The notes beneath the pieces were generated by a model. The model had not been told where the DNA came from. It ran no database searches and saw only the letters and a program-made list of their open reading frames with translations. 64,000 nucleotides of DNA. Source: Lactobacillus agrestimuris (GTDB lineage Bacteria > Bacillota > Bacilli > Lactobacillales > Lactobacillaceae). The stretch is taken from positions 1 to 64,000 of the forward strand of contig NZ_CALPCQ010000010.1 in assembly GCF_943193025.1 (NCBI RefSeq). Reading direction: 5' to 3'. Positions within the stretch are counted from its first letter, which is position 1. Every line of letters starts with the position of its first letter. Below, piece after piece: positions 1-64,000 of this stretch. The position numbers were made by a program, and so were the translations under genes.

Positions 1-56
1 TGTTTTTTAAACTCTTTCTTTCGCCTCAGGTACGTTTTCTTTATCACCCGACGACA

Positions 57-92
57 GTTAAATATATTACTCGCTTTAATCCTTTTAGTCAA
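57..92 (-). promoter_or_regulatory. Sigma-70-type promoter reading off the left edge
   Basis: On the minus strand a TTGACT -35 box (87-92) is followed, after exactly 17 bases, by a TAATAT -10 box (64-69). Transcription would start near position 57 and run leftward out of the window, so the gene it serves is not visible. The 1-324 stretch otherwise holds only A/T-rich sequence and the helD terminator. A short lysine/arginine-rich open frame on the minus strand (start near 189) runs to the edge through this promoter and looks like chance coding. Confidence 0.6.
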
Positions 93-294
93 ATAATATT
101 TTATGTTCGATTTTTTACTGATACACCAGGTGGTGTTGTAATATTTTTTTACTCTTCTAGTTCGATCTTTTGGTATTTTTTTCATTGTATTAGCATTCTT
201 TAAATGAGATAGTTCAGCTTTTATCAATTTTTTTGTTAAATAGTTGCAAAAAAAATCCAAAATTTTTTTGAATATTTTTTTAAAGCAAACAAAA

Positions 295-315
295 AAGTGA
301 TCATAATGATCACTT
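295..315 (-). terminator. Rho-independent terminator of the HelD-like gene
   Basis: A perfect 9-bp inverted repeat (295-303 with 307-315, loop of 3) is followed on the minus strand by a run of T. It lies just past the helD stop codon. Confidence 0.8.
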
Positions 316-324
316 CTTCAGAAA

Positions 325-2622
325 TTATTTTTCATCATAAGTAGCAGGATCAACATCAAGTAGCGGACTTCTTTCAGCGGTAAAGACTATATCAAGCTTG
401 TACATCGCTCTTGAAGCAATAGTATAAACTAGCTGCGTTTCATCAAGCTTATGATAAGTATCTTTAGATGCATCCCACATTACAACAGCATCAAATTCAA
501 GCCCTTTAGCAAGATATGATGGCACAACTAAATCACCTGGAACAAGGCGTTGGTTAGCTGTTGCAATTAAAGTAGCCTTTTGCCCTTTTTCTTTAAGCAT
601 TTCAGAAACATACTTAGCTCCTGCTAAATCTTTAGTAATAATTGCAGTTGTAAATTTATGACTGTCATTATCCTTCAAGATTTCTTGAAGTGCGGCGATA
701 GCTTCTTCGTCTGTCTTTCTTGCCCAGATTGCAGGTTTAGGACCTTGACGGTTAAAAGATTCAACCTTTTCACCTTCTCGCAAAATTTGCTTGGTGAAGT
801 CAGTAATTTGTTTAGTTGAACGATATGATTTAGTAAGTTGAACGACTTCAGTCTTTTTAGGATCGAACAAACCAGAAATCTGTTTAAGCAAACTACGGCT
901 TTCATCCTTAGTAAAGATTGCTTGGTTCAAATCTCCCAGCATTGTAAATTTAGCTCTAGGGAAATTGTATTTAAGGTATGCAATTTGGAAAGCAGTATAA
1001 TCCTGAATTTCATCAATAAAGGTATAGCGCATTTCATAATTTGTGCAACGGCCAGTGATTAAATCGTAAAGGTAAAGATAAGCAGAAACATCATTCATAC
1101 GAATTTCCTTATTTCTAAATGAATCCTTCACCATTTCAATATGCTTAGTCCATTCATCTTCAGTGATATTCCACTTGGATAAATCTGTCATCTTAGGAAC
1201 TGCACGCAAAAAGCTCAAGTATTGTGCACGCATATTAATGAAATTATTGTGGCGAATTCTTTGGAACACCGGTTGAAGTTGCTTAAAGACAATCTTGCGT
1301 CCTAAGAATTTCTCTTCATCTGCTTGAGAATCAAATTCTTGATCCGGATAATCATAAAGTTCGTTAAGTTGCTCCTTACTCAAACTTTCAATTGCCTGAG
1401 AAACCCACTTTTTCTTAACTTCAGGTGCAATCTTACGATTAAGCATCTTAATTAATTCTTCACGAGTTGCATCGATTCGGTTAGCCAACTTGTAATTTTC
1501 ATTAAATGAGTAGTAGATTTCACGAATTTTTTCTTTTTCAAAATATGGCTTCTTCTTATCGCGGAAGTAAATATTCTTAAAAATCATGCCACGCTTATTA
1601 AGGTGCTTGGCATAGCGAGTTACTAAGTTGAAGAAATTAACAGAATCCTTGAAACTACTGATATTAGTATCAGCAGTTTGATCTTCAAATTGCTTAAATA
1701 GATTTTCGACCTTCATCCCTGGAAGACGACGAGAAACAAATTGCCAATAAGTCATCTGAACCATATTTTGCTCACCCATTTCAGGTAAAACATTCTTAAT
1801 ATAGTCATTAAATAATTGGTTCGGGCTGAACATAATCACATCGCTAGAAGTTAAATTACCGCGATAACGATACAAAAGAAAGGCAATTCTTTGCAAAATG
1901 GCACTAGTTTTACCAGAACCTGCGGCACCTTGAACAAACAAAAGATCTGATGAAGTATTACGAATGATCTTGTTTTGTTCTTGTTGAATCGTGGTTACGA
2001 TTGATTTCATCTGAGTACTTGATTTTTCAGATAAAACTTCTAAAAGCATCTGATCACCAATTGATTCATTGGTATCAAACATGTTGACGATCTTCCCATC
2101 CTTAATCATGAATTGACGCTTTTTAGTCATATCAACGGTGATTTCACCTTCAGGAGAATTATATGAAACCTCACCTAATTTTCCATCATAATAAATAGAA
2201 GAAATTGGCGCACGCCAGTCATAAATTAAGAAATGATCATTTTCATCCGCAAATGAGCCCAGGCCAATGTAAATTGTTTCCGGTTCTGCGGCTTCATTTT
2301 CTTTAAAATCTACTCTTGCAAAATATGGACTCTTTTCTAGTCTTTCAATTGTTTCGAGTTGTTTAGCAGAATGTTGCCAGTCATGTTCGCGCTCACTCAA
2401 AAGTTGTTGTTGCTGGTGAATTGACAATGCTGTTTCCATTGATGTGGAGTAGCCATCATAGTCTAACTTAACATCATCAAAGAAGTGTGAGTTAAGATCT
2501 CTTGCTTCCTTAGAAACATTTTTAATTGATTTTTTCAATTTCTTTTCACGATCAGTGATCATTTTCATAATATGATCGAGATGTTCTTGTTCGTACTTTT
2601 TATCGCTAATTTCTTTAGCCAA
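325..2622 (-). CDS. helD: HelD-type superfamily 1 helicase (RNA polymerase recycling factor)
   Basis: This is a UvrD/Rep-like ATPase of the HelD family, which binds RNA polymerase and releases stalled or inactive complexes using ATP. The N-terminal ~100 residues are charged and predicted coiled-coil, as in the HelD secondary-channel arm. A Walker A motif GAAGSGKTSA lies near residue 235. Later helicase motifs include FIDEIQDYTAFQ, GDLNQAIF and a C-terminal VVPSYLAKGLEFDAVV. About 765 residues is normal for the family. I chose the TTG at 2622: AGTAGG sits 8 bases upstream of it, while the GTG at 2631 has no spaced ribosome site. It is transcribed alone and ends at a strong hairpin. Confidence 0.9.
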   Translation of the reverse strand: MAKEISDKKYEQEHLDHIMKMITDREKKLKKSIKNVSKEARDLNSHFFDDVKLDYDGYSTSMETALSIHQQQQLLSEREHDWQHSAKQLETIERLEKSPYFARVDFKENEAAEPETIYIGLGSFADENDHFLIYDWRAPISSIYYDGKLGEVSYNSPEGEITVDMTKKRQFMIKDGKIVNMFDTNESIGDQMLLEVLSEKSSTQMKSIVTTIQQEQNKIIRNTSSDLLFVQGAAGSGKTSAILQRIAFLLYRYRGNLTSSDVIMFSPNQLFNDYIKNVLPEMGEQNMVQMTYWQFVSRRLPGMKVENLFKQFEDQTADTNISSFKDSVNFFNLVTRYAKHLNKRGMIFKNIYFRDKKKPYFEKEKIREIYYSFNENYKLANRIDATREELIKMLNRKIAPEVKKKWVSQAIESLSKEQLNELYDYPDQEFDSQADEEKFLGRKIVFKQLQPVFQRIRHNNFINMRAQYLSFLRAVPKMTDLSKWNITEDEWTKHIEMVKDSFRNKEIRMNDVSAYLYLYDLITGRCTNYEMRYTFIDEIQDYTAFQIAYLKYNFPRAKFTMLGDLNQAIFTKDESRSLLKQISGLFDPKKTEVVQLTKSYRSTKQITDFTKQILREGEKVESFNRQGPKPAIWARKTDEEAIAALQEILKDNDSHKFTTAIITKDLAGAKYVSEMLKEKGQKATLIATANQRLVPGDLVVPSYLAKGLEFDAVVMWDASKDTYHKLDETQLVYTIASRAMYKLDIVFTAERSPLLDVDPATYDEK

Positions 2623-2797
2623 AATAGTCACCTACTTTTAAAACATGATCTATTAATCTAAAATATAATCTATTAATTTTACCACGGATTAAGAATTGGT
2701 TATACTTTTATCTTTTAAAACAAAATAATATACTTTTCTCTTTCAAAAGACTAAAATACTTAGGCATATTTGAAAGACATCGGAGTTGATAAGTTAT

Positions 2798-3484
2798 ATG
2801 AAAGGATTCTTTCGCTTTTTGCGGAATATAATTTTCCTCGGAATTATTGCATTCGGTATTTGGAGTTATAAAACCGATTCTAATTTCCAAACCGCCACTA
2901 ATAATGCAATGGCAACTCTTGGGCAAAGAATTACCCAGATAGTTTCTACTGGAAAAATTAATGTTCCTAATCTCAAAGATAATGATCCAAATCAAAATTC
3001 GAATGAGAAAGACGCTAATGCAAACAATACGAATACTCGGACTTGGTCTAAGCCTGAGGCTACAGTATATATAGATATTTCGAACAATCCAACTTTAAGA
3101 AGTGCAACTGTTGATGCCATTAATGTGTGGAATCGAACTGGTGCATTTACCTTTAAAGAAATTCAAAATAAAGATAAAGCTAACATCACAGTAAGTGTCA
3201 TGGATGATAGCGGAACAAGCGCAGCTGGTTTAACAACTGAATCGTATAATCCGGTTACCGGACGTCTATATCATGCTAAAGTACAATTAAATCGTTACTA
3301 CCTTCAAAATCCTTGGTATGGCTATGATCAAAACCGGATTGTTAATACGGCCGAACATGAATTAGGACATGCAATCGGCCTTAATCACACAAAGTCTGTA
3401 TCGGTAATGTATCCCAAAGGCTCAATGTACACGATCCAGCCCCAGGACATCAAAGATGTAAAAAAACTTTATCACGAGAAATAA
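2798..3484 (+). CDS. Matrixin-like (M10A) zinc metalloprotease, membrane-anchored
   Basis: A predicted extracytoplasmic zinc protease of the matrixin group. An N-terminal hydrophobic segment (about residues 7-22) would serve as signal anchor, followed by an N/D-rich linker (about 60-85) and a catalytic domain. The zinc motif is complete: AEHELGHAIGLNH near residue 190 (HExxHxxGxxH), followed by the methionine turn SVMYP. The substrate cannot be told from sequence. The ATG at 2798 is preferred, with GGAG 12 bases upstream; the TTG at 2786 touches that GGAG and is unlikely. It ends at a terminator before the phosphatase gene. Short matrixins of about 230 residues are recurrent in lactobacilli. 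Confidence 0.85.
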   Translation: MKGFFRFLRNIIFLGIIAFGIWSYKTDSNFQTATNNAMATLGQRITQIVSTGKINVPNLKDNDPNQNSNEKDANANNTNTRTWSKPEATVYIDISNNPTLRSATVDAINVWNRTGAFTFKEIQNKDKANITVSVMDDSGTSAAGLTTESYNPVTGRLYHAKVQLNRYYLQNPWYGYDQNRIVNTAEHELGHAIGLNHTKSVSVMYPKGSMYTIQPQDIKDVKKLYHEK

Positions 3485-3490
3485 TAATTT

Positions 3491-3535
3491 AAACCAATAA
3501 GCTATTTCGTTTAGAATATAGTTGTTGGTTTTTTA
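3491..3535 (+). terminator. Terminator after the matrixin gene
   Basis: AAACCAA (3491-3497) pairs with TTGGTTT (3525-3531), with further pairing inside and a T tract following. It separates the matrixin gene from the histidine phosphatase. Confidence 0.6.
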
Positions 3536-3549
3536 TTTAGGAGAAGATT

Positions 3550-4200
3550 ATGAAGAAAATATATATCGTTCGCCATGGACAAACTTACATTAATCGCTAC
3601 AATAAAATGCAAGGTTGGTGTGATACCCCATTAACAGAGCCTGGAATTGAGGGTGCGGATCAAGCAGGTGTCGCTTTAAAGGATGTACCTTTTGATATTG
3701 CTATTTCAAGTGATCTTAAACGAGCAAGTGATACTTGTGAGCTTATTATGAAGCACAATGTTAATAAAAATGAATTACAACATATTACTACCCCATTCTT
3801 CCGTGAAGAATTTTATGGCTATTTCGAAGGTATGGACTCTGAAATGGCTTGGCGTATGATTGGTGGTGGTCATGGCTATGCTACTAGACAAGAAATGTTT
3901 GCACATGAAAATATCGACACTATTAAGGATTGGATTAAGGAAGTCGACCCATATCATGATGCAGAAAATGCGGAAGAATACTGGGCTCGAATTGAAAAAG
4001 GTTTCGATTTAATTGGGCAACTTGATGGTGCTGAAAATATTTTACTTGTAACTCACGGCTTCACTATTAGAAGTATCTGGGCAAAATATGGTGATAACAT
4101 TCCACTTGTTCCTGGTCCTAAAAATTCATCAATTACTACTGCAACGATGAGTGATAAAGGTGAAATTAAGATCACTGCTTATAATCAAATGCATTTATAA
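3550..4200 (+). CDS. Histidine phosphatase superfamily protein (phosphoglycerate-mutase-like)
   Basis: A cytosolic two-histidine phosphatase fold. The catalytic phosphohistidine motif is at the N-terminus (VRHGQTYIN, residues 7-15). The arginine of SSDLKRASDTC (near 60), a glutamate region REEFYGYFEG (near 85) and the second histidine in LLVTHGFTIRS (near 165) complete the site. At 216 residues it is near the size of the broad-specificity phosphatases annotated GpmB or CobC. The length and lack of a glycolytic neighbour argue against the main dPGM glycolytic enzyme. The substrate is unknown. A good ribosome site (AGGAGAAG) precedes the ATG. Confidence 0.88.
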   Translation: MKKIYIVRHGQTYINRYNKMQGWCDTPLTEPGIEGADQAGVALKDVPFDIAISSDLKRASDTCELIMKHNVNKNELQHITTPFFREEFYGYFEGMDSEMAWRMIGGGHGYATRQEMFAHENIDTIKDWIKEVDPYHDAENAEEYWARIEKGFDLIGQLDGAENILLVTHGFTIRSIWAKYGDNIPLVPGPKNSSITTATMSDKGEIKITAYNQMHL

Positions 4201-4206
4201 AAACAA

Positions 4207-4235
4207 AAAATCTTCCCAGTAGGGAAGATTTTTTT
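4207..4235. terminator. Bidirectional terminator between convergent genes
   Basis: AAAATCTTCCC and GGGAAGATTTT form an 11-bp stem with a 4-base loop. A runs precede it and T runs follow, so it can serve both the phosphatase gene (+) and the ABC permease gene (-). Confidence 0.85.
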
Positions 4236-4238
4236 AGT

Positions 4239-6089
4239 TTATCTATTCTTTTGTAAAACAATACCTTCATAGAGCTTAACTGTAATTAAGTAGTAAATCA
4301 GGTAAAGCGCAAGGAAAATTCCAAATGGAATCCAAATCTTATCATATGGATTTGGTAAAAGCGACTTGAAGAATTGAAGTCCAAACAAGACATCAATAAT
4401 TCCAAGCACTGCAGGAAGAGCAAACAAGACACCAATTTCTTTTCTAATTGAAGATTTTAAAAGCTTACCTTGTGTCCCTATTTTCCAAAGCATCTTATAT
4501 CTTGGCTTGTCGCTATTAGCACCTGACAATACCTTGAACATCAATGTTGAAGCAAGCATTGCAAGAAAGGCTAAACCTAAGAAAAAGCCCATGAATTCAA
4601 ACCCGGAAGCAATGCTTGAAACTAAACGGTAGCCGGCAGTTTTATTGTTGCTGATCATCATATCTGCATATTTATTACCTGCTAAAAATGGCTTAACTGC
4701 TGCATTTTGAAGTTTTTCAATATTATTGAAATTGCTTCTAAAGTTATTAACTTGAAGTAATTCAGTATGACCTTCCTTGACCTTAATTGCATTATATTGC
4801 TTTTGAGAAACCATTTTTACATCAGCTGATAAATATGGAGTAAGCCATGCAAGTTGAATTTTTTCTTCGGAATAATGCTTAGCACCCGGCTTTAATTGAT
4901 CAGTACTAATACTTAAAGTTTTGTATTTAATTTGACCATCTTTTTGATAACTATGTTGATACTTTAAATTAGCATTTTTAATTTCATTCTTAGAAACATA
5001 AATCAAGCCGCCAGTATCTTTAGTTTTCTTATTTAACACATACTTATAATCCAAGCCATTAATCGACTTTACTGAAACCTTCTTAAGGTCTCGATTCACT
5101 TCAGGAGTTCTCTTGTAAATCACTACATCGTAGTAGTTTGCATCAAGTGACTGATCCGCAACTCCATTAAAGTTAAGACCAACGGTAATCGCACCAAGAG
5201 CTAATGCAAAGAGCAGTGAAATTACCGACAAAATACGAGTGTAATCAGTTAATCTAAACTTGAGTTGCCCCAAAGTAAATGAATTAAGTTTCTTATACTT
5301 AAAGTTTTTATTCTTTCTAAGCAAATTCACCATAGCGGTGAAGAATGAATCAAAGACAAAGAATGAACCAATTACGATAGTAAAGAAGCCAATAGTAATG
5401 GAATTAGTTTTTAATTGCACATAATTCCCCATCGCCCAGTATCCGGTTGCCAAAAGTCCAAGACCTAAAATTGCTTCAATTAACTTCCAAGTTTTGTTCA
5501 TCCGTAATTTAACTGGTTTTTGATCTTCATGAAGAAGTTGAATCACATTAGTTTTAACAAGCTTGTGGCGGTTCCAAAGTGCAGCTAAGAAGAATAAAAT
5601 TGCAAAAAATAATAATGTCCATAACATGGCTGGAATATAAAAACCAACAAACTTGTGAATTTGAAGCCCTAATTGGCTAATCAATAGTTGTGAAACTCCT
5701 TGAGTTAAAACAATTCCGATTAATTCACCAATAACTAGTGATAAGACTCCAACAACAAGAGTTTCAAGAAAGATCAAACGACCTATCTTGCTATTTCTTG
5801 CACCCAGGATCATATACATCCCATAGTCTTTTTTTCTCATACTAAGCAAAAAGCTGTTGGCATAAACAATATAAACTAACGTAATTAATGAAAGAAGCAC
5901 AATTCCAAAACCAAAAGTCAATTGAACAATTTGAAATGAAATTTTAAGTGCACCCTTCAAGAATTCTGGATTAGTAGCAATCGCCATGAACATGTAAAAA
6001 ATTGCACTGGCAAGTGTTAAACCGGAAAAAAGTACCGCATAGTCTTTAAAGCGGCTCTTCAATCCAGTTAAGGATAATTTCCAAAGCAT
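4239..6089 (-). CDS. BceB-type ABC transporter permease (FtsX domains)
   Basis: Membrane component of a peptide-antibiotic detoxification or sensing ABC transporter. The 616 residues show the BceB/VraG layout: one N-terminal membrane helix, three helices with an FtsX domain (about 55-175), further helices near 205-300, a large extracellular loop (about 305-500) and a C-terminal FtsX block of three helices (about 510-610). The large loop is the part that senses lantibiotics and bacitracin-like peptides in known members. It sits 19 bases downstream of the ATPase gene and is surely cotranscribed. No two-component system is adjacent, so its regulator lies elsewhere or is absent. GAGAGGAG precedes the ATG. 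Confidence 0.88.
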   Translation of the reverse strand: MLWKLSLTGLKSRFKDYAVLFSGLTLASAIFYMFMAIATNPEFLKGALKISFQIVQLTFGFGIVLLSLITLVYIVYANSFLLSMRKKDYGMYMILGARNSKIGRLIFLETLVVGVLSLVIGELIGIVLTQGVSQLLISQLGLQIHKFVGFYIPAMLWTLLFFAILFFLAALWNRHKLVKTNVIQLLHEDQKPVKLRMNKTWKLIEAILGLGLLATGYWAMGNYVQLKTNSITIGFFTIVIGSFFVFDSFFTAMVNLLRKNKNFKYKKLNSFTLGQLKFRLTDYTRILSVISLLFALALGAITVGLNFNGVADQSLDANYYDVVIYKRTPEVNRDLKKVSVKSINGLDYKYVLNKKTKDTGGLIYVSKNEIKNANLKYQHSYQKDGQIKYKTLSISTDQLKPGAKHYSEEKIQLAWLTPYLSADVKMVSQKQYNAIKVKEGHTELLQVNNFRSNFNNIEKLQNAAVKPFLAGNKYADMMISNNKTAGYRLVSSIASGFEFMGFFLGLAFLAMLASTLMFKVLSGANSDKPRYKMLWKIGTQGKLLKSSIRKEIGVLFALPAVLGIIDVLFGLQFFKSLLPNPYDKIWIPFGIFLALYLIYYLITVKLYEGIVLQKNR

Positions 6090-6108
6090 ATAAATCTCCT
6101 CTCTAATC

Positions 6109-6855
6109 CTAACGTCTACCTAATTCAGCGATAATTTCTTGGTAGAATTCTTCGCCTGTTTTATTATCTTTTTTAAGTTCTTTACCAATTTGACCATCTT
6201 TAATAAATAAAATTCGATTTGCATATGATGCAGAATATGGATCGTGGGTAACCATTAAAATTGAAACGTGATCATTTTTGTTTAAATCTTTCATCGTTTC
6301 AAGAAGTTCAGTTGCGGATTTTGAATCAAGCGCACCAGTTGGTTCATCCCCATAAAGAATAGCTGGGTTATGCACAAGTGCACGGGCCGAAGCAACACGC
6401 TGCTTTTGACCACCAGAAATTTCTCCTGGATATTTATCCAAAATTTGGCTAATACCTAAGCGACTAGCAATTTCTTCTACCTTGTCGCCAATTTCACGCG
6501 CCTTCACATTTTGAAGTGACAATGGCAAAGCAATGTTTTCGCGATTGGTCAAGTTTTCAAGTAAGTTGAAATCTTGGAAAATAAAACCAATTTCTTTACC
6601 GCGGAAATCGGCCATCTTATTCTTCTTAAGCTTAGTAATGTCTTGATTATTTACAAGCACGCTACCACTAGTTGGAGTATCTAATGTGGATAAAATGTTC
6701 AAAAGCGTAGTCTTACCAGAACCGGAAGCACCCATGATGCCGACAAATTCACCTTTTTCCACAGAAAAAGTCACGCCTTTTAAGGCTTGGTATTGCTTTT
6801 CACCTTTTTTGCCGTAAGTTTTGGTTAATTGATCAACCTTTAAAATTTCAATCAT
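6109..6855 (-). CDS. BceA-type ABC transporter ATP-binding protein
   Basis: ATPase partner of the downstream permease. Walker A is GASGSGKTTL (about 41), the Q-loop FIFQDFNLL (about 91), the signature SGGQKQRVA (about 145) and Walker B ILYGDEPTGALD (about 166), with the switch histidine in MVTHD. The 248-residue length is typical of the MacB/BceA group. The in-frame ATG at 6870 contains the ribosome site itself (ATGAGAGGG), so translation starts at the second ATG (6855), 6 bases after AGAGGG. Confidence 0.92.
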   Translation of the reverse strand: MIEILKVDQLTKTYGKKGEKQYQALKGVTFSVEKGEFVGIMGASGSGKTTLLNILSTLDTPTSGSVLVNNQDITKLKKNKMADFRGKEIGFIFQDFNLLENLTNRENIALPLSLQNVKAREIGDKVEEIASRLGISQILDKYPGEISGGQKQRVASARALVHNPAILYGDEPTGALDSKSATELLETMKDLNKNDHVSILMVTHDPYSASYANRILFIKDGQIGKELKKDNKTGEEFYQEIIAELGRR

Positions 6856-6917
6856 AAGTATCCCTCTCATTTTTGTATTACTGTATCATTTATATAATAC
6901 GCTAATATGATCATAGA

Positions 6918-6933
6918 AATTTGTCAACAAATT
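6918..6933. promoter_or_regulatory. Palindrome in the divergent abcA / DUF4145 promoter region
   Basis: AATTTGT-CA-ACAAATT is a perfect 7-bp inverted repeat with a 2-base centre. On the minus strand it contains TTGACA, which could act as a -35 box for the ABC operon. The position suggests an operator; the binding protein is unknown. Confidence 0.4.
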
Positions 6934-6984
6934 ATTTAGTTAAATCACCGATTTTGTTAAAATTAAAGGCAAAGGATGGAAATT

Positions 6985-7590
6985 ATGGCAACAATTAACT
7001 TCGATTATTTACAAGATTCACAGACTTTTAGTGATCAAAAAGAAGCGGCAGACCGCCTGGTTAAGCTATATTTGATTGACGATGCTCGAGATGTAATTTT
7101 GAACAGTCGATTATTTTTAGAAACTACTATTAAGAAAGTCTTTAATTTAGAAAATCTCGATAAATACTACCCATTAAAAGAAGGCGAGCGTCGAAATTTA
7201 CGCAATGACACCCAATATTTGCGCGAAAAGCTCGACTTTCCATTGGTAATCTTCAATTTAATGGATGAAGTTCGCCGAATGGGTAATGACGCAGCGCATG
7301 ATCCCAATTATAAATTTACCAATAATCAAGCTTGGCACTGCCTCATGGATGTGCATGATATCTTGGTTTTCCTAATTAATTCATATGAAAATCAAAATTT
7401 AGCTTACATGCGACCAGACATTGCAATGGATGCAGCTGAAAATAAAAACGACCGCTTTCGTAAACGTCAAAAATCCCAAACAAAGACTGATCTTAAAACA
7501 GAAAATGTCAACATGGCAAAAGAAGTTTTAGCACATAAAAAGAAAAAACGTGGTTTTAAATCAAGAATCAAACATTTATTTAAACATTAA
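6985..7590 (+). CDS. DUF4145-domain protein
   Basis: A soluble protein of 201 residues with a DUF4145-like domain at about 25-130. The typical block RRMGNDAAHDP lies near residue 100. DUF4145 has been placed in the HEPN fold group, whose RNase members carry an R-x4-6-H motif; here R-x6-H can be read in RMGNDAAH. Whether this copy is catalytic is unknown. The C-terminal ~60 residues are lysine/arginine-rich and probably disordered, which would suit nucleic-acid binding. The ATG at 6985 is chosen because AAAGGATGGA immediately upstream is its ribosome site; the ATG at 6976 lies inside that site. Confidence 0.7.
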   Translation: MATINFDYLQDSQTFSDQKEAADRLVKLYLIDDARDVILNSRLFLETTIKKVFNLENLDKYYPLKEGERRNLRNDTQYLREKLDFPLVIFNLMDEVRRMGNDAAHDPNYKFTNNQAWHCLMDVHDILVFLINSYENQNLAYMRPDIAMDAAENKNDRFRKRQKSQTKTDLKTENVNMAKEVLAHKKKKRGFKSRIKHLFKH

Positions 7591-7628
7591 AAATAGCAGA
7601 AGTACCTTCACGGCTACTTCTGCTATTT
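7591..7628. terminator. Bidirectional terminator
   Basis: An 11-bp stem (7594-7604 with 7615-7625) flanked by A and T runs lies between the convergent DUF4145 and TcaA-like genes. Confidence 0.8.
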
Positions 7629-7630
7629 CT

Positions 7631-8896
7631 TTATTTTTCTTTTTTACCCAAAGATTTAATCAACTGTTTGTCCCCAACTTTGTGGAAAATTGCATCATGA
7701 TAGTTGATAACTTTACGGTATTTCTTTTTCTTATACGTGTACTTATACACAAGTTGATAATCAACTTCACTATAATTTTTACCTGCAGGTAAAATTTGTG
7801 TCACTTGAACTTCAAGTTTTAAATGTGACTTATCTTTATTAAACAGCTTAATTGCTTTTTGCAAGGCCTTATAGTCTGCATTTTCTTTGCCAGTTTCAAA
7901 AGCATCTTCGACTGTCTTAGTATAATTCTCAGTTAAAACCTTTTCTGCCTCATTTTCATCAATTAATCCTGGCCAGTGCGGATTTACAACGTAGTCACCT
8001 TCAACATCCTGGTAAACATCGTCTTTTTGATTACCATTATAAGCTGGAAAATTACCGTAATCACTTACGGTGTCATCACTTTTACTAAATTCACTCTCAA
8101 TTGAACTAGATAAATCTTTTACCTTGTATGATTTAATCGGTTTTCCATCATAACTAGACCTTACATACAATTCCATATTTTGGGACAAAGGATAATTCTT
8201 AAAAATTGCTCGTCCATCTTTGTCTAACTTTTTGACTTTACGGTCATTGATATAAACTTCACCATTAGGCACACTGTAAACTTGGAAAGTTCCAGTCTTA
8301 ATTGTCATGTTGATTGTCTTATCAGACCAAATATTAGTAACTGAGTCAGCCTTTAAATCACGATCCTGAACTTTGGTACTTACAGCAATGTGATATCTAC
8401 CAGGAAAGACCATCCCTAACCCTTGGTAAAAGTTCTGATCGCCGCCTTCCATCTTACCTAAACTTCGACCATTAACGCTCAAAAATGAATTAGGATGATT
8501 GGTTTCAACTTGTGGACGGTAAACCTTTACTCTTAAAACATACTTAGGAAAAATCAAAAAGTGGCTACCACTTTGAATTAACCAAATCTGTCCACCATCC
8601 TTTCCTGACTTTAAATTACTTTTCAATTCTTTAACCGCATTTTTATTCTCTTTAAAGTAAGACTGCAGCGGCTTCAAACTTTCATTTGTTACCTTCATAT
8701 CAGGATTAGCTGCAGAAACATAAGAACTAATATTAACATTAGGCCTTTGTAGATTCTGAACTAATCGATCAATCTGCTTATCTTTTTGATAGTAAAAATC
8801 TCCATAAGCATAAAAAATTCCGCCGAAAACGATCAAAAATGCGACCACAATTAACGTTTTATGCTTATTACTTCTTTCAACTTTATTTTTTGCCAT
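7631..8896 (-). CDS. TcaA-like membrane protein without the zinc ribbon
   Basis: Single-pass membrane protein of 421 residues: short basic cytoplasmic tail, one membrane helix (about 14-31), then a long extracytoplasmic part. It is a clear paralogue of the protein at 13612-15075. Shared blocks include NVNISSYVSAANPDMKVT, the FLIFPKYxLxVxxY segment, and the NHPxSxxxVxG motif. TcaA proteins in staphylococci affect glycopeptide susceptibility and wall homeostasis. Unlike its paralogue this copy lacks the N-terminal CxxC zinc ribbon. It is the downstream partner of the amidase-like gene, only 3 bases away, so the two are cotranscribed. The function here is inferred only. Confidence 0.7.
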   Translation of the reverse strand: MAKNKVERSNKHKTLIVVAFLIVFGGIFYAYGDFYYQKDKQIDRLVQNLQRPNVNISSYVSAANPDMKVTNESLKPLQSYFKENKNAVKELKSNLKSGKDGGQIWLIQSGSHFLIFPKYVLRVKVYRPQVETNHPNSFLSVNGRSLGKMEGGDQNFYQGLGMVFPGRYHIAVSTKVQDRDLKADSVTNIWSDKTINMTIKTGTFQVYSVPNGEVYINDRKVKKLDKDGRAIFKNYPLSQNMELYVRSSYDGKPIKSYKVKDLSSSIESEFSKSDDTVSDYGNFPAYNGNQKDDVYQDVEGDYVVNPHWPGLIDENEAEKVLTENYTKTVEDAFETGKENADYKALQKAIKLFNKDKSHLKLEVQVTQILPAGKNYSEVDYQLVYKYTYKKKKYRKVINYHDAIFHKVGDKQLIKSLGKKEK

Positions 8897-8899
8897 TAT

Positions 8900-9760
8900 T
8901 TATCCCCAAAATTTTCCCGGTAATAACAAAAGCCAGATCGTTGCAATGATACTTAAGATAATTACTAACCAGCGCAAAACTTCAATTATTAAGTTTAGAT
9001 CAGTAATTCCTGCATGTACTTTAACTTGACGACCATAATAATATTGATTTACTAGCTCATAAAACTGTCCCATATCATAACCATATTTTGCAAAGTAATC
9101 ATCAGGGTCAGTCTGATTAGTATTACCCAAGTATTGACTAACTTCGCTATGTGACCAAATTGTACCTAAACCACCGGGTTTATTTTTGGCTGCATCTTCT
9201 TTAGCTAAATCTTTTCGAGCATTCGACCAATTTTTCTGAGTAATTGTTACTCTAGAAGGCTTCAAATTATATTCATGAAGCAGTCCTGCCACATAAATTG
9301 CGGCCGTATTAACTTCTTTAGCAAAATTTTCCACATCATCTACTTCACAGAGATCAACCTGAAGATAACGTCTATTAGCAGCCTCCCCAGCTCCTGTTGT
9401 AGCATTCTTAGAAAGTTGTACAACTTGATTTTGATCTACTACAGCATTAAATGAAATTTTCTTATCTTTTTGTACCCTTTGCAGCTGCTGAGTAAGATTT
9501 TTTGAACTGGAGTGAATCACCACACCTTCAGGTCTGGCTTGTCGATATTTAAGATTCGTTTGATAATTAAGCTTACTAATTTTCGCTTGGGTAAAATGAT
9601 TACTGCTTATATAAGTATTGATATTAGGAATAATTTTAAAATTCAGGCTGACAATTGCGAGTAATACCACAATTCCCAGTAGTCCATAACGAGTTTTGGG
9701 ATGCGTGCGTAAATAATGGTTTCGCTCAACCCGAGTTTTTCTAAAGCGTCTTTCACTCAT
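8900..9760 (-). CDS. Membrane-anchored Amidase_2/PGRP-like protein
   Basis: 286 residues with an N-terminal basic tail and membrane helix (about 25-45), an extracellular domain, and a second membrane helix at the C-terminus (about 258-280). The middle resembles N-acetylmuramoyl-L-alanine amidase domain 2. The first zinc-ligand region is GVVIHSSS (near 80), and the second ligand pair may be the histidine of IWSHSEVS and the aspartate of TDPDDYF (near 205-220). The strand HSSSKNLTQQL and the FNAVVDQNQVVQL stretch fit the PGRP core. Anchoring by two helices is unusual for an amidase, so it may bind or remodel wall rather than lyse. It forms an operon with the TcaA-like gene. Confidence 0.65.
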   Translation of the reverse strand: MSERRFRKTRVERNHYLRTHPKTRYGLLGIVVLLAIVSLNFKIIPNINTYISSNHFTQAKISKLNYQTNLKYRQARPEGVVIHSSSKNLTQQLQRVQKDKKISFNAVVDQNQVVQLSKNATTGAGEAANRRYLQVDLCEVDDVENFAKEVNTAAIYVAGLLHEYNLKPSRVTITQKNWSNARKDLAKEDAAKNKPGGLGTIWSHSEVSQYLGNTNQTDPDDYFAKYGYDMGQFYELVNQYYYGRQVKVHAGITDLNLIIEVLRWLVIILSIIATIWLLLLPGKFWG

Positions 9761-9806
9761 ATTTTTACTCTTATTCTTACATAATTTGTTTAATCTTTAA
9801 TAAAAA

Positions 9807-9831
9807 AACCGTTACCTTAATAGTAACGGAA
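9807..9831 (-). terminator. Terminator of the GT2 synthase operon
   Basis: CCGTTAC (9809-9815) pairs with GTAACGG (9823-9829), followed on the minus strand by seven T. It separates the synthase gene from the amidase/TcaA pair. Confidence 0.75.
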
Positions 9832-9868
9832 TTTAACTTAATTACAAATTATATTCTTCATAGCTAAC

Positions 9869-11185
9869 TTATGATTCCTTAGCCGCAATTCCATGTTCAG
9901 TCTTAACCCATGAGTTTTCATTATGAATCCAGCGCCAATAAGCAATTACTAAGCTGAAAAATAAAACTAGATAGATATATGAAACAATAAAAACAATTGC
10001 GAGCAATAAGAAAAAATTAGGTGTCGGCTCATTAAAATGCTTTAAGTCACAGTAATAAACGATTAACTCAATCACGCCACATAAGCATGAAATTACTAAA
10101 ATTAATCCTAGTAAAGCCATAATTTCTAAACCGTTAATTTTATCAATGTTCATGATTGCATCAGTAATAGTTAAAACTGACATGGTCAGGATAACCAAGT
10201 CTGCCATCATACTAAACCAAGGTTGAGCTAAGAAATAGTAGATTCCTAACTTTTGGGTTTTAGAAATCTCCTTGCTGTGAATTACTTGTGGCAAATAGCG
10301 TAAACAATCCAGATCTCCTTGTGCCCAACGTCCGCGCTGTCTGATAAACTTTTTAACCGAAGTGAGGGCCTCTTGATAAACATAAGTATCAGTCATGTAA
10401 TCAACAGTGATACCAACTGCCATTAATCGAATCGTCAGTTCATAATCATCAAGTAGCGCCTGGCCCCAAGGATGAACACCAACTTTTTCCATAACTGGAG
10501 TCAAACGAAAAAATTGACCGTTTCCACTCAAGCCAACAGTTCTGGTATACATCCGCATAATTTGCGCCATATGATTAACACTAAAAAATTCCACATCTTG
10601 AAAGATCTGGAGAATGTTTTTAAAGTGAGGATACATCTTGACCCTCATTTGTGTAATCGTACCACCATCTGTGAAATAATTATTCAAACAATCGAGTGCA
10701 TTGTTTGCAAGTTGTGCATCTGCATCAATTACCCCAATAATGGTTTTATCGGGATTTTGATTTTCCTGCTTAATATTAGCCCGAATATAATCAAGACCAA
10801 AGTTTAGCACATCTCCCTTACCTGTATGGGCATTGGGTTCAAATCTTCTCAATAAATGAAGATGCGGATTTCTTACCTGCTCGATTTGTTCAACTGAATT
10901 ATCACTGCTACAGTCATCTACAACTACGACTTCAACTCTTTCAAATTGCAATACTTTCTTTAAAGTACGGACAATAATCGCCCCTTCGTTATAACAAGGA
11001 ATGATTATATAGTATTTTAATTCTGGATCTACTGCTTTTATTTTTTGATTTCCAGCAAAATACCGCTTATCTAACGGATAAGAAAAGGAACGGAAAATTA
11101 CTGTTGCCAAAAAATAAAAAAGAAAGACTGTTAGCACTATGACCCACGCAATTGTAAAGGTCGATCTAAAGATTAAGTTAATCAC
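9869..11185 (-). CDS. Processive family 2 glycosyltransferase (PNAG/hyaluronan-synthase-like)
   Basis: A membrane GT2 of 438 residues. One N-terminal helix (about 8-32) is followed by the catalytic domain: VVVDDCSSDNS (about 85), DADAQL (about 155), GNGQFFRL (about 222), LLDDYELTIR (about 246) and the processivity signature QRGRWAQGD (about 290). Three or four C-terminal helices form the export channel. This D,D,D,QxxRW set belongs to synthases that polymerise and export beta-linked GlcNAc, glucose or hyaluronan-type chains. The closest layout is PgaC/IcaA, but the sugar is not proven. It starts with GTG, overlapping by four bases (GTGA) the stop codon of an upstream 40-residue membrane peptide. 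Confidence 0.85.
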   Translation of the reverse strand: MINLIFRSTFTIAWVIVLTVFLFYFLATVIFRSFSYPLDKRYFAGNQKIKAVDPELKYYIIIPCYNEGAIIVRTLKKVLQFERVEVVVVDDCSSDNSVEQIEQVRNPHLHLLRRFEPNAHTGKGDVLNFGLDYIRANIKQENQNPDKTIIGVIDADAQLANNALDCLNNYFTDGGTITQMRVKMYPHFKNILQIFQDVEFFSVNHMAQIMRMYTRTVGLSGNGQFFRLTPVMEKVGVHPWGQALLDDYELTIRLMAVGITVDYMTDTYVYQEALTSVKKFIRQRGRWAQGDLDCLRYLPQVIHSKEISKTQKLGIYYFLAQPWFSMMADLVILTMSVLTITDAIMNIDKINGLEIMALLGLILVISCLCGVIELIVYYCDLKHFNEPTPNFFLLLAIVFIVSYIYLVLFFSLVIAYWRWIHNENSWVKTEHGIAAKES

Positions 11186-11304
11186 TTTTGGATCCTTCTA
11201 CGGAAAAGCATCCAAAATAAAAAACTAGTCAATAAACTAACAGCAACTAAAGTCGTTAAAATTGTACAAAACGAACTAACTTGCCAAACTGCAAAAATAT
11301 TCAT
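11182..11304 (-). CDS. Small 40-residue membrane protein coupled to the GT2 synthase
   Basis: A short frame on the minus strand encodes 40 residues beginning MNIFAVWQVS. It has one strongly hydrophobic segment (about 12-34) and a basic tail ending FRRRIQK. An AGAGAG ribosome site precedes the ATG by about 9 bases. Its TGA overlaps the GTG start of the synthase as GTGA, which argues for translational coupling. By position it could be an accessory subunit, as PgaD or IcaD is for poly-GlcNAc synthases, though it is much shorter and I see no sequence match. Confidence 0.6.
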   Translation of the reverse strand: MNIFAVWQVSSFCTILTTLVAVSLLTSFLFWMLFRRRIQK

Positions 11305-11518
11305 CTGATAATCTCTCTTTCTTAAAATTCTGTTATGTTTAAGAAAATTATAGGATAACAATAGTTATTTTACAATATATAACTCAAAATTATCATCAAA
11401 CTAATATCTTAGCATTAATTTCACGATATTTTAAAATTAGTTATTCAGTAGATTATAAGTTAGATACTGTATTTCACTTTCTCCACATTTCTTACCATTT
11501 TTGTTATATCCTAGAAAC

Positions 11519-12676
11519 ATGATGAAAAAGAAATATATTTATTTAACCATATTAAGCTGTGGATTATTACTCCTAAGTGCTTGTGCAAAAAATGTCAGAA
11601 CTCCACAAACTGAAGATAAAAGCAGCATTAAAGTAAAGAAAAACTCGCAAAAAACTAAGCCAGATAAACTAATGCAGCGAGTTAAAAAGATGTCGCTCAA
11701 CGAAAAAATTGGACAATTATATTTTGTCCACAGTAGTGGCAATTTTGAGCAGGAAAGGCAAGCTATAAAAAAATATCAGCTTGGCGGAATTACCCTTTTT
11801 GGTCCAGATTTTCAAAAGCGGACCCACCAGCAATTTCTTGACCAAATCAGTCAGTATCAAACTGTTTCAAAAACCGGTTTACTAGTTGCGACAGATCAAG
11901 AAGGTGGAACCGTTTCTCGTTTGAACTCCAATAAGGAAATTAGTGACCGAGCCTATCCAAGTCCACGTGAAGTTTATCAACATGGTGGACTAACCGCTGT
12001 GGAAAAGGAATACAGTGATGTGGCAGCTATTTTGCGGAAAAATGGCATCAACATGAATTTTGCGCCGGTAGCTGATGTTGCCAAAAACAAAAGCAGTTTC
12101 ATCTACGATAGGACTGTTAGTCAAGATTATAATGAGACTGCCAAGTATGTAGCTGCAAGCGTAAAAGCAATTCAAAATAAAAAGGTGGCGGCTACCTTGA
12201 AGCACTTCCCTGGTTACGGGGATGCAAGTGATACTCATACTGGCTTTGCCCAAATTAATAAGTCTTTCACTGCTTATAAAAATGAAGATTTGCTTCCTTT
12301 CCAAGCTGGAATCAAGGCTGGTGCTGATGGAATTATGGTTTCCCACATTGTTATCAACAGCTTCGATCCAAAAATACCAGCATCTCTGTCACCAAAAATT
12401 CACAACTACTTACGCAAACAAATGCACTATCACGGCCTAATCATAACTGATGATCTTCAAATGGGTGCCATTACTCAATTTGCGGAAAAGTATCATACAA
12501 ATGCGGATGTCTTAGCTCTTAAGGCTGGTAATGACGTAATCCTCGGTGGAAATCCACAAACTGGTATCCCGCTTATTGAGCAGGCTGTTAAGAAAAAGCA
12601 GATTTCTAAAAAGCAAATTGACCAATCAGTTTACCGAATTTTGAAATTAAAAGAAAAATTAGGAATTCTAAAGTAA
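11519..12676 (+). CDS. Glycoside hydrolase family 3 lipoprotein (beta-N-acetylhexosaminidase-like)
   Basis: A secreted lipoprotein of about 385 residues. The signal peptide ends with lipobox LLSAC, whose cysteine would be lipidated. The GH3 domain shows the NagZ-type motif KHFPGYGDASDTHTG (near residue 230), including the Asp/His dyad region used by GH3 N-acetylhexosaminidases, and IITDDLQMGA with the nucleophile aspartate. Such enzymes remove beta-GlcNAc from wall or polysaccharide. It is divergent from the GT2 synthase, so the pair could make and trim the same polymer; that is inference. Start: ATG at 11519 or 11522; neither has a clear ribosome site. Confidence 0.85.
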   Translation: MMKKKYIYLTILSCGLLLLSACAKNVRTPQTEDKSSIKVKKNSQKTKPDKLMQRVKKMSLNEKIGQLYFVHSSGNFEQERQAIKKYQLGGITLFGPDFQKRTHQQFLDQISQYQTVSKTGLLVATDQEGGTVSRLNSNKEISDRAYPSPREVYQHGGLTAVEKEYSDVAAILRKNGINMNFAPVADVAKNKSSFIYDRTVSQDYNETAKYVAASVKAIQNKKVAATLKHFPGYGDASDTHTGFAQINKSFTAYKNEDLLPFQAGIKAGADGIMVSHIVINSFDPKIPASLSPKIHNYLRKQMHYHGLIITDDLQMGAITQFAEKYHTNADVLALKAGNDVILGGNPQTGIPLIEQAVKKKQISKKQIDQSVYRILKLKEKLGILK

Positions 12677-12680
12677 CAAA

Positions 12681-12720
12681 AAAACTTCGATCTTCCCGAC
12701 TAAAGGAAAATCGAAGTTTT
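12681..12720. terminator. Bidirectional terminator
   Basis: An 11-bp stem (12681-12691 with 12710-12720) with flanking A and T runs sits between the convergent GH3 and zinc-ribbon genes. Confidence 0.8.
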
Positions 12721-12726
12721 TTCATA

Positions 12727-13587
12727 TTAATATAAGTGCAAAGCTGAACCGAATTGACCAAGTACAGTACTGAAAATCAATATAGTCATAATTGCACCAG
12801 TAATGAATTGGAGTACGAGGAATAAAAGATAACCGTACAACTTATCATGAACTGGGTTGGGATCACCTACAACTACTACAGTTAGGGCCATTCCAAATAG
12901 TGCAACTGAAAGCCAGATCATAATTGTGGACATTACCACACCACCAGGTCCAGCAAGAAGCATGAAGACGAAGTAAACAACAATGAAAATTGCTGAAAGG
13001 TTGCTGGTTTGAACAATGTGATTAGTAAGTTGCAAGAAATTTTTATTTTGGTTGTAGATAACCTTGTATGAAAGGTAAGCTGCACCGATCCAAGCTGCTT
13101 GAGTTAAAAGCAAGAAGAAAATCAATTCAAGCGCCATTCCGAAGGTGAATCTTGAAGTACTACCAGCAAAATCTTGACCCAAGATTGAACTAGTTGCTCT
13201 TTGAGAACCGATGAATAATCCCAAAGCTACTAGAATATCTTCAGCAAGTAAAGTGATCCAGCCGTACCACTTATCTGCGTTTTGTTCAGCGAAGGGATGC
13301 TTCCATGAATTAACAAACCATTGCCACATGTTGTTAACATCAAAGCTCTTCATTGATTGAGCAAAGTCTTGACCAAGACCGGCTACTTGTGATTGAGAAT
13401 CAATTTTTTCAGTAGCCTGTTCTGAACGCTTAGGTGCGTTAGTTTGTGCAACTGATTCTTCTGATCTAGTTACAGTTTGGGTAATTTCAACTTCTTCTAC
13501 AGGAACATTGCGGATATCGGTTCCGCATTCAGTACAGAAATTTACATCTGCTTCCATTTTTGCGCCACATTTTGGACATGTTTTCAT
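12727..13587 (-). CDS. Zinc-ribbon membrane protein
   Basis: 286 residues. The N-terminus is a zinc ribbon with two CxxC knuckles, CPKCGAKMEADVNFCTEC (residues 4-21). A linker rich in S/T/Q/E (about 28-75) follows. The rest carries about five membrane helices (about 112-135, 150-175, 185-210, 215-240, 250-280). It resembles the zinc-ribbon plus YIP1/DUF-type membrane proteins found beside TcaA-like genes in lactobacilli. The ribbon probably mediates protein contacts at the membrane. It lies 24 bases downstream of the TcaA-like gene and is probably in its operon. The function is unknown. Confidence 0.7.
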   Translation of the reverse strand: MKTCPKCGAKMEADVNFCTECGTDIRNVPVEEVEITQTVTRSEESVAQTNAPKRSEQATEKIDSQSQVAGLGQDFAQSMKSFDVNNMWQWFVNSWKHPFAEQNADKWYGWITLLAEDILVALGLFIGSQRATSSILGQDFAGSTSRFTFGMALELIFFLLLTQAAWIGAAYLSYKVIYNQNKNFLQLTNHIVQTSNLSAIFIVVYFVFMLLAGPGGVVMSTIMIWLSVALFGMALTVVVVGDPNPVHDKLYGYLLFLVLQFITGAIMTILIFSTVLGQFGSALHLY

Positions 13588-13611
13588 TATTTTGACTCCC
13601 TTTTATTATTT

Positions 13612-15075
13612 CTAATCCTTCTTAGTCTTATCGTAAATGATCTTACCTTCTCCAACAGATAAAATCTTGAAATTTTCACCATCTTGCTTGAAAGTGATGT
13701 GTGGATAATGTGCTACCTGAATGTGCGTATCACTATCATGTTCGAATTTATAATCGATCTTGGCATCAACTTCAAAGACACCATCACCAATTGGATAGGC
13801 AATATAAATGTCAGGTTGAACATCCCACGAATCAATCTTATCTGAATTATCGAAAGCATCAGCCAATTTATGGAATGACTTATAATACTTGTTGCTTGAA
13901 CCATTAATAAATTCATCTGAATCAGGATTCTTAAAGCAATCTTGAATCAAAGATTCCATCGTATCTCTACTTGGCGCACCCTTAAATTGTGGATAAACAT
14001 TTACCATTGATGAATTAAAATCATTAGTTGCATTTCTGGCCTGATCTAATACATCATCTGAGTCTGAATCATTATCATCATTATATTTGTCATCTTCTAC
14101 GGCTTGACTAATGTTGGCTTCTTTTGAAGTAAACTTCTTTCCATCAACTTTGTAAACCACATAAGCAGCACTTTCGTCATTATATTGGAAATCTTTAAGA
14201 TCAAGAACGCCACTAGAAATCTTACCCACATTCTTGTTTCCAATATAAACTTGACCACCATCAGGTCCAAGAATTGCTAAGTTGGCAGTTTTAATGTTGT
14301 AGTTATATTCACGATCTTTTTGCCATAAAGAAATGTTAGCATCACTGGCTAAATCATGACCTGAAGCCTTTGCCTTAACTTGAACATTGTACTTACCACC
14401 AAGATATGGTCCAATCTTAGCAGAATAACTGCCATCGCCATTGTCCGAAGCGTTTTTAATGAACTTACCATCAACGTAAATCTTGCTATCAGGATGGTTA
14501 GTTACAATTGAAGTCGTATAGCTTTCAACATTCAACTTGTACTTAGGGAAAAATAAGAAGTAATTTCCATCCCTAGTCAAGCTAATTCCGCGGATACTTT
14601 CACCAGAAATCAAAGTATTCTTTAATGTATCCAAACCACTGTAATTACCATCATAGTATTTAGTTAATGGCTTAACTGTAGATGATGTTATTTTTAATTT
14701 AGGGTCATCAGTTACAACTAATGAGGCTAATTTGTCAGTATCTTGATCGCGGATTGCATTAGTAATCCGTGTAACTTGATGAGTTGTGTCATAGTAACGT
14801 TGACCCCAAGCAAATAAACCTCCTAGAACTACTACCACTACTGCAACTATAGTTATAATTGTCTTTTTCTTCTTACTCATCGGTGGTCTTACTTGACGCT
14901 TCACCTGACGAGTCTTTTGAGTCTGGGGTTGAGCTGCAGGAGCCGACTTAGCAGTCTTATCAGCACTTGATGCCGGCTTTTCTGCTTTCGTCAACTTCAC
15001 TCCACAATTTTGACAGAAAGCATCTCCCTCTTTTACTTCCTTGCCACAATTTGGACAAAATTTCTTCACTTTCAT
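13612..15075 (-). CDS. TcaA-like zinc-ribbon membrane protein
   Basis: 487 residues: an N-terminal zinc ribbon (CPNCGKEVKEGDAFCQNC, about 7-24), an Ala/Gln/Pro-rich linker, one membrane helix (about 74-92) and a long extracytoplasmic region with repeated TcaA-type domains. An acidic stretch of D/N/S (about 335-350) leads to a C-terminal NTF2-like part. In Staphylococcus, TcaA links wall stress and glycopeptide sensitivity. The domain order here is the classical TcaA order, whereas the paralogue at 7631-8896 has lost the ribbon. It is the first gene of a probable two-gene operon with the zinc-ribbon membrane protein. Confidence 0.75.
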   Translation of the reverse strand: MKVKKFCPNCGKEVKEGDAFCQNCGVKLTKAEKPASSADKTAKSAPAAQPQTQKTRQVKRQVRPPMSKKKKTIITIVAVVVVVLGGLFAWGQRYYDTTHQVTRITNAIRDQDTDKLASLVVTDDPKLKITSSTVKPLTKYYDGNYSGLDTLKNTLISGESIRGISLTRDGNYFLFFPKYKLNVESYTTSIVTNHPDSKIYVDGKFIKNASDNGDGSYSAKIGPYLGGKYNVQVKAKASGHDLASDANISLWQKDREYNYNIKTANLAILGPDGGQVYIGNKNVGKISSGVLDLKDFQYNDESAAYVVYKVDGKKFTSKEANISQAVEDDKYNDDNDSDSDDVLDQARNATNDFNSSMVNVYPQFKGAPSRDTMESLIQDCFKNPDSDEFINGSSNKYYKSFHKLADAFDNSDKIDSWDVQPDIYIAYPIGDGVFEVDAKIDYKFEHDSDTHIQVAHYPHITFKQDGENFKILSVGEGKIIYDKTKKD

Positions 15076-15208
15076 TCCTCCATACTTTGTCTATTTAACA
15101 ATATAACATATTAAAGTTACACTTTATTGCGTTATTTTTCAATCCAATTTTTCTAATTGATGTATTTTATTGAAAATTTGTAGTTGTATAGAAAAAAAGA
15201 GACAAAAA

Positions 15209-15239
15209 AGACACCTTCATTGGAATATGAAAGTGTCTT
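15209..15239 (-). terminator. Terminator downstream of the unknown 15.3 kb gene
   Basis: AAGACAC...GTGTCTT with further internal pairing is followed on the minus strand by six T. Confidence 0.65.
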
Positions 15240-15265
15240 GTAGTTAAGTGCTACGGTATTATAAG

Positions 15266-15925
15266 TTAACTAATTAAATTGATTTTTTCTAAAATCTTTT
15301 GATCATTCTTAATTACATCAGCACAATATTGCTTAATAATTGCGTTGCCAATATCACCGCGGAAAATTTTTTTAATATCCTTGATATTATCATTATCCCA
15401 AACTGCATAAGCAGAATAAGCTGAATCATCCGCTTTTATCAAACGATTCAAACCGCCAAGATCATTAATGCAGTTATTGTGAATCATCGTGCGCATATGA
15501 TCCAACTCGCTAAATAATTGACGGTATTCTTCAGCGCTTTTTTCTGCTTTCCAAGCTTCTTTCTTATTATTAAAACGCAATACGATTTGACTATATTTTT
15601 TGAAATCGTCTAGGCAATTTTTTATAAAATCTACTTCAATCTCATCATCGCTATTTAAGTGTGATTCAAGGCTTTCAGGATTAAATTTTACAGTTGCATC
15701 AATCTTTTTTCTGTGAGCCTTTTTAAACTCCAACTGAATATTTTCATTATAAGTATTAACGATCTCATTTATATCTGTCGCGTCTTCCAGCATCCCTATC
15801 TCTTGCAGGATTTTTCCAACTTTCAAAATATCCACCTTTGGATCGGCGCTACTATCAAGATCAGCCATCAATTGATCGGCCGTTTCTAACTTTTCAATAT
15901 CTTTGATTGTCATGCAAAATGCCAT
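15266..15925 (-). CDS. Unknown protein, possible DUF3232-like
   Basis: A soluble, mostly helical, acidic protein with no membrane segment. It begins MAFCMTIKDIEKLETADQL if started at the ATG at 15925. A conserved-looking block LDHMRTMIHNNCINDLGG lies near residue 160. It loosely resembles DUF3232 proteins of lactobacilli, but I cannot verify that. The start is awkward: a perfect AGGAGGT (15944-15950) lies 18 bases upstream of this ATG, and between them is the hairpin described separately. The open frame extends further upstream only through remnants of another gene (Abi_2). It stands alone with its own terminator. Confidence 0.55.
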   Translation of the reverse strand: MAFCMTIKDIEKLETADQLMADLDSSADPKVDILKVGKILQEIGMLEDATDINEIVNTYNENIQLEFKKAHRKKIDATVKFNPESLESHLNSDDEIEVDFIKNCLDDFKKYSQIVLRFNNKKEAWKAEKSAEEYRQLFSELDHMRTMIHNNCINDLGGLNRLIKADDSAYSAYAVWDNDNIKDIKKIFRGDIGNAIIKQYCADVIKNDQKILEKINLIS

Positions 15926-15940
15926 ATTTAAGAATATGGC
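15921..15940 (-). promoter_or_regulatory. Hairpin between ribosome site and start codon
   Basis: GCCATATT-CTTA-AATATGGC is a perfect 8-bp inverted repeat. It starts directly after the AGGAGGT at 15944-15950 and its 3' arm contains the ATG at 15925. In the RNA it would bury the start codon, or alternatively move ribosome site and downstream codons closer together. Confidence 0.45.
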
Positions 15941-15959
15941 TCGACCTCCTATCTCTATT

Positions 15960-16109
15960 ATCTGTACCTTAATAAAGCCTAATAAATCCTTACAAATTTT
16001 ATTCAAAATTTTTCTCTTAGAATTTTTTAGAATGTTGTAAATTTTGGAAAATTAATCCTCTGTCTTTCAAGAGACAAACTTGTTTATCAATAGTTTTAAA
16101 TTCTTTCAC
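15960..16109 (-). pseudogene. N-terminal remnant of an AbiF/Abi_2 family gene
   Basis: From a GTG at 16109 the minus strand encodes VKEFKTIDKQVCLLKDRGLI, the characteristic opening of Abi_2 (AbiD/AbiF) abortive-infection proteins. The frame then stops at an early TAA. A one-base shift recovers ILREKNFE, and another recovers INKICKDLLGF, which resemble the family's ILxxENYYxxINGYKDLF region. After that the homology is lost, so only about 50 codons of a roughly 300-codon gene remain and they are frameshifted. The ribosome site would be AGAGGTG, inside the 3' arm of the upstream terminator hairpin. AbiF proteins are HEPN RNase relatives considered close to Cas13 ancestry. Confidence 0.6.
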
Positions 16110-16182
16110 ACAAAAACACCTCTACAAAAATAGAGGTGCTTTTCCGCAACGGCCTCACTTAGAGTCCACCGCCACTTTTTTT
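16110..16182 (-). ncRNA. Candidate AbiF-associated small RNA
   Basis: A compact RNA of about 73 bases upstream of the Abi_2 remnant. It contains a GC-rich core (GTGGCGGTGGACTCT ... GAGGCCGTTGCGG) in very A/T-rich surroundings. It ends in a perfect hairpin (CACCTCTA/TAGAGGTG, 16117-16124 with 16131-16138) followed by five T. Upstream is a fitting promoter. Some AbiF proteins are known to be paired with an upstream non-coding RNA that acts as antitoxin. Position, size and the terminator just before the protein start match that layout. The identification is inference. Confidence 0.5.
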
Positions 16183-16188
16183 ACCTCT

Positions 16189-16216
16189 ATTTTACATTTT
16201 ATATAATTACGGTCAA
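16189..16216 (-). promoter_or_regulatory. Promoter of the candidate AbiF-associated RNA
   Basis: TTGACC (16211-16216) and TAAAAT (16189-16194) on the minus strand are spaced by 16 bases, placing the start near 16182. Confidence 0.5.
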
Positions 16217-16319
16217 TTTTAAACGTCTGTTCTATAGATGAAATTAATATACATTTTATGGTGCTTATTCGTTAGTAATAATTTTTGTAGGATAAATATA
16301 AGTGAATTAGTATCTTTAT

Positions 16320-17585
16320 TTATATTTCATTTTTGGTTAGTCCATACTTTGTTGCTCTACCTTGACCATACTTAACAACATAGCCGTCTGCCATCATTTG
16401 TTTTAAAAGATTAAGTATCTTAGTTCTACTAAGGCCTGTCTTCTCAGCTAATAAGGTAGCAGAAGTAGTACCTCCTTGTAAAACATCAAATATCCTACTT
16501 TTATCTTTATCCAAAAATTGTGGTGAATAATTTAATAATGGAAGAACTATCTTAATTGAATTTTCGAATATCTCAAATTTTGGCTGAGTAATACTATCCT
16601 CATAGGATTCACGAATTCTTGCAATACCTGTACCAAATTTCTCAATCAATCCTAATCTAAAAAATACATTTGCAATAACTGGATTCCGTAATACAGATAG
16701 TTGCCCTGATAAGTATTCCTCTTTACTTAAACCTGATGGTAGTCCGCCTGGAGAGTTCACTTCTATTCGATCAGGATACATTGACACTTTAATCTGCGAA
16801 TTCATGTCCCAATTACGGTGCACTAAGGCATTAGCTATTGCTTCTCTAAATGCTTCTTGAGGAATTAGATCAACTAGAATACGATTTTGTCCCTTAATTT
16901 CTTCCTGTTGATAATATTGATTATACTTTTTTACTGTCAAATTATATTGATTAATTATTGAAATATCATCTAGTATTTCCCGATCTTGAATTATATTAAT
17001 ATTTTCTCCAAATTTTATTATATCTATACCACGTGAACTATTTTTATCAGCAAGTAATTCTCCAGCTATTGTATAACCTTCATCTTTTTTCTTAAGATCT
17101 AAAGTAATTAAAATATCTGATGTCAGTTTCTCAATCCCTAATTCATTTTGAAGTGCTTTTTCTAAAATTTTAAAAGAAAGATCCTGATTCTTGGCAATTA
17201 AACTATCGTAACTTCTATTCTCTCCTCTTAAAATCAAGCGTTTTAATTCAACATCATCTACTTCAATTGACGAACTATCATTTCTCTTATAAGCTTTTGC
17301 CTTATATAAATAAGGTGTATTTTTACCTTTACAGACGGTTAGAATAATCACATTTGTTTTTTCATCAATTGATAAAGTATATTCCGGATTAGGCTTAATT
17401 GAATCATTTATCTTATTTTCAATATCTAAACATTTATCTTTTGGATCCTTAATACCAACAATTTTTCCATTATCGTTAATTCCAAATTCTATTCTTCCAG
17501 TACCATAGTTTGCATAAGCACTTACAGTTTTAAGAAAAGTATTAGTAATTTTCTCTTTAAATTCAATATTTTTTGTTTCTCTCAT
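16320..17585 (-). CDS. AlbA_2/Schlafen-type ATP-binding protein with C-terminal winged helix
   Basis: A predicted transcription regulator of 421 residues. The N-terminal AlbA_2 domain (about 1-110) contains ETKNIEFKEKITNTFLKTVS and FGINDNGKIVGI. The middle has an HATPase_c_4 domain with AFREAIANALVHRNWD and GGLPSGLSKEEYLSG. The C-terminus (about 360-420) is a winged helix. The order AlbA_2-HATPase-HTH is that of 'helix-turn-helix/ATP-binding' proteins common in Firmicute accessory regions. The ATG at 17585 has GAGG 8 bases upstream; the TTG at 17600 is part of that site. Two tandem palindromes directly upstream are candidate autoregulatory operators. Confidence 0.8.
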   Translation of the reverse strand: MRETKNIEFKEKITNTFLKTVSAYANYGTGRIEFGINDNGKIVGIKDPKDKCLDIENKINDSIKPNPEYTLSIDEKTNVIILTVCKGKNTPYLYKAKAYKRNDSSSIEVDDVELKRLILRGENRSYDSLIAKNQDLSFKILEKALQNELGIEKLTSDILITLDLKKKDEGYTIAGELLADKNSSRGIDIIKFGENINIIQDREILDDISIINQYNLTVKKYNQYYQQEEIKGQNRILVDLIPQEAFREAIANALVHRNWDMNSQIKVSMYPDRIEVNSPGGLPSGLSKEEYLSGQLSVLRNPVIANVFFRLGLIEKFGTGIARIRESYEDSITQPKFEIFENSIKIVLPLLNYSPQFLDKDKSRIFDVLQGGTTSATLLAEKTGLSRTKILNLLKQMMADGYVVKYGQGRATKYGLTKNEI

Positions 17586-17612
17586 ATCGTAATACCTCAA
17601 TTTAATTGTAAC

Positions 17613-17748
17613 AAAAAAGTGTGTAAAAATGTGAGAAAACTAAATCAAACACATTTACACACTTTTTTATATGATAAATTGAAAATATACGCACAATTAT
17701 GCGTGTAAAAATGTGAGAAAACTAAATCAAACACATTTATACACTTTT
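17613..17748. repeat. Two tandem 82-bp-spaced palindromes, candidate operators
   Basis: Two near-identical units lie at about 17619-17662 and 17701-17744. Each has left arm GTGTGTAAAAATGTG (GCGTGTAAAAATGTG in copy 2), a conserved centre AGAAAACTAAATCAAA, and right arm CACATTTACACAC (CACATTTATACAC in copy 2). The arms extend into A runs on the left and T runs on the right. They sit in the 319-base gap upstream of the AlbA_2 gene. The remainder of the gap, 17749-17850, shows nothing recognisable. Confidence 0.75.
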
Positions 17749-17850
17749 TTGAAAGATACGTAAGGACTAAAACACAATTCTAAGAAAAATTCGTCAATAG
17801 CAGTGTAATCCCGAAAAATGTGGGTCACTACAATTCAAATTAATACAAAT

Positions 17851-17883
17851 AAAACCTAACAGCCAAAAAAGCCACTAGGTTTT
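17851..17883 (-). terminator. Probable terminator of the fructosyltransferase gene
   Basis: AAAACCTA (17851-17858) and TAGGTTTT (17876-17883) pair across a 17-base loop, just past the stop codon. The long loop makes it a moderate call. Confidence 0.45.
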
Positions 17884-17919
17884 ATCTTTCTTCTAATATT
17901 CGATTATAAACTAAACATC

Positions 17920-19815
17920 TTAAGCCTTCTTCAACAGGCTATGTTTAATTGATTCACCAGCCAAATGTGCACCCTTAATAGTCTTTGTGAGAATTGAGCT
18001 GCGCTTACTCTTCTTATCATAAGTCCAGTCACCTTGCGCGGTTGCGATATTTTCAACCTTAGTTGTGTCACCATCAATCTTAATTAAGAATGCAGGTGCC
18101 ATAGTCGAACGTTTTTTAGGTCCTGAAGCAAAACCACGGTTAGTCATGTAGGATGTCACTAATACCTCATTCTTGCTACCCTTTACAGGCACAGCATAGT
18201 ATGAATAAGTTGAAGTTCTCCATTTAAATGGTACACTAGCTACCAAAACTGCGGCATCATCATTAAGTGGTTTATAACCATAAGTCAAATGATCTGATAC
18301 CCAACCAAGCATCGCAACATTATCACCGACTTCATTATTGGCTTGTTTCCATAAATCATCACCAGTACCACGGTTTAAGCGAGTGGTAGCAAATAAATAA
18401 TACTTACCATTCATTGGAATGATATTTGGACGCTCGATTTCATCAGACACCATCAAGCTGTTAACCAATGGTGGTAAAACTTCAGCAACTTTTGGATTAT
18501 TTTCATCATCAGTAAGACGAATAATTCCTATAGCCGCATTAGCCCAAGTTGCACGACTCTTCATATCACTATTAGCAGTGATTTTTAAGAAGTTCTCCAT
18601 TGCCTCTTTAGGTGTACCACCATAATTCTTCCAGTTATAAATTTGATCTTCTCCTTGGTAATTATTGTTACCTGTTGAAGCTTCAAAAATTAAGTAGCGT
18701 TGACCATCAACAGAAATCACATGGGCATCACGCATGGCAACGTTATCTGCACCTTTATTCGTAGATTTCCATTGCTCATATGTCTGGTAGTAGTCGCCAT
18801 CACCTTGGAACAATACATGACGATGACTTCTCTTAGCAATAGAAATCTTGTTTTTCTTCTTATTAACTTTCAACTTTAAATTAACTGTTGAAATCTTTTG
18901 ATTATTAGTATGTTCACGGGTATCTACATCAGCATAGAATAACTGAATACTGCCGTCTTTGTTTACTGTTGCTGAGCCTGACCATTCTTGATCAGTTGGT
19001 TTAGCCTTAAAACCAAAAATTGGGCCAGCACATTTCCAATGGTTAAAGTTATTATCATTATACTTGTTGTATAGTAAATAAATGTGAGCATCGCTTTTCT
19101 TTGGAATTCCCATCATGGCAATCATCAACTGATATCCCTTATAGTTGACAACTTTACCAGTCTTCGCATCTTGAACTGGCCAAGAATCCCAAATTTCTAA
19201 TTTTGCAACTTTACCAGTTTGTGCATCACGAGTAACGGTAGCCGGCATATTCTTAATCTTCTTAGCATTGAAGTAAGGTACTCTGTAACGCTTATCTTGC
19301 TTAATCATCTTTTTAGCAACACCAGCATATTGAATATAGGACCAGTGGGTACTAGTATCAATTGGAGTTGCATCAAACTTAATTTTATTTATCTCATCAA
19401 TTTGGTCTTTAGTTAATGTAGCAGGTTGAATATCAGCTTCTTGTAAAACTTGAAGCGCTTGAGAGTTTAATCCGTAATTATCCCGATTAGTATTTGAAGT
19501 ACTACTTTGGTTAGCATTATAACTATTGTAACTAGAATTGTTGTTATAAGTACTTTCATTTACTGTATTAGAATTGTCTGTCGTATTAGTTTGAGTTGTA
19601 GTATTAGCGTTAATTTCATCAGCAGCATTTTGATTTTGTGTATTATTTTGATCTGCAGTTGCTGAGTTATCTCGATTACTATCATTTTGAGTAGTTGTTT
19701 GATTAGTGGCAGGTTGTTGTTCTACTGTATCAGCATGTACTTGATTATTACTTATAAATAAGCCGAGTAAAGCAGCAGCTGATGCAAATGTTATTAACGC
19801 ATTCTTTTTATTCAT
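17920..19815 (-). CDS. GH68 fructosyltransferase (inulosucrase/levansucrase), secreted
   Basis: An extracellular enzyme that splits sucrose and builds fructan. The signal peptide (about 1-28) ends at VHA-DT. A low-complexity N/T/Q/S-rich region (about 30-115) precedes the catalytic five-bladed propeller. Catalytic triad: nucleophile in IWDSWPV (near 210), transition-state aspartate in MRDAHVIS (near 361) and acid/base glutamate in DEIERPN (near 458). Inulin versus levan cannot be decided by eye. The protein ends HSLLKKA at 631 residues with no LPxTG or other anchor domain, so it should be released. A GGAGGAAA site precedes the ATG. Confidence 0.92.
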   Translation of the reverse strand: MNKKNALITFASAAALLGLFISNNQVHADTVEQQPATNQTTTQNDSNRDNSATADQNNTQNQNAADEINANTTTQTNTTDNSNTVNESTYNNNSSYNSYNANQSSTSNTNRDNYGLNSQALQVLQEADIQPATLTKDQIDEINKIKFDATPIDTSTHWSYIQYAGVAKKMIKQDKRYRVPYFNAKKIKNMPATVTRDAQTGKVAKLEIWDSWPVQDAKTGKVVNYKGYQLMIAMMGIPKKSDAHIYLLYNKYNDNNFNHWKCAGPIFGFKAKPTDQEWSGSATVNKDGSIQLFYADVDTREHTNNQKISTVNLKLKVNKKKNKISIAKRSHRHVLFQGDGDYYQTYEQWKSTNKGADNVAMRDAHVISVDGQRYLIFEASTGNNNYQGEDQIYNWKNYGGTPKEAMENFLKITANSDMKSRATWANAAIGIIRLTDDENNPKVAEVLPPLVNSLMVSDEIERPNIIPMNGKYYLFATTRLNRGTGDDLWKQANNEVGDNVAMLGWVSDHLTYGYKPLNDDAAVLVASVPFKWRTSTYSYYAVPVKGSKNEVLVTSYMTNRGFASGPKKRSTMAPAFLIKIDGDTTKVENIATAQGDWTYDKKSKRSSILTKTIKGAHLAGESIKHSLLKKA

Positions 19816-19903
19816 CTAATCCAATTTCCTCCAGTTATTTCATTGCTAATCATTATACTATATGCATTAAAAGTTAGAAATATTCTTAATCAAAGTGAAA
19901 TAT

Positions 19904-19917
19904 TGTAAGCGCTGAAA
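19904..19917. promoter_or_regulatory. Candidate cre (CcpA) site upstream of the fructosyltransferase
   Basis: TGTAAGCGCTGAAA fits the cre consensus TGNAANCGNTNNCA except at the last C. It lies 89 bases upstream of the fructosyltransferase start in a 270-base gap. No other feature was seen in that gap. Confidence 0.4.
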
Positions 19918-20086
19918 AAACTGCTTAAATACGAAATCGACCTCTACCCCAATTTTAAGTATACGAAAAAGATGGATAAAAACACCGTCATGTTTCTACC
20001 CACCTTTATACTTTAGTGTGTTTGACATAGAGTCAATATCACAATAATATGTTGTATTTTAAATCTACATATCTATTTTTTAAATA

Positions 20087-22150
20087 CTACTTAGTCCTAA
20101 CCTCAAACACATCACTATGTGACTTAACTTCTTCCCCAGAAGGAACAAGCATTTTTACATTAGCGACATAATCATTGGTATTAGTAATCAAAGTTAAAAT
20201 AATCGGATCTTTACCTGCTTCTTTAACTTGTTCAAGATTAATTTTTGCTATCTGGGTATCAGGAGTAACTTCGTCACCTTCTTTAACAAGAATATTAAAT
20301 GGTTTTCCTTGTAATTCTACGGTGTCAAGCCCCATATGAATCATCACTTCAAGACCAGAAGATGTCTTAATCCCTAGAGCATGTTTAGTTTTAAAAATCG
20401 ATACAACAACACCTGAAACAGGACTATAGATAATACCATCTATTGGTTCTATAGCAAAACCTTCTCCCATCATTTTTTGTGAAAAGACTTCATCATTAAC
20501 TTCACTCAAGGCTATTAACCTACCATTTACAGGAGAAGCTAGTTGAAGTGTCTGCATTATATGTTTTGATTTACTATTAGTTTTAGGAGGTTCTATGACT
20601 TTGTTATCCTTAGGCGCAGTATCAGGATTAATCAAAATATCATTAATCTCTTGACTATAAATATCAGCTTTACCACCTAAAATCGCTTGAACTCCACCTG
20701 CAACTTTTAAGACACCAGGAGCTCCCAATTTTTTAAAGACGCCTTCATTAACTTTAGAATTATCTTTTAATGATACTCTTAATCTAGTCGCACAGGCAGA
20801 AACAGTTTGAATATTGTCACGACCACCTAAAGCAGCAATAATATCCATTGACTCATCATATAGTTTATTACCAGTCTTAGGACCATTACTCATAATTGCG
20901 TCAGCACCAGCATCGGTGTCATCCTTCATTCCTGGAATATTGACATGAAACTTTTTAATACAGAAAGTAAAAATAAGGAAGTACAAGAAGAACCAAATAA
21001 TTCCCATTAGTAACACATTAGGCCAATTAGTTTTATCACGACCTTGTAAAACCCCAAACAGTAAGTAGTCAATTAAACCACCTGAGAATGAGTTACCAAT
21101 TCTAATATTCATGATATCGGCCACCCAGAAGGAACATCCATCTAGGAATGCATGAATAACATAAAGCCATGGGGCAACAAATAAGAAAGTATATTCAAGT
21201 GGTTCAGTAATACCTGTTAGAAATGAAGTTAATCCTCCTGAAAGGTATAACCCACCATCTTTTTTACGATTTCTTTTTGGTAAACATAAGTACATTGCAA
21301 GTGCAGCACCTGGCAAACCGAACATCATTGTCGCAAAACGTCCAGCAAAGAATCTTGTTCCGTATGTAAAAAGACCATGATGGTTAGGATCGGCTAATTG
21401 TGCAAAGAAAATATTTTGCGCACCAACTACGGTTTTACCAGCAACTTCAGCAGTTCCACCTAATGCTGTATACCAAAACATTGGATAAATAGTATGGTGT
21501 AATCCTACTGCACCAGTTAGACGAAGTAAGAATCCATAAAGGAAACTACCAAAGCTTCCCATTTTAGCAATCGCATAACCAGCGCTGGTCAACCAACTCT
21601 GAATTGGTGGCCAAATAATGAAGAAAATTGCACCAATCACAATTGCTGTCAAAGAAGAAATAATTGGAATAAATCTTGATCCACCGAAAAATCCCAAAAA
21701 TTGTGGTAATTGTGTCTTACGATAATGATTATGTAAATAAGCTACAACTGAACCTATAACGATTGCTCCTAAAACACCAGTATCGATATTATTTTTAGGA
21801 TCAAACAATTGTAATAAGCCAGAAATAGTAGCTGTGTACACTAAGTAAGCAACTCCACCTGCTAATCCCGCAGTTCCTTTATCTCCTTTAGCAAGTCCAA
21901 CAGCTAACCCAATCGAGAAAATTAATGCTAAATTACTAAAAACAGCATTTCCAGCAAAGTTCATTACTTTTAAGACTGTTTGTAGCCAAACCTGATTTAG
22001 CCAAGGATACGCATTAACTGCAGCATCATTAGTTAATGCACCACCCAATCCTAGAAGAAGACCGGCAACCGGTAAAATTGCAATTGGTAGCATAAAGGCC
22101 TGTCCTAATTGCGAAAAGGACTGACCTATTTTGGAAAATCGCTTCGACAT
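20087..22150 (-). CDS. PTS EIICBA permease of the glucose/GlcNAc family, probably for ManNAc
   Basis: A three-domain sugar phosphotransferase permease of 687 residues. EIIC (about 1-395) has the glucose-superfamily motif GITEPLEYTFLF. EIIB has the phosphocysteine in VSACATRLRVSL (near 451). EIIA has the phosphohistidine in MIHMGLDTVEL (near 603). The order C-B-A is that of NagE/PtsG-type permeases. Its neighbour nanE converts ManNAc-6-P to GlcNAc-6-P, so N-acetylmannosamine (or a similar amino sugar) is the likely cargo. The ATG at 22150 is preferred over the GTG at 22159. It follows nanE by 22 bases and is cotranscribed with it. Confidence 0.88.
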   Translation of the reverse strand: MSKRFSKIGQSFSQLGQAFMLPIAILPVAGLLLGLGGALTNDAAVNAYPWLNQVWLQTVLKVMNFAGNAVFSNLALIFSIGLAVGLAKGDKGTAGLAGGVAYLVYTATISGLLQLFDPKNNIDTGVLGAIVIGSVVAYLHNHYRKTQLPQFLGFFGGSRFIPIISSLTAIVIGAIFFIIWPPIQSWLTSAGYAIAKMGSFGSFLYGFLLRLTGAVGLHHTIYPMFWYTALGGTAEVAGKTVVGAQNIFFAQLADPNHHGLFTYGTRFFAGRFATMMFGLPGAALAMYLCLPKRNRKKDGGLYLSGGLTSFLTGITEPLEYTFLFVAPWLYVIHAFLDGCSFWVADIMNIRIGNSFSGGLIDYLLFGVLQGRDKTNWPNVLLMGIIWFFLYFLIFTFCIKKFHVNIPGMKDDTDAGADAIMSNGPKTGNKLYDESMDIIAALGGRDNIQTVSACATRLRVSLKDNSKVNEGVFKKLGAPGVLKVAGGVQAILGGKADIYSQEINDILINPDTAPKDNKVIEPPKTNSKSKHIMQTLQLASPVNGRLIALSEVNDEVFSQKMMGEGFAIEPIDGIIYSPVSGVVVSIFKTKHALGIKTSSGLEVMIHMGLDTVELQGKPFNILVKEGDEVTPDTQIAKINLEQVKEAGKDPIILTLITNTNDYVANVKMLVPSGEEVKSHSDVFEVRTK

Positions 22151-22172
22151 ATCAATCACACTTTCTTAAAAA

Positions 22173-22874
22173 TCATTTTTTCACTTTGTTAAAAACAGAG
22201 GTAAATGTTTTAGCAATTTGTAACGGTCGAGTAATTGCTCCACCAACCACAATACCAGTAGGATTAATCTCTATTACTTTGGCCAGTTGTTCGGGAGTAT
22301 GAATTTTTCCCTCCGCAATTACCGGCATTCCATCATCAACAAGTGCCTTAATTAAGTCATAATCAGGATGATCAGTCTTTGGACTTTCTTCGGTATACCC
22401 TGAAAGAGTAGTACCTACAAAGTCAATTCCATTTTGATAAGCATTTTTAGCTTCTTCAAAATTAGAAGTATCGGCCATAAATAATTGATTTGGATATTTG
22501 GCCTTAACTTCATGAATAAATTCACCAATAGTCTTACCATCATGTCTTGGACGTAAAGTACAATCTAAAGCAATTACTTCACACCCAGTTTCAACCAATT
22601 CATCTACTTCCTTCATGGTAGCAGTGATATATGGTTTTTCTGGCGGATAATCTTTTTTAATAATACCGATAATTGGCAAGTTCGTTACAGCTTGTATTTG
22701 TTTAATATCACGTACTGAGTTTGCCCGAATACCAACGGCTCCAGCTTGTTCGGCGGCTTTGGCCATTAATGGCATTACCCCACCTTCGGCAGTATAAAGT
22801 GGTTCACCTGGTAAAGCCTGGCAGGAAATAATTAAGCCACCATGCACCTTGTTAATAAATTCCTCTTTATTCAT
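22173..22874 (-). CDS. nanE: N-acetylmannosamine-6-phosphate 2-epimerase
   Basis: Converts ManNAc-6-P to GlcNAc-6-P in sialic acid and ManNAc catabolism. The 233-residue TIM barrel shows the family signatures [15 protein letters not shown] (about 13), [10 protein letters not shown] (about 70), [15 protein letters not shown] (about 95), [10 protein letters not shown] (about 150) and the end motif [11 protein letters not shown] (about 210). It is the first gene of a nanE-PTS operon. GGAGC precedes its ATG by 9 bases. No nanA, nanK, nagA or nagB is present here, so intracellular sialate cleavage is not encoded locally and GlcNAc-6-P must be used by enzymes elsewhere. Confidence 0.93.
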
Positions 22875-22890
22875 AATAGTTTTGCTCCAA

Positions 22891-22927
22891 ATTGTGCTTT
22901 ATTTGGAGTTTTCCTCCTAAGCACAAT
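22891..22927. promoter_or_regulatory. 37-bp palindrome at the nanE transcription start (candidate RpiR operator)
   Basis: ATTGTGCTT (22891-22899) and AAGCACAAT (22919-22927) are perfect inverted repeats of 9 bp, enclosing a second smaller inverted repeat GGAG/CTCC. The outer arm abuts the nanE -10 box. This is a good operator site for the divergent RpiR regulator, and could also fold as an RNA leader hairpin. Confidence 0.6.
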
Positions 22928-22953
22928 ATACTACGCTAGTGATTTTTGTGCAA
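22925..22953 (-). promoter_or_regulatory. nanE-PTS promoter
   Basis: TTGCAC (-35, 22948-22953) and TATATT (-10, 22925-22930) on the minus strand are spaced by exactly 17 bases. Confidence 0.65.
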
Positions 22954-22962
22954 GCGCTTTCT
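22949..22962. promoter_or_regulatory. cre site overlapping the nanE -35 box
   Basis: TGCAAGCGCTTTCT matches the cre consensus TGNAANCGNTNNCW. It covers the -35 box, the expected position for CcpA repression of nanE and possibly of the divergent regulator. Confidence 0.65.
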
Positions 22963-23003
22963 AAATGATAACGTATGATATTATTTATATAGAGATGATA
23001 ATT

Positions 23004-23819
23004 ATGAATTTTTTACAACTTTTAAACGATAATAAAAATAAATTAACAAAAACAGAAGAAAAATTGGCGCAATACATCGCTTCTCACAGTGAAGAGGTGA
23101 TTTACTCCACAATGAAATCTCTTCGTGAAAATGCAGGAACTGGTGATGCAACGATTGTGCGCCTATGTAAGAAGCTTGGATTCTCCGGATTTGCTCAGCT
23201 TAAGATTGCTCTTGCACAGGAATCAATAATTCCGCCTCAATCCCAAAAAGCAGATGATACGTTTTACGGAAATAGCGCTAATACTCTAGTTAATTCAATT
23301 CGTAAAACTGAACAACTGATTAATCCTTCAAGCCTAAATAAGGCAATCGGTTTGCTACTAGAAGCTAAGCGCGTCTATATCTTTGGTGTAGGACACTCAG
23401 GCGAATCGGCAAAAGACTATGAAAAAACATGGTTGCGTATTGGCTTAATTGCGCATGCAGAAACTGATCCACACTTACAAGTGCAGATTGCTCCTTTACT
23501 AAGTGAACATGATGTAGTCATAGGTATGAGTTTATCGGGGCATACCCGTGACACGTATGATTCACTTAAATTAGCAAAACAAAATGGTGCTAAAATCATT
23601 ACAATTTCAAATGACCTTAATTCCCCAATTTCTCAACTGGGAGATGTGAAATTACAAACTGCTGTTGGTGAATTTATGAACATTGGCTCTGTTGCTGGTC
23701 CGGTATCACAACTATATTTAGGAGATTGCTTAGCACGTGGCTATGAAGAACAAACACCAATAGATACTAATAAATTGAAAGAAGAAACACTAAAAGCAGT
23801 TATTAAAAAATCAATTTAA
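23004..23819 (+). CDS. RpiR/MurR-family regulator of the amino-sugar operon
   Basis: 271 residues: an N-terminal RpiR helix-turn-helix (about 1-77; motif GDATIVRLCKKLGFSGFAQL) and a C-terminal SIS sugar-phosphate domain (about 115-245; GVGHSGESAKDYEK and GMSLSGHTRDT). RpiR proteins with SIS domains sense phosphosugars such as GlcNAc-6-P or ManNAc-6-P. It is divergent from nanE-PTS, which makes it the likely local regulator. The ATG at 23004 has AGAGATGA upstream; an upstream in-frame ATG at 22965 would add 13 residues not expected in the family. Confidence 0.88.
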   Translation: MNFLQLLNDNKNKLTKTEEKLAQYIASHSEEVIYSTMKSLRENAGTGDATIVRLCKKLGFSGFAQLKIALAQESIIPPQSQKADDTFYGNSANTLVNSIRKTEQLINPSSLNKAIGLLLEAKRVYIFGVGHSGESAKDYEKTWLRIGLIAHAETDPHLQVQIAPLLSEHDVVIGMSLSGHTRDTYDSLKLAKQNGAKIITISNDLNSPISQLGDVKLQTAVGEFMNIGSVAGPVSQLYLGDCLARGYEEQTPIDTNKLKEETLKAVIKKSI

Positions 23820-23820
23820 A

Positions 23821-23856
23821 AAAGCAATCCTAGTTGCTATTCTAGGATTGCTTTTT
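23821..23856. terminator. Bidirectional terminator
   Basis: A 12-bp stem AAAGCAATCCTA/TAGGATTGCTTT with a T tract lies between the RpiR gene and the rfbD remnant. Confidence 0.85.
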
Positions 23857-23882
23857 CTGTTGATTATTTATATAACAAATAA

Positions 23883-24179
23883 CTACTTCCCCAATTCATC
23901 AAAGAAGCCTTGCTTCTTCAAGATTTCTAAGTAGCGCTTTACAGCATCGGGCCATACTGGCAAGGGCTTAAAGCCGTTTTCTTCTAACTTACTCTTATCT
24001 AGACGAGAATTAAATGGACGAACTGCCTTTGATAAACCATATTCTTCAGTAGTGACTGGCGTTACCTTAGTCTTATAGCCGGCTTGACGATAGATTTTCT
24101 TGGTGAAATCATACCAAGAAATATAGCCAGTCTTTGTGCCGTTTTCATCATGACCACTTTCTGTTGCTGGCATTAACAA
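23883..24179 (-). pseudogene. rfbD: C-terminal fragment of dTDP-4-dehydrorhamnose reductase
   Basis: About 95 codons match the C-terminal third of RfbD/RmlD: TGYISWYDFTKKIYRQAGYK, VTPVTTEEYGLSKAVRPFNS and RLDKSKLEENGF. The Rossmann domain and catalytic YxxxK are absent, so there is no activity. The fragment begins abruptly near 24170, about 100 bases downstream of the CBASS effector gene. It marks the edge of a deletion or insertion that removed a former rhamnose pathway gene; no rfbA, rfbB or rfbC is in the window. Confidence 0.85.
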
Positions 24180-24277
24180 ATTTTCTAATTATAATAGTGC
24201 ATTAAAACATATGCATTGTTCACAAATTTTCCATTTATTTAGTATCAAAACATAATGGCCAAAAATACTTATATAAC

Positions 24278-25171
24278 TCATTTTTTAGATGCGTGACTCT
24301 CAGCAGTGATAATTTGCGCTTGTCTAAATACTTTTTCATCACCATTTCTATGAATATGATAAATGAAATCTGGAATTAGACTACTGTTTTGTCTATATTC
24401 AGTAATCTTTGCCTCTATCAATAAAGCCGTATCTTCAACATATCTTTTATCATTCACTAGACCATGTAATTCACTTAAAATAGCTTTATCTCTTTTATAA
24501 TTTTTATTAACAGCAATAATCCATGTAATTAGGGGAACAAAATTAATCATACTATTTGTTATTTGTGCTAAATTAGTTCTTAAAAATATCATAATAAAAA
24601 AGCATATTATAATACTTACTATTACCAAACCATTTAGCTTCGTATTTGCTCTCCTACGAATAGTAAAATTCCACTGCAAGTTTTGTTTTTGACATAAGCG
24701 AATGACTTCCATCTTTTCTTTATCTTTTAACTTGCTTAGATCATACCAGTTATATAAAGAATTTAATTTTTTCTCGGAAAATTTTTCACATTTCTTTGCA
24801 ACCAATAATTCATAATCATTATCAATACCTAGAAATCGAGTATCCCAATCTAAAACGAATACATCTATATCAAATTTTAATTGTATATGTGCCGCAAATT
24901 TCTTTAATTTAGATACAAGGGTTGTCAACCAATATTGTAATCCTATTGCAAGCAAAGTATATGCATGAAAGATAAGCATTATAATCGGGAGACGTAGGAG
25001 CGTCCAATTGGGTATTGTGGAAAGTACTGATATAAGAATTGGAATTAAAACTGTAACTACAAAATTACAATAATTTATGATTTTTGCCTCTGAGTATAGC
25101 TTTCGTTGAGTAGCTAATCTCTTAATATTTATAGTATCATTTTGTCGTTCCTGTAACTCTTCAGTAAACAT
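24278..25171 (-). CDS. S-4TM family CBASS effector (predicted pore-forming)
   Basis: 297 residues with four membrane helices in two pairs (about 30-52, 58-85, 190-210, 215-235) and cytoplasmic stretches between and after. This matches the S-4TM family: SMODS-associated four-helix proteins believed to open the membrane when they receive a cyclic-nucleotide signal. The gene starts 8 bases after the nucleotidyltransferase stop codon, so the two form one operon. Membrane damage on phage infection is known for CBASS membrane effectors in general; for this one it is inferred. It is very A/T-rich, as is the rest of the island. Confidence 0.82.
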   Translation of the reverse strand: MFTEELQERQNDTINIKRLATQRKLYSEAKIINYCNFVVTVLIPILISVLSTIPNWTLLRLPIIMLIFHAYTLLAIGLQYWLTTLVSKLKKFAAHIQLKFDIDVFVLDWDTRFLGIDNDYELLVAKKCEKFSEKKLNSLYNWYDLSKLKDKEKMEVIRLCQKQNLQWNFTIRRRANTKLNGLVIVSIIICFFIMIFLRTNLAQITNSMINFVPLITWIIAVNKNYKRDKAILSELHGLVNDKRYVEDTALLIEAKITEYRQNSSLIPDFIYHIHRNGDEKVFRQAQIITAESHASKK

Positions 25172-25179
25172 TTAATACC

Positions 25180-26148
25180 CTATCTAGGAAAATCTTCTCC
25201 AAAAATCCCACCCCAAATTTCAATTGCTTTTTGTTCATTGCCAATAATCCGCTGCAATACAGCCTCACTTGCTTCGTAGGCCTTCCTATTAAAAAATGTA
25301 AAAATCTTATACCTATCTTCCCAATCTAAAGTATTTATATTTCCCTGAATTTCTTTCGGATCATCTATATCATTCAAAACTTTAGTCGCAATCTCTCTAA
25401 AAACAGCTTTTAAATTATCGTCTAATTTCCAATTTCCATTAAAATTTTGGTTATCATAATAATTTAAAATTATAACTTCTAACAAATACGAAGAAATCGT
25501 AACAGTCGACTTTCTTGAATTAAGATATTTAACTAACCTGATCAGTTCTAACAAATGACCACCGAACTTTTGATTTAACTTTGTCGTGCGATCATTATCA
25601 ATTCTAGGATCTGTTCTCTCCCATTTTCCATAACCATTAGGGATTAAATAAAATTCATCAATTGTATAGAAACAAGGTACAATATCGAAATTCCATGGAT
25701 AAGAACATAATTGTAATGTTATGGCCTGCATATTTCTATGCATTTCCGCCTTTTGATAATTACTTATCTGATATAGTCTACTTTTAAGTAATTCTATAAC
25801 CTTGCGTGAGTTTAGATACCCATCATCTGTACAACCATATTCTTTATCTTCATTATTAACTGAGATTAAATAATGGTCTTCTTCCTTATGATAAACATAT
25901 CCGTTACCACTAAATCCTACCATTAAATCTATATCATCCAACGGCTTTTTCTTTGTCTTTCTTGCAAAAGAGCCATAATATAAATTAAAATCAGAATACA
26001 AATCAAAGAAATCAGCTGCTTTACCAAATTCAGCTATATTGGTAAGCAAATAATTTCTGCTGTCACGTGCTCTTTTACTTTGACCAGGATCTAAATTTAC
26101 TTCATCATCTAAAAAATCTCTAAACGCAGAATTTACAGTTTTTGGCAT
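25180..26148 (-). CDS. CBASS cyclic-oligonucleotide synthase (SMODS/CD-NTase)
   Basis: A nucleotidyltransferase of 322 residues. The polymerase-beta-type active site is present: GSFARKTKKKPLDDIDLMVG (about 58-78) gives the GS motif and the D-x-D pair. The third carboxylate is probably in PWNFDIVPCF (near 168). The C-terminal half is the helical tRNA-NucTransf2/OAS-C-like part. CD-NTases make cyclic di- or trinucleotides upon phage infection and activate an adjacent effector, here the S-4TM protein. There are no Cap2/Cap3, HORMA or TRIP13 genes, so this is a minimal type I CBASS. The product nucleotide cannot be told from sequence. Confidence 0.88.
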   Translation of the reverse strand: MPKTVNSAFRDFLDDEVNLDPGQSKRARDSRNYLLTNIAEFGKAADFFDLYSDFNLYYGSFARKTKKKPLDDIDLMVGFSGNGYVYHKEEDHYLISVNNEDKEYGCTDDGYLNSRKVIELLKSRLYQISNYQKAEMHRNMQAITLQLCSYPWNFDIVPCFYTIDEFYLIPNGYGKWERTDPRIDNDRTTKLNQKFGGHLLELIRLVKYLNSRKSTVTISSYLLEVIILNYYDNQNFNGNWKLDDNLKAVFREIATKVLNDIDDPKEIQGNINTLDWEDRYKIFTFFNRKAYEASEAVLQRIIGNEQKAIEIWGGIFGEDFPR

Positions 26149-26299
26149 TTATATCTCCTTTCAATACAATATCTGTGGATATTAGCAATGCATAGTACAT
26201 TATATTGTATTATTGTGTTTTGCACAAACATACATTCTAAAAATGAATTATTAATTTTTTGTTTCGTAAATTGCAATAATAAATTGAATACTTAAGCTG

Positions 26300-27180
26300 C
26301 TTAATAGATATAATCCCATTCTCTTTCAAAAATTTCATCTGAAGTATGATATGATAAGATCCTTCTTGATAGTAAGTTACACCACGCTTCAATACTAATG
26401 ATCTCGTGAGTAGAATAGTTGTTGAATATTCACCCTTAGGTAAAATCTGTAAATAAACGTTATATCTTACAATAGTTTCTTTATTACAAGAAGTAAATGG
26501 ATGAGCATAGTAAGCTAAGATTTTATAAGCTTATTCAAGATTATACAGATTCGCAAATTCTGAACCATTATTAGTTGAAAGATTTCATTCCAATGCTCGA
26601 TTAACTGTGTAAAGATTGAAAAGCTAACATCACACAATCTACTGTTTTATCAGGAATACACATGATTATGATCTCTCGAATCATTCGTTCATCGATTTTT
26701 TTAGGACATTCTCCAATGTTTCGATCTAATTTCTTCTTGTTTTCGTAAACACTATGAATTTTAGTATTTTGCTTCAACTTTTCAGGTAAGTCAGAGTTCC
26801 TGACCCCTGCTAAAATCTCCTATAACCAATAGCAATTAGTACATACATATGACCAATTATCCTCAAAGAAATGTTTAGTAACATATTTAATGAAATCTGT
26901 CTTCCTTTAGAAATCTGACCTACACCTGCAGCGTTGATGATTCAAACGATAAACATCGTTTCTATTTTTTGCTTGCTATGATAAAGCAAAACAATTTAAC
27001 TTTATAGCTAATAGTGGAAGGCGAGCACCCTAGCTCACAAGCAATAGTCCTCATGGAATAACCGTATTTTATACGAGTTTAAATAACAGCTACTCTTCAA
27101 ATAATATGTGTTTACCTTTAACACACTGATTCATGTTAAAATATAAAAAGTCCATTTGTGACCTCCAGTAGATGTTTTTA
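26300..27180 (-). pseudogene. Degenerate IS30-family transposase
   Basis: The minus strand reads as a decayed IS30 transposase across several frames. Recognisable pieces include YGYSMRTIACELGCSPSTIS (the HTH), and near the end NNGSEFANLYNLE and AYYAHPFTSC, typical of the DDE domain. Many stops and shifts make it inactive. It fills most of the 1.2-kb gap between CBASS and the AbiH-like gene. Confidence 0.75.
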
Positions 27181-27222
27181 TAGCTATTAACATCCTACCC
27201 AACTGGTCCAAATGGACTTTTT
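27147..27222. repeat. Imperfect palindrome at the IS30 remnant end
   Basis: AAAAAGTCCATTTG at about 27147 pairs with CAAATGGACTTTTT ending near 27222. It is probably the end/leader region of the decayed IS30 element and may act as a terminator. Confidence 0.55.
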
Positions 27223-27339
27223 TTATTTTCTAAAGTGTTTAATTTGATTTTACAATCGGTCGACAAATTTTTATTTCCATTATATTTTTCTAAGGCTAAC
27301 CACAATTCTAAAATATTGAACAAATCATCATAAATTTAA

Positions 27340-28734
27340 TTACTCATAGCTAATTGCATTAATTTTGATTTTTTTATTTTTACATAAATTTCGTATATAT
27401 TTTTTATCTAAATCTATTTCTTCTTTATTATAATAAAAAAAGTTTATTTGTTTTAAATTCTTTCCGCTAAAAAGTTCTTTAAATAATTCTTCATCATCTA
27501 TAACTCTTTCTTCAATTATTTTCTTTTTATTAATTTGCTCTTTCAAAAAGTTTCTATTTTCAAATTCATCAAGTGACCTTACTGGATCTTTAATGCTCGA
27601 ATTATCTTTATATATAACAGTTGGGGTTAAAGAATGACCAATTATTATAATTTCATCTATTTTATCAATATCACAACCAATCTTTATTTTAAAAGGGACG
27701 AATCGCGTCTCTTCGAAATAATCTACCATTAAGTTAATGAAGCCTTTCATATTCTTTGGAATTTTATTGCTATCAAAAAACTCATATTTATACAAATATT
27801 CTTTATAACTACTTAACAAGTTTTTTCTAGCTATACTAGCTAGCTTATAACTAATTTTTTTAATTTTTTTCTTTTCAATCCATTCTTCATACTCCTTAGT
27901 ATAAAAGTACTTTTTATTTAATTTCTCTTCTTTTCTAATAAGTTTCTTTAAACTAGCTATTCCTTGTTCTTTAATAAAAAAATCTAGTCTATTTAAATAA
28001 ATTTCAACTGGAACTTCTTTTTCAACTTTAAACCTAGATTTATTATTTAAATAAATACAACTATGTATACCATTTAAAAATACAAAATATAATCTTTTTT
28101 CCGCCTCATTTAATCCTCGTCCATCTTTTCTTCTTCTGTTAACCCAACGAATAAAGTTCAAAAGATTACGATTGACTTCTTTGGAAACTATCTGTGTTCG
28201 CCTAATTAAATTATATTTATCTTCATCTTTGGACAAACCTAAAACTAAATTTTCATTTTTATCAAGTCTGCCATAAACTGAGCCATGAATATAACTAATC
28301 TTTTCACTATTAATACCATAAAATTTTTCTAAACTATTTGTATAATTAAAATTTATAATCTTATCTGTATTTTTCAAATACCTTAATACATTATTAGATC
28401 TTTTAATATTTTTCTCTCCCATTAAATTTTTTAAATATCTGGCCAGAGCCATTTGAAGCTTCTCACTTTTTCCATAAAAGACATTACTAAAATCTCCACT
28501 ACTACTCATTTCATTGTCATTCAAATATTTATTCTCCATATCACTCCAAGTAATCAACATTGAATGTTTATATATTTCTTGCTTATCCTTCATTCTTTTT
28601 TTAAACCTTGAGTACTCGACTTTATTATCAAATAACTCTTCAGCATACTCACTATTATAAAAATCAACATATGATGTCTTTAAATTTAAATAAAGATCAG
28701 ATCCATTTGCATTTAAAACAATTTTAGTATTCAC
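27340..28734 (-). CDS. AbiH-like abortive-infection protein
   Basis: 464 residues with the marks of the AbiH family. LNANGSDLYLNLKTSYVDFY at the N-terminus matches the family's NGFDLxxGLxTSYxDF, ITWSDMENKY matches WxDxE, and INFNYTNSLEKFYG with SYIHGSVYG follows near residues 128-155. IIIIGHSLTP near 370 matches the GHSLD element. AbiH proteins block phage growth by an unknown mechanism. The substitutions NGSD for NGFD and SLTP for the usual SLDxxD show divergence. It is very A/T-rich, intact and single, in a region littered with IS remnants. Confidence 0.75.
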   Translation of the reverse strand: MNTKIVLNANGSDLYLNLKTSYVDFYNSEYAEELFDNKVEYSRFKKRMKDKQEIYKHSMLITWSDMENKYLNDNEMSSSGDFSNVFYGKSEKLQMALARYLKNLMGEKNIKRSNNVLRYLKNTDKIINFNYTNSLEKFYGINSEKISYIHGSVYGRLDKNENLVLGLSKDEDKYNLIRRTQIVSKEVNRNLLNFIRWVNRRRKDGRGLNEAEKRLYFVFLNGIHSCIYLNNKSRFKVEKEVPVEIYLNRLDFFIKEQGIASLKKLIRKEEKLNKKYFYTKEYEEWIEKKKIKKISYKLASIARKNLLSSYKEYLYKYEFFDSNKIPKNMKGFINLMVDYFEETRFVPFKIKIGCDIDKIDEIIIIGHSLTPTVIYKDNSSIKDPVRSLDEFENRNFLKEQINKKKIIEERVIDDEELFKELFSGKNLKQINFFYYNKEEIDLDKKYIRNLCKNKKIKINAISYE

Positions 28735-28889
28735 AATTACATACCCTTTCTTTTCATAATTATAAAATGATTCTATGATAAATTCTGTTGAATAGATTTC
28801 TATAATATTCTATCAATAGTATTTTTACATAAACCACAAAATTCTTACGTTAAAATTTTCTGACACTATTCTTTAGAAATTAAGATTAT

Positions 28890-29598
28890 TGATTATGACT
28901 TCTCTTGGTAAATGCTGTTACTCATCTTGATTATTGTCTTACCTGCAGCCCTAACACATCTGACATAACGGCCATGCTTATATAGTCTCCCTGTCTTTAT
29001 TAGGTTACCACAAGGAGGATTATTAGTAGTTCGACCCAAGACTGGTCTATGGCCAATACAGTCTGGAGTTATAATTGGCTACCTAAACATTTTGCCTTCG
29101 ATGAATTTAGGAGTGTCGGTCTTCGCTACACTTGATTGCCATTGATAGACAAAGACATAAACTGATTAAAGTGCTTCCTAACAAGCCAAAGGCAAGCATT
29201 ATTAAATATTATAAGCATTTTTCACTGTACGCAGTAAGTTTAAAACGGTTAAGATGATAGATTCAAATTATTATTACGACATTATTGACCAGTAAACTAT
29301 TGCCAAACGCATGGATTATTCTGAATTGCTTCCACATTGTGCAGATGCTCGGTCGTTCATTTAATTCCTGTCATATAAGCATAATGAAGCAGTATCACAG
29401 CGGAACTCTTGAATATAGTTTGCTCAAAAATTGTACTTAAAACCCTTTGGCAATTTTGAAAAGATCAGTCCACAACAAAATTAGGTTGAAAGAAAAAGAC
29501 ATGATTCTAAAAGAAAAAGCATAAAACTACTATCAAGTAGTTTTATGCTTTTTCAAAAATTATATTTGACTTCTATCAACATCTTTTGACAGATAGCC
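28890..29598 (+). pseudogene. Degenerate ISL3-family transposase and right end
   Basis: The plus strand shows pieces of an ISL3 transposase in shifting frames: KHFAFDEFRSVG (about 29085), KLIKVLPNKPKASIIKYY (about 29175), FHIVQMLGRSFNSC (about 29335) and ISIMKQYHSGTLEYSLLKN. It ends with a terminator-like hairpin (about 29515-29555) and an inverted-repeat end TTGACAGATAGCC near 29586. It is inactive. The hairpin and end are nearly repeated at 35146-35239. Confidence 0.75.
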
Positions 29599-29686
29599 AT
29601 TAGTATTTATTTTAGAGTAAAAAATATTCAAATAAGAAATAAATACTAGACCAAGTTTCGTGTGTATTTATAATACTACCGAAGTA

Positions 29687-30466
29687 TTATTCAATATCAA
29701 GTATTTTCTTAATTTTTTCAATTCTAATCTCGGATTTTTTATTATCATCTTGATGGTTAGCTACTTTTTCTTGAAGATCATTTAATTCGCCATAAAGTTC
29801 ATTATTAGTAGGTACCTCACTAAATCCTACCTTGGCTTCAATATCTGCCTCATCATTATATTTAATTCCTTCATGAGAAGGAGCCCAGTGAAAAGTAATA
29901 TCTAGCTTAGTATGATAATCTTTCATGGATTCTACAAATTCCTTAGATACATCTTCCGTAGTTTGATAAAAGCCACTGTCCCACAAAATCAAATTCAAAA
30001 AATCACAATAAAGATCTACTTTAGTGAAATGTGATGTACATGCTTTTGACAAGGCTTGTTTAACTGCCTCAATTTCACCACTTACTTGTCTTAATTTAGA
30101 ATCTAAAAAATAACCATGGTCTGGATATTCTGATAGTTTACCATTTTCTTTATATAAACTGACGTAGCCCCAACCGGCACCATACCTTTTGGGTTCTTGG
30201 TCTTTATAACTACCATCAGTGAAGATCATGACTTGACCATCTTGCAAATTAGCTATATTTTCTTCAATTTTCTCTTCTGCTTTTTGAGAATTCGGTTCTA
30301 AATCTGCAGCACTTAATTTTTCAAAAACTACTTCAGCCTCTTCTTTATTCTTAAAGCCACGATAATTATGCTTAGGTAAACTCTGTATTTCAGACCAAAC
30401 CTTTTCTTCTAATAGTTTAGGCTGATACTCATCGTTAATAATTATCCAATTATTCTTTACAGACAT
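29687..30466 (-). CDS. RNase H family protein with viroplasmin-like N-terminus
   Basis: 259 residues. The N-terminal ~50 residues resemble the viroplasmin/caulimovirus RNA-binding module, ending HNYRGFKNKEEAEVVF. The RNase H fold is at about 80-215 with catalytic acids in MIFTDGSY (near 83), VSGEIEAVKQAL (near 128), YCDFLNLILW and HEGIKYNDEADIEAK (near 195). The C-terminus is a charged coiled-coil. It would cleave RNA in RNA-DNA hybrids. It may be a normal housekeeping gene now flanked by IS debris, or part of the accessory load. Confidence 0.85.
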   Translation of the reverse strand: MSVKNNWIIINDEYQPKLLEEKVWSEIQSLPKHNYRGFKNKEEAEVVFEKLSAADLEPNSQKAEEKIEENIANLQDGQVMIFTDGSYKDQEPKRYGAGWGYVSLYKENGKLSEYPDHGYFLDSKLRQVSGEIEAVKQALSKACTSHFTKVDLYCDFLNLILWDSGFYQTTEDVSKEFVESMKDYHTKLDITFHWAPSHEGIKYNDEADIEAKVGFSEVPTNNELYGELNDLQEKVANHQDDNKKSEIRIEKIKKILDIE

Positions 30467-31072
30467 TATTTATACCCTTACTTTCTTAATTTTTAACTTG
30501 TTAAACCAATTTTACTACAAATCTCTGCAATACTAATGGTAATACTTCACAATTTGATTTATTAAAGCAAGTATAAAGATATTAAACTAGAACAAGCAAA
30601 TTAATTAATGTTCAGTCTTAATTCCCCTATAAAAGATTAATATACTTAGCTAATCCTGTATTATTATCAGCTACTCCATAAATTCTTAATAAATAATACG
30701 TTCTACGTATTTCTTTCACCTTCCTTAGCCAAATCATCTCCTTTATCTTTTTCCTTATCTACTACAAGCAATTCGCATTCAAAAATATATGCTGGAACTA
30801 ATGAAATCAATGGTCGCGCTTCAATCTATCCATTGAATTCTTTCTTTTGTTATTAAGTCGAACTTACCAAATGGACTTGTGCATTTTTAATTAATTACAT
30901 TCCAGATGAAATTCCAATTAGTATTTTTCAAAACTTTAAATAATTTTATATAAAATATGCTGAGTTGATTAGAAGATTCAATGAAATATTTGAAAAAGAG
31001 GATTAGCTAAAATCTGTTAAACAGTTAAGTTAAAGTGATGAATTCATTATTAAACTTAAGAGAATAATTATC
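30467..31072. other. Gene-free stretch with coding debris
   Basis: No intact gene. On the minus strand, short overlapping frames at about 30620-30850 read VPAYIFECELLVVDKEKDKG and then, in another frame, IRRTYYLLRIYGVADNN before a stop. They look like the decayed C-terminus of an unidentified protein. Confidence 0.4.
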
Positions 31073-32836
31073 TTAATAATACCTTCTCCATTTTACATGT
31101 TTTGAAAAAGAAACTTCATCTTCTAACGCTTCTTTATTCTTTCTTCTCTCTTCTAGAATTTTATCTTTAGTAAAAGTCTTATTTTGAATATCCAATAATC
31201 TACTCTTATTTAAAATATTTATAATCTTCTCAAAATCTTTATAGTAAACAAAAATGGCATCTAATTCTTTACTCCACTTCTTTACCATTGAAGAAGGAAA
31301 AACTTGATCTACTAAAAAAACACAATAGGACTGTGAATATAGTTTACTAAAGTAAGAAAAATTATTTTTAGCATGTTCTACGTAAAGATTAGTATACATG
31401 CTATCATTCTCAATCTTATAATATTTCAAACTGTGCGGTGACGAAAAAGTTTTGCATTCCATAATTACTACTTTGTCATCTTTATCTCGAAAAATTATAT
31501 CTATTTCTTTTTTATGAGATTTATCACTTACTAATTTTTCGTTTGATTCTACTTTATAATTAGTCTCCCGTAATTTTCCCATAATATTTTTTTCGAAATT
31601 ATGTCCCCTAATATTTTCCCACTTCTCACATTTATTCATTAAGTTTGCTATAGTATAAGTTGCATCTAAACTATAACAAATAGGTAAAAAAACAGTATCT
31701 CCAAAAATAAATGGAGCATCATAAATATCTCTTTGATAAGTTAATTTCTTAAGCATCTTAGGAATAAATTTTTTATATTTGTTAGGAAAACCAGTCAATA
31801 AATCTCTTACTTTATAATAAATTCTTATATTATTTACAGGCTTACCATAATAAATAGGTGTCCCTATTTGCTGATCCAATATTTTTCTCCCATTCCATTG
31901 AATTACTTCAATAAATAAAACCCATACATAAATTGGTATCTCATATAATGTTTCTTTACCAAATTTATTATGATCCACTTCTTGATTTTTATCGTTCATA
32001 TTAATTGCCTCTTTTATATAAAGTTGTCCAGCAATTCCATCCAGAGCAGCTAAAGTAGACTTCTCTACATCTTCTAAGCTATTCAACCGCTTATTATTTC
32101 TAACATAGAATTTATTAGCCTCTTGTTGACGTTTTTTTTCATTAATATCTCGAGTGGCTACAAAATTTTTACAAAAGTCATTATGCGAATCTATCAGGAA
32201 AGAATCTTCATTTCTATGCCAAATAATTCTTCCATCTCCATACTTCCAAGATGATACGATGTCATAGTACATATTCATATTATTATCTTTTAATCCAGGA
32301 GTAAGTTTTTCTAAGTCTTCTATATTATTTAAGACTGGGAGCCTTTTAGCAGCAACTCTAGAGAATGAATCTGTTATAATCTCCATTCGTTGACCTACTG
32401 ATTGCAGTGCATCTTCTCCATAATAAAAGTTAGTTTGATAAGCCTCTATAATTTGATCAAAAAAAGAGCCGTAATTTAAGCACTTAGAATTTAAAATATA
32501 AGTTTTAATTTTAGGCAAATAATTTAAATCTCTTCGCAATAAAAATATCTTATTTTTTATAATTGGACTATCAACTTTTTTTCGTATGTTTCCTAATAAA
32601 TCATAAAATTTAAAGTATGTTTTTGTTTTTTCTCCTAGATCATTTATTAATGCATTACTACTTTTTAGTAGGTCAATAATCCTTTCCAACTTTTTTATTT
32701 TGATTTCTGACTTTTTTATATATCCATCAACTAGTTCATAAAACTTATCTAGATTACCATTCACTATTGAAATACTTCCTATATAATCGTTTTCAATCGC
32801 TATACTATTAATTTTACACTTAGCCTTTTTCGACAC
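31073..32836 (-). CDS. Unknown protein with C-terminal PD-(D/E)XK nuclease domain
   Basis: 587 residues, no recognised family. The N-terminal ~130 residues are lysine-rich and helical, probably coiled-coil. The middle (about 140-410) is unassigned. From about residue 430 it shows RGHNFEKNIMGKLRE, then KEIDIIFRDKDDKVVIMECK, which is the D-...-ExK core of a PD-(D/E)XK nuclease. This fold is shared by restriction enzymes, Mrr-type and many defence nucleases. Its place among AbiH, CBASS and IS remnants suggests a defence role, but that is inference. No methyltransferase or helicase partner is adjacent. The base composition is extremely A/T-rich. Confidence 0.6.
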   Translation of the reverse strand: MSKKAKCKINSIAIENDYIGSISIVNGNLDKFYELVDGYIKKSEIKIKKLERIIDLLKSSNALINDLGEKTKTYFKFYDLLGNIRKKVDSPIIKNKIFLLRRDLNYLPKIKTYILNSKCLNYGSFFDQIIEAYQTNFYYGEDALQSVGQRMEIITDSFSRVAAKRLPVLNNIEDLEKLTPGLKDNNMNMYYDIVSSWKYGDGRIIWHRNEDSFLIDSHNDFCKNFVATRDINEKKRQQEANKFYVRNNKRLNSLEDVEKSTLAALDGIAGQLYIKEAINMNDKNQEVDHNKFGKETLYEIPIYVWVLFIEVIQWNGRKILDQQIGTPIYYGKPVNNIRIYYKVRDLLTGFPNKYKKFIPKMLKKLTYQRDIYDAPFIFGDTVFLPICYSLDATYTIANLMNKCEKWENIRGHNFEKNIMGKLRETNYKVESNEKLVSDKSHKKEIDIIFRDKDDKVVIMECKTFSSPHSLKYYKIENDSMYTNLYVEHAKNNFSYFSKLYSQSYCVFLVDQVFPSSMVKKWSKELDAIFVYYKDFEKIINILNKSRLLDIQNKTFTKDKILEERRKNKEALEDEVSFSKHVKWRRYY

Positions 32837-33162
32837 TAATTTTTCTCCTTAATAAATTAATCCATAAATTTAGTTTTAAATACATTTAAACTTGTTTGAT
32901 AATCTTTTAAATTTTTCGCCTTTTTCATTTAACAATCGAGGATATCACGTTCCCAATAATCTAAATATTAAAGCATTCCTTGGTAGTGTGGCGCTATTAT
33001 CTTTATCTCTACTTATCCAATCTCTAATTATTGTAAATATATCTTTCTCGTAAATTAATTGTTCTTATTTTTCTTTTAGTCAAAATAAGAACGATTTAGT
33101 TTTATGAATTCATTTAATGTTTTTTTCCAATCCATCTATATCTGTACCTTTCATGTAGATCA
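32837..33162. other. Gene-free stretch with coding debris
   Basis: About 325 bases without an intact frame. The minus strand near 32890-32990 contains ATLPRNALIFRLLG, then stops, suggesting an eroded gene of unknown type. Confidence 0.35.
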
Positions 33163-33669
33163 TTACTTTTTCATTTCTTGAAGAGTTCTGGCTATTTCTG
33201 CTAAAAATGTTTCTTCATTATTTCCATCTTTAATTTTAAATTCTAGATCAAATTCTTTGTTGATATTGAAAGTAAATGTATCCTTAAATTTATTTCTTTT
33301 ATTTTGTTTTTCATGTCTAAAATATTCAATTACAACATTTAATTTTCCAGCTATACCATCGGGTAAATAAATCATGTCATCTTGGCCTGGTGCAAGGGTA
33401 GTATCTTCTCAGATGGATAAATCAATATTCTCATTTTCTTCTGTCAGCCAATTACTTGTCATACTCTTTATATCAGCAGTTACTTTTCCAAAATTCTTTA
33501 TTACTAAATATCTATTCATTGAGTCAACTAAACGATAATGCCTAATTGAAACGACAACATTAGGCCTATTATTTTTCCAGGTTGTCCATGCAGTGTATAT
33601 CCATGATGATATTGCAATCAGTAATGATACTACTATGCTTATTGCAGAAATCCAATTACTTATATCCAC
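33163..33669 (-). pseudogene. Small membrane-anchored protein interrupted by one TGA codon
   Basis: One continuous frame of 168 sense codons is broken only by TGA at 33409-33411. The first part (86 residues) has a membrane helix (about 8-28) and a beta-rich domain (PNVVVSIRHYRLVDSMN). The second part continues EDTTLAPGQDDMIYLPDG and ends in a charged helix. Both halves are in the same frame, so this is a single nonsense change in an otherwise preserved gene. It follows the XRE regulator by 29 bases, so the two were probably an operon. The function is unknown. Confidence 0.6.
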
Positions 33670-33698
33670 TTCTTAATTCTCCAAATTTACTAATTCTA

Positions 33699-34376
33699 TC
33701 ACTCAAAATTCCCATTATCATACTCATAAGCTACAATGTCACTTGCATAACCCTCTTCATCTATTAATCTCCGAGACTTTTTAATAAAAGAATCATAATT
33801 AAAGAAGTCTGTTCTTTTATTTATGCCTTTTTGCTCAATCAAATAATTGAAAAAGAACATTGCGGTATAATACATAACCTCAAAATTTTCATCAAAGTCA
33901 TTAAATTTATCACTAAATTCACCATAACTAGATAATTCTTCAAATAGATTAAAAATATTTTGTTTTAATTCTTCAACTTTATTACTATCATTTTCTTCTT
34001 CAAGCATCAATTCCTCATAATCATCTTTGAGCAACTCATGCAATAATTGCATAGTCTGAACTTGTTTGCTTACCTCATGTGCTCTCCAAGAACCAGGAGT
34101 GGCTATCTTCTGTAATAGTTCTTTAGCTGTGCTATTGGCAATATCTTTTCTAGAAATATCAGATGGTATACTGTCGGATATAAATTGGTCAGGTACATCC
34201 AACGCCTTAGCCAAATCATGAATTAAGTATCCCGGAATAAATCGATCTCCTCTTTCATAATTTCCAATTGTAGCCGATGAAATACCCACACTTTCACCTA
34301 ACTGTTTCTGAGTAAGTCTTCTGATTTTCCGTATTTTATATAAATTTCTTCCAATTACCTTGTTTTTATCTTCCAT
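33699..34376 (-). CDS. XRE-family transcriptional regulator
   Basis: 225 residues. The N-terminal HTH (about 10-65) contains LTQKQLGESVGISSATIGNY, a classic Cro/C1 helix-turn-helix. The remainder is acidic and helical, probably for dimerisation or effector binding. AAGGAGGG precedes the ATG. It probably controls itself and the small membrane-protein gene behind it. It could equally derive from a prophage or other mobile element. Confidence 0.85.
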   Translation of the reverse strand: MEDKNKVIGRNLYKIRKIRRLTQKQLGESVGISSATIGNYERGDRFIPGYLIHDLAKALDVPDQFISDSIPSDISRKDIANSTAKELLQKIATPGSWRAHEVSKQVQTMQLLHELLKDDYEELMLEEENDSNKVEELKQNIFNLFEELSSYGEFSDKFNDFDENFEVMYYTAMFFFNYLIEQKGINKRTDFFNYDSFIKKSRRLIDEEGYASDIVAYEYDNGNFE

Positions 34377-34528
34377 CTTGCCCTCCTTATAGCAATTAAA
34401 CTTTGTATGTATAGTTTATATCTCAAGTTGTATTTTATCTGGTTTCAATTTGTTTGATAATCTTGGTCAATTTTGCTATTTAATGACACAAAGAAAACAA
34501 AAACGAATATTTCATTACACAAAAAACG

Positions 34529-34582
34529 GCTCTATAATGTTTCCTATTGATGACTTATCTATAGGCGTCAAATAATCTAGTG
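34529..34582. mobile_element. Left end of an ISL3-type element
   Basis: The sequence GGCTCTATAATGTTTCCTAT and what follows to about 34582 resemble an ISL3-family inverted-repeat end and leader. No transposase follows; the IS66 remnant begins within 60 bases. Confidence 0.45.
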
Positions 34583-34631
34583 TATTGAAAAAGCGTGCGA
34601 TTTCAAGTGTTAGTAGAATTCGCGCGCTTTT

Positions 34632-35043
34632 GTGTTCTTTATTTTGAACCGATTGAGAAGCCCTTTATCAGCCAGTCAACCTGCTCATAAGATAAAGCTT
34701 GAACTTCATTCCGAGGCCAGGTCATTTTGCCGTTTTCAAATCTTTTGTAGAGTGGCCAGAATCCTTTCCTTGGCCGTCCCAATAAAGGACTTTAAAGCGA
34801 TCTTTTCTGCCGCCACAGAAGAGGAAAATCTTACCACTAAAAGGATCAAGATCAAACTGTTCTTGGAACAAAGCTCCCAGTCCGGCAATGCCATTGCGCA
34901 GGTCGGTAGTCGGTCTTGCCGCAAACGATATAGACCTGTCCCAAGTCGCTAAGCCTGATCATGTTGCGTTGCTGGCGCAATTTGGATTTCTTAGGTCTTT
35001 CCGGGTGATTGAGTGCCACGATGGGCTGTTGTTTTTCAAGCAT
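34632..35043 (-). pseudogene. IS66-family tnpB (accessory protein) remnant
   Basis: The minus strand reads MIRLSDLGQVYIVCGKTDYR from about 34962, the start of IS66 TnpB (OrfB). After a frameshift it continues FDLDPFSGKIFLFCGGRKDR and FKVLYWDGQG, the family's hallmark stretch. Further shifts and stops follow to about 34640. It is broken and lacks the other IS66 genes. Its GC content is visibly higher than the surroundings, marking it as foreign to this A/T-rich stretch. Confidence 0.8.
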
Positions 35044-35145
35044 AATTTATTTTAACTTCCATAAATTTAATGAGATTAGAATACCTGAAAAATAAGGACA
35101 AAAACAGACACCTGATTATTTGACGCTTACATTAGGTTTGATGAA

Positions 35146-35239
35146 AAAACACGATTCTAAAAAAGCATCAAACTACCATCAAGTAGCTTAATGCTTCTTC
35201 AAAATTATATTTGATTTCTATCGACACCATTGACAAAGA
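35146..35239. mobile_element. Right end of an ISL3-type element
   Basis: The hairpin AAAAGCATCAAACTA ... TAGCTTAATGCTTC and the following TTATATTTGATTTCTATC closely repeat 29517-29598. It ends near TTGACAAAGA. Together with 34529 it frames an ISL3 remnant into which the IS66 piece is nested. Confidence 0.55.
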
Positions 35240-35317
35240 ATAAAAATATATAGACAAAACTATTTTTTCTAATAATGAAACTTAAACACCAATTGCAATA
35301 TTACTATACAGTAAAAA

Positions 35318-36274
35318 CTACATAAAATATTTTTCTTTTGGATAATTATACTCTATATTTTTACCGTTTAATAAATCAAAAAATTTCATAGCAAAGTACA
35401 AATCATGAATTGCAATTCCATAATTATATACTAAGATTCGTTGATCATTATTGGTTCTACCCTCTGCTTTGTTGTTTAAAACATCTGTAATGTTAGTAAC
35501 AGATTTAAATTCATTAAAATATTTAAATCCCTTAATTTGCTCAATTTCATCTGTAAAAACTTTATCAAAAAATACATCACAATTTTGAAATCCCATTGTA
35601 GAAATAGGTACAACGGTTACTCCCTTTTTAAAACATTCATTAGAAGCAAAATTTTCTGTTGCCTTAGTAACAGCTGAAATTACAACATCAGAGTTTGAAA
35701 TAACATCTTCATATGTATCACAAAATACAAATTTAACATTCTTTAAATAAGAAAATTTATTAGCAAATCTTTTTTCTTGATTATGATGCTTATAAAGCTT
35801 AACAGTATAATTTTTTTCTTTATCTAATTTAGCAACCAACGTTTTTAAAAAAACTGTCATAATGTTACCTAAACCAATTAGACCCAAAATTTTAGAATCT
35901 TTTTTAGAAAAAAGTTCAACAGAATGAGCAGCAACTACTCCAGTTCTAAGCGTAGTAATATATTCAGCATCCATAATCCCTTTAAGAATTCCAGTGTCAG
36001 CTTCATAAAGCATAATATCTCCCATCATTGATGAGCGATTTTCTTCTTTTTTTAAATTATGTCTACCAATCATCTTAACTATTGCAAGATTTTCTTTATC
36101 ATAAAGAACTGGCATAACATTATAATAATTATCATTTTCTTGTGTAATCCGTGATTTAGGTGGCATTTCAAAATCTGATTTATTCTTTAGAGCATAATCA
36201 ACCCAATTATACCAATCATTTGGATCGAAATTTGCTGCAAATTCTTTAATGGTTTCAAAATCTATAATTTTCAT
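35318..36274 (-). CDS. Ornithine cyclodeaminase/mu-crystallin family enzyme
   Basis: 318 residues with the Rossmann NAD(P) site KILGLIGLGNIMTVF (near 130) and the family's RTGVVAAHSVELF (near 108). The N-terminal part has MPPKSRITQ and VKMIGRHN, in the positions of the substrate-binding K/R of the family. Members are ornithine cyclodeaminases, alanine or opine-type dehydrogenases and ketimine reductases; the exact reaction cannot be told. It is the last gene of the EPS cluster, 8 bases after the APC permease, and belongs with the LicD module. It probably makes or modifies the amine or amino acid to be attached. Confidence 0.78.
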   Translation of the reverse strand: MKIIDFETIKEFAANFDPNDWYNWVDYALKNKSDFEMPPKSRITQENDNYYNVMPVLYDKENLAIVKMIGRHNLKKEENRSSMMGDIMLYEADTGILKGIMDAEYITTLRTGVVAAHSVELFSKKDSKILGLIGLGNIMTVFLKTLVAKLDKEKNYTVKLYKHHNQEKRFANKFSYLKNVKFVFCDTYEDVISNSDVVISAVTKATENFASNECFKKGVTVVPISTMGFQNCDVFFDKVFTDEIEQIKGFKYFNEFKSVTNITDVLNNKAEGRTNNDQRILVYNYGIAIHDLYFAMKFFDLLNGKNIEYNYPKEKYFM

Positions 36275-36282
36275 TTTTTCCT

Positions 36283-37770
36283 CTATCTATTAAACAAAAT
36301 TGGTAATAAATAAATTGATAATGCAAAAATTGAAACTATTATAGTTATATATTTCCAAATAGCATATTCATGATCAATTTTTACCTTTTCTTTCTTAGTA
36401 GGTTCAGCTATTTGATCCACTTGTTCGGCCACTTGATCTAAATCAACTATATTATTATTCTTCTTAATAAAAATAGCATAAATAATTGATAATATGATAA
36501 TAATTACGGCCGTCGTTAAAGCAATTTGATCAGCAAATATCAACATTACAAGATAAGTAATAACCGTGACAACAACACCCACCATAGCCATTGGAGCCTT
36601 GTACGGGCGTTTCATTTTTGGATATTTTTTTCGCAATCCAACAAATGCCAAACATCCTATGATATAACAAATTGCTAAAGAAACAAATGAAACTGAAGCA
36701 ATATAATTAATTGATCCAGTCAATATCAAAATAATGTTAATAATTCCCACAGTAATAACAGCAATATACGGTGTTTTATATCTTGGATGAATCTTTTCCA
36801 TAAATTTAGGTAAAGCATTATCTTTTGCCATTGCATAAATGTAACGTGCAGGTGCTGCAATGCCTGGATTTATTGTAGATAGATCCCCACCAAAAGCAAT
36901 TCCTATACAGAGAAGAATAAGTGGAAAGCCCGTCATTCCTATAATTTTTAATCCATCAGCATAAGGAGCAGTTGCCGTTGATAAAAATCCATAATATTTA
37001 TGGGAAACTAAACCAACTAAAAACCATTGAAACAATGCATTAACTGCAAAAACTAGAAAAACAGAAATTTTTAATGCCCTTGGTAAAGTATATTGTGGAT
37101 ATTTTGTTTCCGAACCCATTGACACACAAGTTTCAAAACCTGTATAACACCACCAAACTAAACCAAAAATATACATCAACTCTTTAAATGGTGGAAATGA
37201 ATTCATTTCCAAGCCACCGAAATAACTAAGATGAATTCTAGGAATCATATAAAGAAACCAAAGAATTGAACATCCCCAGAAAAAGAAAACGAATGCCGTT
37301 TGTGCTTTTCCTGACATTTCAATTCCCCGATAATTTAATATCAAAAAGGCAATAATTAATAAAACTGCTATTACTCTAGAATCAATTTGGGTGGCCCAAC
37401 TAAATCCAAATTGTTCAAGTAATATCTTAAAATAATTAGCAAATGACAGAGTTTCCCCTGATCCAATAGCAACAACCGAAACAATGTATTGCCACCCGGC
37501 TATATTGGCCCACATTCTATTAAGTCCATATTTAGCATAATTATATGTACCACCTGCTACTGGAATCATCGCCGACATTTCACCATAAAGCAAACACGGC
37601 CAAATAGATATTAATAATGCTCCAAAAGTAAATACAATAATCCATGGCCCAACTTTGCCAATTTGGGCCGAACCGGTTGTAAAAAGCCCTACACCTACAA
37701 CTGTTCCAATTGTCATACTAATAGATTCTTTTAAACCTAATACACGAACAACTTGATTATCTTTTTCCAT
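36283..37770 (-). CDS. APC-superfamily amino acid/amine permease
   Basis: 495 residues with 12 predicted helices, plus a charged cytoplasmic linker between about 425 and 460 and an extra hydrophobic segment at the C-terminus. The helix I motif TIGTVVGVGLFTTG and the CYTGFETCVSMGSET segment are typical of APC transporters. It lies between the nucleotidyltransferase-kinase fusion and the cyclodeaminase-like gene. In classical lic clusters a LicB choline permease fills this role, so this permease probably imports the compound to be phosphorylated. The substrate is unknown. Confidence 0.85.
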   Translation of the reverse strand: MEKDNQVVRVLGLKESISMTIGTVVGVGLFTTGSAQIGKVGPWIIVFTFGALLISIWPCLLYGEMSAMIPVAGGTYNYAKYGLNRMWANIAGWQYIVSVVAIGSGETLSFANYFKILLEQFGFSWATQIDSRVIAVLLIIAFLILNYRGIEMSGKAQTAFVFFFWGCSILWFLYMIPRIHLSYFGGLEMNSFPPFKELMYIFGLVWWCYTGFETCVSMGSETKYPQYTLPRALKISVFLVFAVNALFQWFLVGLVSHKYYGFLSTATAPYADGLKIIGMTGFPLILLCIGIAFGGDLSTINPGIAAPARYIYAMAKDNALPKFMEKIHPRYKTPYIAVITVGIINIILILTGSINYIASVSFVSLAICYIIGCLAFVGLRKKYPKMKRPYKAPMAMVGVVVTVITYLVMLIFADQIALTTAVIIIILSIIYAIFIKKNNNIVDLDQVAEQVDQIAEPTKKEKVKIDHEYAIWKYITIIVSIFALSIYLLPILFNR

Positions 37771-37781
37771 TCTAATACTTT

Positions 37782-39545
37782 CTATAAATGATATCTATTA
37801 ATTACGTATGTTGAATACTTTTCAGCCATTTTTTTCCAATTATAAAGTGATTCCCCCATATTGGCTCCACATGATTCACGATAAACGGCCCAAACGAACC
37901 AATAATAAGCAATAATGGCAACATAAGCTAAATAGTGAAATTCTTTTTCTTCACTATATTCATCACCTAAATACTCTTTAATGAACCTAATGGCATCTTC
38001 AAAATCGTACATCGCATCAACAATATAGTATCCAACATCAATTCCTGGATCAGAATAACCTGCATATTCCCAGTCAATTAGTAAAACATGATCATTAGGT
38101 TCAACCATCCAATTATGACAATAAGTATCACCATGACAAAAACATTTTTTAACACTATCTAGAAGAGTTCGTTTATATAATTTATAAACCTTTTCTTTTA
38201 AAGTCTTATTCTTACTAAATACTTTAGAATCTTTATCTTCTATCAATTTTTCCATGGTTTCAGCATCTTCCCATGGCTTCATTCCATAATCCACTTTCAC
38301 ATCAGCCGAATGTAATCTTCTTAAAACTGGAATAATCTTTTTACTATCTTCAAAGTCATTATATTTTGGCTCTCTAAATTCTGGAATATAACGAGATATT
38401 TTCCATCCTTCAGTAGAGTCCATATAGATGTAAGTCGGATCCACATCAAATTTCTTCGCTATTAGCAATGACTCTTTTTCATTTTTACGATTAACCACCT
38501 TCTCTGTACCAGTTCCTGGATGACGATAAACATAGTCTTCTCCATGAACTCTGAAAACAAAAGAGGTGTTGGTCATCCCTTCTTTTATAGGTCTAAAGTC
38601 AACGATGTCTTCTTCTTCACATCTAAATATTAATTTTATATTACGTAAAATTTGACTATTAGCATGTCCTACAAATTTTTGATCAAAATCTCTTAATTGA
38701 TCAAAATAATCAAATTCAAAAATAGTATTTACAGGATATTCTTTAAAGTAATAATTTGGAAAATTATTTAGATTATCTTTAACTAGCCATTCCCAAAATT
38801 GATTATTATACTTCCCTACTTTTTGATCCGATTCTGCAATTTTTATAAATTTTTGAGAAAATTCATTAGTCCAAAATGTATGTCCTAAAAGGATATCCCC
38901 ACTTGACATAGATTTCTTCATATCAATAATTTTATCTTCATTATCAGTAATTGCATACATTTCATCGGCCTGAGAATCTGATTCATAACCTGCATAAAAT
39001 GAATTATATTCAAATTTATTAAAAGGATTATTTATAAAGTATTGATCACAAGGACAAATATAAGTATTACTAAGTTCATTTTTGGCCAAATATAAACTTT
39101 CAATGTTATTTTTAATATTGTATTGATCATTAATGATTAATTTAACATCATATTTATCTTTAAGATAATAAAACATCTCTTTCTTATAGCCTAAAACAAC
39201 TGTAATATTAGTGATTTCTGCCTCTTTAAGTTGTTTTATTTCTCTTTCGATAAGCCTCTGTCCTCGTACTTCAAACAATCCTTTCGGATATTCTAGTGAA
39301 ATAGGAATAAGTCTTGTTGCAGCACCGGCGGCCATAATCACTGCATTTGTTACCTTATAAGGTTGTAGTTTATTTATTCCTTCATCGGTTATCTTATTAT
39401 TTCTAATTAGACCTTTAGTAATGCAGTTTTGAACTAACTTTTTATTATTTAATACACGTTGAGTTTGCTTATCTAATAAAATAGAAGATCTATTATGCGA
39501 CTTATTATAAAAATAATTTAATAGCTTAAATTCATTAATATCCAT
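37782..39545 (-). CDS. Nucleotidyltransferase-kinase fusion (LicC-LicA-like) with winged helix
   Basis: 587 residues, three parts. Residues ~1-65 form a short winged-helix-like region. Residues ~68-290 are a sugar-nucleotidyltransferase-type domain (VIMAAGAATRLIPISLEYPK), as in LicC, the CTP:phosphocholine cytidylyltransferase. Residues ~310-580 are a choline/ethanolamine kinase-like domain: EGMTNTSFVFRVHGEDYVYR, then CHGDTYCHNWMV and LLIDWEYAGYSDPGID with catalytic Asp and metal-binding motifs. The fusion would phosphorylate a small alcohol and activate it as a CDP derivative. ATG 39545 is chosen, with GGAG 7 bases upstream; a TTG frame start at 39557 overlaps that site. Confidence 0.85.
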   Translation of the reverse strand: MDINEFKLLNYFYNKSHNRSSILLDKQTQRVLNNKKLVQNCITKGLIRNNKITDEGINKLQPYKVTNAVIMAAGAATRLIPISLEYPKGLFEVRGQRLIEREIKQLKEAEITNITVVLGYKKEMFYYLKDKYDVKLIINDQYNIKNNIESLYLAKNELSNTYICPCDQYFINNPFNKFEYNSFYAGYESDSQADEMYAITDNEDKIIDMKKSMSSGDILLGHTFWTNEFSQKFIKIAESDQKVGKYNNQFWEWLVKDNLNNFPNYYFKEYPVNTIFEFDYFDQLRDFDQKFVGHANSQILRNIKLIFRCEEEDIVDFRPIKEGMTNTSFVFRVHGEDYVYRHPGTGTEKVVNRKNEKESLLIAKKFDVDPTYIYMDSTEGWKISRYIPEFREPKYNDFEDSKKIIPVLRRLHSADVKVDYGMKPWEDAETMEKLIEDKDSKVFSKNKTLKEKVYKLYKRTLLDSVKKCFCHGDTYCHNWMVEPNDHVLLIDWEYAGYSDPGIDVGYYIVDAMYDFEDAIRFIKEYLGDEYSEEKEFHYLAYVAIIAYYWFVWAVYRESCGANMGESLYNWKKMAEKYSTYVINRYHL

Positions 39546-39560
39546 ATGTTTCTCCAATAA

Positions 39561-39590
39561 AAAAGCTACAACAACCTGTAGCTTTTTTCT
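39561..39590 (-). terminator. Terminator/attenuator inside the EPS operon
   Basis: AAAAGCTACA pairs with TGTAGCTTTT (10 bp, 7-base loop) followed by T on the minus strand. It lies exactly between the stand-alone nucleotidyltransferase gene and the ribosome site of the fusion gene, so it can limit expression of the last three genes. Confidence 0.75.
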
Positions 39591-40500
39591 ATTTATCTAT
39601 ATAACTAGAATCTAACTGCGCAAGCTCATAATAATTATCAATTTCCATTATATCAGACTTACTACATGGTCTAATTTCGACCTGATAATCTTTAAAATTC
39701 AATTGTAATGGAACCTGCTCCCAAAAGATATCTTTACCATTTTCAGTATTAAAGAATCTTGCCCAATCTCTATTTAACTTTTTACAATCCTCAGGAGTCC
39801 AATAAGAAATACCATAGTAATTCCAACAATAAGTATTTCCTTTTTGATAATTTCTTATATAACCATTATCATCCATTTTAAAGCTCCAGTCGTCAGTTTC
39901 TAATGACCAAGAACCTAAAATATTACTTGCATATTGATACTTAGTAATGATATCTGGATTAGTAATGTAAAGATCAGCTTCACATAAATATGCTCCACCT
40001 ATAAAACTATTTTTTAATAAAATTGCTGAAGAAATATTATTGTATTTATCGTAATTATTATTATCAATAAACTTAATAAATGGATATTTTTTTAACAAAT
40101 CATCAAATTTTTCTTTTTTATAACCTCTAACAATAGTTATATCTTTAATATCTACGGCAACTAATGCATCTAATAAGGTTTCAATAATTCTCTTACCATT
40201 TACTGTAACCATAGGCTTGGGCTTATCATTAGTAGCCGGCATCATACGTGAACCAAAACCTGCTGCTAAAATTACGGCTTTCGTTACTCTATAGGGTTCA
40301 AGAGACAATAATCCTTTACTACTTATTTCTAAATAATCATCTTTTTTATTTATTAGTCCATCTTTTATCATCTCAGAAATATCTTTAGTAATTTCTGTAT
40401 TTGAAATAGTCAATGTATCTGATAACTGTCTATGAGTATATGCGCCTGCTCCATATTTTTCTAAAAATCTAAGTACTTCAAATTTATATTTAGTTAACAT
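39589..40500 (-). CDS. LicC-like nucleotidyltransferase with N-terminal winged helix
   Basis: 303 residues. Residues ~1-65 are a winged helix (YTHRQLSDTLTISNTEITKD), and ~72-295 a nucleotidyltransferase domain with signature AVILAAGFGSRMMPATNDKP (about 75). It is a paralogue of the first half of the downstream fusion; both share the same winged-helix-plus-transferase order. It would activate a phosphorylated headgroup with CTP. Having two copies suggests two different headgroups or a division of labour. GGGGAT precedes the ATG. Confidence 0.85.
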   Translation of the reverse strand: MLTKYKFEVLRFLEKYGAGAYTHRQLSDTLTISNTEITKDISEMIKDGLINKKDDYLEISSKGLLSLEPYRVTKAVILAAGFGSRMMPATNDKPKPMVTVNGKRIIETLLDALVAVDIKDITIVRGYKKEKFDDLLKKYPFIKFIDNNNYDKYNNISSAILLKNSFIGGAYLCEADLYITNPDIITKYQYASNILGSWSLETDDWSFKMDDNGYIRNYQKGNTYCWNYYGISYWTPEDCKKLNRDWARFFNTENGKDIFWEQVPLQLNFKDYQVEIRPCSKSDIMEIDNYYELAQLDSSYIDK

Positions 40501-40578
40501 ATTTTATCCCCAAATAATCAGTAAAGCATGCAGTTCACAATATTTATTGATCAACACAACAGTAACTATCCACAATTT

Positions 40579-41412
40579 TTAGTTAACAGTTTTTTTGTAT
40601 AAGTCAAAGCCATGTTTATTAATTCGTTCCTCAACAGGTGGTAATTTTCTCCAATCACCATATTCGATTGTTAAATATTTATCATAATTCTTAATAACCT
40701 TAAATTTATGACCTTCAAAATCAGCATCAACATAGTGATTAAACCAATTACGAGGAAATACCTTTTTAGCGGCTTTATCATAATTAGCACCAATAGAGAA
40801 ACCAATTGTATCGCTTACAACATCCGTATTCAAAGTATTTAACTTTTCAATCTTATTCACTAAATTATTTCGTAAACTATTTCGATTAGCGTATAAAATA
40901 CTTCTAAATATCTTATGCAATTTAGAATCTTGATTCTTTATTCTATTTCCAGCAAACAATAATCTTAAATTTAAATCAACCTTTTTTAAATACTTAATAT
41001 ATTTATTTTGATTAACTGGAACACTATTTATTGGAAAAATATCTACCCAACTTCCGCCACTATCTTTCATGAACTTAAAATTTGCAACAGTTGTATTATC
41101 TTCTAACTTTAAATATGGATATATATAATTTTCCTCATTATTTTTTTCTTCTGAATACCCATGTAGTATAAAACGACCATTTTTATTAATTTCATCACCT
41201 AATGAAATTAACTTTTTATAATCAACATATGGCATAGCAACGTCAATGTCATCGTCCCATGGAATAAATCCTTTATGCCGTATAGCACCCAATAAAGACC
41301 CAGCATGGAGAGTATACTTTAAATTGTACTTTCTACAAATTTGATCAAAATATACTAATGTTTCAAGTAAAGCTTCTTTTATTTCTATATCATTTAATTT
41401 TTTTAGTGCCAT
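40579..41412 (-). CDS. LicD-family phosphotransferase
   Basis: 277 residues. The LicD hallmark is complete: KYTLHAGSLLGAIRHKGFIP and then WDDDIDVAMP (about 33-62), whose aspartates bind metal. LicD enzymes move phosphocholine or related phospho-groups from CDP donors to glycans. Here the acceptor would be the EPS repeat unit. The ATG at 41412 has AGGA 7 bases upstream and is preferred over 41418. It is the first gene of the decoration module, followed by two nucleotidyltransferases, a kinase, a permease and an oxidoreductase-like enzyme. Confidence 0.88.
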   Translation of the reverse strand: MALKKLNDIEIKEALLETLVYFDQICRKYNLKYTLHAGSLLGAIRHKGFIPWDDDIDVAMPYVDYKKLISLGDEINKNGRFILHGYSEEKNNEENYIYPYLKLEDNTTVANFKFMKDSGGSWVDIFPINSVPVNQNKYIKYLKKVDLNLRLLFAGNRIKNQDSKLHKIFRSILYANRNSLRNNLVNKIEKLNTLNTDVVSDTIGFSIGANYDKAAKKVFPRNWFNHYVDADFEGHKFKVIKNYDKYLTIEYGDWRKLPPVEERINKHGFDLYKKTVN

Positions 41413-41421
41413 TTGCATATC

Positions 41422-42438
41422 CTAATCTCTTTTCATAACCTGCGTTTTAAACAAACCTACAATTTCTCGACGTATTAAATCAATAATTGTAGCAACTATA
41501 TAAATAATAATTGCTATCAGAATCTCGTATATAATAATATATGAGCTATTTTCATATTGCTGTGCTCTAATTATTTTTCCCCACAAAATTGGAAAAAATA
41601 CTGTTTGACAATGAATCAAATAAACAGCAAAAGTCGAAGCGGCAATTGTATTTATAAACTTACTATGTTTTATATCTATATTCTTAAAAATTAAAAATAA
41701 TGATATGCCCGCTATCGCCTCTAATGGACTAGATGTAGTTAAGAATGCACTCCATGATTTTGGCCTAATAATATCTAATATGGTTATAGATAAAATCATT
41801 AAAATTACGGATAAAATAAAAGTTAATATATAATATTTCATATTTGCTTTAGAAAAATCTTCTTTATATTTTTTTATATAACCACCTATAAAATAAATAT
41901 ACAAAAGATTAAATATAGAATTATTGTTAGTGACTACCGTTATATTTTTTAAATATGGTAATAAGGATAACATCACAAATAATATTATAATAAAGATATT
42001 GTATTCTTTTTTATTCATTTCTCTAATAAGTTTATTAGAAAATGGTATTAATATATACATACCGATATATGCTGAAACATACCAATAATTCCCTGTTAAA
42101 ACTGGTAGGAAAGATTTTAAACTAAACTTAAAATTTAGTGGTGCGGTATTAGTAAAGACTAAAATTAAATAAATAGCTATTGAATAAAATAAAGTTAGTC
42201 CCCATATATTTTTTAATGCTCTTCTTTTAAAATTAGATGTACTTAGAAAATAAGCAGATATTAATGTAAAAGCCCATACTCCCATTTCTCCGCCAATCCA
42301 TAAAGATTGAATAGATACTTTATGTGCCAATGGCATCGTTGAATATGAAAATTTGGTTTGCCAAGTAGTATGCCCTAAAACAATCAAAAACATACTGACT
42401 ATTCTTAATAACTCCAAATTTGATAATCTTTTTTTCAT
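41422..42438 (-). CDS. Acyltransferase family 3 membrane protein (O-acetyltransferase)
   Basis: 338 residues with about ten membrane helices. The N-terminal SNLELLRIVSMFLIVLGHTT holds the catalytic arginine and histidine motif (R-x10-H) of the OafA/NodX/WecH group. These enzymes add acetyl or succinyl groups to sugars at the membrane. Placed between Wzx and LicD in the EPS operon, it probably decorates the repeat unit. Confidence 0.85.
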   Translation of the reverse strand: MKKRLSNLELLRIVSMFLIVLGHTTWQTKFSYSTMPLAHKVSIQSLWIGGEMGVWAFTLISAYFLSTSNFKRRALKNIWGLTLFYSIAIYLILVFTNTAPLNFKFSLKSFLPVLTGNYWYVSAYIGMYILIPFSNKLIREMNKKEYNIFIIILFVMLSLLPYLKNITVVTNNNSIFNLLYIYFIGGYIKKYKEDFSKANMKYYILTFILSVILMILSITILDIIRPKSWSAFLTTSSPLEAIAGISLFLIFKNIDIKHSKFINTIAASTFAVYLIHCQTVFFPILWGKIIRAQQYENSSYIIIYEILIAIIIYIVATIIDLIRREIVGLFKTQVMKRD

Positions 42439-42461
42439 TTAAAAACTCCAAAAATATAAAT

Positions 42462-43892
42462 TTAATTCTTTGCTAGCTTTGAGATTAATAAATCCTTAAA
42501 TTGCTTAACTATAGGAGTTCGTAATAATATAAGTAAAAATACATAAACAATAATACCTACAAAAATTTCTAGTAACATCATTAACCATGATTCTTTTAAA
42601 TATCTATTCATCCAGAAGACTACTATAAACATAAGTAATCCTGAAATAAAATATTTCCAAGAACCTTGAAATAATAATTTATAACTTAATGAATGTCTCA
42701 CAACCCATAATTGATACAAAGTTACAGCACATTCAGAAATAACAGTAGACCACATCGCTCCATTAAGTCCCCAAAGCTGAATTAAAGGTACATTTAAAAT
42801 AATATTCACAAAAGCACCCACTGTTACTGATACAGTAAATTGCTTTACTCTATTGAGTGGAAGTAAATACTGAACTCCGATGACATTACTCCAAGCAATC
42901 ATAAGTATAACAATTGCTTCAATCATCATTGCCTTACCCACCGGTTCATACCCTGGCCCATAATACATTGGAGCCAAAGTTAAAGATATTGCTGCAACTC
43001 CAAACATCATTGGATACGCAATCGCAGAAACAAAGTCAAACGATTTATAAAGCATAGCATTAACTTGTTTCATACTTCCTTTGGACACTGCATTAGCAAC
43101 ATGAGGAAGCATAACTGTTCCTGTAGCTGTCACTAAGGCCAAAATCAATTTAACTAAATTATCAGAATATTGATAATAACCAGATGCAGTTTCACTAACC
43201 ATGCCGCCAAGCATAGTCTTATTTAATTGCACATATACTTGGGTAGCAATTTGTGGAATAAATAATTCAATCATTGGTAAAAAATGGGGCCAGGGATTTA
43301 ACGACTTAATATTAATTTTAGGTAAATCTCTTCTAACATTAGGCCATAAGGTTAAATTACCTAATAATGTTGAAACAGCTAAAACTATAATGTATAAAGT
43401 TACATCATTAGGATTTTTAACAAGTAGAAAAATAGCAATCATTGAAACTATCTTTACAAAAGAATTCTTTAGAACTGTAACTTTAAAGTCTTCAATTCCC
43501 TCATAAAACCAAGAAATGTCAAAGGCAACTGCAATTAAATTAATTGATTGTGCCCACATGTAATTTGACTGACGAGTATAAAAAATCATGAAAACTTCAA
43601 ATGCAATACATGCAATTAATGTCATGATCGTTTTAACAATTTGGATTTCCCAAAATGTTTTTGCCATCTTTTTACTATTTTCTCGTACATAAGCTATTTG
43701 TCGATTACCATAATATCCTATACCCATATTAGCAATTAGTATAAAATAATTAATTATAGAATTAGTAAATGCATTTGCACCTACACCTTCTGGACGTAAA
43801 ACACGACTAACATATGCAGAAGTAATAAGCGGAACAATAATTGCAAGAATTTGATATTCTACATTATAAAGATAGTTTTTTATAACCTTCAT
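42462..43892 (-). CDS. wzx: Wzx-type polysaccharide flippase
   Basis: 476 residues with about 12-14 helices of the MATE-like polysaccharide transport fold. It begins NYLYNVEYQILAIIVPLITS, typical of Firmicute Wzx (EpsI/CpsJ-like) flippases. It moves the undecaprenyl-linked repeat unit across the membrane before Wzy polymerisation. It follows glf by 5 bases and the sequence is complete. Confidence 0.9.
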   Translation of the reverse strand: MKVIKNYLYNVEYQILAIIVPLITSAYVSRVLRPEGVGANAFTNSIINYFILIANMGIGYYGNRQIAYVRENSKKMAKTFWEIQIVKTIMTLIACIAFEVFMIFYTRQSNYMWAQSINLIAVAFDISWFYEGIEDFKVTVLKNSFVKIVSMIAIFLLVKNPNDVTLYIIVLAVSTLLGNLTLWPNVRRDLPKINIKSLNPWPHFLPMIELFIPQIATQVYVQLNKTMLGGMVSETASGYYQYSDNLVKLILALVTATGTVMLPHVANAVSKGSMKQVNAMLYKSFDFVSAIAYPMMFGVAAISLTLAPMYYGPGYEPVGKAMMIEAIVILMIAWSNVIGVQYLLPLNRVKQFTVSVTVGAFVNIILNVPLIQLWGLNGAMWSTVISECAVTLYQLWVVRHSLSYKLLFQGSWKYFISGLLMFIVVFWMNRYLKESWLMMLLEIFVGIIVYVFLLILLRTPIVKQFKDLLISKLAKN

Positions 43893-43897
43893 TAGGC

Positions 43898-45007
43898 TTA
43901 ATCACCTAAATTTTCACTAACTGCTTTCAAAGCAGCATCAATCACTTGATCCATGTTGTAATACTTATACTGACCAAGACGTCCACCAAAGATAACTTTA
44001 TCTTGCTTCCTAGCTAATTCAGCATACTTAGTATACAAATCATTATTTCTATCATTATTTACTGGGTAATAAGGTTCATCCCCGCGATGCCAATCAGTAG
44101 GATACTCTCGGGTAATAATTGTTTTATCCTTATCGCCTTTTCCAAATTCAAAATGTTTGTGTTCAATAATACGAGTATAAGGAATTTCAGCTTCAGTATA
44201 GTTAATAACAGCATTACCTTGATAGTTGCCAACGTTCTTTTCTTCAGTTTCAAAGCGAAGTGAACGATATTCTAGTTCACCTAATTTATAATCAAAGAAC
44301 TTATCAATCATACCTGTGTAAACTACTTTATCGTAGTTCTTAAGGTATTCATCCTTCTTATCAAAGAAATCCGTATTTAACTTAACAGTAATGTTAGGAT
44401 TAACTAACATCTTTTCTACCATTTGAGTGTAACCTCCAATGGGAATGCCTTGATAATCATCATTAAAATAGTTGTTATCATAAATTAATCGAACTGGAAG
44501 TCGCTTAATAATGAAAGCAGGAAGTTCAGTGCATTTTCTGCCCCATTGTTTTTCAGTATAACCTTTAATTAACTTTTCGTATATATCTCTACCAATTAAC
44601 GAAATAGCCTGTTCTTCCAAGTTTTGGGGTTCTTTACCTGCCATCTCTTGACGCTGTTCATTAATCCTATCGAGAGCTTCTTGTGGAGTTCTTACTCCCC
44701 ACATTTCGCTGAAAGTATTCATATTGAATGGCAAATTATACATATGTCCTTTGTAATTAGCCACTGGACTATTAGTATAACGATTAAAGTCAGCAAATTG
44801 ATGAACATAGTCCCACACCTTCTTATTAGAAGTATGAAAAATATGGGCACCATATTCGTGAACTTGAATACCATCTACTTCTTTAGTATAAATATTACCT
44901 GCAATGTGATCCCTTTTTTCAATTATTGTTACTTTGTTTCCACGTTTTGCAGCTTCATGGGCAAATACTGCGCCAAACAAACCAGATCCAACTACTAAAT
45001 AGTTCAT
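43898..45007 (-). CDS. glf: UDP-galactopyranose mutase
   Basis: A flavoenzyme that converts UDP-Galp to UDP-Galf. 369 residues begin with the FAD-binding VVGSGLFGAVFAHEAAKRG; further signatures are VHEYGAHIFHTSNKKVWDYV (about 50), GYTEKQWGRKCTELP (about 150) and the C-terminal FGGRLGQYKYYNMDQVI. It supplies UDP-Galf for two GT2 proteins in the same operon, so the polymer very probably contains galactofuranose. GAGGGG precedes the ATG. Confidence 0.96.
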   Translation of the reverse strand: MNYLVVGSGLFGAVFAHEAAKRGNKVTIIEKRDHIAGNIYTKEVDGIQVHEYGAHIFHTSNKKVWDYVHQFADFNRYTNSPVANYKGHMYNLPFNMNTFSEMWGVRTPQEALDRINEQRQEMAGKEPQNLEEQAISLIGRDIYEKLIKGYTEKQWGRKCTELPAFIIKRLPVRLIYDNNYFNDDYQGIPIGGYTQMVEKMLVNPNITVKLNTDFFDKKDEYLKNYDKVVYTGMIDKFFDYKLGELEYRSLRFETEEKNVGNYQGNAVINYTEAEIPYTRIIEHKHFEFGKGDKDKTIITREYPTDWHRGDEPYYPVNNDRNNDLYTKYAELARKQDKVIFGGRLGQYKYYNMDQVIDAALKAVSENLGD

Positions 45008-45020
45008 AATTATATCCCCT

Positions 45021-46319
45021 CTACTTCATATCCTTAGCAAAAAGTAAACTTAGAAATTTCCAAATTATAATTGATAAAATGATTGAAATAATGTCAAATG
45101 CCTCGTAAAACTTATTAGAAAAGAACGAGAAAGCAATACATGGTGCGATAGTTCCACCATAAAACAATTTATAAAAAGGAGCAAAATTATTACTATTTCT
45201 TTTTGCTGCCTTATAGATCCATTGAGATACTGCAGCCATTACAAATATTAATATGGCTACTCCTTTATAACCAAAATCATATAACCATGGATAAAATGTA
45301 GTATAAACGTTTCCCAAGTTATACCCATTTATAAATTGAAATGGTAAATCTAAATTATAAATTGGGATTCTCAACCCGACATGTTTTATAAGGAACAATA
45401 TAATTTTATAAAACGTTTGTTGTCCAAATATATCTCCAACAATAGGAAAATTAGCTGTAGTTATAAATCCATTTAAATTTTTTAGTTCCGCTCCAACATA
45501 TATTGATATATAATCAAACATCCTACTAGAAGCCACATTTCTTCCTACCAATGTGGCTGACCATTGCAAAAGTAAAAGCACAGCTATTACACTTAATATA
45601 ATAATTGATATATACTTTCTATTTTTCTTAGAATTCCAATTACTCTTCCTTTGCTGAATCATTAGCGTAAAAACTGCTAAGCTAATTAATCCGTATATAG
45701 TTCCACCCCTTGAACCACTCAACATGGGACTAAAAATTCCGATCAAGGCTTCTAAAAATAAAATCCAACTGAAATGTTTTTTTAAAGTCAATTCTCTTAT
45801 AAAGAGATATTCTCCCAAAATTCCTACATTCTGATTAAAAGTTTCCATTAACCCGATATACGTAGGTAAAGAGTAATTTACTATTACATAACCATTAGCA
45901 CTTTTATTTATTAGATTTATAGCATTAGAGATATTAGATTGACCAGTTACTCTTTTTATTTCTAATACTATTATTAGAATAAAAAATAATTGTAAAATTT
46001 CAATTCCCAATAATTTTAAATATCCTTTATCTAATAAAAATATTTTTCCAAATTTATTTAGATTTTTTTGAGTAGTTTTTTTGGATAAAAAATCTATTAA
46101 GTAACAAACGATAATGAATTCCAAAATACCTAAGCAAATCACCAAATAAGTTTTTAAATCAAAACTATTACCCCAATTATTAATATTAAGCATTAAAAAA
46201 AATGAAGCAAATAAGAAAGACAAACTAAACAAAAAACTTGGAGAGATCCAATCTTTATGATTTGCAAAATAGGCTACTGCTGTTAGTATTAAAGTTGTAA
46301 AAAATAAATAATATATCAT
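45021..46319 (-). CDS. wzy: Wzy-type polysaccharide polymerase
   Basis: 432 residues with about 11-12 helices and a large extracellular loop between about 255 and 340, typical of O-antigen/EPS polymerases. Sequence conservation is low, as is normal for Wzy. SGSRGGTIYGL near 215 is the kind of short motif seen in these proteins. The ATG at 46319 (MIYYLFF) is preferred; upstream in-frame codons overlap the ribosome site. It sits between glf and a GT2 gene. It would link repeat units outside the cell. Confidence 0.85.
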   Translation of the reverse strand: MIYYLFFTTLILTAVAYFANHKDWISPSFLFSLSFLFASFFLMLNINNWGNSFDLKTYLVICLGILEFIIVCYLIDFLSKKTTQKNLNKFGKIFLLDKGYLKLLGIEILQLFFILIIVLEIKRVTGQSNISNAINLINKSANGYVIVNYSLPTYIGLMETFNQNVGILGEYLFIRELTLKKHFSWILFLEALIGIFSPMLSGSRGGTIYGLISLAVFTLMIQQRKSNWNSKKNRKYISIIILSVIAVLLLLQWSATLVGRNVASSRMFDYISIYVGAELKNLNGFITTANFPIVGDIFGQQTFYKIILFLIKHVGLRIPIYNLDLPFQFINGYNLGNVYTTFYPWLYDFGYKGVAILIFVMAAVSQWIYKAAKRNSNNFAPFYKLFYGGTIAPCIAFSFFSNKFYEAFDIISIILSIIIWKFLSLLFAKDMK

Positions 46320-46340
46320 ATTTGTTTCCAACCTTTGCAA

Positions 46341-47255
46341 CTATTCTTCATCTTCATTTACTTTTTCAATTGTGGGATTAAAAAACATACCTGCAATAGT
46401 TCCTTTCAATTCTGTTTTTATTCTTAAAAACTTATAATTTTTTGAATAAAGTAATACCTTAGTTGGTTCAATAATGCTACATTTTACTATCCATTTTACT
46501 AAATCCTTTTTACTTCTTCTTTTTCGTTCGGTAAATACAGCATTCCTTCTAGAATAATAATACCTACCAATTCTTTTTTTATCAGCTTCAGTAATGATAT
46601 CTACTCCAATGTTACTCTTAATCTTATGCTCTACTATAGAATTATTAACTAAATAACCCTCAAATCCATTTTGAGTAATTCGCAATGTATATTCAACATC
46701 GTCTCCCCAAATAAAATAATCAGTTATTGGTAAACCGATCTTTTCAATAACTTTTCTGGGAAACATAATAGAAACAAATGAAGCATATTCTACTTTGGTT
46801 AATCCTTTATCAGACAATTTATTCCATTCATTAGCTGGTGAGGGAACATTCATTACAGCAGGAGTTCCATCTTTCCATCTAGCATTACTTACTAAAAAGC
46901 CTAAATCATTTATTAAATCAACATTTTTTGTTAGTTCATATAAAGCACTTTCACTAGGAATAGTATCATCATCCATTATCCATACATAATCGGATTTACT
47001 TCTCTTTATAAATTCATGTATTCCGAAGTTAAATCCACCTGCTCCTCCTAGATTTTTATTCATATGAATAGGAACAATCTTAGGAAATTTTTGTGATAGC
47101 TTTTTTAAAAAATTCCACGTATTATCTGTAGAATTATTATCAATGACAAAAATGTTTTCAACTGGATAATTCTGTTTTAATATTGCATGCAAACATTCCT
47201 TTAATAAAGTCAATCTATTAAAAGTTACAACAACACAATCTACTTTTCTTTTCAT
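46341..47255 (-). CDS. Family 2 glycosyltransferase, galactofuranosyltransferase-like
   Basis: 304 residues. GT-A fold starting VVVTFNRLTLLKECL; NKNLGGAGGFNFG (about 68) and VWIMDDDTIPS (about 93) with a DDD motif. The GGxGGxxxG plus W-x-M-DDD combination is typical of GlfT-like enzymes that use UDP-Galf. Together with glf it points to Galf transfer. It is a paralogue of the GT2 at 48420-49304 with the same motifs. Confidence 0.85.
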   Translation of the reverse strand: MKRKVDCVVVTFNRLTLLKECLHAILKQNYPVENIFVIDNNSTDNTWNFLKKLSQKFPKIVPIHMNKNLGGAGGFNFGIHEFIKRSKSDYVWIMDDDTIPSESALYELTKNVDLINDLGFLVSNARWKDGTPAVMNVPSPANEWNKLSDKGLTKVEYASFVSIMFPRKVIEKIGLPITDYFIWGDDVEYTLRITQNGFEGYLVNNSIVEHKIKSNIGVDIITEADKKRIGRYYYSRRNAVFTERKRRSKKDLVKWIVKCSIIEPTKVLLYSKNYKFLRIKTELKGTIAGMFFNPTIEKVNEDEE

Positions 47256-47263
47256 TTTAACAA

Positions 47264-48388
47264 CTACTCACTAATTAATTCTTTTTCCACTCGTTTGGCC
47301 TCAACATCGATATCATATCTCTTTTTTTCAAAATTAGAATGGATTTCATCATTACTTATTCTGCTATGATATTTATGAATCCTTTTAATATCTTCTATCC
47401 AAAGCTTTTTTGAAGTTTCTAAACTTTGAAATGATATATTATTATTTATTGTAATTTCTTCTGGACTTACACGATCAGATGCTAAAATAGGCAATCCATT
47501 GGCCTGTGCTTCAAGTAACGCAACACTTAATCCTTCAAATAAAGATGGGAACAATAACATATCAAATGAACTATACCAGCCGGCCATATCCTTTTTTTGC
47601 CCAACTAATAAAATGTCATTTTGTAATCTACGAGACTTTATTATATTTGTGATTTCTTCTTTATCTTCACCATCGCCTACTAAAACTATTTTAGCATTAG
47701 GAATGAATTTTTTGATTTCGGGTGTTAAACTTATAATAAATTTTTGATTTTTTTGAAAATTTAATCTACCAACATGACCTATTACGAAGGCATCTTGGAG
47801 TCCAAGCTCATGACGAATTCTATTACGTTTTTTATCATCAAACTTGGTTTTATTTATATCAATAGCATTTCTAATGATTTTATAATCTAAGTTATCTGGA
47901 AACATCCATTTTCCTGCAACATTAGAACATGCCCATAAATCTGTTGCATAATTACCAATTTTGGCTCGATTGGCATAATGTAATTTTTTATAAATTTTAC
48001 CTTTAATTCCAGGTATAAATATTTGCGAATTATGACTGTGTACAATAATACGTTTTATATTGTATTTTTTTGCTAACTTAACACTATAAATATTTGATAA
48101 ATCGTTTGCATTAAACCAAAAACTATCATAATTTGATGCTATTTCTTTAAAAAGTTTATCCATCTCTCTATAATACCGAAATGGATTTTTCCCTCTTTTA
48201 GAGGTATAAAATACGTTTCCCCCTAATTTATCTATTTCATCATGATATTCAATAAGATTTGAACTATTGCAAATAAAATCCAAACGTATTTTATCTTTAT
48301 CAAATCGACGATAATAATTCATTATTGCACTTTCCAAGCCACCATGAACTGTTTCATCAGTAAAACCGTATACTAATACTTTATACAT
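47264..48388 (-). CDS. GT4-type glycosyltransferase
   Basis: 374 residues with a GT-B fold. It has the N-terminal block VHGGLESAIMNYYR and a C-terminal domain with GHVGRLNFQKNQKFI, LVGDGEDKEEI and the E-x7-E region LFPSLFEGLSVALLEAQANG. This is the Firmicute EpsF/'glycosyltransferase family 1' type. Retaining transfer of a hexose to the lipid-linked repeat unit is likely; the exact sugar is unknown. Confidence 0.88.
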   Translation of the reverse strand: MYKVLVYGFTDETVHGGLESAIMNYYRRFDKDKIRLDFICNSSNLIEYHDEIDKLGGNVFYTSKRGKNPFRYYREMDKLFKEIASNYDSFWFNANDLSNIYSVKLAKKYNIKRIIVHSHNSQIFIPGIKGKIYKKLHYANRAKIGNYATDLWACSNVAGKWMFPDNLDYKIIRNAIDINKTKFDDKKRNRIRHELGLQDAFVIGHVGRLNFQKNQKFIISLTPEIKKFIPNAKIVLVGDGEDKEEITNIIKSRRLQNDILLVGQKKDMAGWYSSFDMLLFPSLFEGLSVALLEAQANGLPILASDRVSPEEITINNNISFQSLETSKKLWIEDIKRIHKYHSRISNDEIHSNFEKKRYDIDVEAKRVEKELISE

Positions 48389-48419
48389 ATCAATAAAATC
48401 CCTAAAATCTAAATTTTTA

Positions 48420-49304
48420 TTACTCTATATAGTCTATTCTAGGATGAAAATTATGACCATCCTTTGTTCCAATAAATATAGTTGTTAACCTTTGCCATTT
48501 GTGATCTGGAGCCTTACTAATTACACGTTCTATATGCAAGCCTAGTCGTAAATATTGATAAACTTTTTCTTTAAATCCTGCTTCTCTAAATAAAACAACT
48601 TCATTTCTATATGCCAATCTATATCTGTTTATACGTTGAAAATCATCTATAGCTATATTAGACCCTGAATTATTTTTAGTTTTATGAACTACTACACTAG
48701 TATTAACTAAGTAAGATGGATACTTATTAGATATTCTTTGACTATACTCCAAATCGTCCCCCCAAATAAAAAATTCTTTTATTGGAAGGCCTATCTCTTT
48801 AACTACTTCACGTTTCAGATAAAATGATACAAAAGTACCCATTTTAATAGGAACTATTTCGCTATTAAAATCTTCTACCTTCTTTGAAATACTTATTTTT
48901 GGTATATTCATTTTACAGATATTATTATCTATCCACAAAACTTTACTACAAAGGAAACCATAATTACCACCTATCTTTTTATCGATCACTTTAAGATTTT
49001 TCAATGCATCTTTTGTAGGCAAACAATCATCATCCATTAACCAAAAAAACTTATATCCTAGTCTATAGGCTAATTTTATTCCCTCATGAAATCCACCTGC
49101 ACCACCAATATTTTTTCCTGTAGCATGATATATTATTTCATGAGATTTTTCTAAAGATTTTAACATTTCTGAGGTACCATCTGTACTCATGTTATCAATA
49201 ATAATAATATCTACTTTTTCTGTTTGTTCCTTCAACTTCTTAATACATTCGCTTAATAATTTTTTTCTATTATAAGTTACTACAATAGCCGCTGTATCAC
49301 TCAT
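48420..49304 (-). CDS. Family 2 glycosyltransferase, galactofuranosyltransferase-like
   Basis: 294 residues beginning AAIVVTYNRKKLLSECIKKL. It contains GKNIGGAGGFHEG (about 65) and FWLMDDDCLPTKDA (about 92), the same GGAGG and DDD motifs as its neighbour at 46341. Two such enzymes suggest two Galf residues or linkages in the repeat. It follows the DUF4422 gene by 23 bases. Confidence 0.85.
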   Translation of the reverse strand: MSDTAAIVVTYNRKKLLSECIKKLKEQTEKVDIIIIDNMSTDGTSEMLKSLEKSHEIIYHATGKNIGGAGGFHEGIKLAYRLGYKFFWLMDDDCLPTKDALKNLKVIDKKIGGNYGFLCSKVLWIDNNICKMNIPKISISKKVEDFNSEIVPIKMGTFVSFYLKREVVKEIGLPIKEFFIWGDDLEYSQRISNKYPSYLVNTSVVVHKTKNNSGSNIAIDDFQRINRYRLAYRNEVVLFREAGFKEKVYQYLRLGLHIERVISKAPDHKWQRLTTIFIGTKDGHNFHPRIDYIE

Positions 49305-49327
49305 TATATCTTACATACTCCTAATGA

Positions 49328-50113
49328 TTATTTAAAATGTGTTTGCGTACGAATTCCCATTTTCCTTTTTAAAAGAAAAACAGCTTTCTTAAAATTATTT
49401 TTTCCACCCAGCTGTTCCCATTTAACTTCAGTATATCTTTGCTTTGTAGTATCGAGCCATACATCCATAAGAAGTTCAGAAATATAACCAAATACTCTTT
49501 TTTCCTGTACAGAATAATCAGCAATATCAACTCGATTTTCTACTTTCTTCAATACACAAAAAATAAATTCACAATATGAATTAAAGGTATCTCGCTTCAT
49601 CACAAACATGTTAAACATATGCGCTTTCCTTCTTCTCATAATAGTATCAAAAGAAGAAAGATAGTCAGGGTAAAACTCTTTAATCACTTTTCTAGTTTCA
49701 TCTAATGGCTCTTTATGATGTGCATGAATATAATGTGAATAATTAGTCTCAATGTAATAATTTCGTACCTTAGGTAAAATTACATCATACTGCTTTAGTA
49801 AGTCTTCAATTTTTTGAACGTTCATTACATTTTCCAAATTATAAGGCTTAGTATCAAAAAAGAGACGACGATAATGGACCAATCCGATAGCATCAACATC
49901 TTTTAAATTTTTCCAAGCCCAATAAACTGCAGTAAGTTCATTGTAACTTGGATTTTTAAATGAGATGTTATCTCCTTCGTCATCTCTTTGATACTCTATT
50001 CCAGGTTTATAATTTTTAACTGCACCAACTAATACTGGCAAATATCCTTCAGCCTTTGGCATAGGAAATTTTTTATGTGCAGCAACCATTATTACAGTTT
50101 TTATTTTAACCAC
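49328..50113 (-). CDS. DUF4422 glycosyltransferase
   Basis: 261 residues matching DUF4422, a glycosyltransferase family seen in Gram-positive capsule and EPS clusters. Markers are VAAHKKFPMP at the N-terminus, LTAVYWAWKNLKDVDAIGLV (about 70) and HYRRLFFD (about 90). As the first transferase after the priming enzyme it probably adds the second sugar. The donor is unknown. Confidence 0.85.
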   Translation of the reverse strand: MVKIKTVIMVAAHKKFPMPKAEGYLPVLVGAVKNYKPGIEYQRDDEGDNISFKNPSYNELTAVYWAWKNLKDVDAIGLVHYRRLFFDTKPYNLENVMNVQKIEDLLKQYDVILPKVRNYYIETNYSHYIHAHHKEPLDETRKVIKEFYPDYLSSFDTIMRRRKAHMFNMFVMKRDTFNSYCEFIFCVLKKVENRVDIADYSVQEKRVFGYISELLMDVWLDTTKQRYTEVKWEQLGGKNNFKKAVFLLKRKMGIRTQTHFK

Positions 50114-50136
50114 TCAACTTTCCAAATAGGGAATCC

Positions 50137-50790
50137 TTAAAAAGCTCCATCTTTCTTCAAAATGCTGATACAACAAGCAAAGAAAACTTTTACATCATAC
50201 CAATAAGAGGCATTTTCAACATAGCGCAATTCAATATCACAACGTTCTGGATAGCCAATGTTAGCACGCCCACTTGCTTGCCATAAACCTAATGCACCTG
50301 GTTTAACTGATAAAAACTCATTAATTCTATTACCATATTCAACCATTTCTTTTTTTACAATAGGACGTGGCCCTACTAAAGCCATTTCTCCAATTATAAT
50401 ATTTAAAAATTGAGGTATTTCATCTAATGATGTTTTTCTAATAAAAGCCCCTACTTTAGTAATTCTAGGATCTTCGCCTTCCGGCAACTTAAAGCCATTG
50501 TCCACATATTTTTTATACAATTCAGGATTACTTTGCAAAATTTTATCAGCCTGATAAACCATTGATCTAAACTTGAACATACCAAATGGTTTACCATTTT
50601 TTCCGATTCTTATTTGCTTATAAAACGGACTATGACCATCTTGAATAAATATAATAATTGATAAAACTAAAATAAGTGGAGATAATACTACTAAAGCAAC
50701 AGAACTAACTATTATATCCGTAACTCTTTTAAAGAAATGGTATATACGATGAGTATTAATATTCTCACTTACATCTTCTTTATCAATCAT
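50137..50790 (-). CDS. epsE: Undecaprenyl-phosphate sugar phosphotransferase (priming enzyme)
   Basis: About 217 residues: an N-terminal membrane helix (about 22-45) and the bacterial sugar transferase domain with YKQIRIGKNGKPFGMFKFRS, TSLDEIPQFLNI, VGPRPIV and KPGALGLWQASGR. It transfers glucose-1-P or galactose-1-P to the lipid carrier and starts the repeat unit. The small size without the five-helix N-terminal part is the EpsE/CpsE-short form. The ATG at 50790 has GGAG 6 bases upstream; an ATG at 50805 is the alternative. Confidence 0.9.
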   Translation of the reverse strand: MIDKEDVSENINTHRIYHFFKRVTDIIVSSVALVVLSPLILVLSIIIFIQDGHSPFYKQIRIGKNGKPFGMFKFRSMVYQADKILQSNPELYKKYVDNGFKLPEGEDPRITKVGAFIRKTSLDEIPQFLNIIIGEMALVGPRPIVKKEMVEYGNRINEFLSVKPGALGLWQASGRANIGYPERCDIELRYVENASYWYDVKVFFACCISILKKDGAF

Positions 50791-50853
50791 ACTACTCTCC
50801 ATCATAAGATTGTCGTGTCCTCTCTATACAATAATATTTCTTCAATGTTTCTT

Positions 50854-51630
50854 CTAAAATAACCAAAACTTCTTTTTCTTCTTTGTTGTTAAGGGCTGCC
50901 AGTTCAATTGAACATTGTCGCCATTAACAATTGCTTGCGCATTATCGCGATATTCTTGAGCCTTTTCACTTCCAAACTCATTGCTCAGCTTTTGCAAAGC
51001 TTCGCTATATTCATAATCTCGTTTGGGTAAGTCGTGAGCGTCAGACGCAAAGCAAGCACATTGTCCTGCTTCAATGAATTTACGGCTCATTTCTTCAATT
51101 TCTTTACCAAAAGTTCCAACATAAGAACTTGCAGTAATTTGAACTAAACATCCCTGCTCAATTAATCCCTGCAAGATTGACGGATTCTTCAAGATCCGAC
51201 TATTTCGCTCAGGGTGAACAATGATTGGTGTGATACTGCGCTGCATGACTTGAAAGATCATATCTTTGGAATAAGCCGGCACATCATCACTTGGAAATTC
51301 CAACAACATGTATCTGCCATCTTCATCCAAGAACAAGATGTCATCATCATCTAAAGCTTGAGGAAGATCACCAGAGATTCTCACCTCTTGCCCAGGAAAT
51401 ACTGTTAATGGAATTTTGGCCTCATCAAGCATTTTTTGGAAGTTATCAGTTAAGCGAATCACATCTTCTTTATGATTTAAATATCTTCCATTTAAGGTGT
51501 GGGGAGTCATAACTGCATGAGTTATGCCATCTTTAACAGCGTCCTTAGCTAATTTCATTGATGTTTGCCAGTCTTTTGAACCATCATCAATCCCTGGCAA
51601 GATATGACAATGAATATCAACTAATACCAT
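50854..51630 (-). CDS. epsD: CpsB/Wzh-type tyrosine phosphatase (PHP fold)
   Basis: 258 residues with the metal motifs DIHCHILPGIDDGSKD (about 4), MTPHT (about 41) and IVHPERN (about 137), and later ASDAHDL (about 196). It removes phosphate from CpsD and regulates chain assembly. Its ATG overlaps the stop codon of the kinase gene by one base (TAATG), indicating coupled translation. Confidence 0.92.
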   Translation of the reverse strand: MVLVDIHCHILPGIDDGSKDWQTSMKLAKDAVKDGITHAVMTPHTLNGRYLNHKEDVIRLTDNFQKMLDEAKIPLTVFPGQEVRISGDLPQALDDDDILFLDEDGRYMLLEFPSDDVPAYSKDMIFQVMQRSITPIIVHPERNSRILKNPSILQGLIEQGCLVQITASSYVGTFGKEIEEMSRKFIEAGQCACFASDAHDLPKRDYEYSEALQKLSNEFGSEKAQEYRDNAQAIVNGDNVQLNWQPLTTKKKKKFWLF

Positions 51631-52406
51631 TACCTCTTAAACCTTGAAAGAAAGCCTTTCTTTTCACTTTCACCGTAACCATAGCCGTATCCATAACCAT
51701 AGCCATAACCGTATCCTGCATTTTCAGAAGATACATCATTCATGACATAGCCTAAAATTCTAACCTTAGCGAACTCAAGCATATCAACTGCTCTTGCAAT
51801 AGCTTGCTTTTGAGTCTTACCTTGACGAACAACAAGTACAATACCATCAAGGTGACTTGCAAGTTCTTGAGTATCGGATACTTCAAGAACAGGTGCCAAG
51901 TCGATAATAACTAGGTCGTAGTGACTCTTTACCAAGTCAATGAAAGTTCTCATTCTTTGCGAACCAATTAATTCGGCGGGGTTAGGTGGGATTGGACCTG
52001 CAGTTAAGATTGAGAGATTTTCGATTCCACTTTCTTCAACGACATCTTGTAAGTTGATCTCCTTAGCTTCTGATGTAAGCACAGTAGTTAAGCCAGTGTT
52101 GTTTCTTACATTGAAAGTCGAATGCAAGGTTGGACGACGAAGGTCTCCATCAATTAACAAGGTTTTAACACCTGATTGAGCGTAGGTGATTGCCACATTA
52201 GCAGTTATAGTTGATTTACCTTCACTTACATTAGCCGAAGTGAAAGCTAATGTATTAATTTTATGATCAACCGCCATGAAATTAATATTAGTTCTAATAG
52301 TTCTAAATTGTTCTGAGACAACACTTTGTGGGTCTGCAACAGTAATCAATTTAGCACCCTTTTTCATAGTTTCGTTAGTGCCACGTCTTTTTCTAAAGAT
52401 TGCCAT
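51630..52406 (-). CDS. epsC: CpsD/Wze-type tyrosine autokinase
   Basis: 258 residues. BY-kinase motifs: Walker A in SANVSEGKSTITANV (about 54), Walker A' in TLLIDGDLRRP (about 77) and Walker B in LVIIDLAPVLEV (about 168). The C-terminal tail holds a run of GY pairs (seven tyrosines, about 229-243), the autophosphorylation cluster. It works with the Wzz-like membrane protein encoded just upstream to set chain length. Confidence 0.93.
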   Translation of the reverse strand: MAIFRKRRGTNETMKKGAKLITVADPQSVVSEQFRTIRTNINFMAVDHKINTLAFTSANVSEGKSTITANVAITYAQSGVKTLLIDGDLRRPTLHSTFNVRNNTGLTTVLTSEAKEINLQDVVEESGIENLSILTAGPIPPNPAELIGSQRMRTFIDLVKSHYDLVIIDLAPVLEVSDTQELASHLDGIVLVVRQGKTQKQAIARAVDMLEFAKVRILGYVMNDVSSENAGYGYGYGYGYGYGYGESEKKGFLSRFKR

Positions 52407-52420
52407 GTTTGCATCCCCTC

Positions 52421-53287
52421 CTATACCCTACGTCTCTTGTTTTGCTTTTTATTAGTATTCTTATTCAACTTGAATGAAGAAGATACATTGAAGTGAGCAA
52501 CTTGACCTAAGTCGATTAAGCCTAAGTTTTGAGTTAAGTAATCATCGTCACGAACAGTGGTATCAGACATTTCACGAATAAGGATTACTGCAAATGACAA
52601 TACTAACCCAATTACAAATCCTGCAATAGTAATCATCTTAACTTTAGGTGCAGTTTGATTACCCATAGTTGCTGGAGCAACAATAGTAACGTTGTTAACA
52701 TTCATGATTCCTGAAATTCTGTCTCTGAACACACGAGCAACTGCGTTAGCTTCAGCTTGAGCCTTCTCTGGCGTATTAGTAGTTGCACTAATTGAGAAGA
52801 CTTGTGATTGTTGTTGAGTTGAAACAGATACTTCCTTAGCTAATTGCTTAGCTGAGACTGAATATGACTTACCATCTCTTTCAACGACAGCAGGTTGAGC
52901 TGCACGAACTAATTTACGGGTGCCATCTGCATCAGTTGTATACTTGGCAGGCTTAGCTTTCTTAACTACCTTAACTGGATTTTCCAAACGTTTAGAAGCT
53001 TCTTGCAAAATAACTGGACTAGTTACGATATCCTTATAGGTAGTAACTAACTGCATGTTAGCTTGTTGAGTAGTATAAGCCGCATTTGGATCATTCTTAT
53101 TAGCCTTTTGGTTAACTAAGATTTGAGCAGATGAAGTGTACTTAGCTGGCATAATGAAATCTGCAACAGCAAAGGCAAGTACACCAAGAGCCACACTCCA
53201 AAATATGAGTGCCCAAATATGCTTACGGCAAATTCTCAATAACTGCATCAAGTCAATTGTATTTGTAGTAGTTTCTTGTTCTTTCAT
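52421..53287 (-). CDS. epsB: CpsC/Wzz-type chain-length regulator, kinase adaptor
   Basis: 288 residues. Wzz domain with two membrane helices (about 28-50 and 224-246) and an extracellular region in between containing QILVNQKANKND. The C-terminal cytoplasmic tail is basic (KQNKRRRV). It activates the CpsD kinase; the split into two proteins is normal for Gram-positives. It is 10 bases downstream of the LCP gene. Confidence 0.9.
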   Translation of the reverse strand: MKEQETTTNTIDLMQLLRICRKHIWALIFWSVALGVLAFAVADFIMPAKYTSSAQILVNQKANKNDPNAAYTTQQANMQLVTTYKDIVTSPVILQEASKRLENPVKVVKKAKPAKYTTDADGTRKLVRAAQPAVVERDGKSYSVSAKQLAKEVSVSTQQQSQVFSISATTNTPEKAQAEANAVARVFRDRISGIMNVNNVTIVAPATMGNQTAPKVKMITIAGFVIGLVLSFAVILIREMSDTTVRDDDYLTQNLGLIDLGQVAHFNVSSSFKLNKNTNKKQNKRRRV

Positions 53288-53297
53288 TAATACATCC

Positions 53298-54350
53298 CTA
53301 ATTCATATTGTAACCAGAGTCATCTTTGATTACGGTCTTAGTTGGAACTTCAAGTGCATTGTTAATCTTGTTAGATACACGTTGACGTTCCTTACGGCTT
53401 ACAACTTCGATTTCCATTAAGCCAAACTTAACATTGTTGGTTTCTTTACTTACACCTTGCGCATGATCAGATTGAACATGGTTAGTAGCCTTACGGTAAT
53501 CCATTCCGATCTTGTACATTTGATTCATAGTTAAGTCAGTTTGCATTTCATTTGAAATTGAATCTAAGAAATCTTTATTAAGCAAGGTTGCTGGTGAAAT
53601 GGACTTCTTAAGTAATGCTTGCACTACCAAACGATCACGTTCTTGACGACCATAATCTTGCTTAGGGTCCCCATGACGAAGTTGCGCAAAGGCTAATGCG
53701 CCTTTACCATCTAAGTGGTAAGTTTTACCCTTAACGAAGTCATGCCCCATATTACTAAAGGTCAATGGTGAAGTTACATCAATTCCACCAACTTGGTTAA
53801 TAGCCTTCTTAAGGCCACCCATATTGATCAAGATGTAACCATCAACTGGGATACTGTAATACTTATCGATTGTCTTAATAGTTTCTGAAACGCCGCCTAA
53901 AGTATAAGCAGAGTTCATCTTAGTAACACCATAAGACTTGAAGTCTGGAAAGATTACAGCCGAGTCACGTGGAATTGAAGTGATGTCAGTTGTATTCTTT
54001 TCAGGATTAATCGATAGCATCATCATGGTATCGGTTCTACCTTTCCAGTGACGACCCATCGCACCAGTATCAGTACCTAATAATAGGATATTAATAGGTT
54101 TCTTTTCATTTAATAGATTGTCTAATGTTCTACCTTTATTACTCTTAGTCTGCTTAGCAACCGGAGTATACATATTATCTGCAGTGTCGCGGAGATTCTT
54201 ATATACCATTCCGCAAACAAAAACTCCAGCAACAACTAAAACGGCAATCACAATCCAGAAAACGCGCCAGAATTTCTTCCTTCTACGTTTACTTCTGTGA
54301 TGGTGGTGATGTTGATGCTGGACTTGCTTTGGTTTGTTGTCTTCTGTCAT
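53298..54350 (-). CDS. epsA: LytR-CpsA-Psr (LCP) phosphotransferase, first EPS gene
   Basis: 350 residues. A histidine-rich basic tail (about 10-20) precedes one membrane helix (about 28-50) and the extracellular LCP domain: ILLLGTDTGAMGRHWKGRTD (about 88), SIPRDSAV (about 122) and QLRHGDPKQDYGRQERD (about 210). LCP proteins attach polymers from the lipid carrier to peptidoglycan and can affect EPS gene expression. GGGGAG precedes the ATG. It is first in a roughly 19-kb minus-strand operon. Confidence 0.9.
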   Translation of the reverse strand: MTEDNKPKQVQHQHHHHHRSKRRRKKFWRVFWIVIAVLVVAGVFVCGMVYKNLRDTADNMYTPVAKQTKSNKGRTLDNLLNEKKPINILLLGTDTGAMGRHWKGRTDTMMMLSINPEKNTTDITSIPRDSAVIFPDFKSYGVTKMNSAYTLGGVSETIKTIDKYYSIPVDGYILINMGGLKKAINQVGGIDVTSPLTFSNMGHDFVKGKTYHLDGKGALAFAQLRHGDPKQDYGRQERDRLVVQALLKKSISPATLLNKDFLDSISNEMQTDLTMNQMYKIGMDYRKATNHVQSDHAQGVSKETNNVKFGLMEIEVVSRKERQRVSNKINNALEVPTKTVIKDDSGYNMN

Positions 54351-54384
54351 ACTTTCTCCCCAATTTTGTCATTTAACTCTTAAC

Positions 54385-54390
54385 ATTATA
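54385..54390 (-). promoter_or_regulatory. Candidate -10 box of the EPS operon
   Basis: TATAAT on the minus strand 35 bases upstream of the first EPS gene, with only a weak -35 at the right distance. This fits regulated expression. The opposite-strand hflX promoter (TATAAT at 54515-54520) is 125 bases away. Confidence 0.4.
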
Positions 54391-54553
54391 TAACGATCTA
54401 AAGCTTTTTTATAGTCTTTATCGCAATTAAGCCGCTTACAAGTCGAAGAAACTAGCAATTTTATCATATTATCGCCATAAAATTCATTTACTTTTCTATT
54501 TTCAGCAAGTGTACTATAATTGATAGACTATAAAATTGAAAGTAGGTGAATGT

Positions 54554-55819
54554 ATGATTGACAATCAACCAAAAAAGGTAAAAGCATTTATCGCTGGGGT
54601 AAATCTCAACGATCCAAACTTCGACTACTATATGACCGAGTTAGCTAACCTAACTGAGGCTAATAATATGAAAGTAGTTGGTCAAGCTCAGCAAAATCTC
54701 GAAAACATCGCCTCCGGAACATACTTCGGTGTCGGCAAGATCAACCAAATCAAAGCGATGGCCCAGGGATTAAAAGCCAAGGTCTTAGTCTTGAATGATG
54801 AACTAACACCAGTGCAGATTCGTAATCTTGAGAAGATGACTAAGCTGCGAGTAATTGACCGGACTGAATTAATTTTAGAGATCTTCGCAAGTCGTGCCCG
54901 TACTAAGCAAGCTAAGTTGCAAGTTCAACTCGCTCGCTTGCAATACGAACTTCCTCGACTTCACCCTTCAGAAAACAATCTGGACCAGCAACGTGGTGGT
55001 GGATTCGCCAACCGTGGTGCCGGTGAATCTAAACTAGAAATGAATCGCCGAACAATTGGTAAACAGATTTCTGCAATTAAGAAGGAGCTTAAGGCTGTCG
55101 AAAGCCAAGAAGAGATCAAGGCAAACCGTCGTAACCAAAGCCGCATCCCTAAAGTTGCACTCGTCGGTTACACCAACGCCGGAAAATCAACTACAATGAA
55201 TGGCTTGCTCAAGGCTTTCTCAGATGAAAGTTCAGATAAACAAGTCTTCGTCAAAAACATGCTCTTCGCAACCCTTGATACCAGCGTGCGTCGAATCGAC
55301 ATGAAAAACAATTTCAGCTTCATATTGTCAGATACTGTTGGTTTTATTTCCAAGTTACCTCACAACTTAGTTGAGTCCTTCAAGGCAACCTTGCAAGAAG
55401 CAAAAGATGCCGACTTGCTCATCAACGTGGTAGATTCATCCGACCCTAACATGCTTCAAATGATCAGAACAACCCAAGAAGTGCTGAATGAAATTGGCGT
55501 TAAAGGAATTCCGATGATTACAGCCTACAACAAGGCCGATCAAACCGATCGTAATTATCCGCAAATCGAAGGAAATGATATTCTCTACTCAGCAGTTGAC
55601 GACAAGTCGATCAAGATGCTCGCTGATTTAATTGTTAAGCGCGTATTCGCAAGTTATGACAAACTAAATTTAAAGCTTCCGTTATCTGATGTCAAGCTTC
55701 TTGCATATTTGCACGAGCGTGCTCAAGTAACTAGCGAAAACTATAAGTATGATGGTGTTTATGTCACTGCCAATATTGCACCAGATGATCTTTCCCGCTT
55801 TAAACAATATGAAATTTAA
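54554..55819 (+). CDS. hflX: GTPase HflX (ribosome-splitting factor)
   Basis: 421 residues. The N-terminal HflX domain contains YFGVGKINQIKAMAQ and DELTPVQIRNLEK. The linker LARLQYELPRL and GGGFANRGAGESKLE precede the GTPase domain: G1 GYTNAGKST (about 220), G3 DTVGF (about 267), G4 NKAD (about 333). HflX splits stalled 70S ribosomes under stress. The ATG at 54554 has AGTAGGTG upstream; the TTG at 54536 is part of the leader. Confidence 0.95.
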   Translation: MIDNQPKKVKAFIAGVNLNDPNFDYYMTELANLTEANNMKVVGQAQQNLENIASGTYFGVGKINQIKAMAQGLKAKVLVLNDELTPVQIRNLEKMTKLRVIDRTELILEIFASRARTKQAKLQVQLARLQYELPRLHPSENNLDQQRGGGFANRGAGESKLEMNRRTIGKQISAIKKELKAVESQEEIKANRRNQSRIPKVALVGYTNAGKSTTMNGLLKAFSDESSDKQVFVKNMLFATLDTSVRRIDMKNNFSFILSDTVGFISKLPHNLVESFKATLQEAKDADLLINVVDSSDPNMLQMIRTTQEVLNEIGVKGIPMITAYNKADQTDRNYPQIEGNDILYSAVDDKSIKMLADLIVKRVFASYDKLNLKLPLSDVKLLAYLHERAQVTSENYKYDGVYVTANIAPDDLSRFKQYEI

Positions 55820-55821
55820 GA

Positions 55822-55850
55822 AAAAAGTTGTCAATTTATGACAACTTTTT
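55822..55850 (+). terminator. hflX terminator
   Basis: A 12-bp inverted repeat (AAAAAGTTGTCA / TGACAACTTTTT) followed by T. Confidence 0.85.
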
Positions 55851-55928
55851 TCTATGCAGTTATTTTTAGATTATTGAGTAATTCATGTTAAACTTAGTAG
55901 TAACGATTCAAACACAAAGAAGGACAAC

Positions 55929-56930
55929 ATGAAGATCAAACAAGCTTTTCTAACCTTAACTGCCAGCATCTTAATTGCTGGTGTCGGCGTGACCTCATCT
56001 CAACAAGTTAGCGCCGCAAAATATAGCAAGAGCGAATCACGGAGCGTGAAGAGCTTCCAAAAGAAATACCGCGCGCTTAACAAGAAGGTCTACGATCAGA
56101 TTAATTTATATGAAACGGTGCCGGTTTTTACTGAAAAGTTCAACCCTGGTACGCTTGAGCCCGACTACATCAAGACTTCGATGAACTACATTAATTACTA
56201 CCGCTCTTTGGTTGGTTTACCTAGCGAAGACAATCCTGAAAAAGACAACCTTGATGCACAGATTGGAGCTGGAACACTTGCCGCAATTAAGGCAGCTCCT
56301 GACTTAAATGCCCATGGCCTACTCAACTACAAGCGTCCTGAAATGATCAGCAAAACTGACTGGGAGACTGCCGAAGACGCAACGCTTGGTAATATTAATT
56401 TTTTAGAAGGTAACTCTTCTGCTAGTGCTGGCGAAATCGTAACTGATTTACTTCAAGACAAAAACAACTTAGCTGGCAGCGGTAATACTGGTCACCGTGC
56501 ACTTTTATTATCAGCACGCGCAACCCATATGGGAATCGGGGCCGCTTATGGCGAGAACGGTATGCTCTATTCAGTTGAAAATGGTGTCTTCGCTGACGAC
56601 ATTCTTCGCGACCCGGCTAAGAGTGTAGTGACATATCCAAGCAAGCAGGTCTTTCCAATTGAACTTTTAAGTAATAATACCCCATGGTCCGCATATTTTT
56701 CTTCTAAAGAGATCAAGTCTACGCCTACGATCTACATTAAGGATCTGACGACCAAAAAAACTTACCGCGCAACTCGTGTTAAGAATTTTAAGAATGCGCA
56801 TTATAGTGATGGCTACCGGACCGCGATTTCTTTCTACCCAGGCAAGACCAAACTGGTTAACACGCACAAGTATCAGGTTAAAATCGGAAGTTATTACAGT
56901 TATAGCTTTAGATTATTTAGACAAAAGTAA
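55929..56930 (+). CDS. Secreted CAP (SCP-like) domain protein
   Basis: 333 residues with a signal peptide (about 1-29, cut after VSA-AK). A CAP-type domain at about 75-215 shows MNYINYYRSLVGLP, AHGLLNY and GNTGHRALLLSARATHMGIG, the SEC10/PgrA-like pattern in lactobacilli. A C-terminal beta-rich domain (about 235-333) follows. CAP proteins are extracellular and bind or cleave ligands; their role in lactobacilli is unclear. AAGGAC precedes the ATG and a strong terminator follows. Confidence 0.78.
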   Translation: MKIKQAFLTLTASILIAGVGVTSSQQVSAAKYSKSESRSVKSFQKKYRALNKKVYDQINLYETVPVFTEKFNPGTLEPDYIKTSMNYINYYRSLVGLPSEDNPEKDNLDAQIGAGTLAAIKAAPDLNAHGLLNYKRPEMISKTDWETAEDATLGNINFLEGNSSASAGEIVTDLLQDKNNLAGSGNTGHRALLLSARATHMGIGAAYGENGMLYSVENGVFADDILRDPAKSVVTYPSKQVFPIELLSNNTPWSAYFSSKEIKSTPTIYIKDLTTKKTYRATRVKNFKNAHYSDGYRTAISFYPGKTKLVNTHKYQVKIGSYYSYSFRLFRQK

Positions 56931-56931
56931 C

Positions 56932-56973
56932 AAAAATCCCTAGTTAGATTGAATACTCTAACTAGGGATTTTT
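56932..56973. terminator. Bidirectional terminator
   Basis: AAAATCCCTAGTTAGA and TCTAACTAGGGATTTT form a long perfect stem between the convergent CAP and NlpC/P60 genes. Confidence 0.88.
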
Positions 56974-56988
56974 CTTTGTATTTCATTT

Positions 56989-57897
56989 TTAAAGCACACG
57001 CTTAGCAAGTGTTGGGTAGTAATATGAACTAATTGTTTGCAAAATAGTTCCTTGGTCAGGTGTTGCAGCATTAACATATTGGTTATTACCAATATAAATA
57101 GCTACGTGGTAAGGTGCATCAGTCGAACCCCAGAACAATAAGTCACCTGGTTGCAAACTATTCATTGAAACAGTTTGACCAACTTTACTTTGATCTTGAC
57201 TAGTTCTTGGCAAGTTCACACCTGATTGAGCATAAACATATTGCACAAGACCAGAACAGTCAAATGAGTCAGGACCAACAGCACCCCAAACGTAAGGCTT
57301 ACCAACTTCTTGTTTTGCCAAGTTAGTAATTGCAGTCTTCTTATCTGGAGCCTGGCTAACTGCACTAGTATTAATTGTTTGGGCAACAATCTTCTTGGCC
57401 TTTTGCACATTAGCTTTTTTCTTCTCAATCTTAGCTTGAGATTTTTCTTTTTTCTTTTGATCAGCCGTAACTTTAACAGTGGTCATCTTTTCTTTAGCTT
57501 TTTTAGCAATTGAAGAAACCTTCTTAGTTGATTTCTTTTGCGTATTTGCGTTAGCTTCTGGAGCTTCACTTGCTGCCTGATCAACATCAACAGTGTAACG
57601 AGCTTGGATCCATTCGTTATCACCAACCATGTACCAAAGATCACCATCTTTATCAACGGCAGTCTTCACAACATTCCATTCTGTACCGTCCTTGGCTCTA
57701 AAGCCCATAAAACGACCAGAATTATAGTTAGTGTAGATCTTTACCCCTTTACCAGGTAAGTATTTAATCTTAACTTTCTTAATTGCTGTTTTAAATGTTG
57801 TCGCATTTGCATTAACTGCTTTTAATGACGAAATAGCGCCTAAGCCGGTTACTGTGATAGCGGCTGCGGCACCCATTTTAAAAAATTTATGTTTCAT
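56989..57897 (-). CDS. NlpC/P60 peptidoglycan endopeptidase with SH3-like domain
   Basis: 302 residues. Signal peptide (about 1-32), SH3-like wall-binding domain (about 40-110; KIYTNYNSGRFMGF, WNVVKTA), a lysine-rich linker (about 115-185) and the NlpC/P60 domain. The catalytic cysteine is in DSFDCSGLVQYVYAQSG (about 214) and the histidine in APYHVAIYIGNNQYV (about 265). It cleaves stem peptides of peptidoglycan. It is one of three paralogues in a row, and the longest linker is here. Confidence 0.9.
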   Translation of the reverse strand: MKHKFFKMGAAAAITVTGLGAISSLKAVNANATTFKTAIKKVKIKYLPGKGVKIYTNYNSGRFMGFRAKDGTEWNVVKTAVDKDGDLWYMVGDNEWIQARYTVDVDQAASEAPEANANTQKKSTKKVSSIAKKAKEKMTTVKVTADQKKKEKSQAKIEKKKANVQKAKKIVAQTINTSAVSQAPDKKTAITNLAKQEVGKPYVWGAVGPDSFDCSGLVQYVYAQSGVNLPRTSQDQSKVGQTVSMNSLQPGDLLFWGSTDAPYHVAIYIGNNQYVNAATPDQGTILQTISSYYYPTLAKRVL

Positions 57898-58042
57898 CTA
57901 TTCAATCCCCTTTGGTAGCGAAAACTATAAATGTACAGATCATCTAGTTTTGTACTTATAATATTTATTCTAACCACATTTTGACAAGATTTCTATTAAT
58001 TCGGCAAAATTTCTTAAAAAAAGCTACCTAAATGCAATAAAA

Positions 58043-58070
58043 AACGGACCCGTAAAAACAGATCCGTCGT
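58043..58070 (-). terminator. Terminator of the second NlpC/P60 gene
   Basis: ACGGAtC/GgTCCGT stem with loop and T run on the minus strand, directly after the stop codon. Confidence 0.6.
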
Positions 58071-58083
58071 AATTTTCTATTAA

Positions 58084-58827
58084 TTAACCAAGTACACGCT
58101 TAGCAAATTGTGGTCTAAAGTAAGTCATTGATTGGACAGTAACACTTTGACCAGGAGCTGGTGCGTGAACATACTTACCGTTACCTACGTAAATACCTAC
58201 GTGGTAAGCACTACCTTCACCACCCCAGAATAACAAGTCACCTGGTTGAAGGTTGTTCATTGATACTGAAGTTCCTTGAGTAGATTGTGCTTGTGAAGTT
58301 CTTGGAAGTTTAACACCTGCTGCATTTTGGTAAACGTATTGAACTAAACCTGAGCAGTCAAATCCGTTAGTGCTAGTTCCGCCGTATACGTAAGGAATAC
58401 CTTGTTGAGCCTTAGCTAAAGCAATGATACCTGAAGCATCCCCAGTAGCTTGAACAGACTTCTTAGCCTTCTTCACTTTCTTAACTGTATTAGTCTTAAC
58501 CTTTTGATCAGCACTTACAGTGTACTTAGCCATGATCCATTGGCCTTCGCCAATTTCATACCATGTACGACCCTTAGCGTCAAATTCAGTATCAAGTACA
58601 TTCCAAGTAGTACCGTGTTGGGCACGCTTACCAGTGAATTTACCATGGTTGTAGTTGTCCCAAATGTTAATTCCGTAGTTAGGAACGTAGTTGATCTTTA
58701 CTTGTTGAGTAGCAGCCTTTACATGTGGTGCAACAGCGTTAGGTTTAACAGCGTTAACGGTTGCTAAACCCGCAATACTCAAAGCAGCAGCAGCGGTAGC
58801 TTTTACAAAATTATTTTTCAAATCCAA
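58084..58827 (-). CDS. NlpC/P60 peptidoglycan endopeptidase with SH3-like domain
   Basis: 247 residues. Signal peptide (about 1-38), SH3-like domain (about 42-105; INIWDNYNHGKFTGKRAQHG, WNVLDTEFD), short linker and NlpC/P60 domain with NGFDCSGLVQYVYQNAAG (catalytic Cys about 158) and AYHVGIYVGNGKYVHAP (His). The closest relatives are its two neighbours. The start is a TTG at 58827 with GGGAG 9 bases upstream. Confidence 0.9.
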   Translation of the reverse strand: MDLKNNFVKATAAAALSIAGLATVNAVKPNAVAPHVKAATQQVKINYVPNYGINIWDNYNHGKFTGKRAQHGTTWNVLDTEFDAKGRTWYEIGEGQWIMAKYTVSADQKVKTNTVKKVKKAKKSVQATGDASGIIALAKAQQGIPYVYGGTSTNGFDCSGLVQYVYQNAAGVKLPRTSQAQSTQGTSVSMNNLQPGDLLFWGGEGSAYHVGIYVGNGKYVHAPAPGQSVTVQSMTYFRPQFAKRVLG

Positions 58828-58988
58828 AATTAAGTCTCCCAGTTCTTTCTTACTTCTATATGTGGTAGTAAAAAAGTAAAATATTTACTACGATTTGTTA
58901 TAAACTTTAACTTTTCTTAAAATAACTACATAATCTATAATACTCGCGCAGTATTACAAAACTGTTACAAAATGAATACTTGGATGTA

Positions 58989-59025
58989 AAAAAGGCCATG
59001 AAATCTATTATTTCATGGCCTTTTC
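58989..59025 (-). terminator. Terminator of the third NlpC/P60 gene
   Basis: AAAGGCCATGAAAT and ATTTCATGGCCTTT form a 14-bp stem, with a T run on the minus strand. Confidence 0.85.
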
Positions 59026-59065
59026 TTTGTGCGGAATAAATTAAATTTTAAGTTCTAATCTAATA

Positions 59066-59542
59066 TTATAATACACGCTTAGCTGCTGATGGGTAGAATG
59101 AAGCTAAAGTTTGTTCCTTAACTGTTTGACCAGGAGCTGGTGCGTGAACGAACTTACCGTTACCTACGTAAATACCTACGTGGTAGTTACCCCAGAATAA
59201 TAAGTCACCCTTCTTAAGCTTCTTCAATGAAACTGACTTACCAGTTGCAATTTGTGAGTAAGTAGTTCTTGGTAAAATTTTACCAACAGCATTTTTGTAA
59301 ACGTATGAAGTTAAACCTGAACAGTCAAATCCTGAAGGACCGGTTGCACCGTAAATGTAAGGTTTACCAATTTGCTTCTTAACAAGCTTTACAACCTTGT
59401 TACGCTTTTGCTTAGTAGTGCTTGCTTGAACAACTTCGTCAGCCTTAACTGATGAAGGCATAACTGCGGCTGCTGCTGAAGCTCCAGTAAGGAAAATAGA
59501 TACGGCTGCTGCTAACTTAACAATACTACGTTTAAAACTCAA
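59066..59542 (-). CDS. Short NlpC/P60 peptidoglycan endopeptidase
   Basis: 158 residues: signal peptide (about 1-35) and NlpC/P60 domain only, with no SH3-like domain. The catalytic motif is SGFDCSGLTSYVYKNAVG (Cys about 72) with NYHVGIYVGNGKFVHAP. It starts with TTG, preceded by AAGGAGAG. The domain is as close to the 58-kb paralogue as that is to the 57-kb one, which fits tandem duplication and loss or gain of the wall-binding domain. Confidence 0.9.
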   Translation of the reverse strand: MSFKRSIVKLAAAVSIFLTGASAAAAVMPSSVKADEVVQASTTKQKRNKVVKLVKKQIGKPYIYGATGPSGFDCSGLTSYVYKNAVGKILPRTTYSQIATGKSVSLKKLKKGDLLFWGNYHVGIYVGNGKFVHAPAPGQTVKEQTLASFYPSAAKRVL

Positions 59543-59708
59543 AAGTAATTCTCTCCTTAAACTTGTCCTAATTTCGACTATAATATTTGTCGTTTGTCAT
59601 TCAACGGTTTATATAATACCTACTGAATGTTACACGTTTGTTTCAAAAAAACTACCAAGTGATTAAGAAAAACGATTAATTTTGAATTTTTTTGTAAAAA
59701 AGCGAATC

Positions 59709-60257
59709 TCAATCCTTTCGAAGGCCCGTTATAATCGCATTGAGACGCTGTGCAGTATTTTCCCATGAATCATTTAGCAAAACATGAGCGTAAGGCTTTA
59801 AATCGTAAGATAACTGATTTAATTCACTGCCGCTAAGACGTTCTTTAACGCTCTGAATGCTGTCACCGCGCCGAATGAGGCGTTCTTTTAACTCTTCAAT
59901 ACTAGAAGCTGTGACATATAAGAAATAAACTTGGTCACCCAATTGTTTCAAATAAGATTTCACACCCTGAATATCAACTATTAATGAAACAAGGTCATTA
60001 TTTTTCCAAGCTTCATCAAGGGCTTCCCGACTTGAGCCGTACTGATAAGAGCCATATTTAACATGTTCAAAGAAGTGCAGTTTTGCAAATGTATCATCAT
60101 TTTCAAAGTAATAACTCTCCTTATCTACTTCGCCCTCTCGCATTGGACGAGTCGTATGAGTAATGACCCGCGGAATGTCATATTTTCTTTTTAAATATTC
60201 TGAAATAGTCGTCTTGCCAGCACCGCTTGGACCAGCAATCAAAATAATTCTCTTCAT
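59709..60257 (-). CDS. Guanylate-kinase-like protein
   Basis: 182 residues with P-loop AGPSGAGKTTISEYLKRK (about 8), THTTRPMREGEVDKESYYFE (the GMP-binding region, about 33) and VKYGSYQYGSSREAL. The closeness to Gmk is clear but it is short. Lactobacilli usually carry a second, canonical gmk near rpoZ, so this is probably the paralogous 'guanylate kinase' of uncertain role. It is divergent from the DUF2187-like gene. Confidence 0.82.
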   Translation of the reverse strand: MKRIILIAGPSGAGKTTISEYLKRKYDIPRVITHTTRPMREGEVDKESYYFENDDTFAKLHFFEHVKYGSYQYGSSREALDEAWKNNDLVSLIVDIQGVKSYLKQLGDQVYFLYVTASSIEELKERLIRRGDSIQSVKERLSGSELNQLSYDLKPYAHVLLNDSWENTAQRLNAIITGLRKD

Positions 60258-60366
60258 TGAAAGTAACTTCCCTTGTATATTTCATTACATTTATACTTGT
60301 AAATTCATTACGTTTATAATAGTATTCTACTATTGTATTAAAAATGGGAAGGAAGAGAAAGTCACA

Positions 60367-60684
60367 ATGAAAAAAGCTGATGTAAAAGAGGGCGCAATTT
60401 TAGCTGGTAAGTCAGAAGAAGAATTGAAGAAACCATTCCAAGGTAAAGTTGAAAAAATTTACGAAAATTCAGCACTTTTATCAATTACTTCATATGATCC
60501 GATTGACGAGACTGCAATAAGTGACTTAAACCACAAGATTGTTGTTAATTTTAAGAACTTGAAGCCTGCTCGCGCTGCTAAGGGCAGCAAGGTTGCAGCA
60601 ATCAATGAAGTTAAAGTTGAAAAGGTAAAGGGCGATGCTCCTAAGCCAGCTGAAGACAAAAAAGATAAGAAAGATAAAAAATAA
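60367..60684 (+). CDS. DUF2187-like small protein
   Basis: 105 residues. Residues about 25-68 (FQGKVEKIYENSALLSIT ... KIVVNFKNLKPA) resemble DUF2187, a small KOW/SH3-like beta-barrel. The C-terminus is a lysine/aspartate-rich tail (KKDKKDKK). The ATG at 60367 follows GGAAGAGAAAG; the longer upstream frame is not supported. Function unknown; nucleic-acid or ribosome contact would fit a KOW-like fold. Confidence 0.65.
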   Translation: MKKADVKEGAILAGKSEEELKKPFQGKVEKIYENSALLSITSYDPIDETAISDLNHKIVVNFKNLKPARAAKGSKVAAINEVKVEKVKGDAPKPAEDKKDKKDKK

Positions 60685-60697
60685 TTCATAAATCTTC

Positions 60698-60728
60698 GCA
60701 GGGGTCTTGCATCCCTGCTATTTTTTTG
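60698..60728 (+). terminator. Terminator of the DUF2187-like gene
   Basis: GCAGGG and TCCCTGC stem followed by seven T. Confidence 0.8.
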
Positions 60729-60768
60729 CCTAAAATCAAAGAGTCAAATTAATTTTCGGGAGTATTAT

Positions 60769-62274
60769 ATGAAAGAAAAAACAAGAAAGTTTCTATTCTG
60801 GTTTATCATCATCCAGCCATTTCTTGACCTTTACTGGTTTTACAATGGTAAATTGGCTGATGTTTTACCATTTACTTTACCAACCATTATCCGCATCTTG
60901 GCAATTATTGTCATCGCTGGTATGTTCTATAGTCAAAGGCAAAATTGGCAAAAACTTGGCCGTGATAAGTGGCTGATTGCTTATTTAGTCTTATTAGTTG
61001 TTTATTCAATCGTCCACCTCTGGCACGTAAAAAATTTCACCAGTGTTAATCCAAATGACTACAACTATTCAACTGTCAGTGAAATTTTTTATCTAATTAG
61101 AATGGCCTTGCCACTTGTAACAATCTATTTCACTAGGCAGCTGCAATTTACCAAAGAAGAGTTTAAGACCGTCATCATGAGTCTATCTGGCCTCTTCTCA
61201 GTTACCATCGTTTTCAGCAATCTATTCATTATTTCGCTGCGCTCATATGGGGATGGCTTCATTTCTGCTAATATATTTGAATGGTTCTTCAATCCAAATA
61301 TTGGCTACTCGCACATGGCATCCAAAGGTTTTTTCAACTTCTCCAACATGGTATCAGCCGTCTTATTCATGCTGCTGCCATTAATGTTGCATTTTTTATT
61401 TGAAAAGTTTGACTGGAAAATTGCAACTTTAGTGGCCTTTCAAGCCTTAGCAATGATCGAAATTGGTACTAAGGTAGCCGCAATTGGATTACTTGGCGGA
61501 ATCATCATCGGAATTTTAGCCTTTGCCGTTCATGCCTTTTTAATCAAAAATGTCAAAAAGAACCTGAAAGCATTAATCTTCGCCGTAATTGTTGAAGCAG
61601 CTGCCTTAGCGATCCTGCCATTTGGTCCAGCTATTCAGCGCTACAACTATGAAGCATATCTTGCTCGCGTGTCTGACCACGATTTAACTAATGAAAGCCG
61701 TGAGCTTAATGCTGGCTTAGCTAAATATCCAAGTGGTAAAAAGCGTGCTGACTTCTTACGTGGTTTCATCAAGAAAAATTACCATGCTTATGCCTTAAAT
61801 AAGAAATTCGTCTTCAAGAGCTATCCTTATCAATATGATCCAGAGTTCTGGCTTGGCGTTATGAAGGAGCCTGGCGAAATGCGGATGCAAAATCGCCATT
61901 TAGAAGAAGCGATGTTAACTAAAGTAAGAGATACTAATAACAATCCACTTGATAAATATTTGGGAATTTCTTACACACGTGAAACTAACATCTTCAACTT
62001 AGAGCGAGATTTCACTTCCCAGATCTTCTCTCTTGGCTGGATCGGTATGCTTCTTTTCATCGGACCTTACGTGGTAATTCTTTTATATGGAATTTGGAAA
62101 TGGTTCGCGCGCAAAGAAGTTCGAACTTATCTAGTTAGTTCATTATTGATTTCACTGGCTTTCATGATCTTCGCTGCCTTTTCATCAGGTAACGTGATGG
62201 ACTTCTTAACAGCCAGTTTCATCTTGGCATTTGTAGAAGGAAATCTATTAATTCAAATTAAATCTAAGCATTAA
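60769..62274 (+). CDS. O-antigen ligase/Wzy-like membrane protein
   Basis: 501 residues with about 10-11 membrane helices and one large extracellular loop (about 300-415), the organisation of O-antigen ligase/polymerase proteins. Motifs are weak, for example IGYSHMASKGFFNFSN near residue 182. It is not inside the EPS operon, although only 6 kb from its promoter. It may polymerise or attach another surface glycan. GGGAG precedes the ATG. Confidence 0.7.
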   Translation: MKEKTRKFLFWFIIIQPFLDLYWFYNGKLADVLPFTLPTIIRILAIIVIAGMFYSQRQNWQKLGRDKWLIAYLVLLVVYSIVHLWHVKNFTSVNPNDYNYSTVSEIFYLIRMALPLVTIYFTRQLQFTKEEFKTVIMSLSGLFSVTIVFSNLFIISLRSYGDGFISANIFEWFFNPNIGYSHMASKGFFNFSNMVSAVLFMLLPLMLHFLFEKFDWKIATLVAFQALAMIEIGTKVAAIGLLGGIIIGILAFAVHAFLIKNVKKNLKALIFAVIVEAAALAILPFGPAIQRYNYEAYLARVSDHDLTNESRELNAGLAKYPSGKKRADFLRGFIKKNYHAYALNKKFVFKSYPYQYDPEFWLGVMKEPGEMRMQNRHLEEAMLTKVRDTNNNPLDKYLGISYTRETNIFNLERDFTSQIFSLGWIGMLLFIGPYVVILLYGIWKWFARKEVRTYLVSSLLISLAFMIFAAFSSGNVMDFLTASFILAFVEGNLLIQIKSKH

Positions 62275-62301
62275 AAAAAGCCCCTTTTGGGGCTTTTTTA
62301 T
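62272..62301. terminator. Bidirectional terminator
   Basis: AAAAAAAGCCCC and GGGGCTTTTTTT form a stem with a 4-base loop between convergent genes. Confidence 0.88.
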
Positions 62302-62918
62302 TTTTCAGTCTTAATAAAACTATCATCCGGAATTCTAATCAAATAGTAGCGAGTTGCAATTCTATTAGCGTGAAGGCCAATTCCGTTTTGCCAATTATTC
62401 TTATATTTCGCAGTATAGATGGCAACATAAGCACGTTGATACTTCTTATCCATCTTATTAAGCATCTTCTTCTCATATGGAATTCTAGCGGCATTTACGT
62501 CATTAGCCGTGTTGCCATAAGCAACTGAAGCATAATTGCCTGAAACAGTTGTCTTAGAACCTGCACGGTAGTATGTGTAAGTTTGCGTACCATTCTTCCG
62601 AGTTGCAGCATTAATTTTCACATAAGTTGAATTACCAGCACCAGTATTCATAACCAAAGGCTCATACTTCACAGTCGAAGTGATTCTGCTTGAATCATTT
62701 AAGTCTGGATTATCAAAAATACCTTGACCTAGTACCCAACCTGCAGCAAGCAAGAAAATTGCAACTTCTACAACCGTAATTGTAAAATTTTTCCAAGTAA
62801 AATGCTTATGATCCTTAACGATCATCTTAATGCGGCGGGTGCGGATATTCTGAATAATAATGATTAAATATAAAATGATAACAACCCAAATTAGGATTCC
62901 CAGCAAGTTCCAGCTCAT
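62298..62918 (-). CDS. Lactobacillus-type membrane protein of unknown function
   Basis: 206 residues with two N-terminal membrane helices (about 4-24 and 45-65) and an extracytoplasmic domain. It resembles proteins annotated LVIS_2131 family in lactobacilli. That family has no known function. The ATG at 62918 has GGAGGA 7 bases upstream; the ATG at 62933 contains that site. Monocistronic. Confidence 0.6.
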   Translation of the reverse strand: MSWNLLGILIWVVIILYLIIIIQNIRTRRIKMIVKDHKHFTWKNFTITVVEVAIFLLAAGWVLGQGIFDNPDLNDSSRITSTVKYEPLVMNTGAGNSTYVKINAATRKNGTQTYTYYRAGSKTTVSGNYASVAYGNTANDVNAARIPYEKKMLNKMDKKYQRAYVAIYTAKYKNNWQNGIGLHANRIATRYYLIRIPDDSFIKTEK

Positions 62919-63036
62919 ATTAAAGTCCTCCATTTTTCGTATTACATATTATATGATTATTTTTTAGTCCTATCAATTGACTATCTCCTTTAAATGTATG
63001 AAAATAAGGCTGATAGATAGAGTTTTAGGTAAAAAT

Positions 63037-63480
63037 ATGGTAGCTATAGCATTTTATTCAATTACAGGTCAAACTAAAAAATTTGTCTTAAAGACTGGAT
63101 TAGAAGCACACGAAATTACCGATGATTTTCCCAAACATGAAATGAAGGGCGAATATATCTTAATCACTCCTTCTTACCAGGATTTCATGATGGATTCTTT
63201 AGTTGATTTTTTAAATTATAAAGACAACAAGAAAAAATTGGTTGGCATTATCGGTTGTGGTAATCGAAACTTCAACGACTTATTTGCCCAAACGGCGAAG
63301 AAATTATCAGTCACATTGGATGTGCCGATATTATATTTGCTAGAATTTAGTGGTACAAATACAGATGTCAAAAATGTCAGAAATATTGTTAACGAACTTT
63401 CTGAAGGTGAAAATACTGAAGAAGTAGAAAAACCAAAAGAAATGGACGGAAAGATTAGTTTTTTGAGTGATTACAGGTAA
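63037..63480 (+). CDS. nrdI: NrdI flavodoxin for class Ib-type ribonucleotide reductase
   Basis: 147 residues. AIAFYSITGQTKKF begins the flavodoxin-like FMN phosphate loop; LITPSYQDF (about 50) and GIIGCGNRNFNDLF (about 80) are the NrdI family marks. NrdI supplies oxidant for NrdF cofactor assembly. The ATG at 63037 with AGGT upstream is preferred over an open stretch beginning at 62977 whose first 20 codons are not NrdI-like. It ends 2 bases before nrdF. Confidence 0.85.
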   Translation: MVAIAFYSITGQTKKFVLKTGLEAHEITDDFPKHEMKGEYILITPSYQDFMMDSLVDFLNYKDNKKKLVGIIGCGNRNFNDLFAQTAKKLSVTLDVPILYLLEFSGTNTDVKNVRNIVNELSEGENTEEVEKPKEMDGKISFLSDYR

Positions 63481-63482
63481 AA

Positions 63483-64000
63483 ATGACGAAAAAATACGAA
63501 GCAATTAATTGGAATAAAATTGAAAATCGAGTCGATTATTCTGCTTGGTCCCGCTTAAGCGATTTTATTTGGGAACCGGAGCGAATCCCAGTTAATGAAG
63601 ATAAGGCTGAATTTGATAAATTAGACGAAAGGTATCAAGAAACATTCTTGCGAGCACTTGGTTCGTTAGCTTTTCTATCCACCATCCAAGTTAAAATTGG
63701 TGATAGTTCAGTTAAGATGGACGCTGCAACGCCACAAGAAATTTCTGTTTTTGGTGCATTGAATTATCTTGAAGCAATTGCCAATAAAGGTTACAGCAAT
63801 GCAATTAAAGCACTTGCTCCTGAAAAGGCTGATTCATATATTGAATGGGCTAATGAACAACGTAATCTGCAAGACGTGGCCGATTTATTAACACAGATCT
63901 ATCAACGAGGTACTGCTTGGCAAAAGAAGATTGCTCTTTCATTTACTGAAATGGCAATCTACCATGTTGGATTTTACGGTCCATTATATTTATTTGGTCA
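63483..64000 (+). CDS. nrdF: NrdF-like ribonucleotide reductase small subunit (3' end outside window)
   Basis: 172 codons are visible and the gene continues beyond 64000. The N-terminal YEAINWNKIENRVDYSAWSR matches NrdF INWNKI...W. However the metal-site positions are altered. Canonical LLDTLQ reads FLSTIQ, so the Asp ligand is Ser. Canonical FMEAVHARSY reads YLEAIANKGY, so the His ligand is Ala while Glu and the radical tyrosine remain. The Glu of FLESFLF is kept in FTEMAIY. The last two ligands fall outside the window. Close linkage to nrdI supports an RNR role, but the cofactor must be unusual or the subunit specialised. Confidence 0.8.
   Translation, partial: MTKKYEAINWNKIENRVDYSAWSRLSDFIWEPERIPVNEDKAEFDKLDERYQETFLRALGSLAFLSTIQVKIGDSSVKMDAATPQEISVFGALNYLEAIANKGYSNAIKALAPEKADSYIEWANEQRNLQDVADLLTQIYQRGTAWQKKIALSFTEMAIYHVGFYGPLYLFG

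Follow-up and report, generated by a model that had tools for sequence, protein, structure and literature searches.

Recognition of bacteria by the host is influenced by phosphocholine and phosphoethanolamine on their surfaces. Among the described systems, the lic1/lic2 phosphocholine pathway of Streptococcus and Haemophilus (LicA-LicD) resembles the locus reported here in its kinase, cytidylyltransferase and LicD homologues and in their arrangement in one run within a polysaccharide locus. The window analysed, a stretch of 64,000 nucleotides from Lactobacillus agrestimuris, differs in having an APC permease instead of an EamA, BCCT or NCS1 permease, an extra OCD reductase, and altered amine-pocket residues. 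The Pnt phosphonyl tailoring pathway, with the cytidylyltransferase PntC, is similar in the cytidylyl activation of a primary amine near LicD-like genes and in a Glu/Glu pair (excerpts of PMC6697681), but here the phosphate ester would be supplied by a choline-kinase-like domain; a profile scan of ten window proteins recognised no PEP mutase. In Campylobacter jejuni, the enzymes of the Cj1436/Cj1437 ethanolamine-/serinol-phosphate route resemble the CobD-like and aminotransferase partners found at sibling OCD loci, but there the amine ends up in an amide linkage with loss of the phosphate, and the excerpts of PMC12409886 describe no OCD step. Imine reductases of the OCD family (SbnB type, pyrroline-2-carboxylate reductase, ketimine reductase/mu-crystallin, archaeal alanine dehydrogenase) have whole-length homology and K67/R110 in common with the window OCD, which adds R71, G228-F229, an FKYF motif and a gene context of phospho-amine activation.

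A chemical precedent comes from Proteus mirabilis, in which N-[(R)-1-carboxyethyl]ethanolamine phosphate is a substituent of the O-polysaccharide (excerpts of PMC9630907). This is the type of substituent that the window pathway would be expected to make, and it is known as Gram-negative O-antigen chemistry. A first-pass annotation had predicted an uncharacterised substituent on the exopolysaccharide (EPS), which may be so, but the Proteus compound shows that one candidate has already been described. Neither genes for N-carboxyethyl-ethanolamine phosphate nor a link between OCD and LicD appear in the literature search listings or in the excerpts of PMC9630907 and PMC10609480.

The locus is a single minus-strand block encoding LicD, a LicC-like NTP transferase, a LicC-LicA fusion, an APC permease and an OCD-family reductase. 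It is listed here with its surroundings (profile and E-value in brackets).

35157..35202, minus strand: terminator-like hairpin 3´ of the OCD gene, from a consensus scan
35318..36274, minus strand: OCD/mu-crystallin-family reductase, 318 aa (PF02423, 8.8e-29)
36283..37770, minus strand: APC-family permease, 495 aa (PF13520, 1.4e-48)
37782..39557, minus strand: LicC-LicA fusion, 591 aa, NTP transferase plus choline/ethanolamine-kinase-like domain (PF01633, 6e-16)
39559..39588, no strand assigned (reported on the plus strand by the scan): symmetrical hairpin with A- and T-runs between the NTP and fusion genes
39589..40500, minus strand: LicC-like cytidylyltransferase (NTP), 303 aa (PF00483, 2e-12)
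40579..41418, minus strand: LicD-family phosphotransferase, 279 aa (PF04991, 4e-42)
41422..42438, minus strand: acyltransferase-3-like gene directly upstream of LicD (PF01757, 8e-25)
42462..50805, minus strand: EPS cluster with Wzx-, Glf- and Wzy-like, glycosyltransferase and priming-transferase-like genes

The five open reading frames lie at the place given in the first-pass annotation, on the minus strand in one run at the end of the EPS operon, and are separated, from LicD to OCD, by 78, 31, 11 and 8 bp; the acyltransferase gene lies 3 bp from LicD. Further upstream this strand continues, as far as ~54.35 kb, with Wzx-, Glf- and Wzy-like genes and with glycosyltransferase- and EpsA-E-like ones (the glycosyltransferase, priming-transferase and EpsA-E labels were assigned by eye). 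The operon probably ends at the hairpin 3´ of OCD (35202-35157), which holds only 3-4 G-C pairs; the consensus scan placed 10 terminator-like sites in 34400-42600 against 2.4 expected. The hairpin at 39559..39588 is a possible attenuator between the NTP and fusion genes. GC content is 26-32% in the five-gene module, 25-34% in the variable EPS genes upstream of it, 37.6-38.6% in epsA-D, and 36-37% at 20-24 kb and 56-64 kb. A LicA-type kinase, a LicC-type cytidylyltransferase and LicD are present together, the LicD protein scoring 88.9 bits against NCBIfam NF045866, under the cut-off, and the place of the choline permease of lic pathways (LicB/EamA or BCCT) is taken by the APC permease.

We consider that this EPS-end module is a choline-pathway-like system apparently adapted to another small amine, and that its product is probably an uncommon, charged decoration of a sugar. 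Its specific form can be proposed with somewhat less than even confidence: the EPS repeat would be decorated with a phosphodiester-linked primary amine derivative that is N-carboxyalkylated by OCD before attachment by LicD. The APC permease would import a primary amino-alcohol of small size, ethanolamine being the likeliest, and the LicA-like domain, which belongs clearly to that kinase family and for which the amino-alcohol is the predicted substrate, would phosphorylate it. The stand-alone LicC-like enzyme, with its PntC-like Glu/Glu pocket, would then make the CDP-amine. At the phospho- or CDP-amine stage, an imine of the amine nitrogen with an alpha-keto acid, e.g. pyruvate, may be reduced by OCD at the expense of NAD(P)H; family chemistry and gene context suggest an N-(carboxyalkyl)amine as the product, e.g. 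N-(1-carboxyethyl)ethanolamine. Finally, the phospho-amine would be moved onto a sugar of the EPS repeat by LicD, a member of a recognised phosphotransferase family. We know of no glycan structure for any strain with this gene set.

The argument for a primary amine comes from the binding pockets, read against a choline-type reference (LicA V178/Y197/E213/W251/W254/Y268; LicC D105/D192). In the fusion, residues 71-292 match LicC (1jyk, 5e-38) and residues 310-573 match LicA (4r77, 9e-28). The kinase keeps the choline-cage residues Tyr197, Trp251 and Trp254, and differs from EamA/BCCT-type kinases at positions 178, 213 and 268. APC/NCS1-type kinases form a clade of their own (support 100/99); kinases of the NCS1 clade have Y178 in common with the window enzyme, yet no OCD lies near those. 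The best PDB match of the stand-alone NTP is pneumococcal LicC (1jyk, 1e-21), with PntC (6pd1) at 2.5e-12; W136 is kept, and Glu occupies the positions of LicC D105 and D192. The same E105/E192 pair is found in both stand-alone NTPs of this type (window and L024) and in 8/8 CobD-fused NTPs examined (of 9; L022 left out), whereas the NTPs of BCCT loci have D/D (5/5 examined of 6; L109 left out, and L077 not counted because it has no BCCT match). In Tde-PntC, an enzyme with a preference for the primary amine AEP, E104/E196 stand where LicC has D105/D192 (excerpts of PMC6697681). Since E192 on its own is present in EamA-type enzymes too and is rejected as a marker of primary amines, the pocket argument rests on E105.

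The OCD protein is a member of its fold family (100.9 bits against PF02423, cut-off 24); of the 12 NCBIfam models among the matches listed, it reaches the cut-off of none. In ornithine cyclodeaminase, the catalytic Asp lies in the C-terminal half (Asp228 in the P. putida enzyme). That the window protein is a true ornithine cyclodeaminase making the amine was rejected, as the equivalogs PRK08618, PRK07589 and PRK06823 all score far under cut-off and most sibling loci hold other amine routes. Among solved structures it comes nearest to pyrroline-2-carboxylate reductase, a putative OCD presumably of SbnB type, alanine dehydrogenase and ketimine reductase, with cyclodeaminases scoring far below these imine-reductase-type structures. 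K67 and R110, which we take to be the carboxylate/imine Lys and Arg, are present in 24/24 members of the window OCD's subfamily and also in 22/22 other OCDs. By alignment, R71 and G228-F229 separate the two groups completely (24/24 against 0/22). The FKYF motif is likewise found in 0/22 other OCDs, but it was dropped as independent proof: the subfamily was retrieved with two patterns, one containing FKYF and the other W24, so that both features are partly there by construction. R71 and G228-F229 formed no part of either pattern, and it is they that carry the subfamily claim. The alignment comprises the window and 23 of 26 loci found elsewhere, L022 and L024 having OCD frames that are broken in the records and L035 an OCD cut at the contig end. 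On these residues, the window OCD belongs to a distinct subfamily, of which we know no assayed enzyme; from family chemistry and gene context we infer an N-carboxyalkyl (opine-type) imine reductase. A genome search found a single OCD copy in the window's own genome, and no close OCD was found in 14 other genomes of the genus that were compared.

The neighbourhoods of the subfamily in other bacteria, mostly from the gut, bear directly on its function. In 22/26 loci, which include Bacillota and Prevotella, OCD adjoins related amine-activating genes belonging to one of three cytidylyl-phospho-amine routes, against 0/20 control OCD loci, a proportion that is somewhat favourable because the route queries were chosen from the test loci themselves. 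The contrast with the controls led us to reject OCD as a chance neighbour. The routes are LicC-LicA (one locus, L024), an NTP::CobD-like fusion (nine), and a class V aminotransferase and/or a CTP_transf::GFO_IDH fusion (12); their common element would be a cytidylyl-activated phospho-amine. The CobD-like half fits phosphoserine decarboxylation, as for C. jejuni Cj1436 (excerpts of PMC12409886). An Octopine_DH-type gene adjoins OCD at four loci and could be the real N-alkylating enzyme there. No route was seen at four of the 26 loci: L015 and L035 are cut at the contig end, L033 is a 5 kb contig, and L014 is a real exception, with OCD among GGT, nitrilase and ADH genes. Fusion-query matches were found in 31 other genomes, from 17 of which wide regions were examined; OCD is absent from all 20 other LicA-bearing regions, and at L076 and L108 a CTP_transf::GFO_IDH gene lies near LicA with no OCD.

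The permease has a much narrower distribution. Of the 26 loci, a single one, L024 of a Lachnospiraceae member, was seen to pair OCD with a relative of the window APC; such a relative was found in 0/20 other LicA-bearing regions, where the permeases were EamA (7), BCCT (6), NCS1 (5) or none recognised (2). L024 has the same NTP, LicC-LicA, APC and OCD set at 63-71% identity to the window (71% for the permease), with an extra hydrolase gene (Amidohydro_3) between APC and OCD. Against the NCBIfam ethanolamine permease model TIGR00908 the window protein scores 99 bits, far under cut-off and not as its best match; we regard it as a putative amine importer.

The first-pass idea of a lic-type phospho-amine module whose amine is probably not choline therefore gains from the pocket residues, the APC permease and the link of the OCD subfamily to phospho-amine routes. 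Its expectation that OCD and permease are conserved with LicD elsewhere is borne out by half for OCD (LicD in 13/26 loci; seven others match CDP-glycerol-type phosphotransferases or a relative) and only narrowly for the permease (L024 alone). Its premise that classical lic loci use LicB does not hold for all, BCCT and NCS1-type permeases being common. An amine made from an amino acid is not required, as most sibling loci have other genes fitting the synthesis of a simple amino-alcohol, and for the same reason N-alkylation by opine-type imine reduction fits better than cyclodeamination.

A broader and more tentative proposal is that this unrecognised OCD subfamily is an opine-type synthase whose substrates are primary amines in activated form (phosphate or CDP esters of ethanolamine, serinol or the like). 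Through three interchangeable upstream routes, it would equip the surface glycans of many gut Bacillota and Prevotella with N-carboxyalkyl phospho-amine substituents that bear both a positive and a negative charge, possibly phase-variable in some Lachnospiraceae by a poly-G run inside the reductase gene. If so, a dedicated carboxylate-adding enzyme would change the charge of the amine and probably its recognition, the genes would provide a handle on a substituent known from Proteus O-antigen chemistry, and the subfamily residues would allow the modification to be predicted from genomes.

Three other readings deserve consideration. The EPS may carry plain phosphoethanolamine or another unmodified primary amine, with OCD supplying or recycling an amino acid or reducing an unrelated imine; this is unlikely, even though the pocket residues support a primary amine without any need for the OCD step and some family members are alanine dehydrogenases or imino-acid reductases, as an enzyme with an unrelated supply role would hardly be expected to stay beside phospho-amine routes at 22/26 loci, and none of the ten window proteins scanned was recognised as being of an amino-acid ligase type. 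Alternatively, APC could import an N-carboxyalkyl amine from which OCD oxidatively frees the amine for phosphorylation and attachment. SbnB, another OCD-family enzyme, works oxidatively, APC and OCD adjoin in the window with the Amidohydro_3 gene between them at L024, and hydrolytic genes surround the L014 OCD. Such salvage nevertheless appears quite improbable, because 21/22 route-positive loci have biosynthetic-looking route genes and no APC relative found nearby, and OCD is therefore kept without this importer. An ordinary phosphocholine module with a swapped permease and a hitch-hiking OCD is very unlikely despite clear LicA and LicC homology and the partly kept choline cage, given E105/E192 and the kinase pocket changes, the recurrence with other amine routes of an OCD missing from the 20 other LicA-bearing regions, and a separate BCCT-type set in a genome of the same genus (G171, L072).

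The doubling of the NTP domain was discarded as a special feature of the locus, since a fused NTP is accompanied by a stand-alone one at nine other fusion loci, of EamA, BCCT or unassigned type. Besides the fusion, a search of the window's own genome found only the neighbouring NTP. Both NTP proteins carry an N-terminal extension of ~65 residues, a putative winged helix.

The module at the end of the EPS cluster is a genuine and conserved variation on lic-type decoration. Its amine is probably primary, and the linked reductase is, judged by sequence comparison, a new subfamily of the OCD (ornithine cyclodeaminase/mu-crystallin, PF02423) family with a predicted enzyme activity. The five genes named in the first-pass annotation (LicD, a LicC-like NTP transferase, a LicC-LicA fusion, an APC permease and an OCD-family protein) are all present where it had placed them, on contig 10 of the 1.88 Mb genome, as the final five genes of a minus-strand cluster running from ~54.35 kb to 35.3 kb. 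They are separated by gaps of 8–78 bp, and a terminator-like hairpin lies 3´ of the OCD gene. One half of the fusion resembles pneumococcal LicC (1jyk, 5e-38) and the other LicA (4r77, 9e-28), and the stand-alone NTP transferase is similar to LicC (1e-21) and PntC (2.5e-12). At 39559–39588, between the NTP transferase and fusion genes, lies a symmetrical hairpin with A/T runs that may act as an attenuator inside the operon. Elsewhere in the window, 24278–26148 holds a CBASS-like pair of an oligonucleotide cyclase (PDLC00802, 1e-119) and a 4TM effector (2e-34).

Close relatives of the OCD are rare. With the window genome included in each count, they were found in 4 of 301 genomes at the family level (1e-15; two of them generic matches at 25–26% identity), 2 of 395 at the order level (1e-22) and 3 of 398 at the phylum level (1e-22; one at 28% identity). 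A genome_contigs scan of one genome per species (84,980 species), queried with an alignment of three OCDs and using two short peptide patterns (one with FKYF, one with W24; members with neither would escape), gave 26 OCD loci. Two of these, L011 and L016, come from records titled archaeon and Methanobrevibacter MAGs and are probably mis-binned bacterial contigs. Only one locus, L024 from a Lachnospiraceae MAG, combines NTP transferase (63% identity to the window), LicC-LicA (67%), APC (71%) and OCD (66%, computed over 239 residues because the frame is broken in the record). The five-gene set that had been proposed for a search in other genomes recurs there in four of its members; LicD is unmatched within the fetched stretch, which has a Glyphos_transf gene. 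L024 also differs from the window by an Amidohydro_3 gene inserted between APC and OCD and by having OCD followed by an Octopine_DH gene.

Within the fetched stretch, 22 of the 26 OCD loci encode one of three routes leading to a cytidylyl-activated phospho-amine. The LicC-LicA route occurs once, the fusion of an NTP transferase with a CobD/HisC-like PLP enzyme in nine, and a class V aminotransferase (11) or a CTP_transf::GFO_IDH fusion (10) in 12. The one CobD-like fusion tested, from L010, scored 185 bits with the threonine-phosphate decarboxylase model, below the cut-off. LicD is matched in 13 loci, and seven more have a match to a CDP-glycerol-type phosphotransferase or a relative (20/26 for either). 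With identical queries and thresholds, route genes were found in 0/20 regions surrounding other PF02423 genes (20 of 25 non-window matches in 119 phylum genomes), with flanks of ≤7 kb in controls and ≤10 kb in test loci and with route queries drawn from the test set. The four loci lacking a route are L015 and L035 (contig ends), L033 (a 5 kb contig) and L014, the one clear exception, where a close OCD lies amid GGT, MatE, CobW, ADH and nitrilase genes (5737–12920) and catabolic use is possible. An Octopine_DH-type gene adjoins OCD in 4/26 loci, directly following it in L022, L023, L024 (PF02317) and L031 (by similarity). These loci pair two NAD-dependent imine/opine-type enzymes.

The subfamily alignment comprised 24 members (the window and 23 of the 26 loci) and was compared with 22 other OCDs (20 controls, L003 and L004). 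R71 and G228-F229 are present in 24/24 members versus 0/22 others; W24 and FKYF are distributed identically, but each forms part of a retrieval pattern. All 24 members and all 22 others share K67 and R110. In a PDB profile search the closest entries were pyrroline-2-carboxylate reductase (4e-31) and 4m54 (1e-30), a putative OCD by its deposition title and presumably SbnB-type, followed by alanine dehydrogenase (4e-25), thiomorpholine-carboxylate dehydrogenase (ketimine reductase; 2e-24) and mu-crystallin (1e-22). The cyclodeaminases were much weaker matches (lysine, 3e-12; ornithine, 7e-9). The controls nearest to the subfamily profile, L102 and L103, sit by eye amid amino-acid oxidase- and racemase-like genes, surroundings that fit cyclic-imine chemistry. 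A poly-G run at one shared site within the OCD gene (L022:10225, G9; L024:10225, G7) leaves both genes out of frame and is a candidate phase-variable switch, or an assembly error; L010 has G5 and an open frame at the corresponding site, and the OCD of the window lacks the run altogether. Further runs occur at L024:671 (G8, coinciding with a split glycosyltransferase frame), L017:3867 (G9), L021:4904 (G7) and L031:10966 and 14015 (G7), one of the latter at the OCD 3´ end.

LicA-bearing regions were examined separately. The fusion query matched 31 other genomes of 295, and wide regions were studied from 17; the 20 regions comprise 14 with a fusion (L067–L080), four with separate genes (L081–L084) and L108 and L109, both matches of a further search (2 other genomes of 398). 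Their permeases are EamA/LicB (7), BCCT (6), NCS1-type (5) or none recognised (L077, L080), and neither OCD nor a relative of the window APC was found in any of the 20. A same-genus genome (G171, region L072) carries a BCCT-type set with LicD. In a midpoint-rooted kinase-domain tree with a long reference branch and L108 and L109 left out, an APC+NCS1 clade (100/99 support) stands apart from the EamA/BCCT group.

The residues that hold the choline amine in pneumococcal LicA are V178, Y197, E213, W251, W254 and Y268 (PMC4364537), and this numbering coincides exactly with those residues in the Streptococcus-type reference L081. Of the six, Y197, W251 and W254 are retained in the window and L024 kinases, where position 178 is Y, position 213 is D and position 268 is S or A. 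In the 13 EamA, BCCT or unassigned kinases compared, Y268 is retained, position 178 is V (11) or N (2), and position 213 is Y (12) or S (1). All five NCS1 kinases carry Y178 and C213, and their position 268 is F in four and Y in one. LicC positions were mapped by MAFFT alignment and named motif residues located in L081. LicC D105/D192 correspond to E104/E196 in Tde-PntC, an enzyme with a preference for the smaller primary amine AEP (PMC6697681). Positions 105/192 are E/E in the stand-alone NTP transferases of the window and L024 (2/2) and in 8/8 CobD-fused enzymes examined, D/D in 5/5 BCCT-locus enzymes examined and likewise in L077 and the EamA locus L073, and S/E in EamA loci L071, L076 and L082–L084. 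Since E192 also occurs in these S/E enzymes, E105 is the telling position. At position 105, the fused LicC domains carry P in the window and in most others, C in L024 and S in the NCS1 type.

Plausibly, the LicA, CobD-type and aminotransferase routes have just one thing in common, a phosphorylated, cytidylyl-activated amine. By analogy, the amine from the latter two should be primary, since C. jejuni Cj1436 converts serine phosphate to ethanolamine phosphate and Cj1437 yields serinol phosphate (PMC12409886). Beside the observed gene content, context counts and residues, all substrates are ones that we infer: the OCD enzyme would reduce an imine of the activated amine and a keto acid, the keto acid and reaction direction being putative, as is the acceptor sugar for the phospho-amine. 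With carboxylate/imine residues kept and the partner region rebuilt, such amine/keto-acid imine reduction is the simplest reading. The proposed product would belong to the same class as N-[(R)-1-carboxyethyl]ethanolamine phosphate, a known component of P. mirabilis O-polysaccharide (PMC9630907). CTP_transf::GFO_IDH genes near LicA without OCD (L076, L108) count against this mechanism. L108 (3757–15069) itself has LicD and a LicC-LicA fusion together with an NCS1-type permease, and a CTP_transf::GFO_IDH-like gene lies close by; it is another lic-type variant without LicB/BCCT. Among the matches listed in a word search of open-access literature (CC0/CC BY/CC BY-SA), none linked the OCD family to LicD, phosphoethanolamine or surface-glycan decoration; in the matched text, "LicD" and "ornithine cyclodeaminase" co-occur only in a review of protein CoAlation. 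In Lacticaseibacillus chiayiensis (L034:2–13620, the same as L005), OCD, a DUF1015 protein and an NTP transferase::CobD fusion adjoin accessory Sec glycoprotein-like genes (Asp1-3, GtfA/B and SecY2, by eye), an arrangement that suggests phospho-amine decoration of an adhesin.
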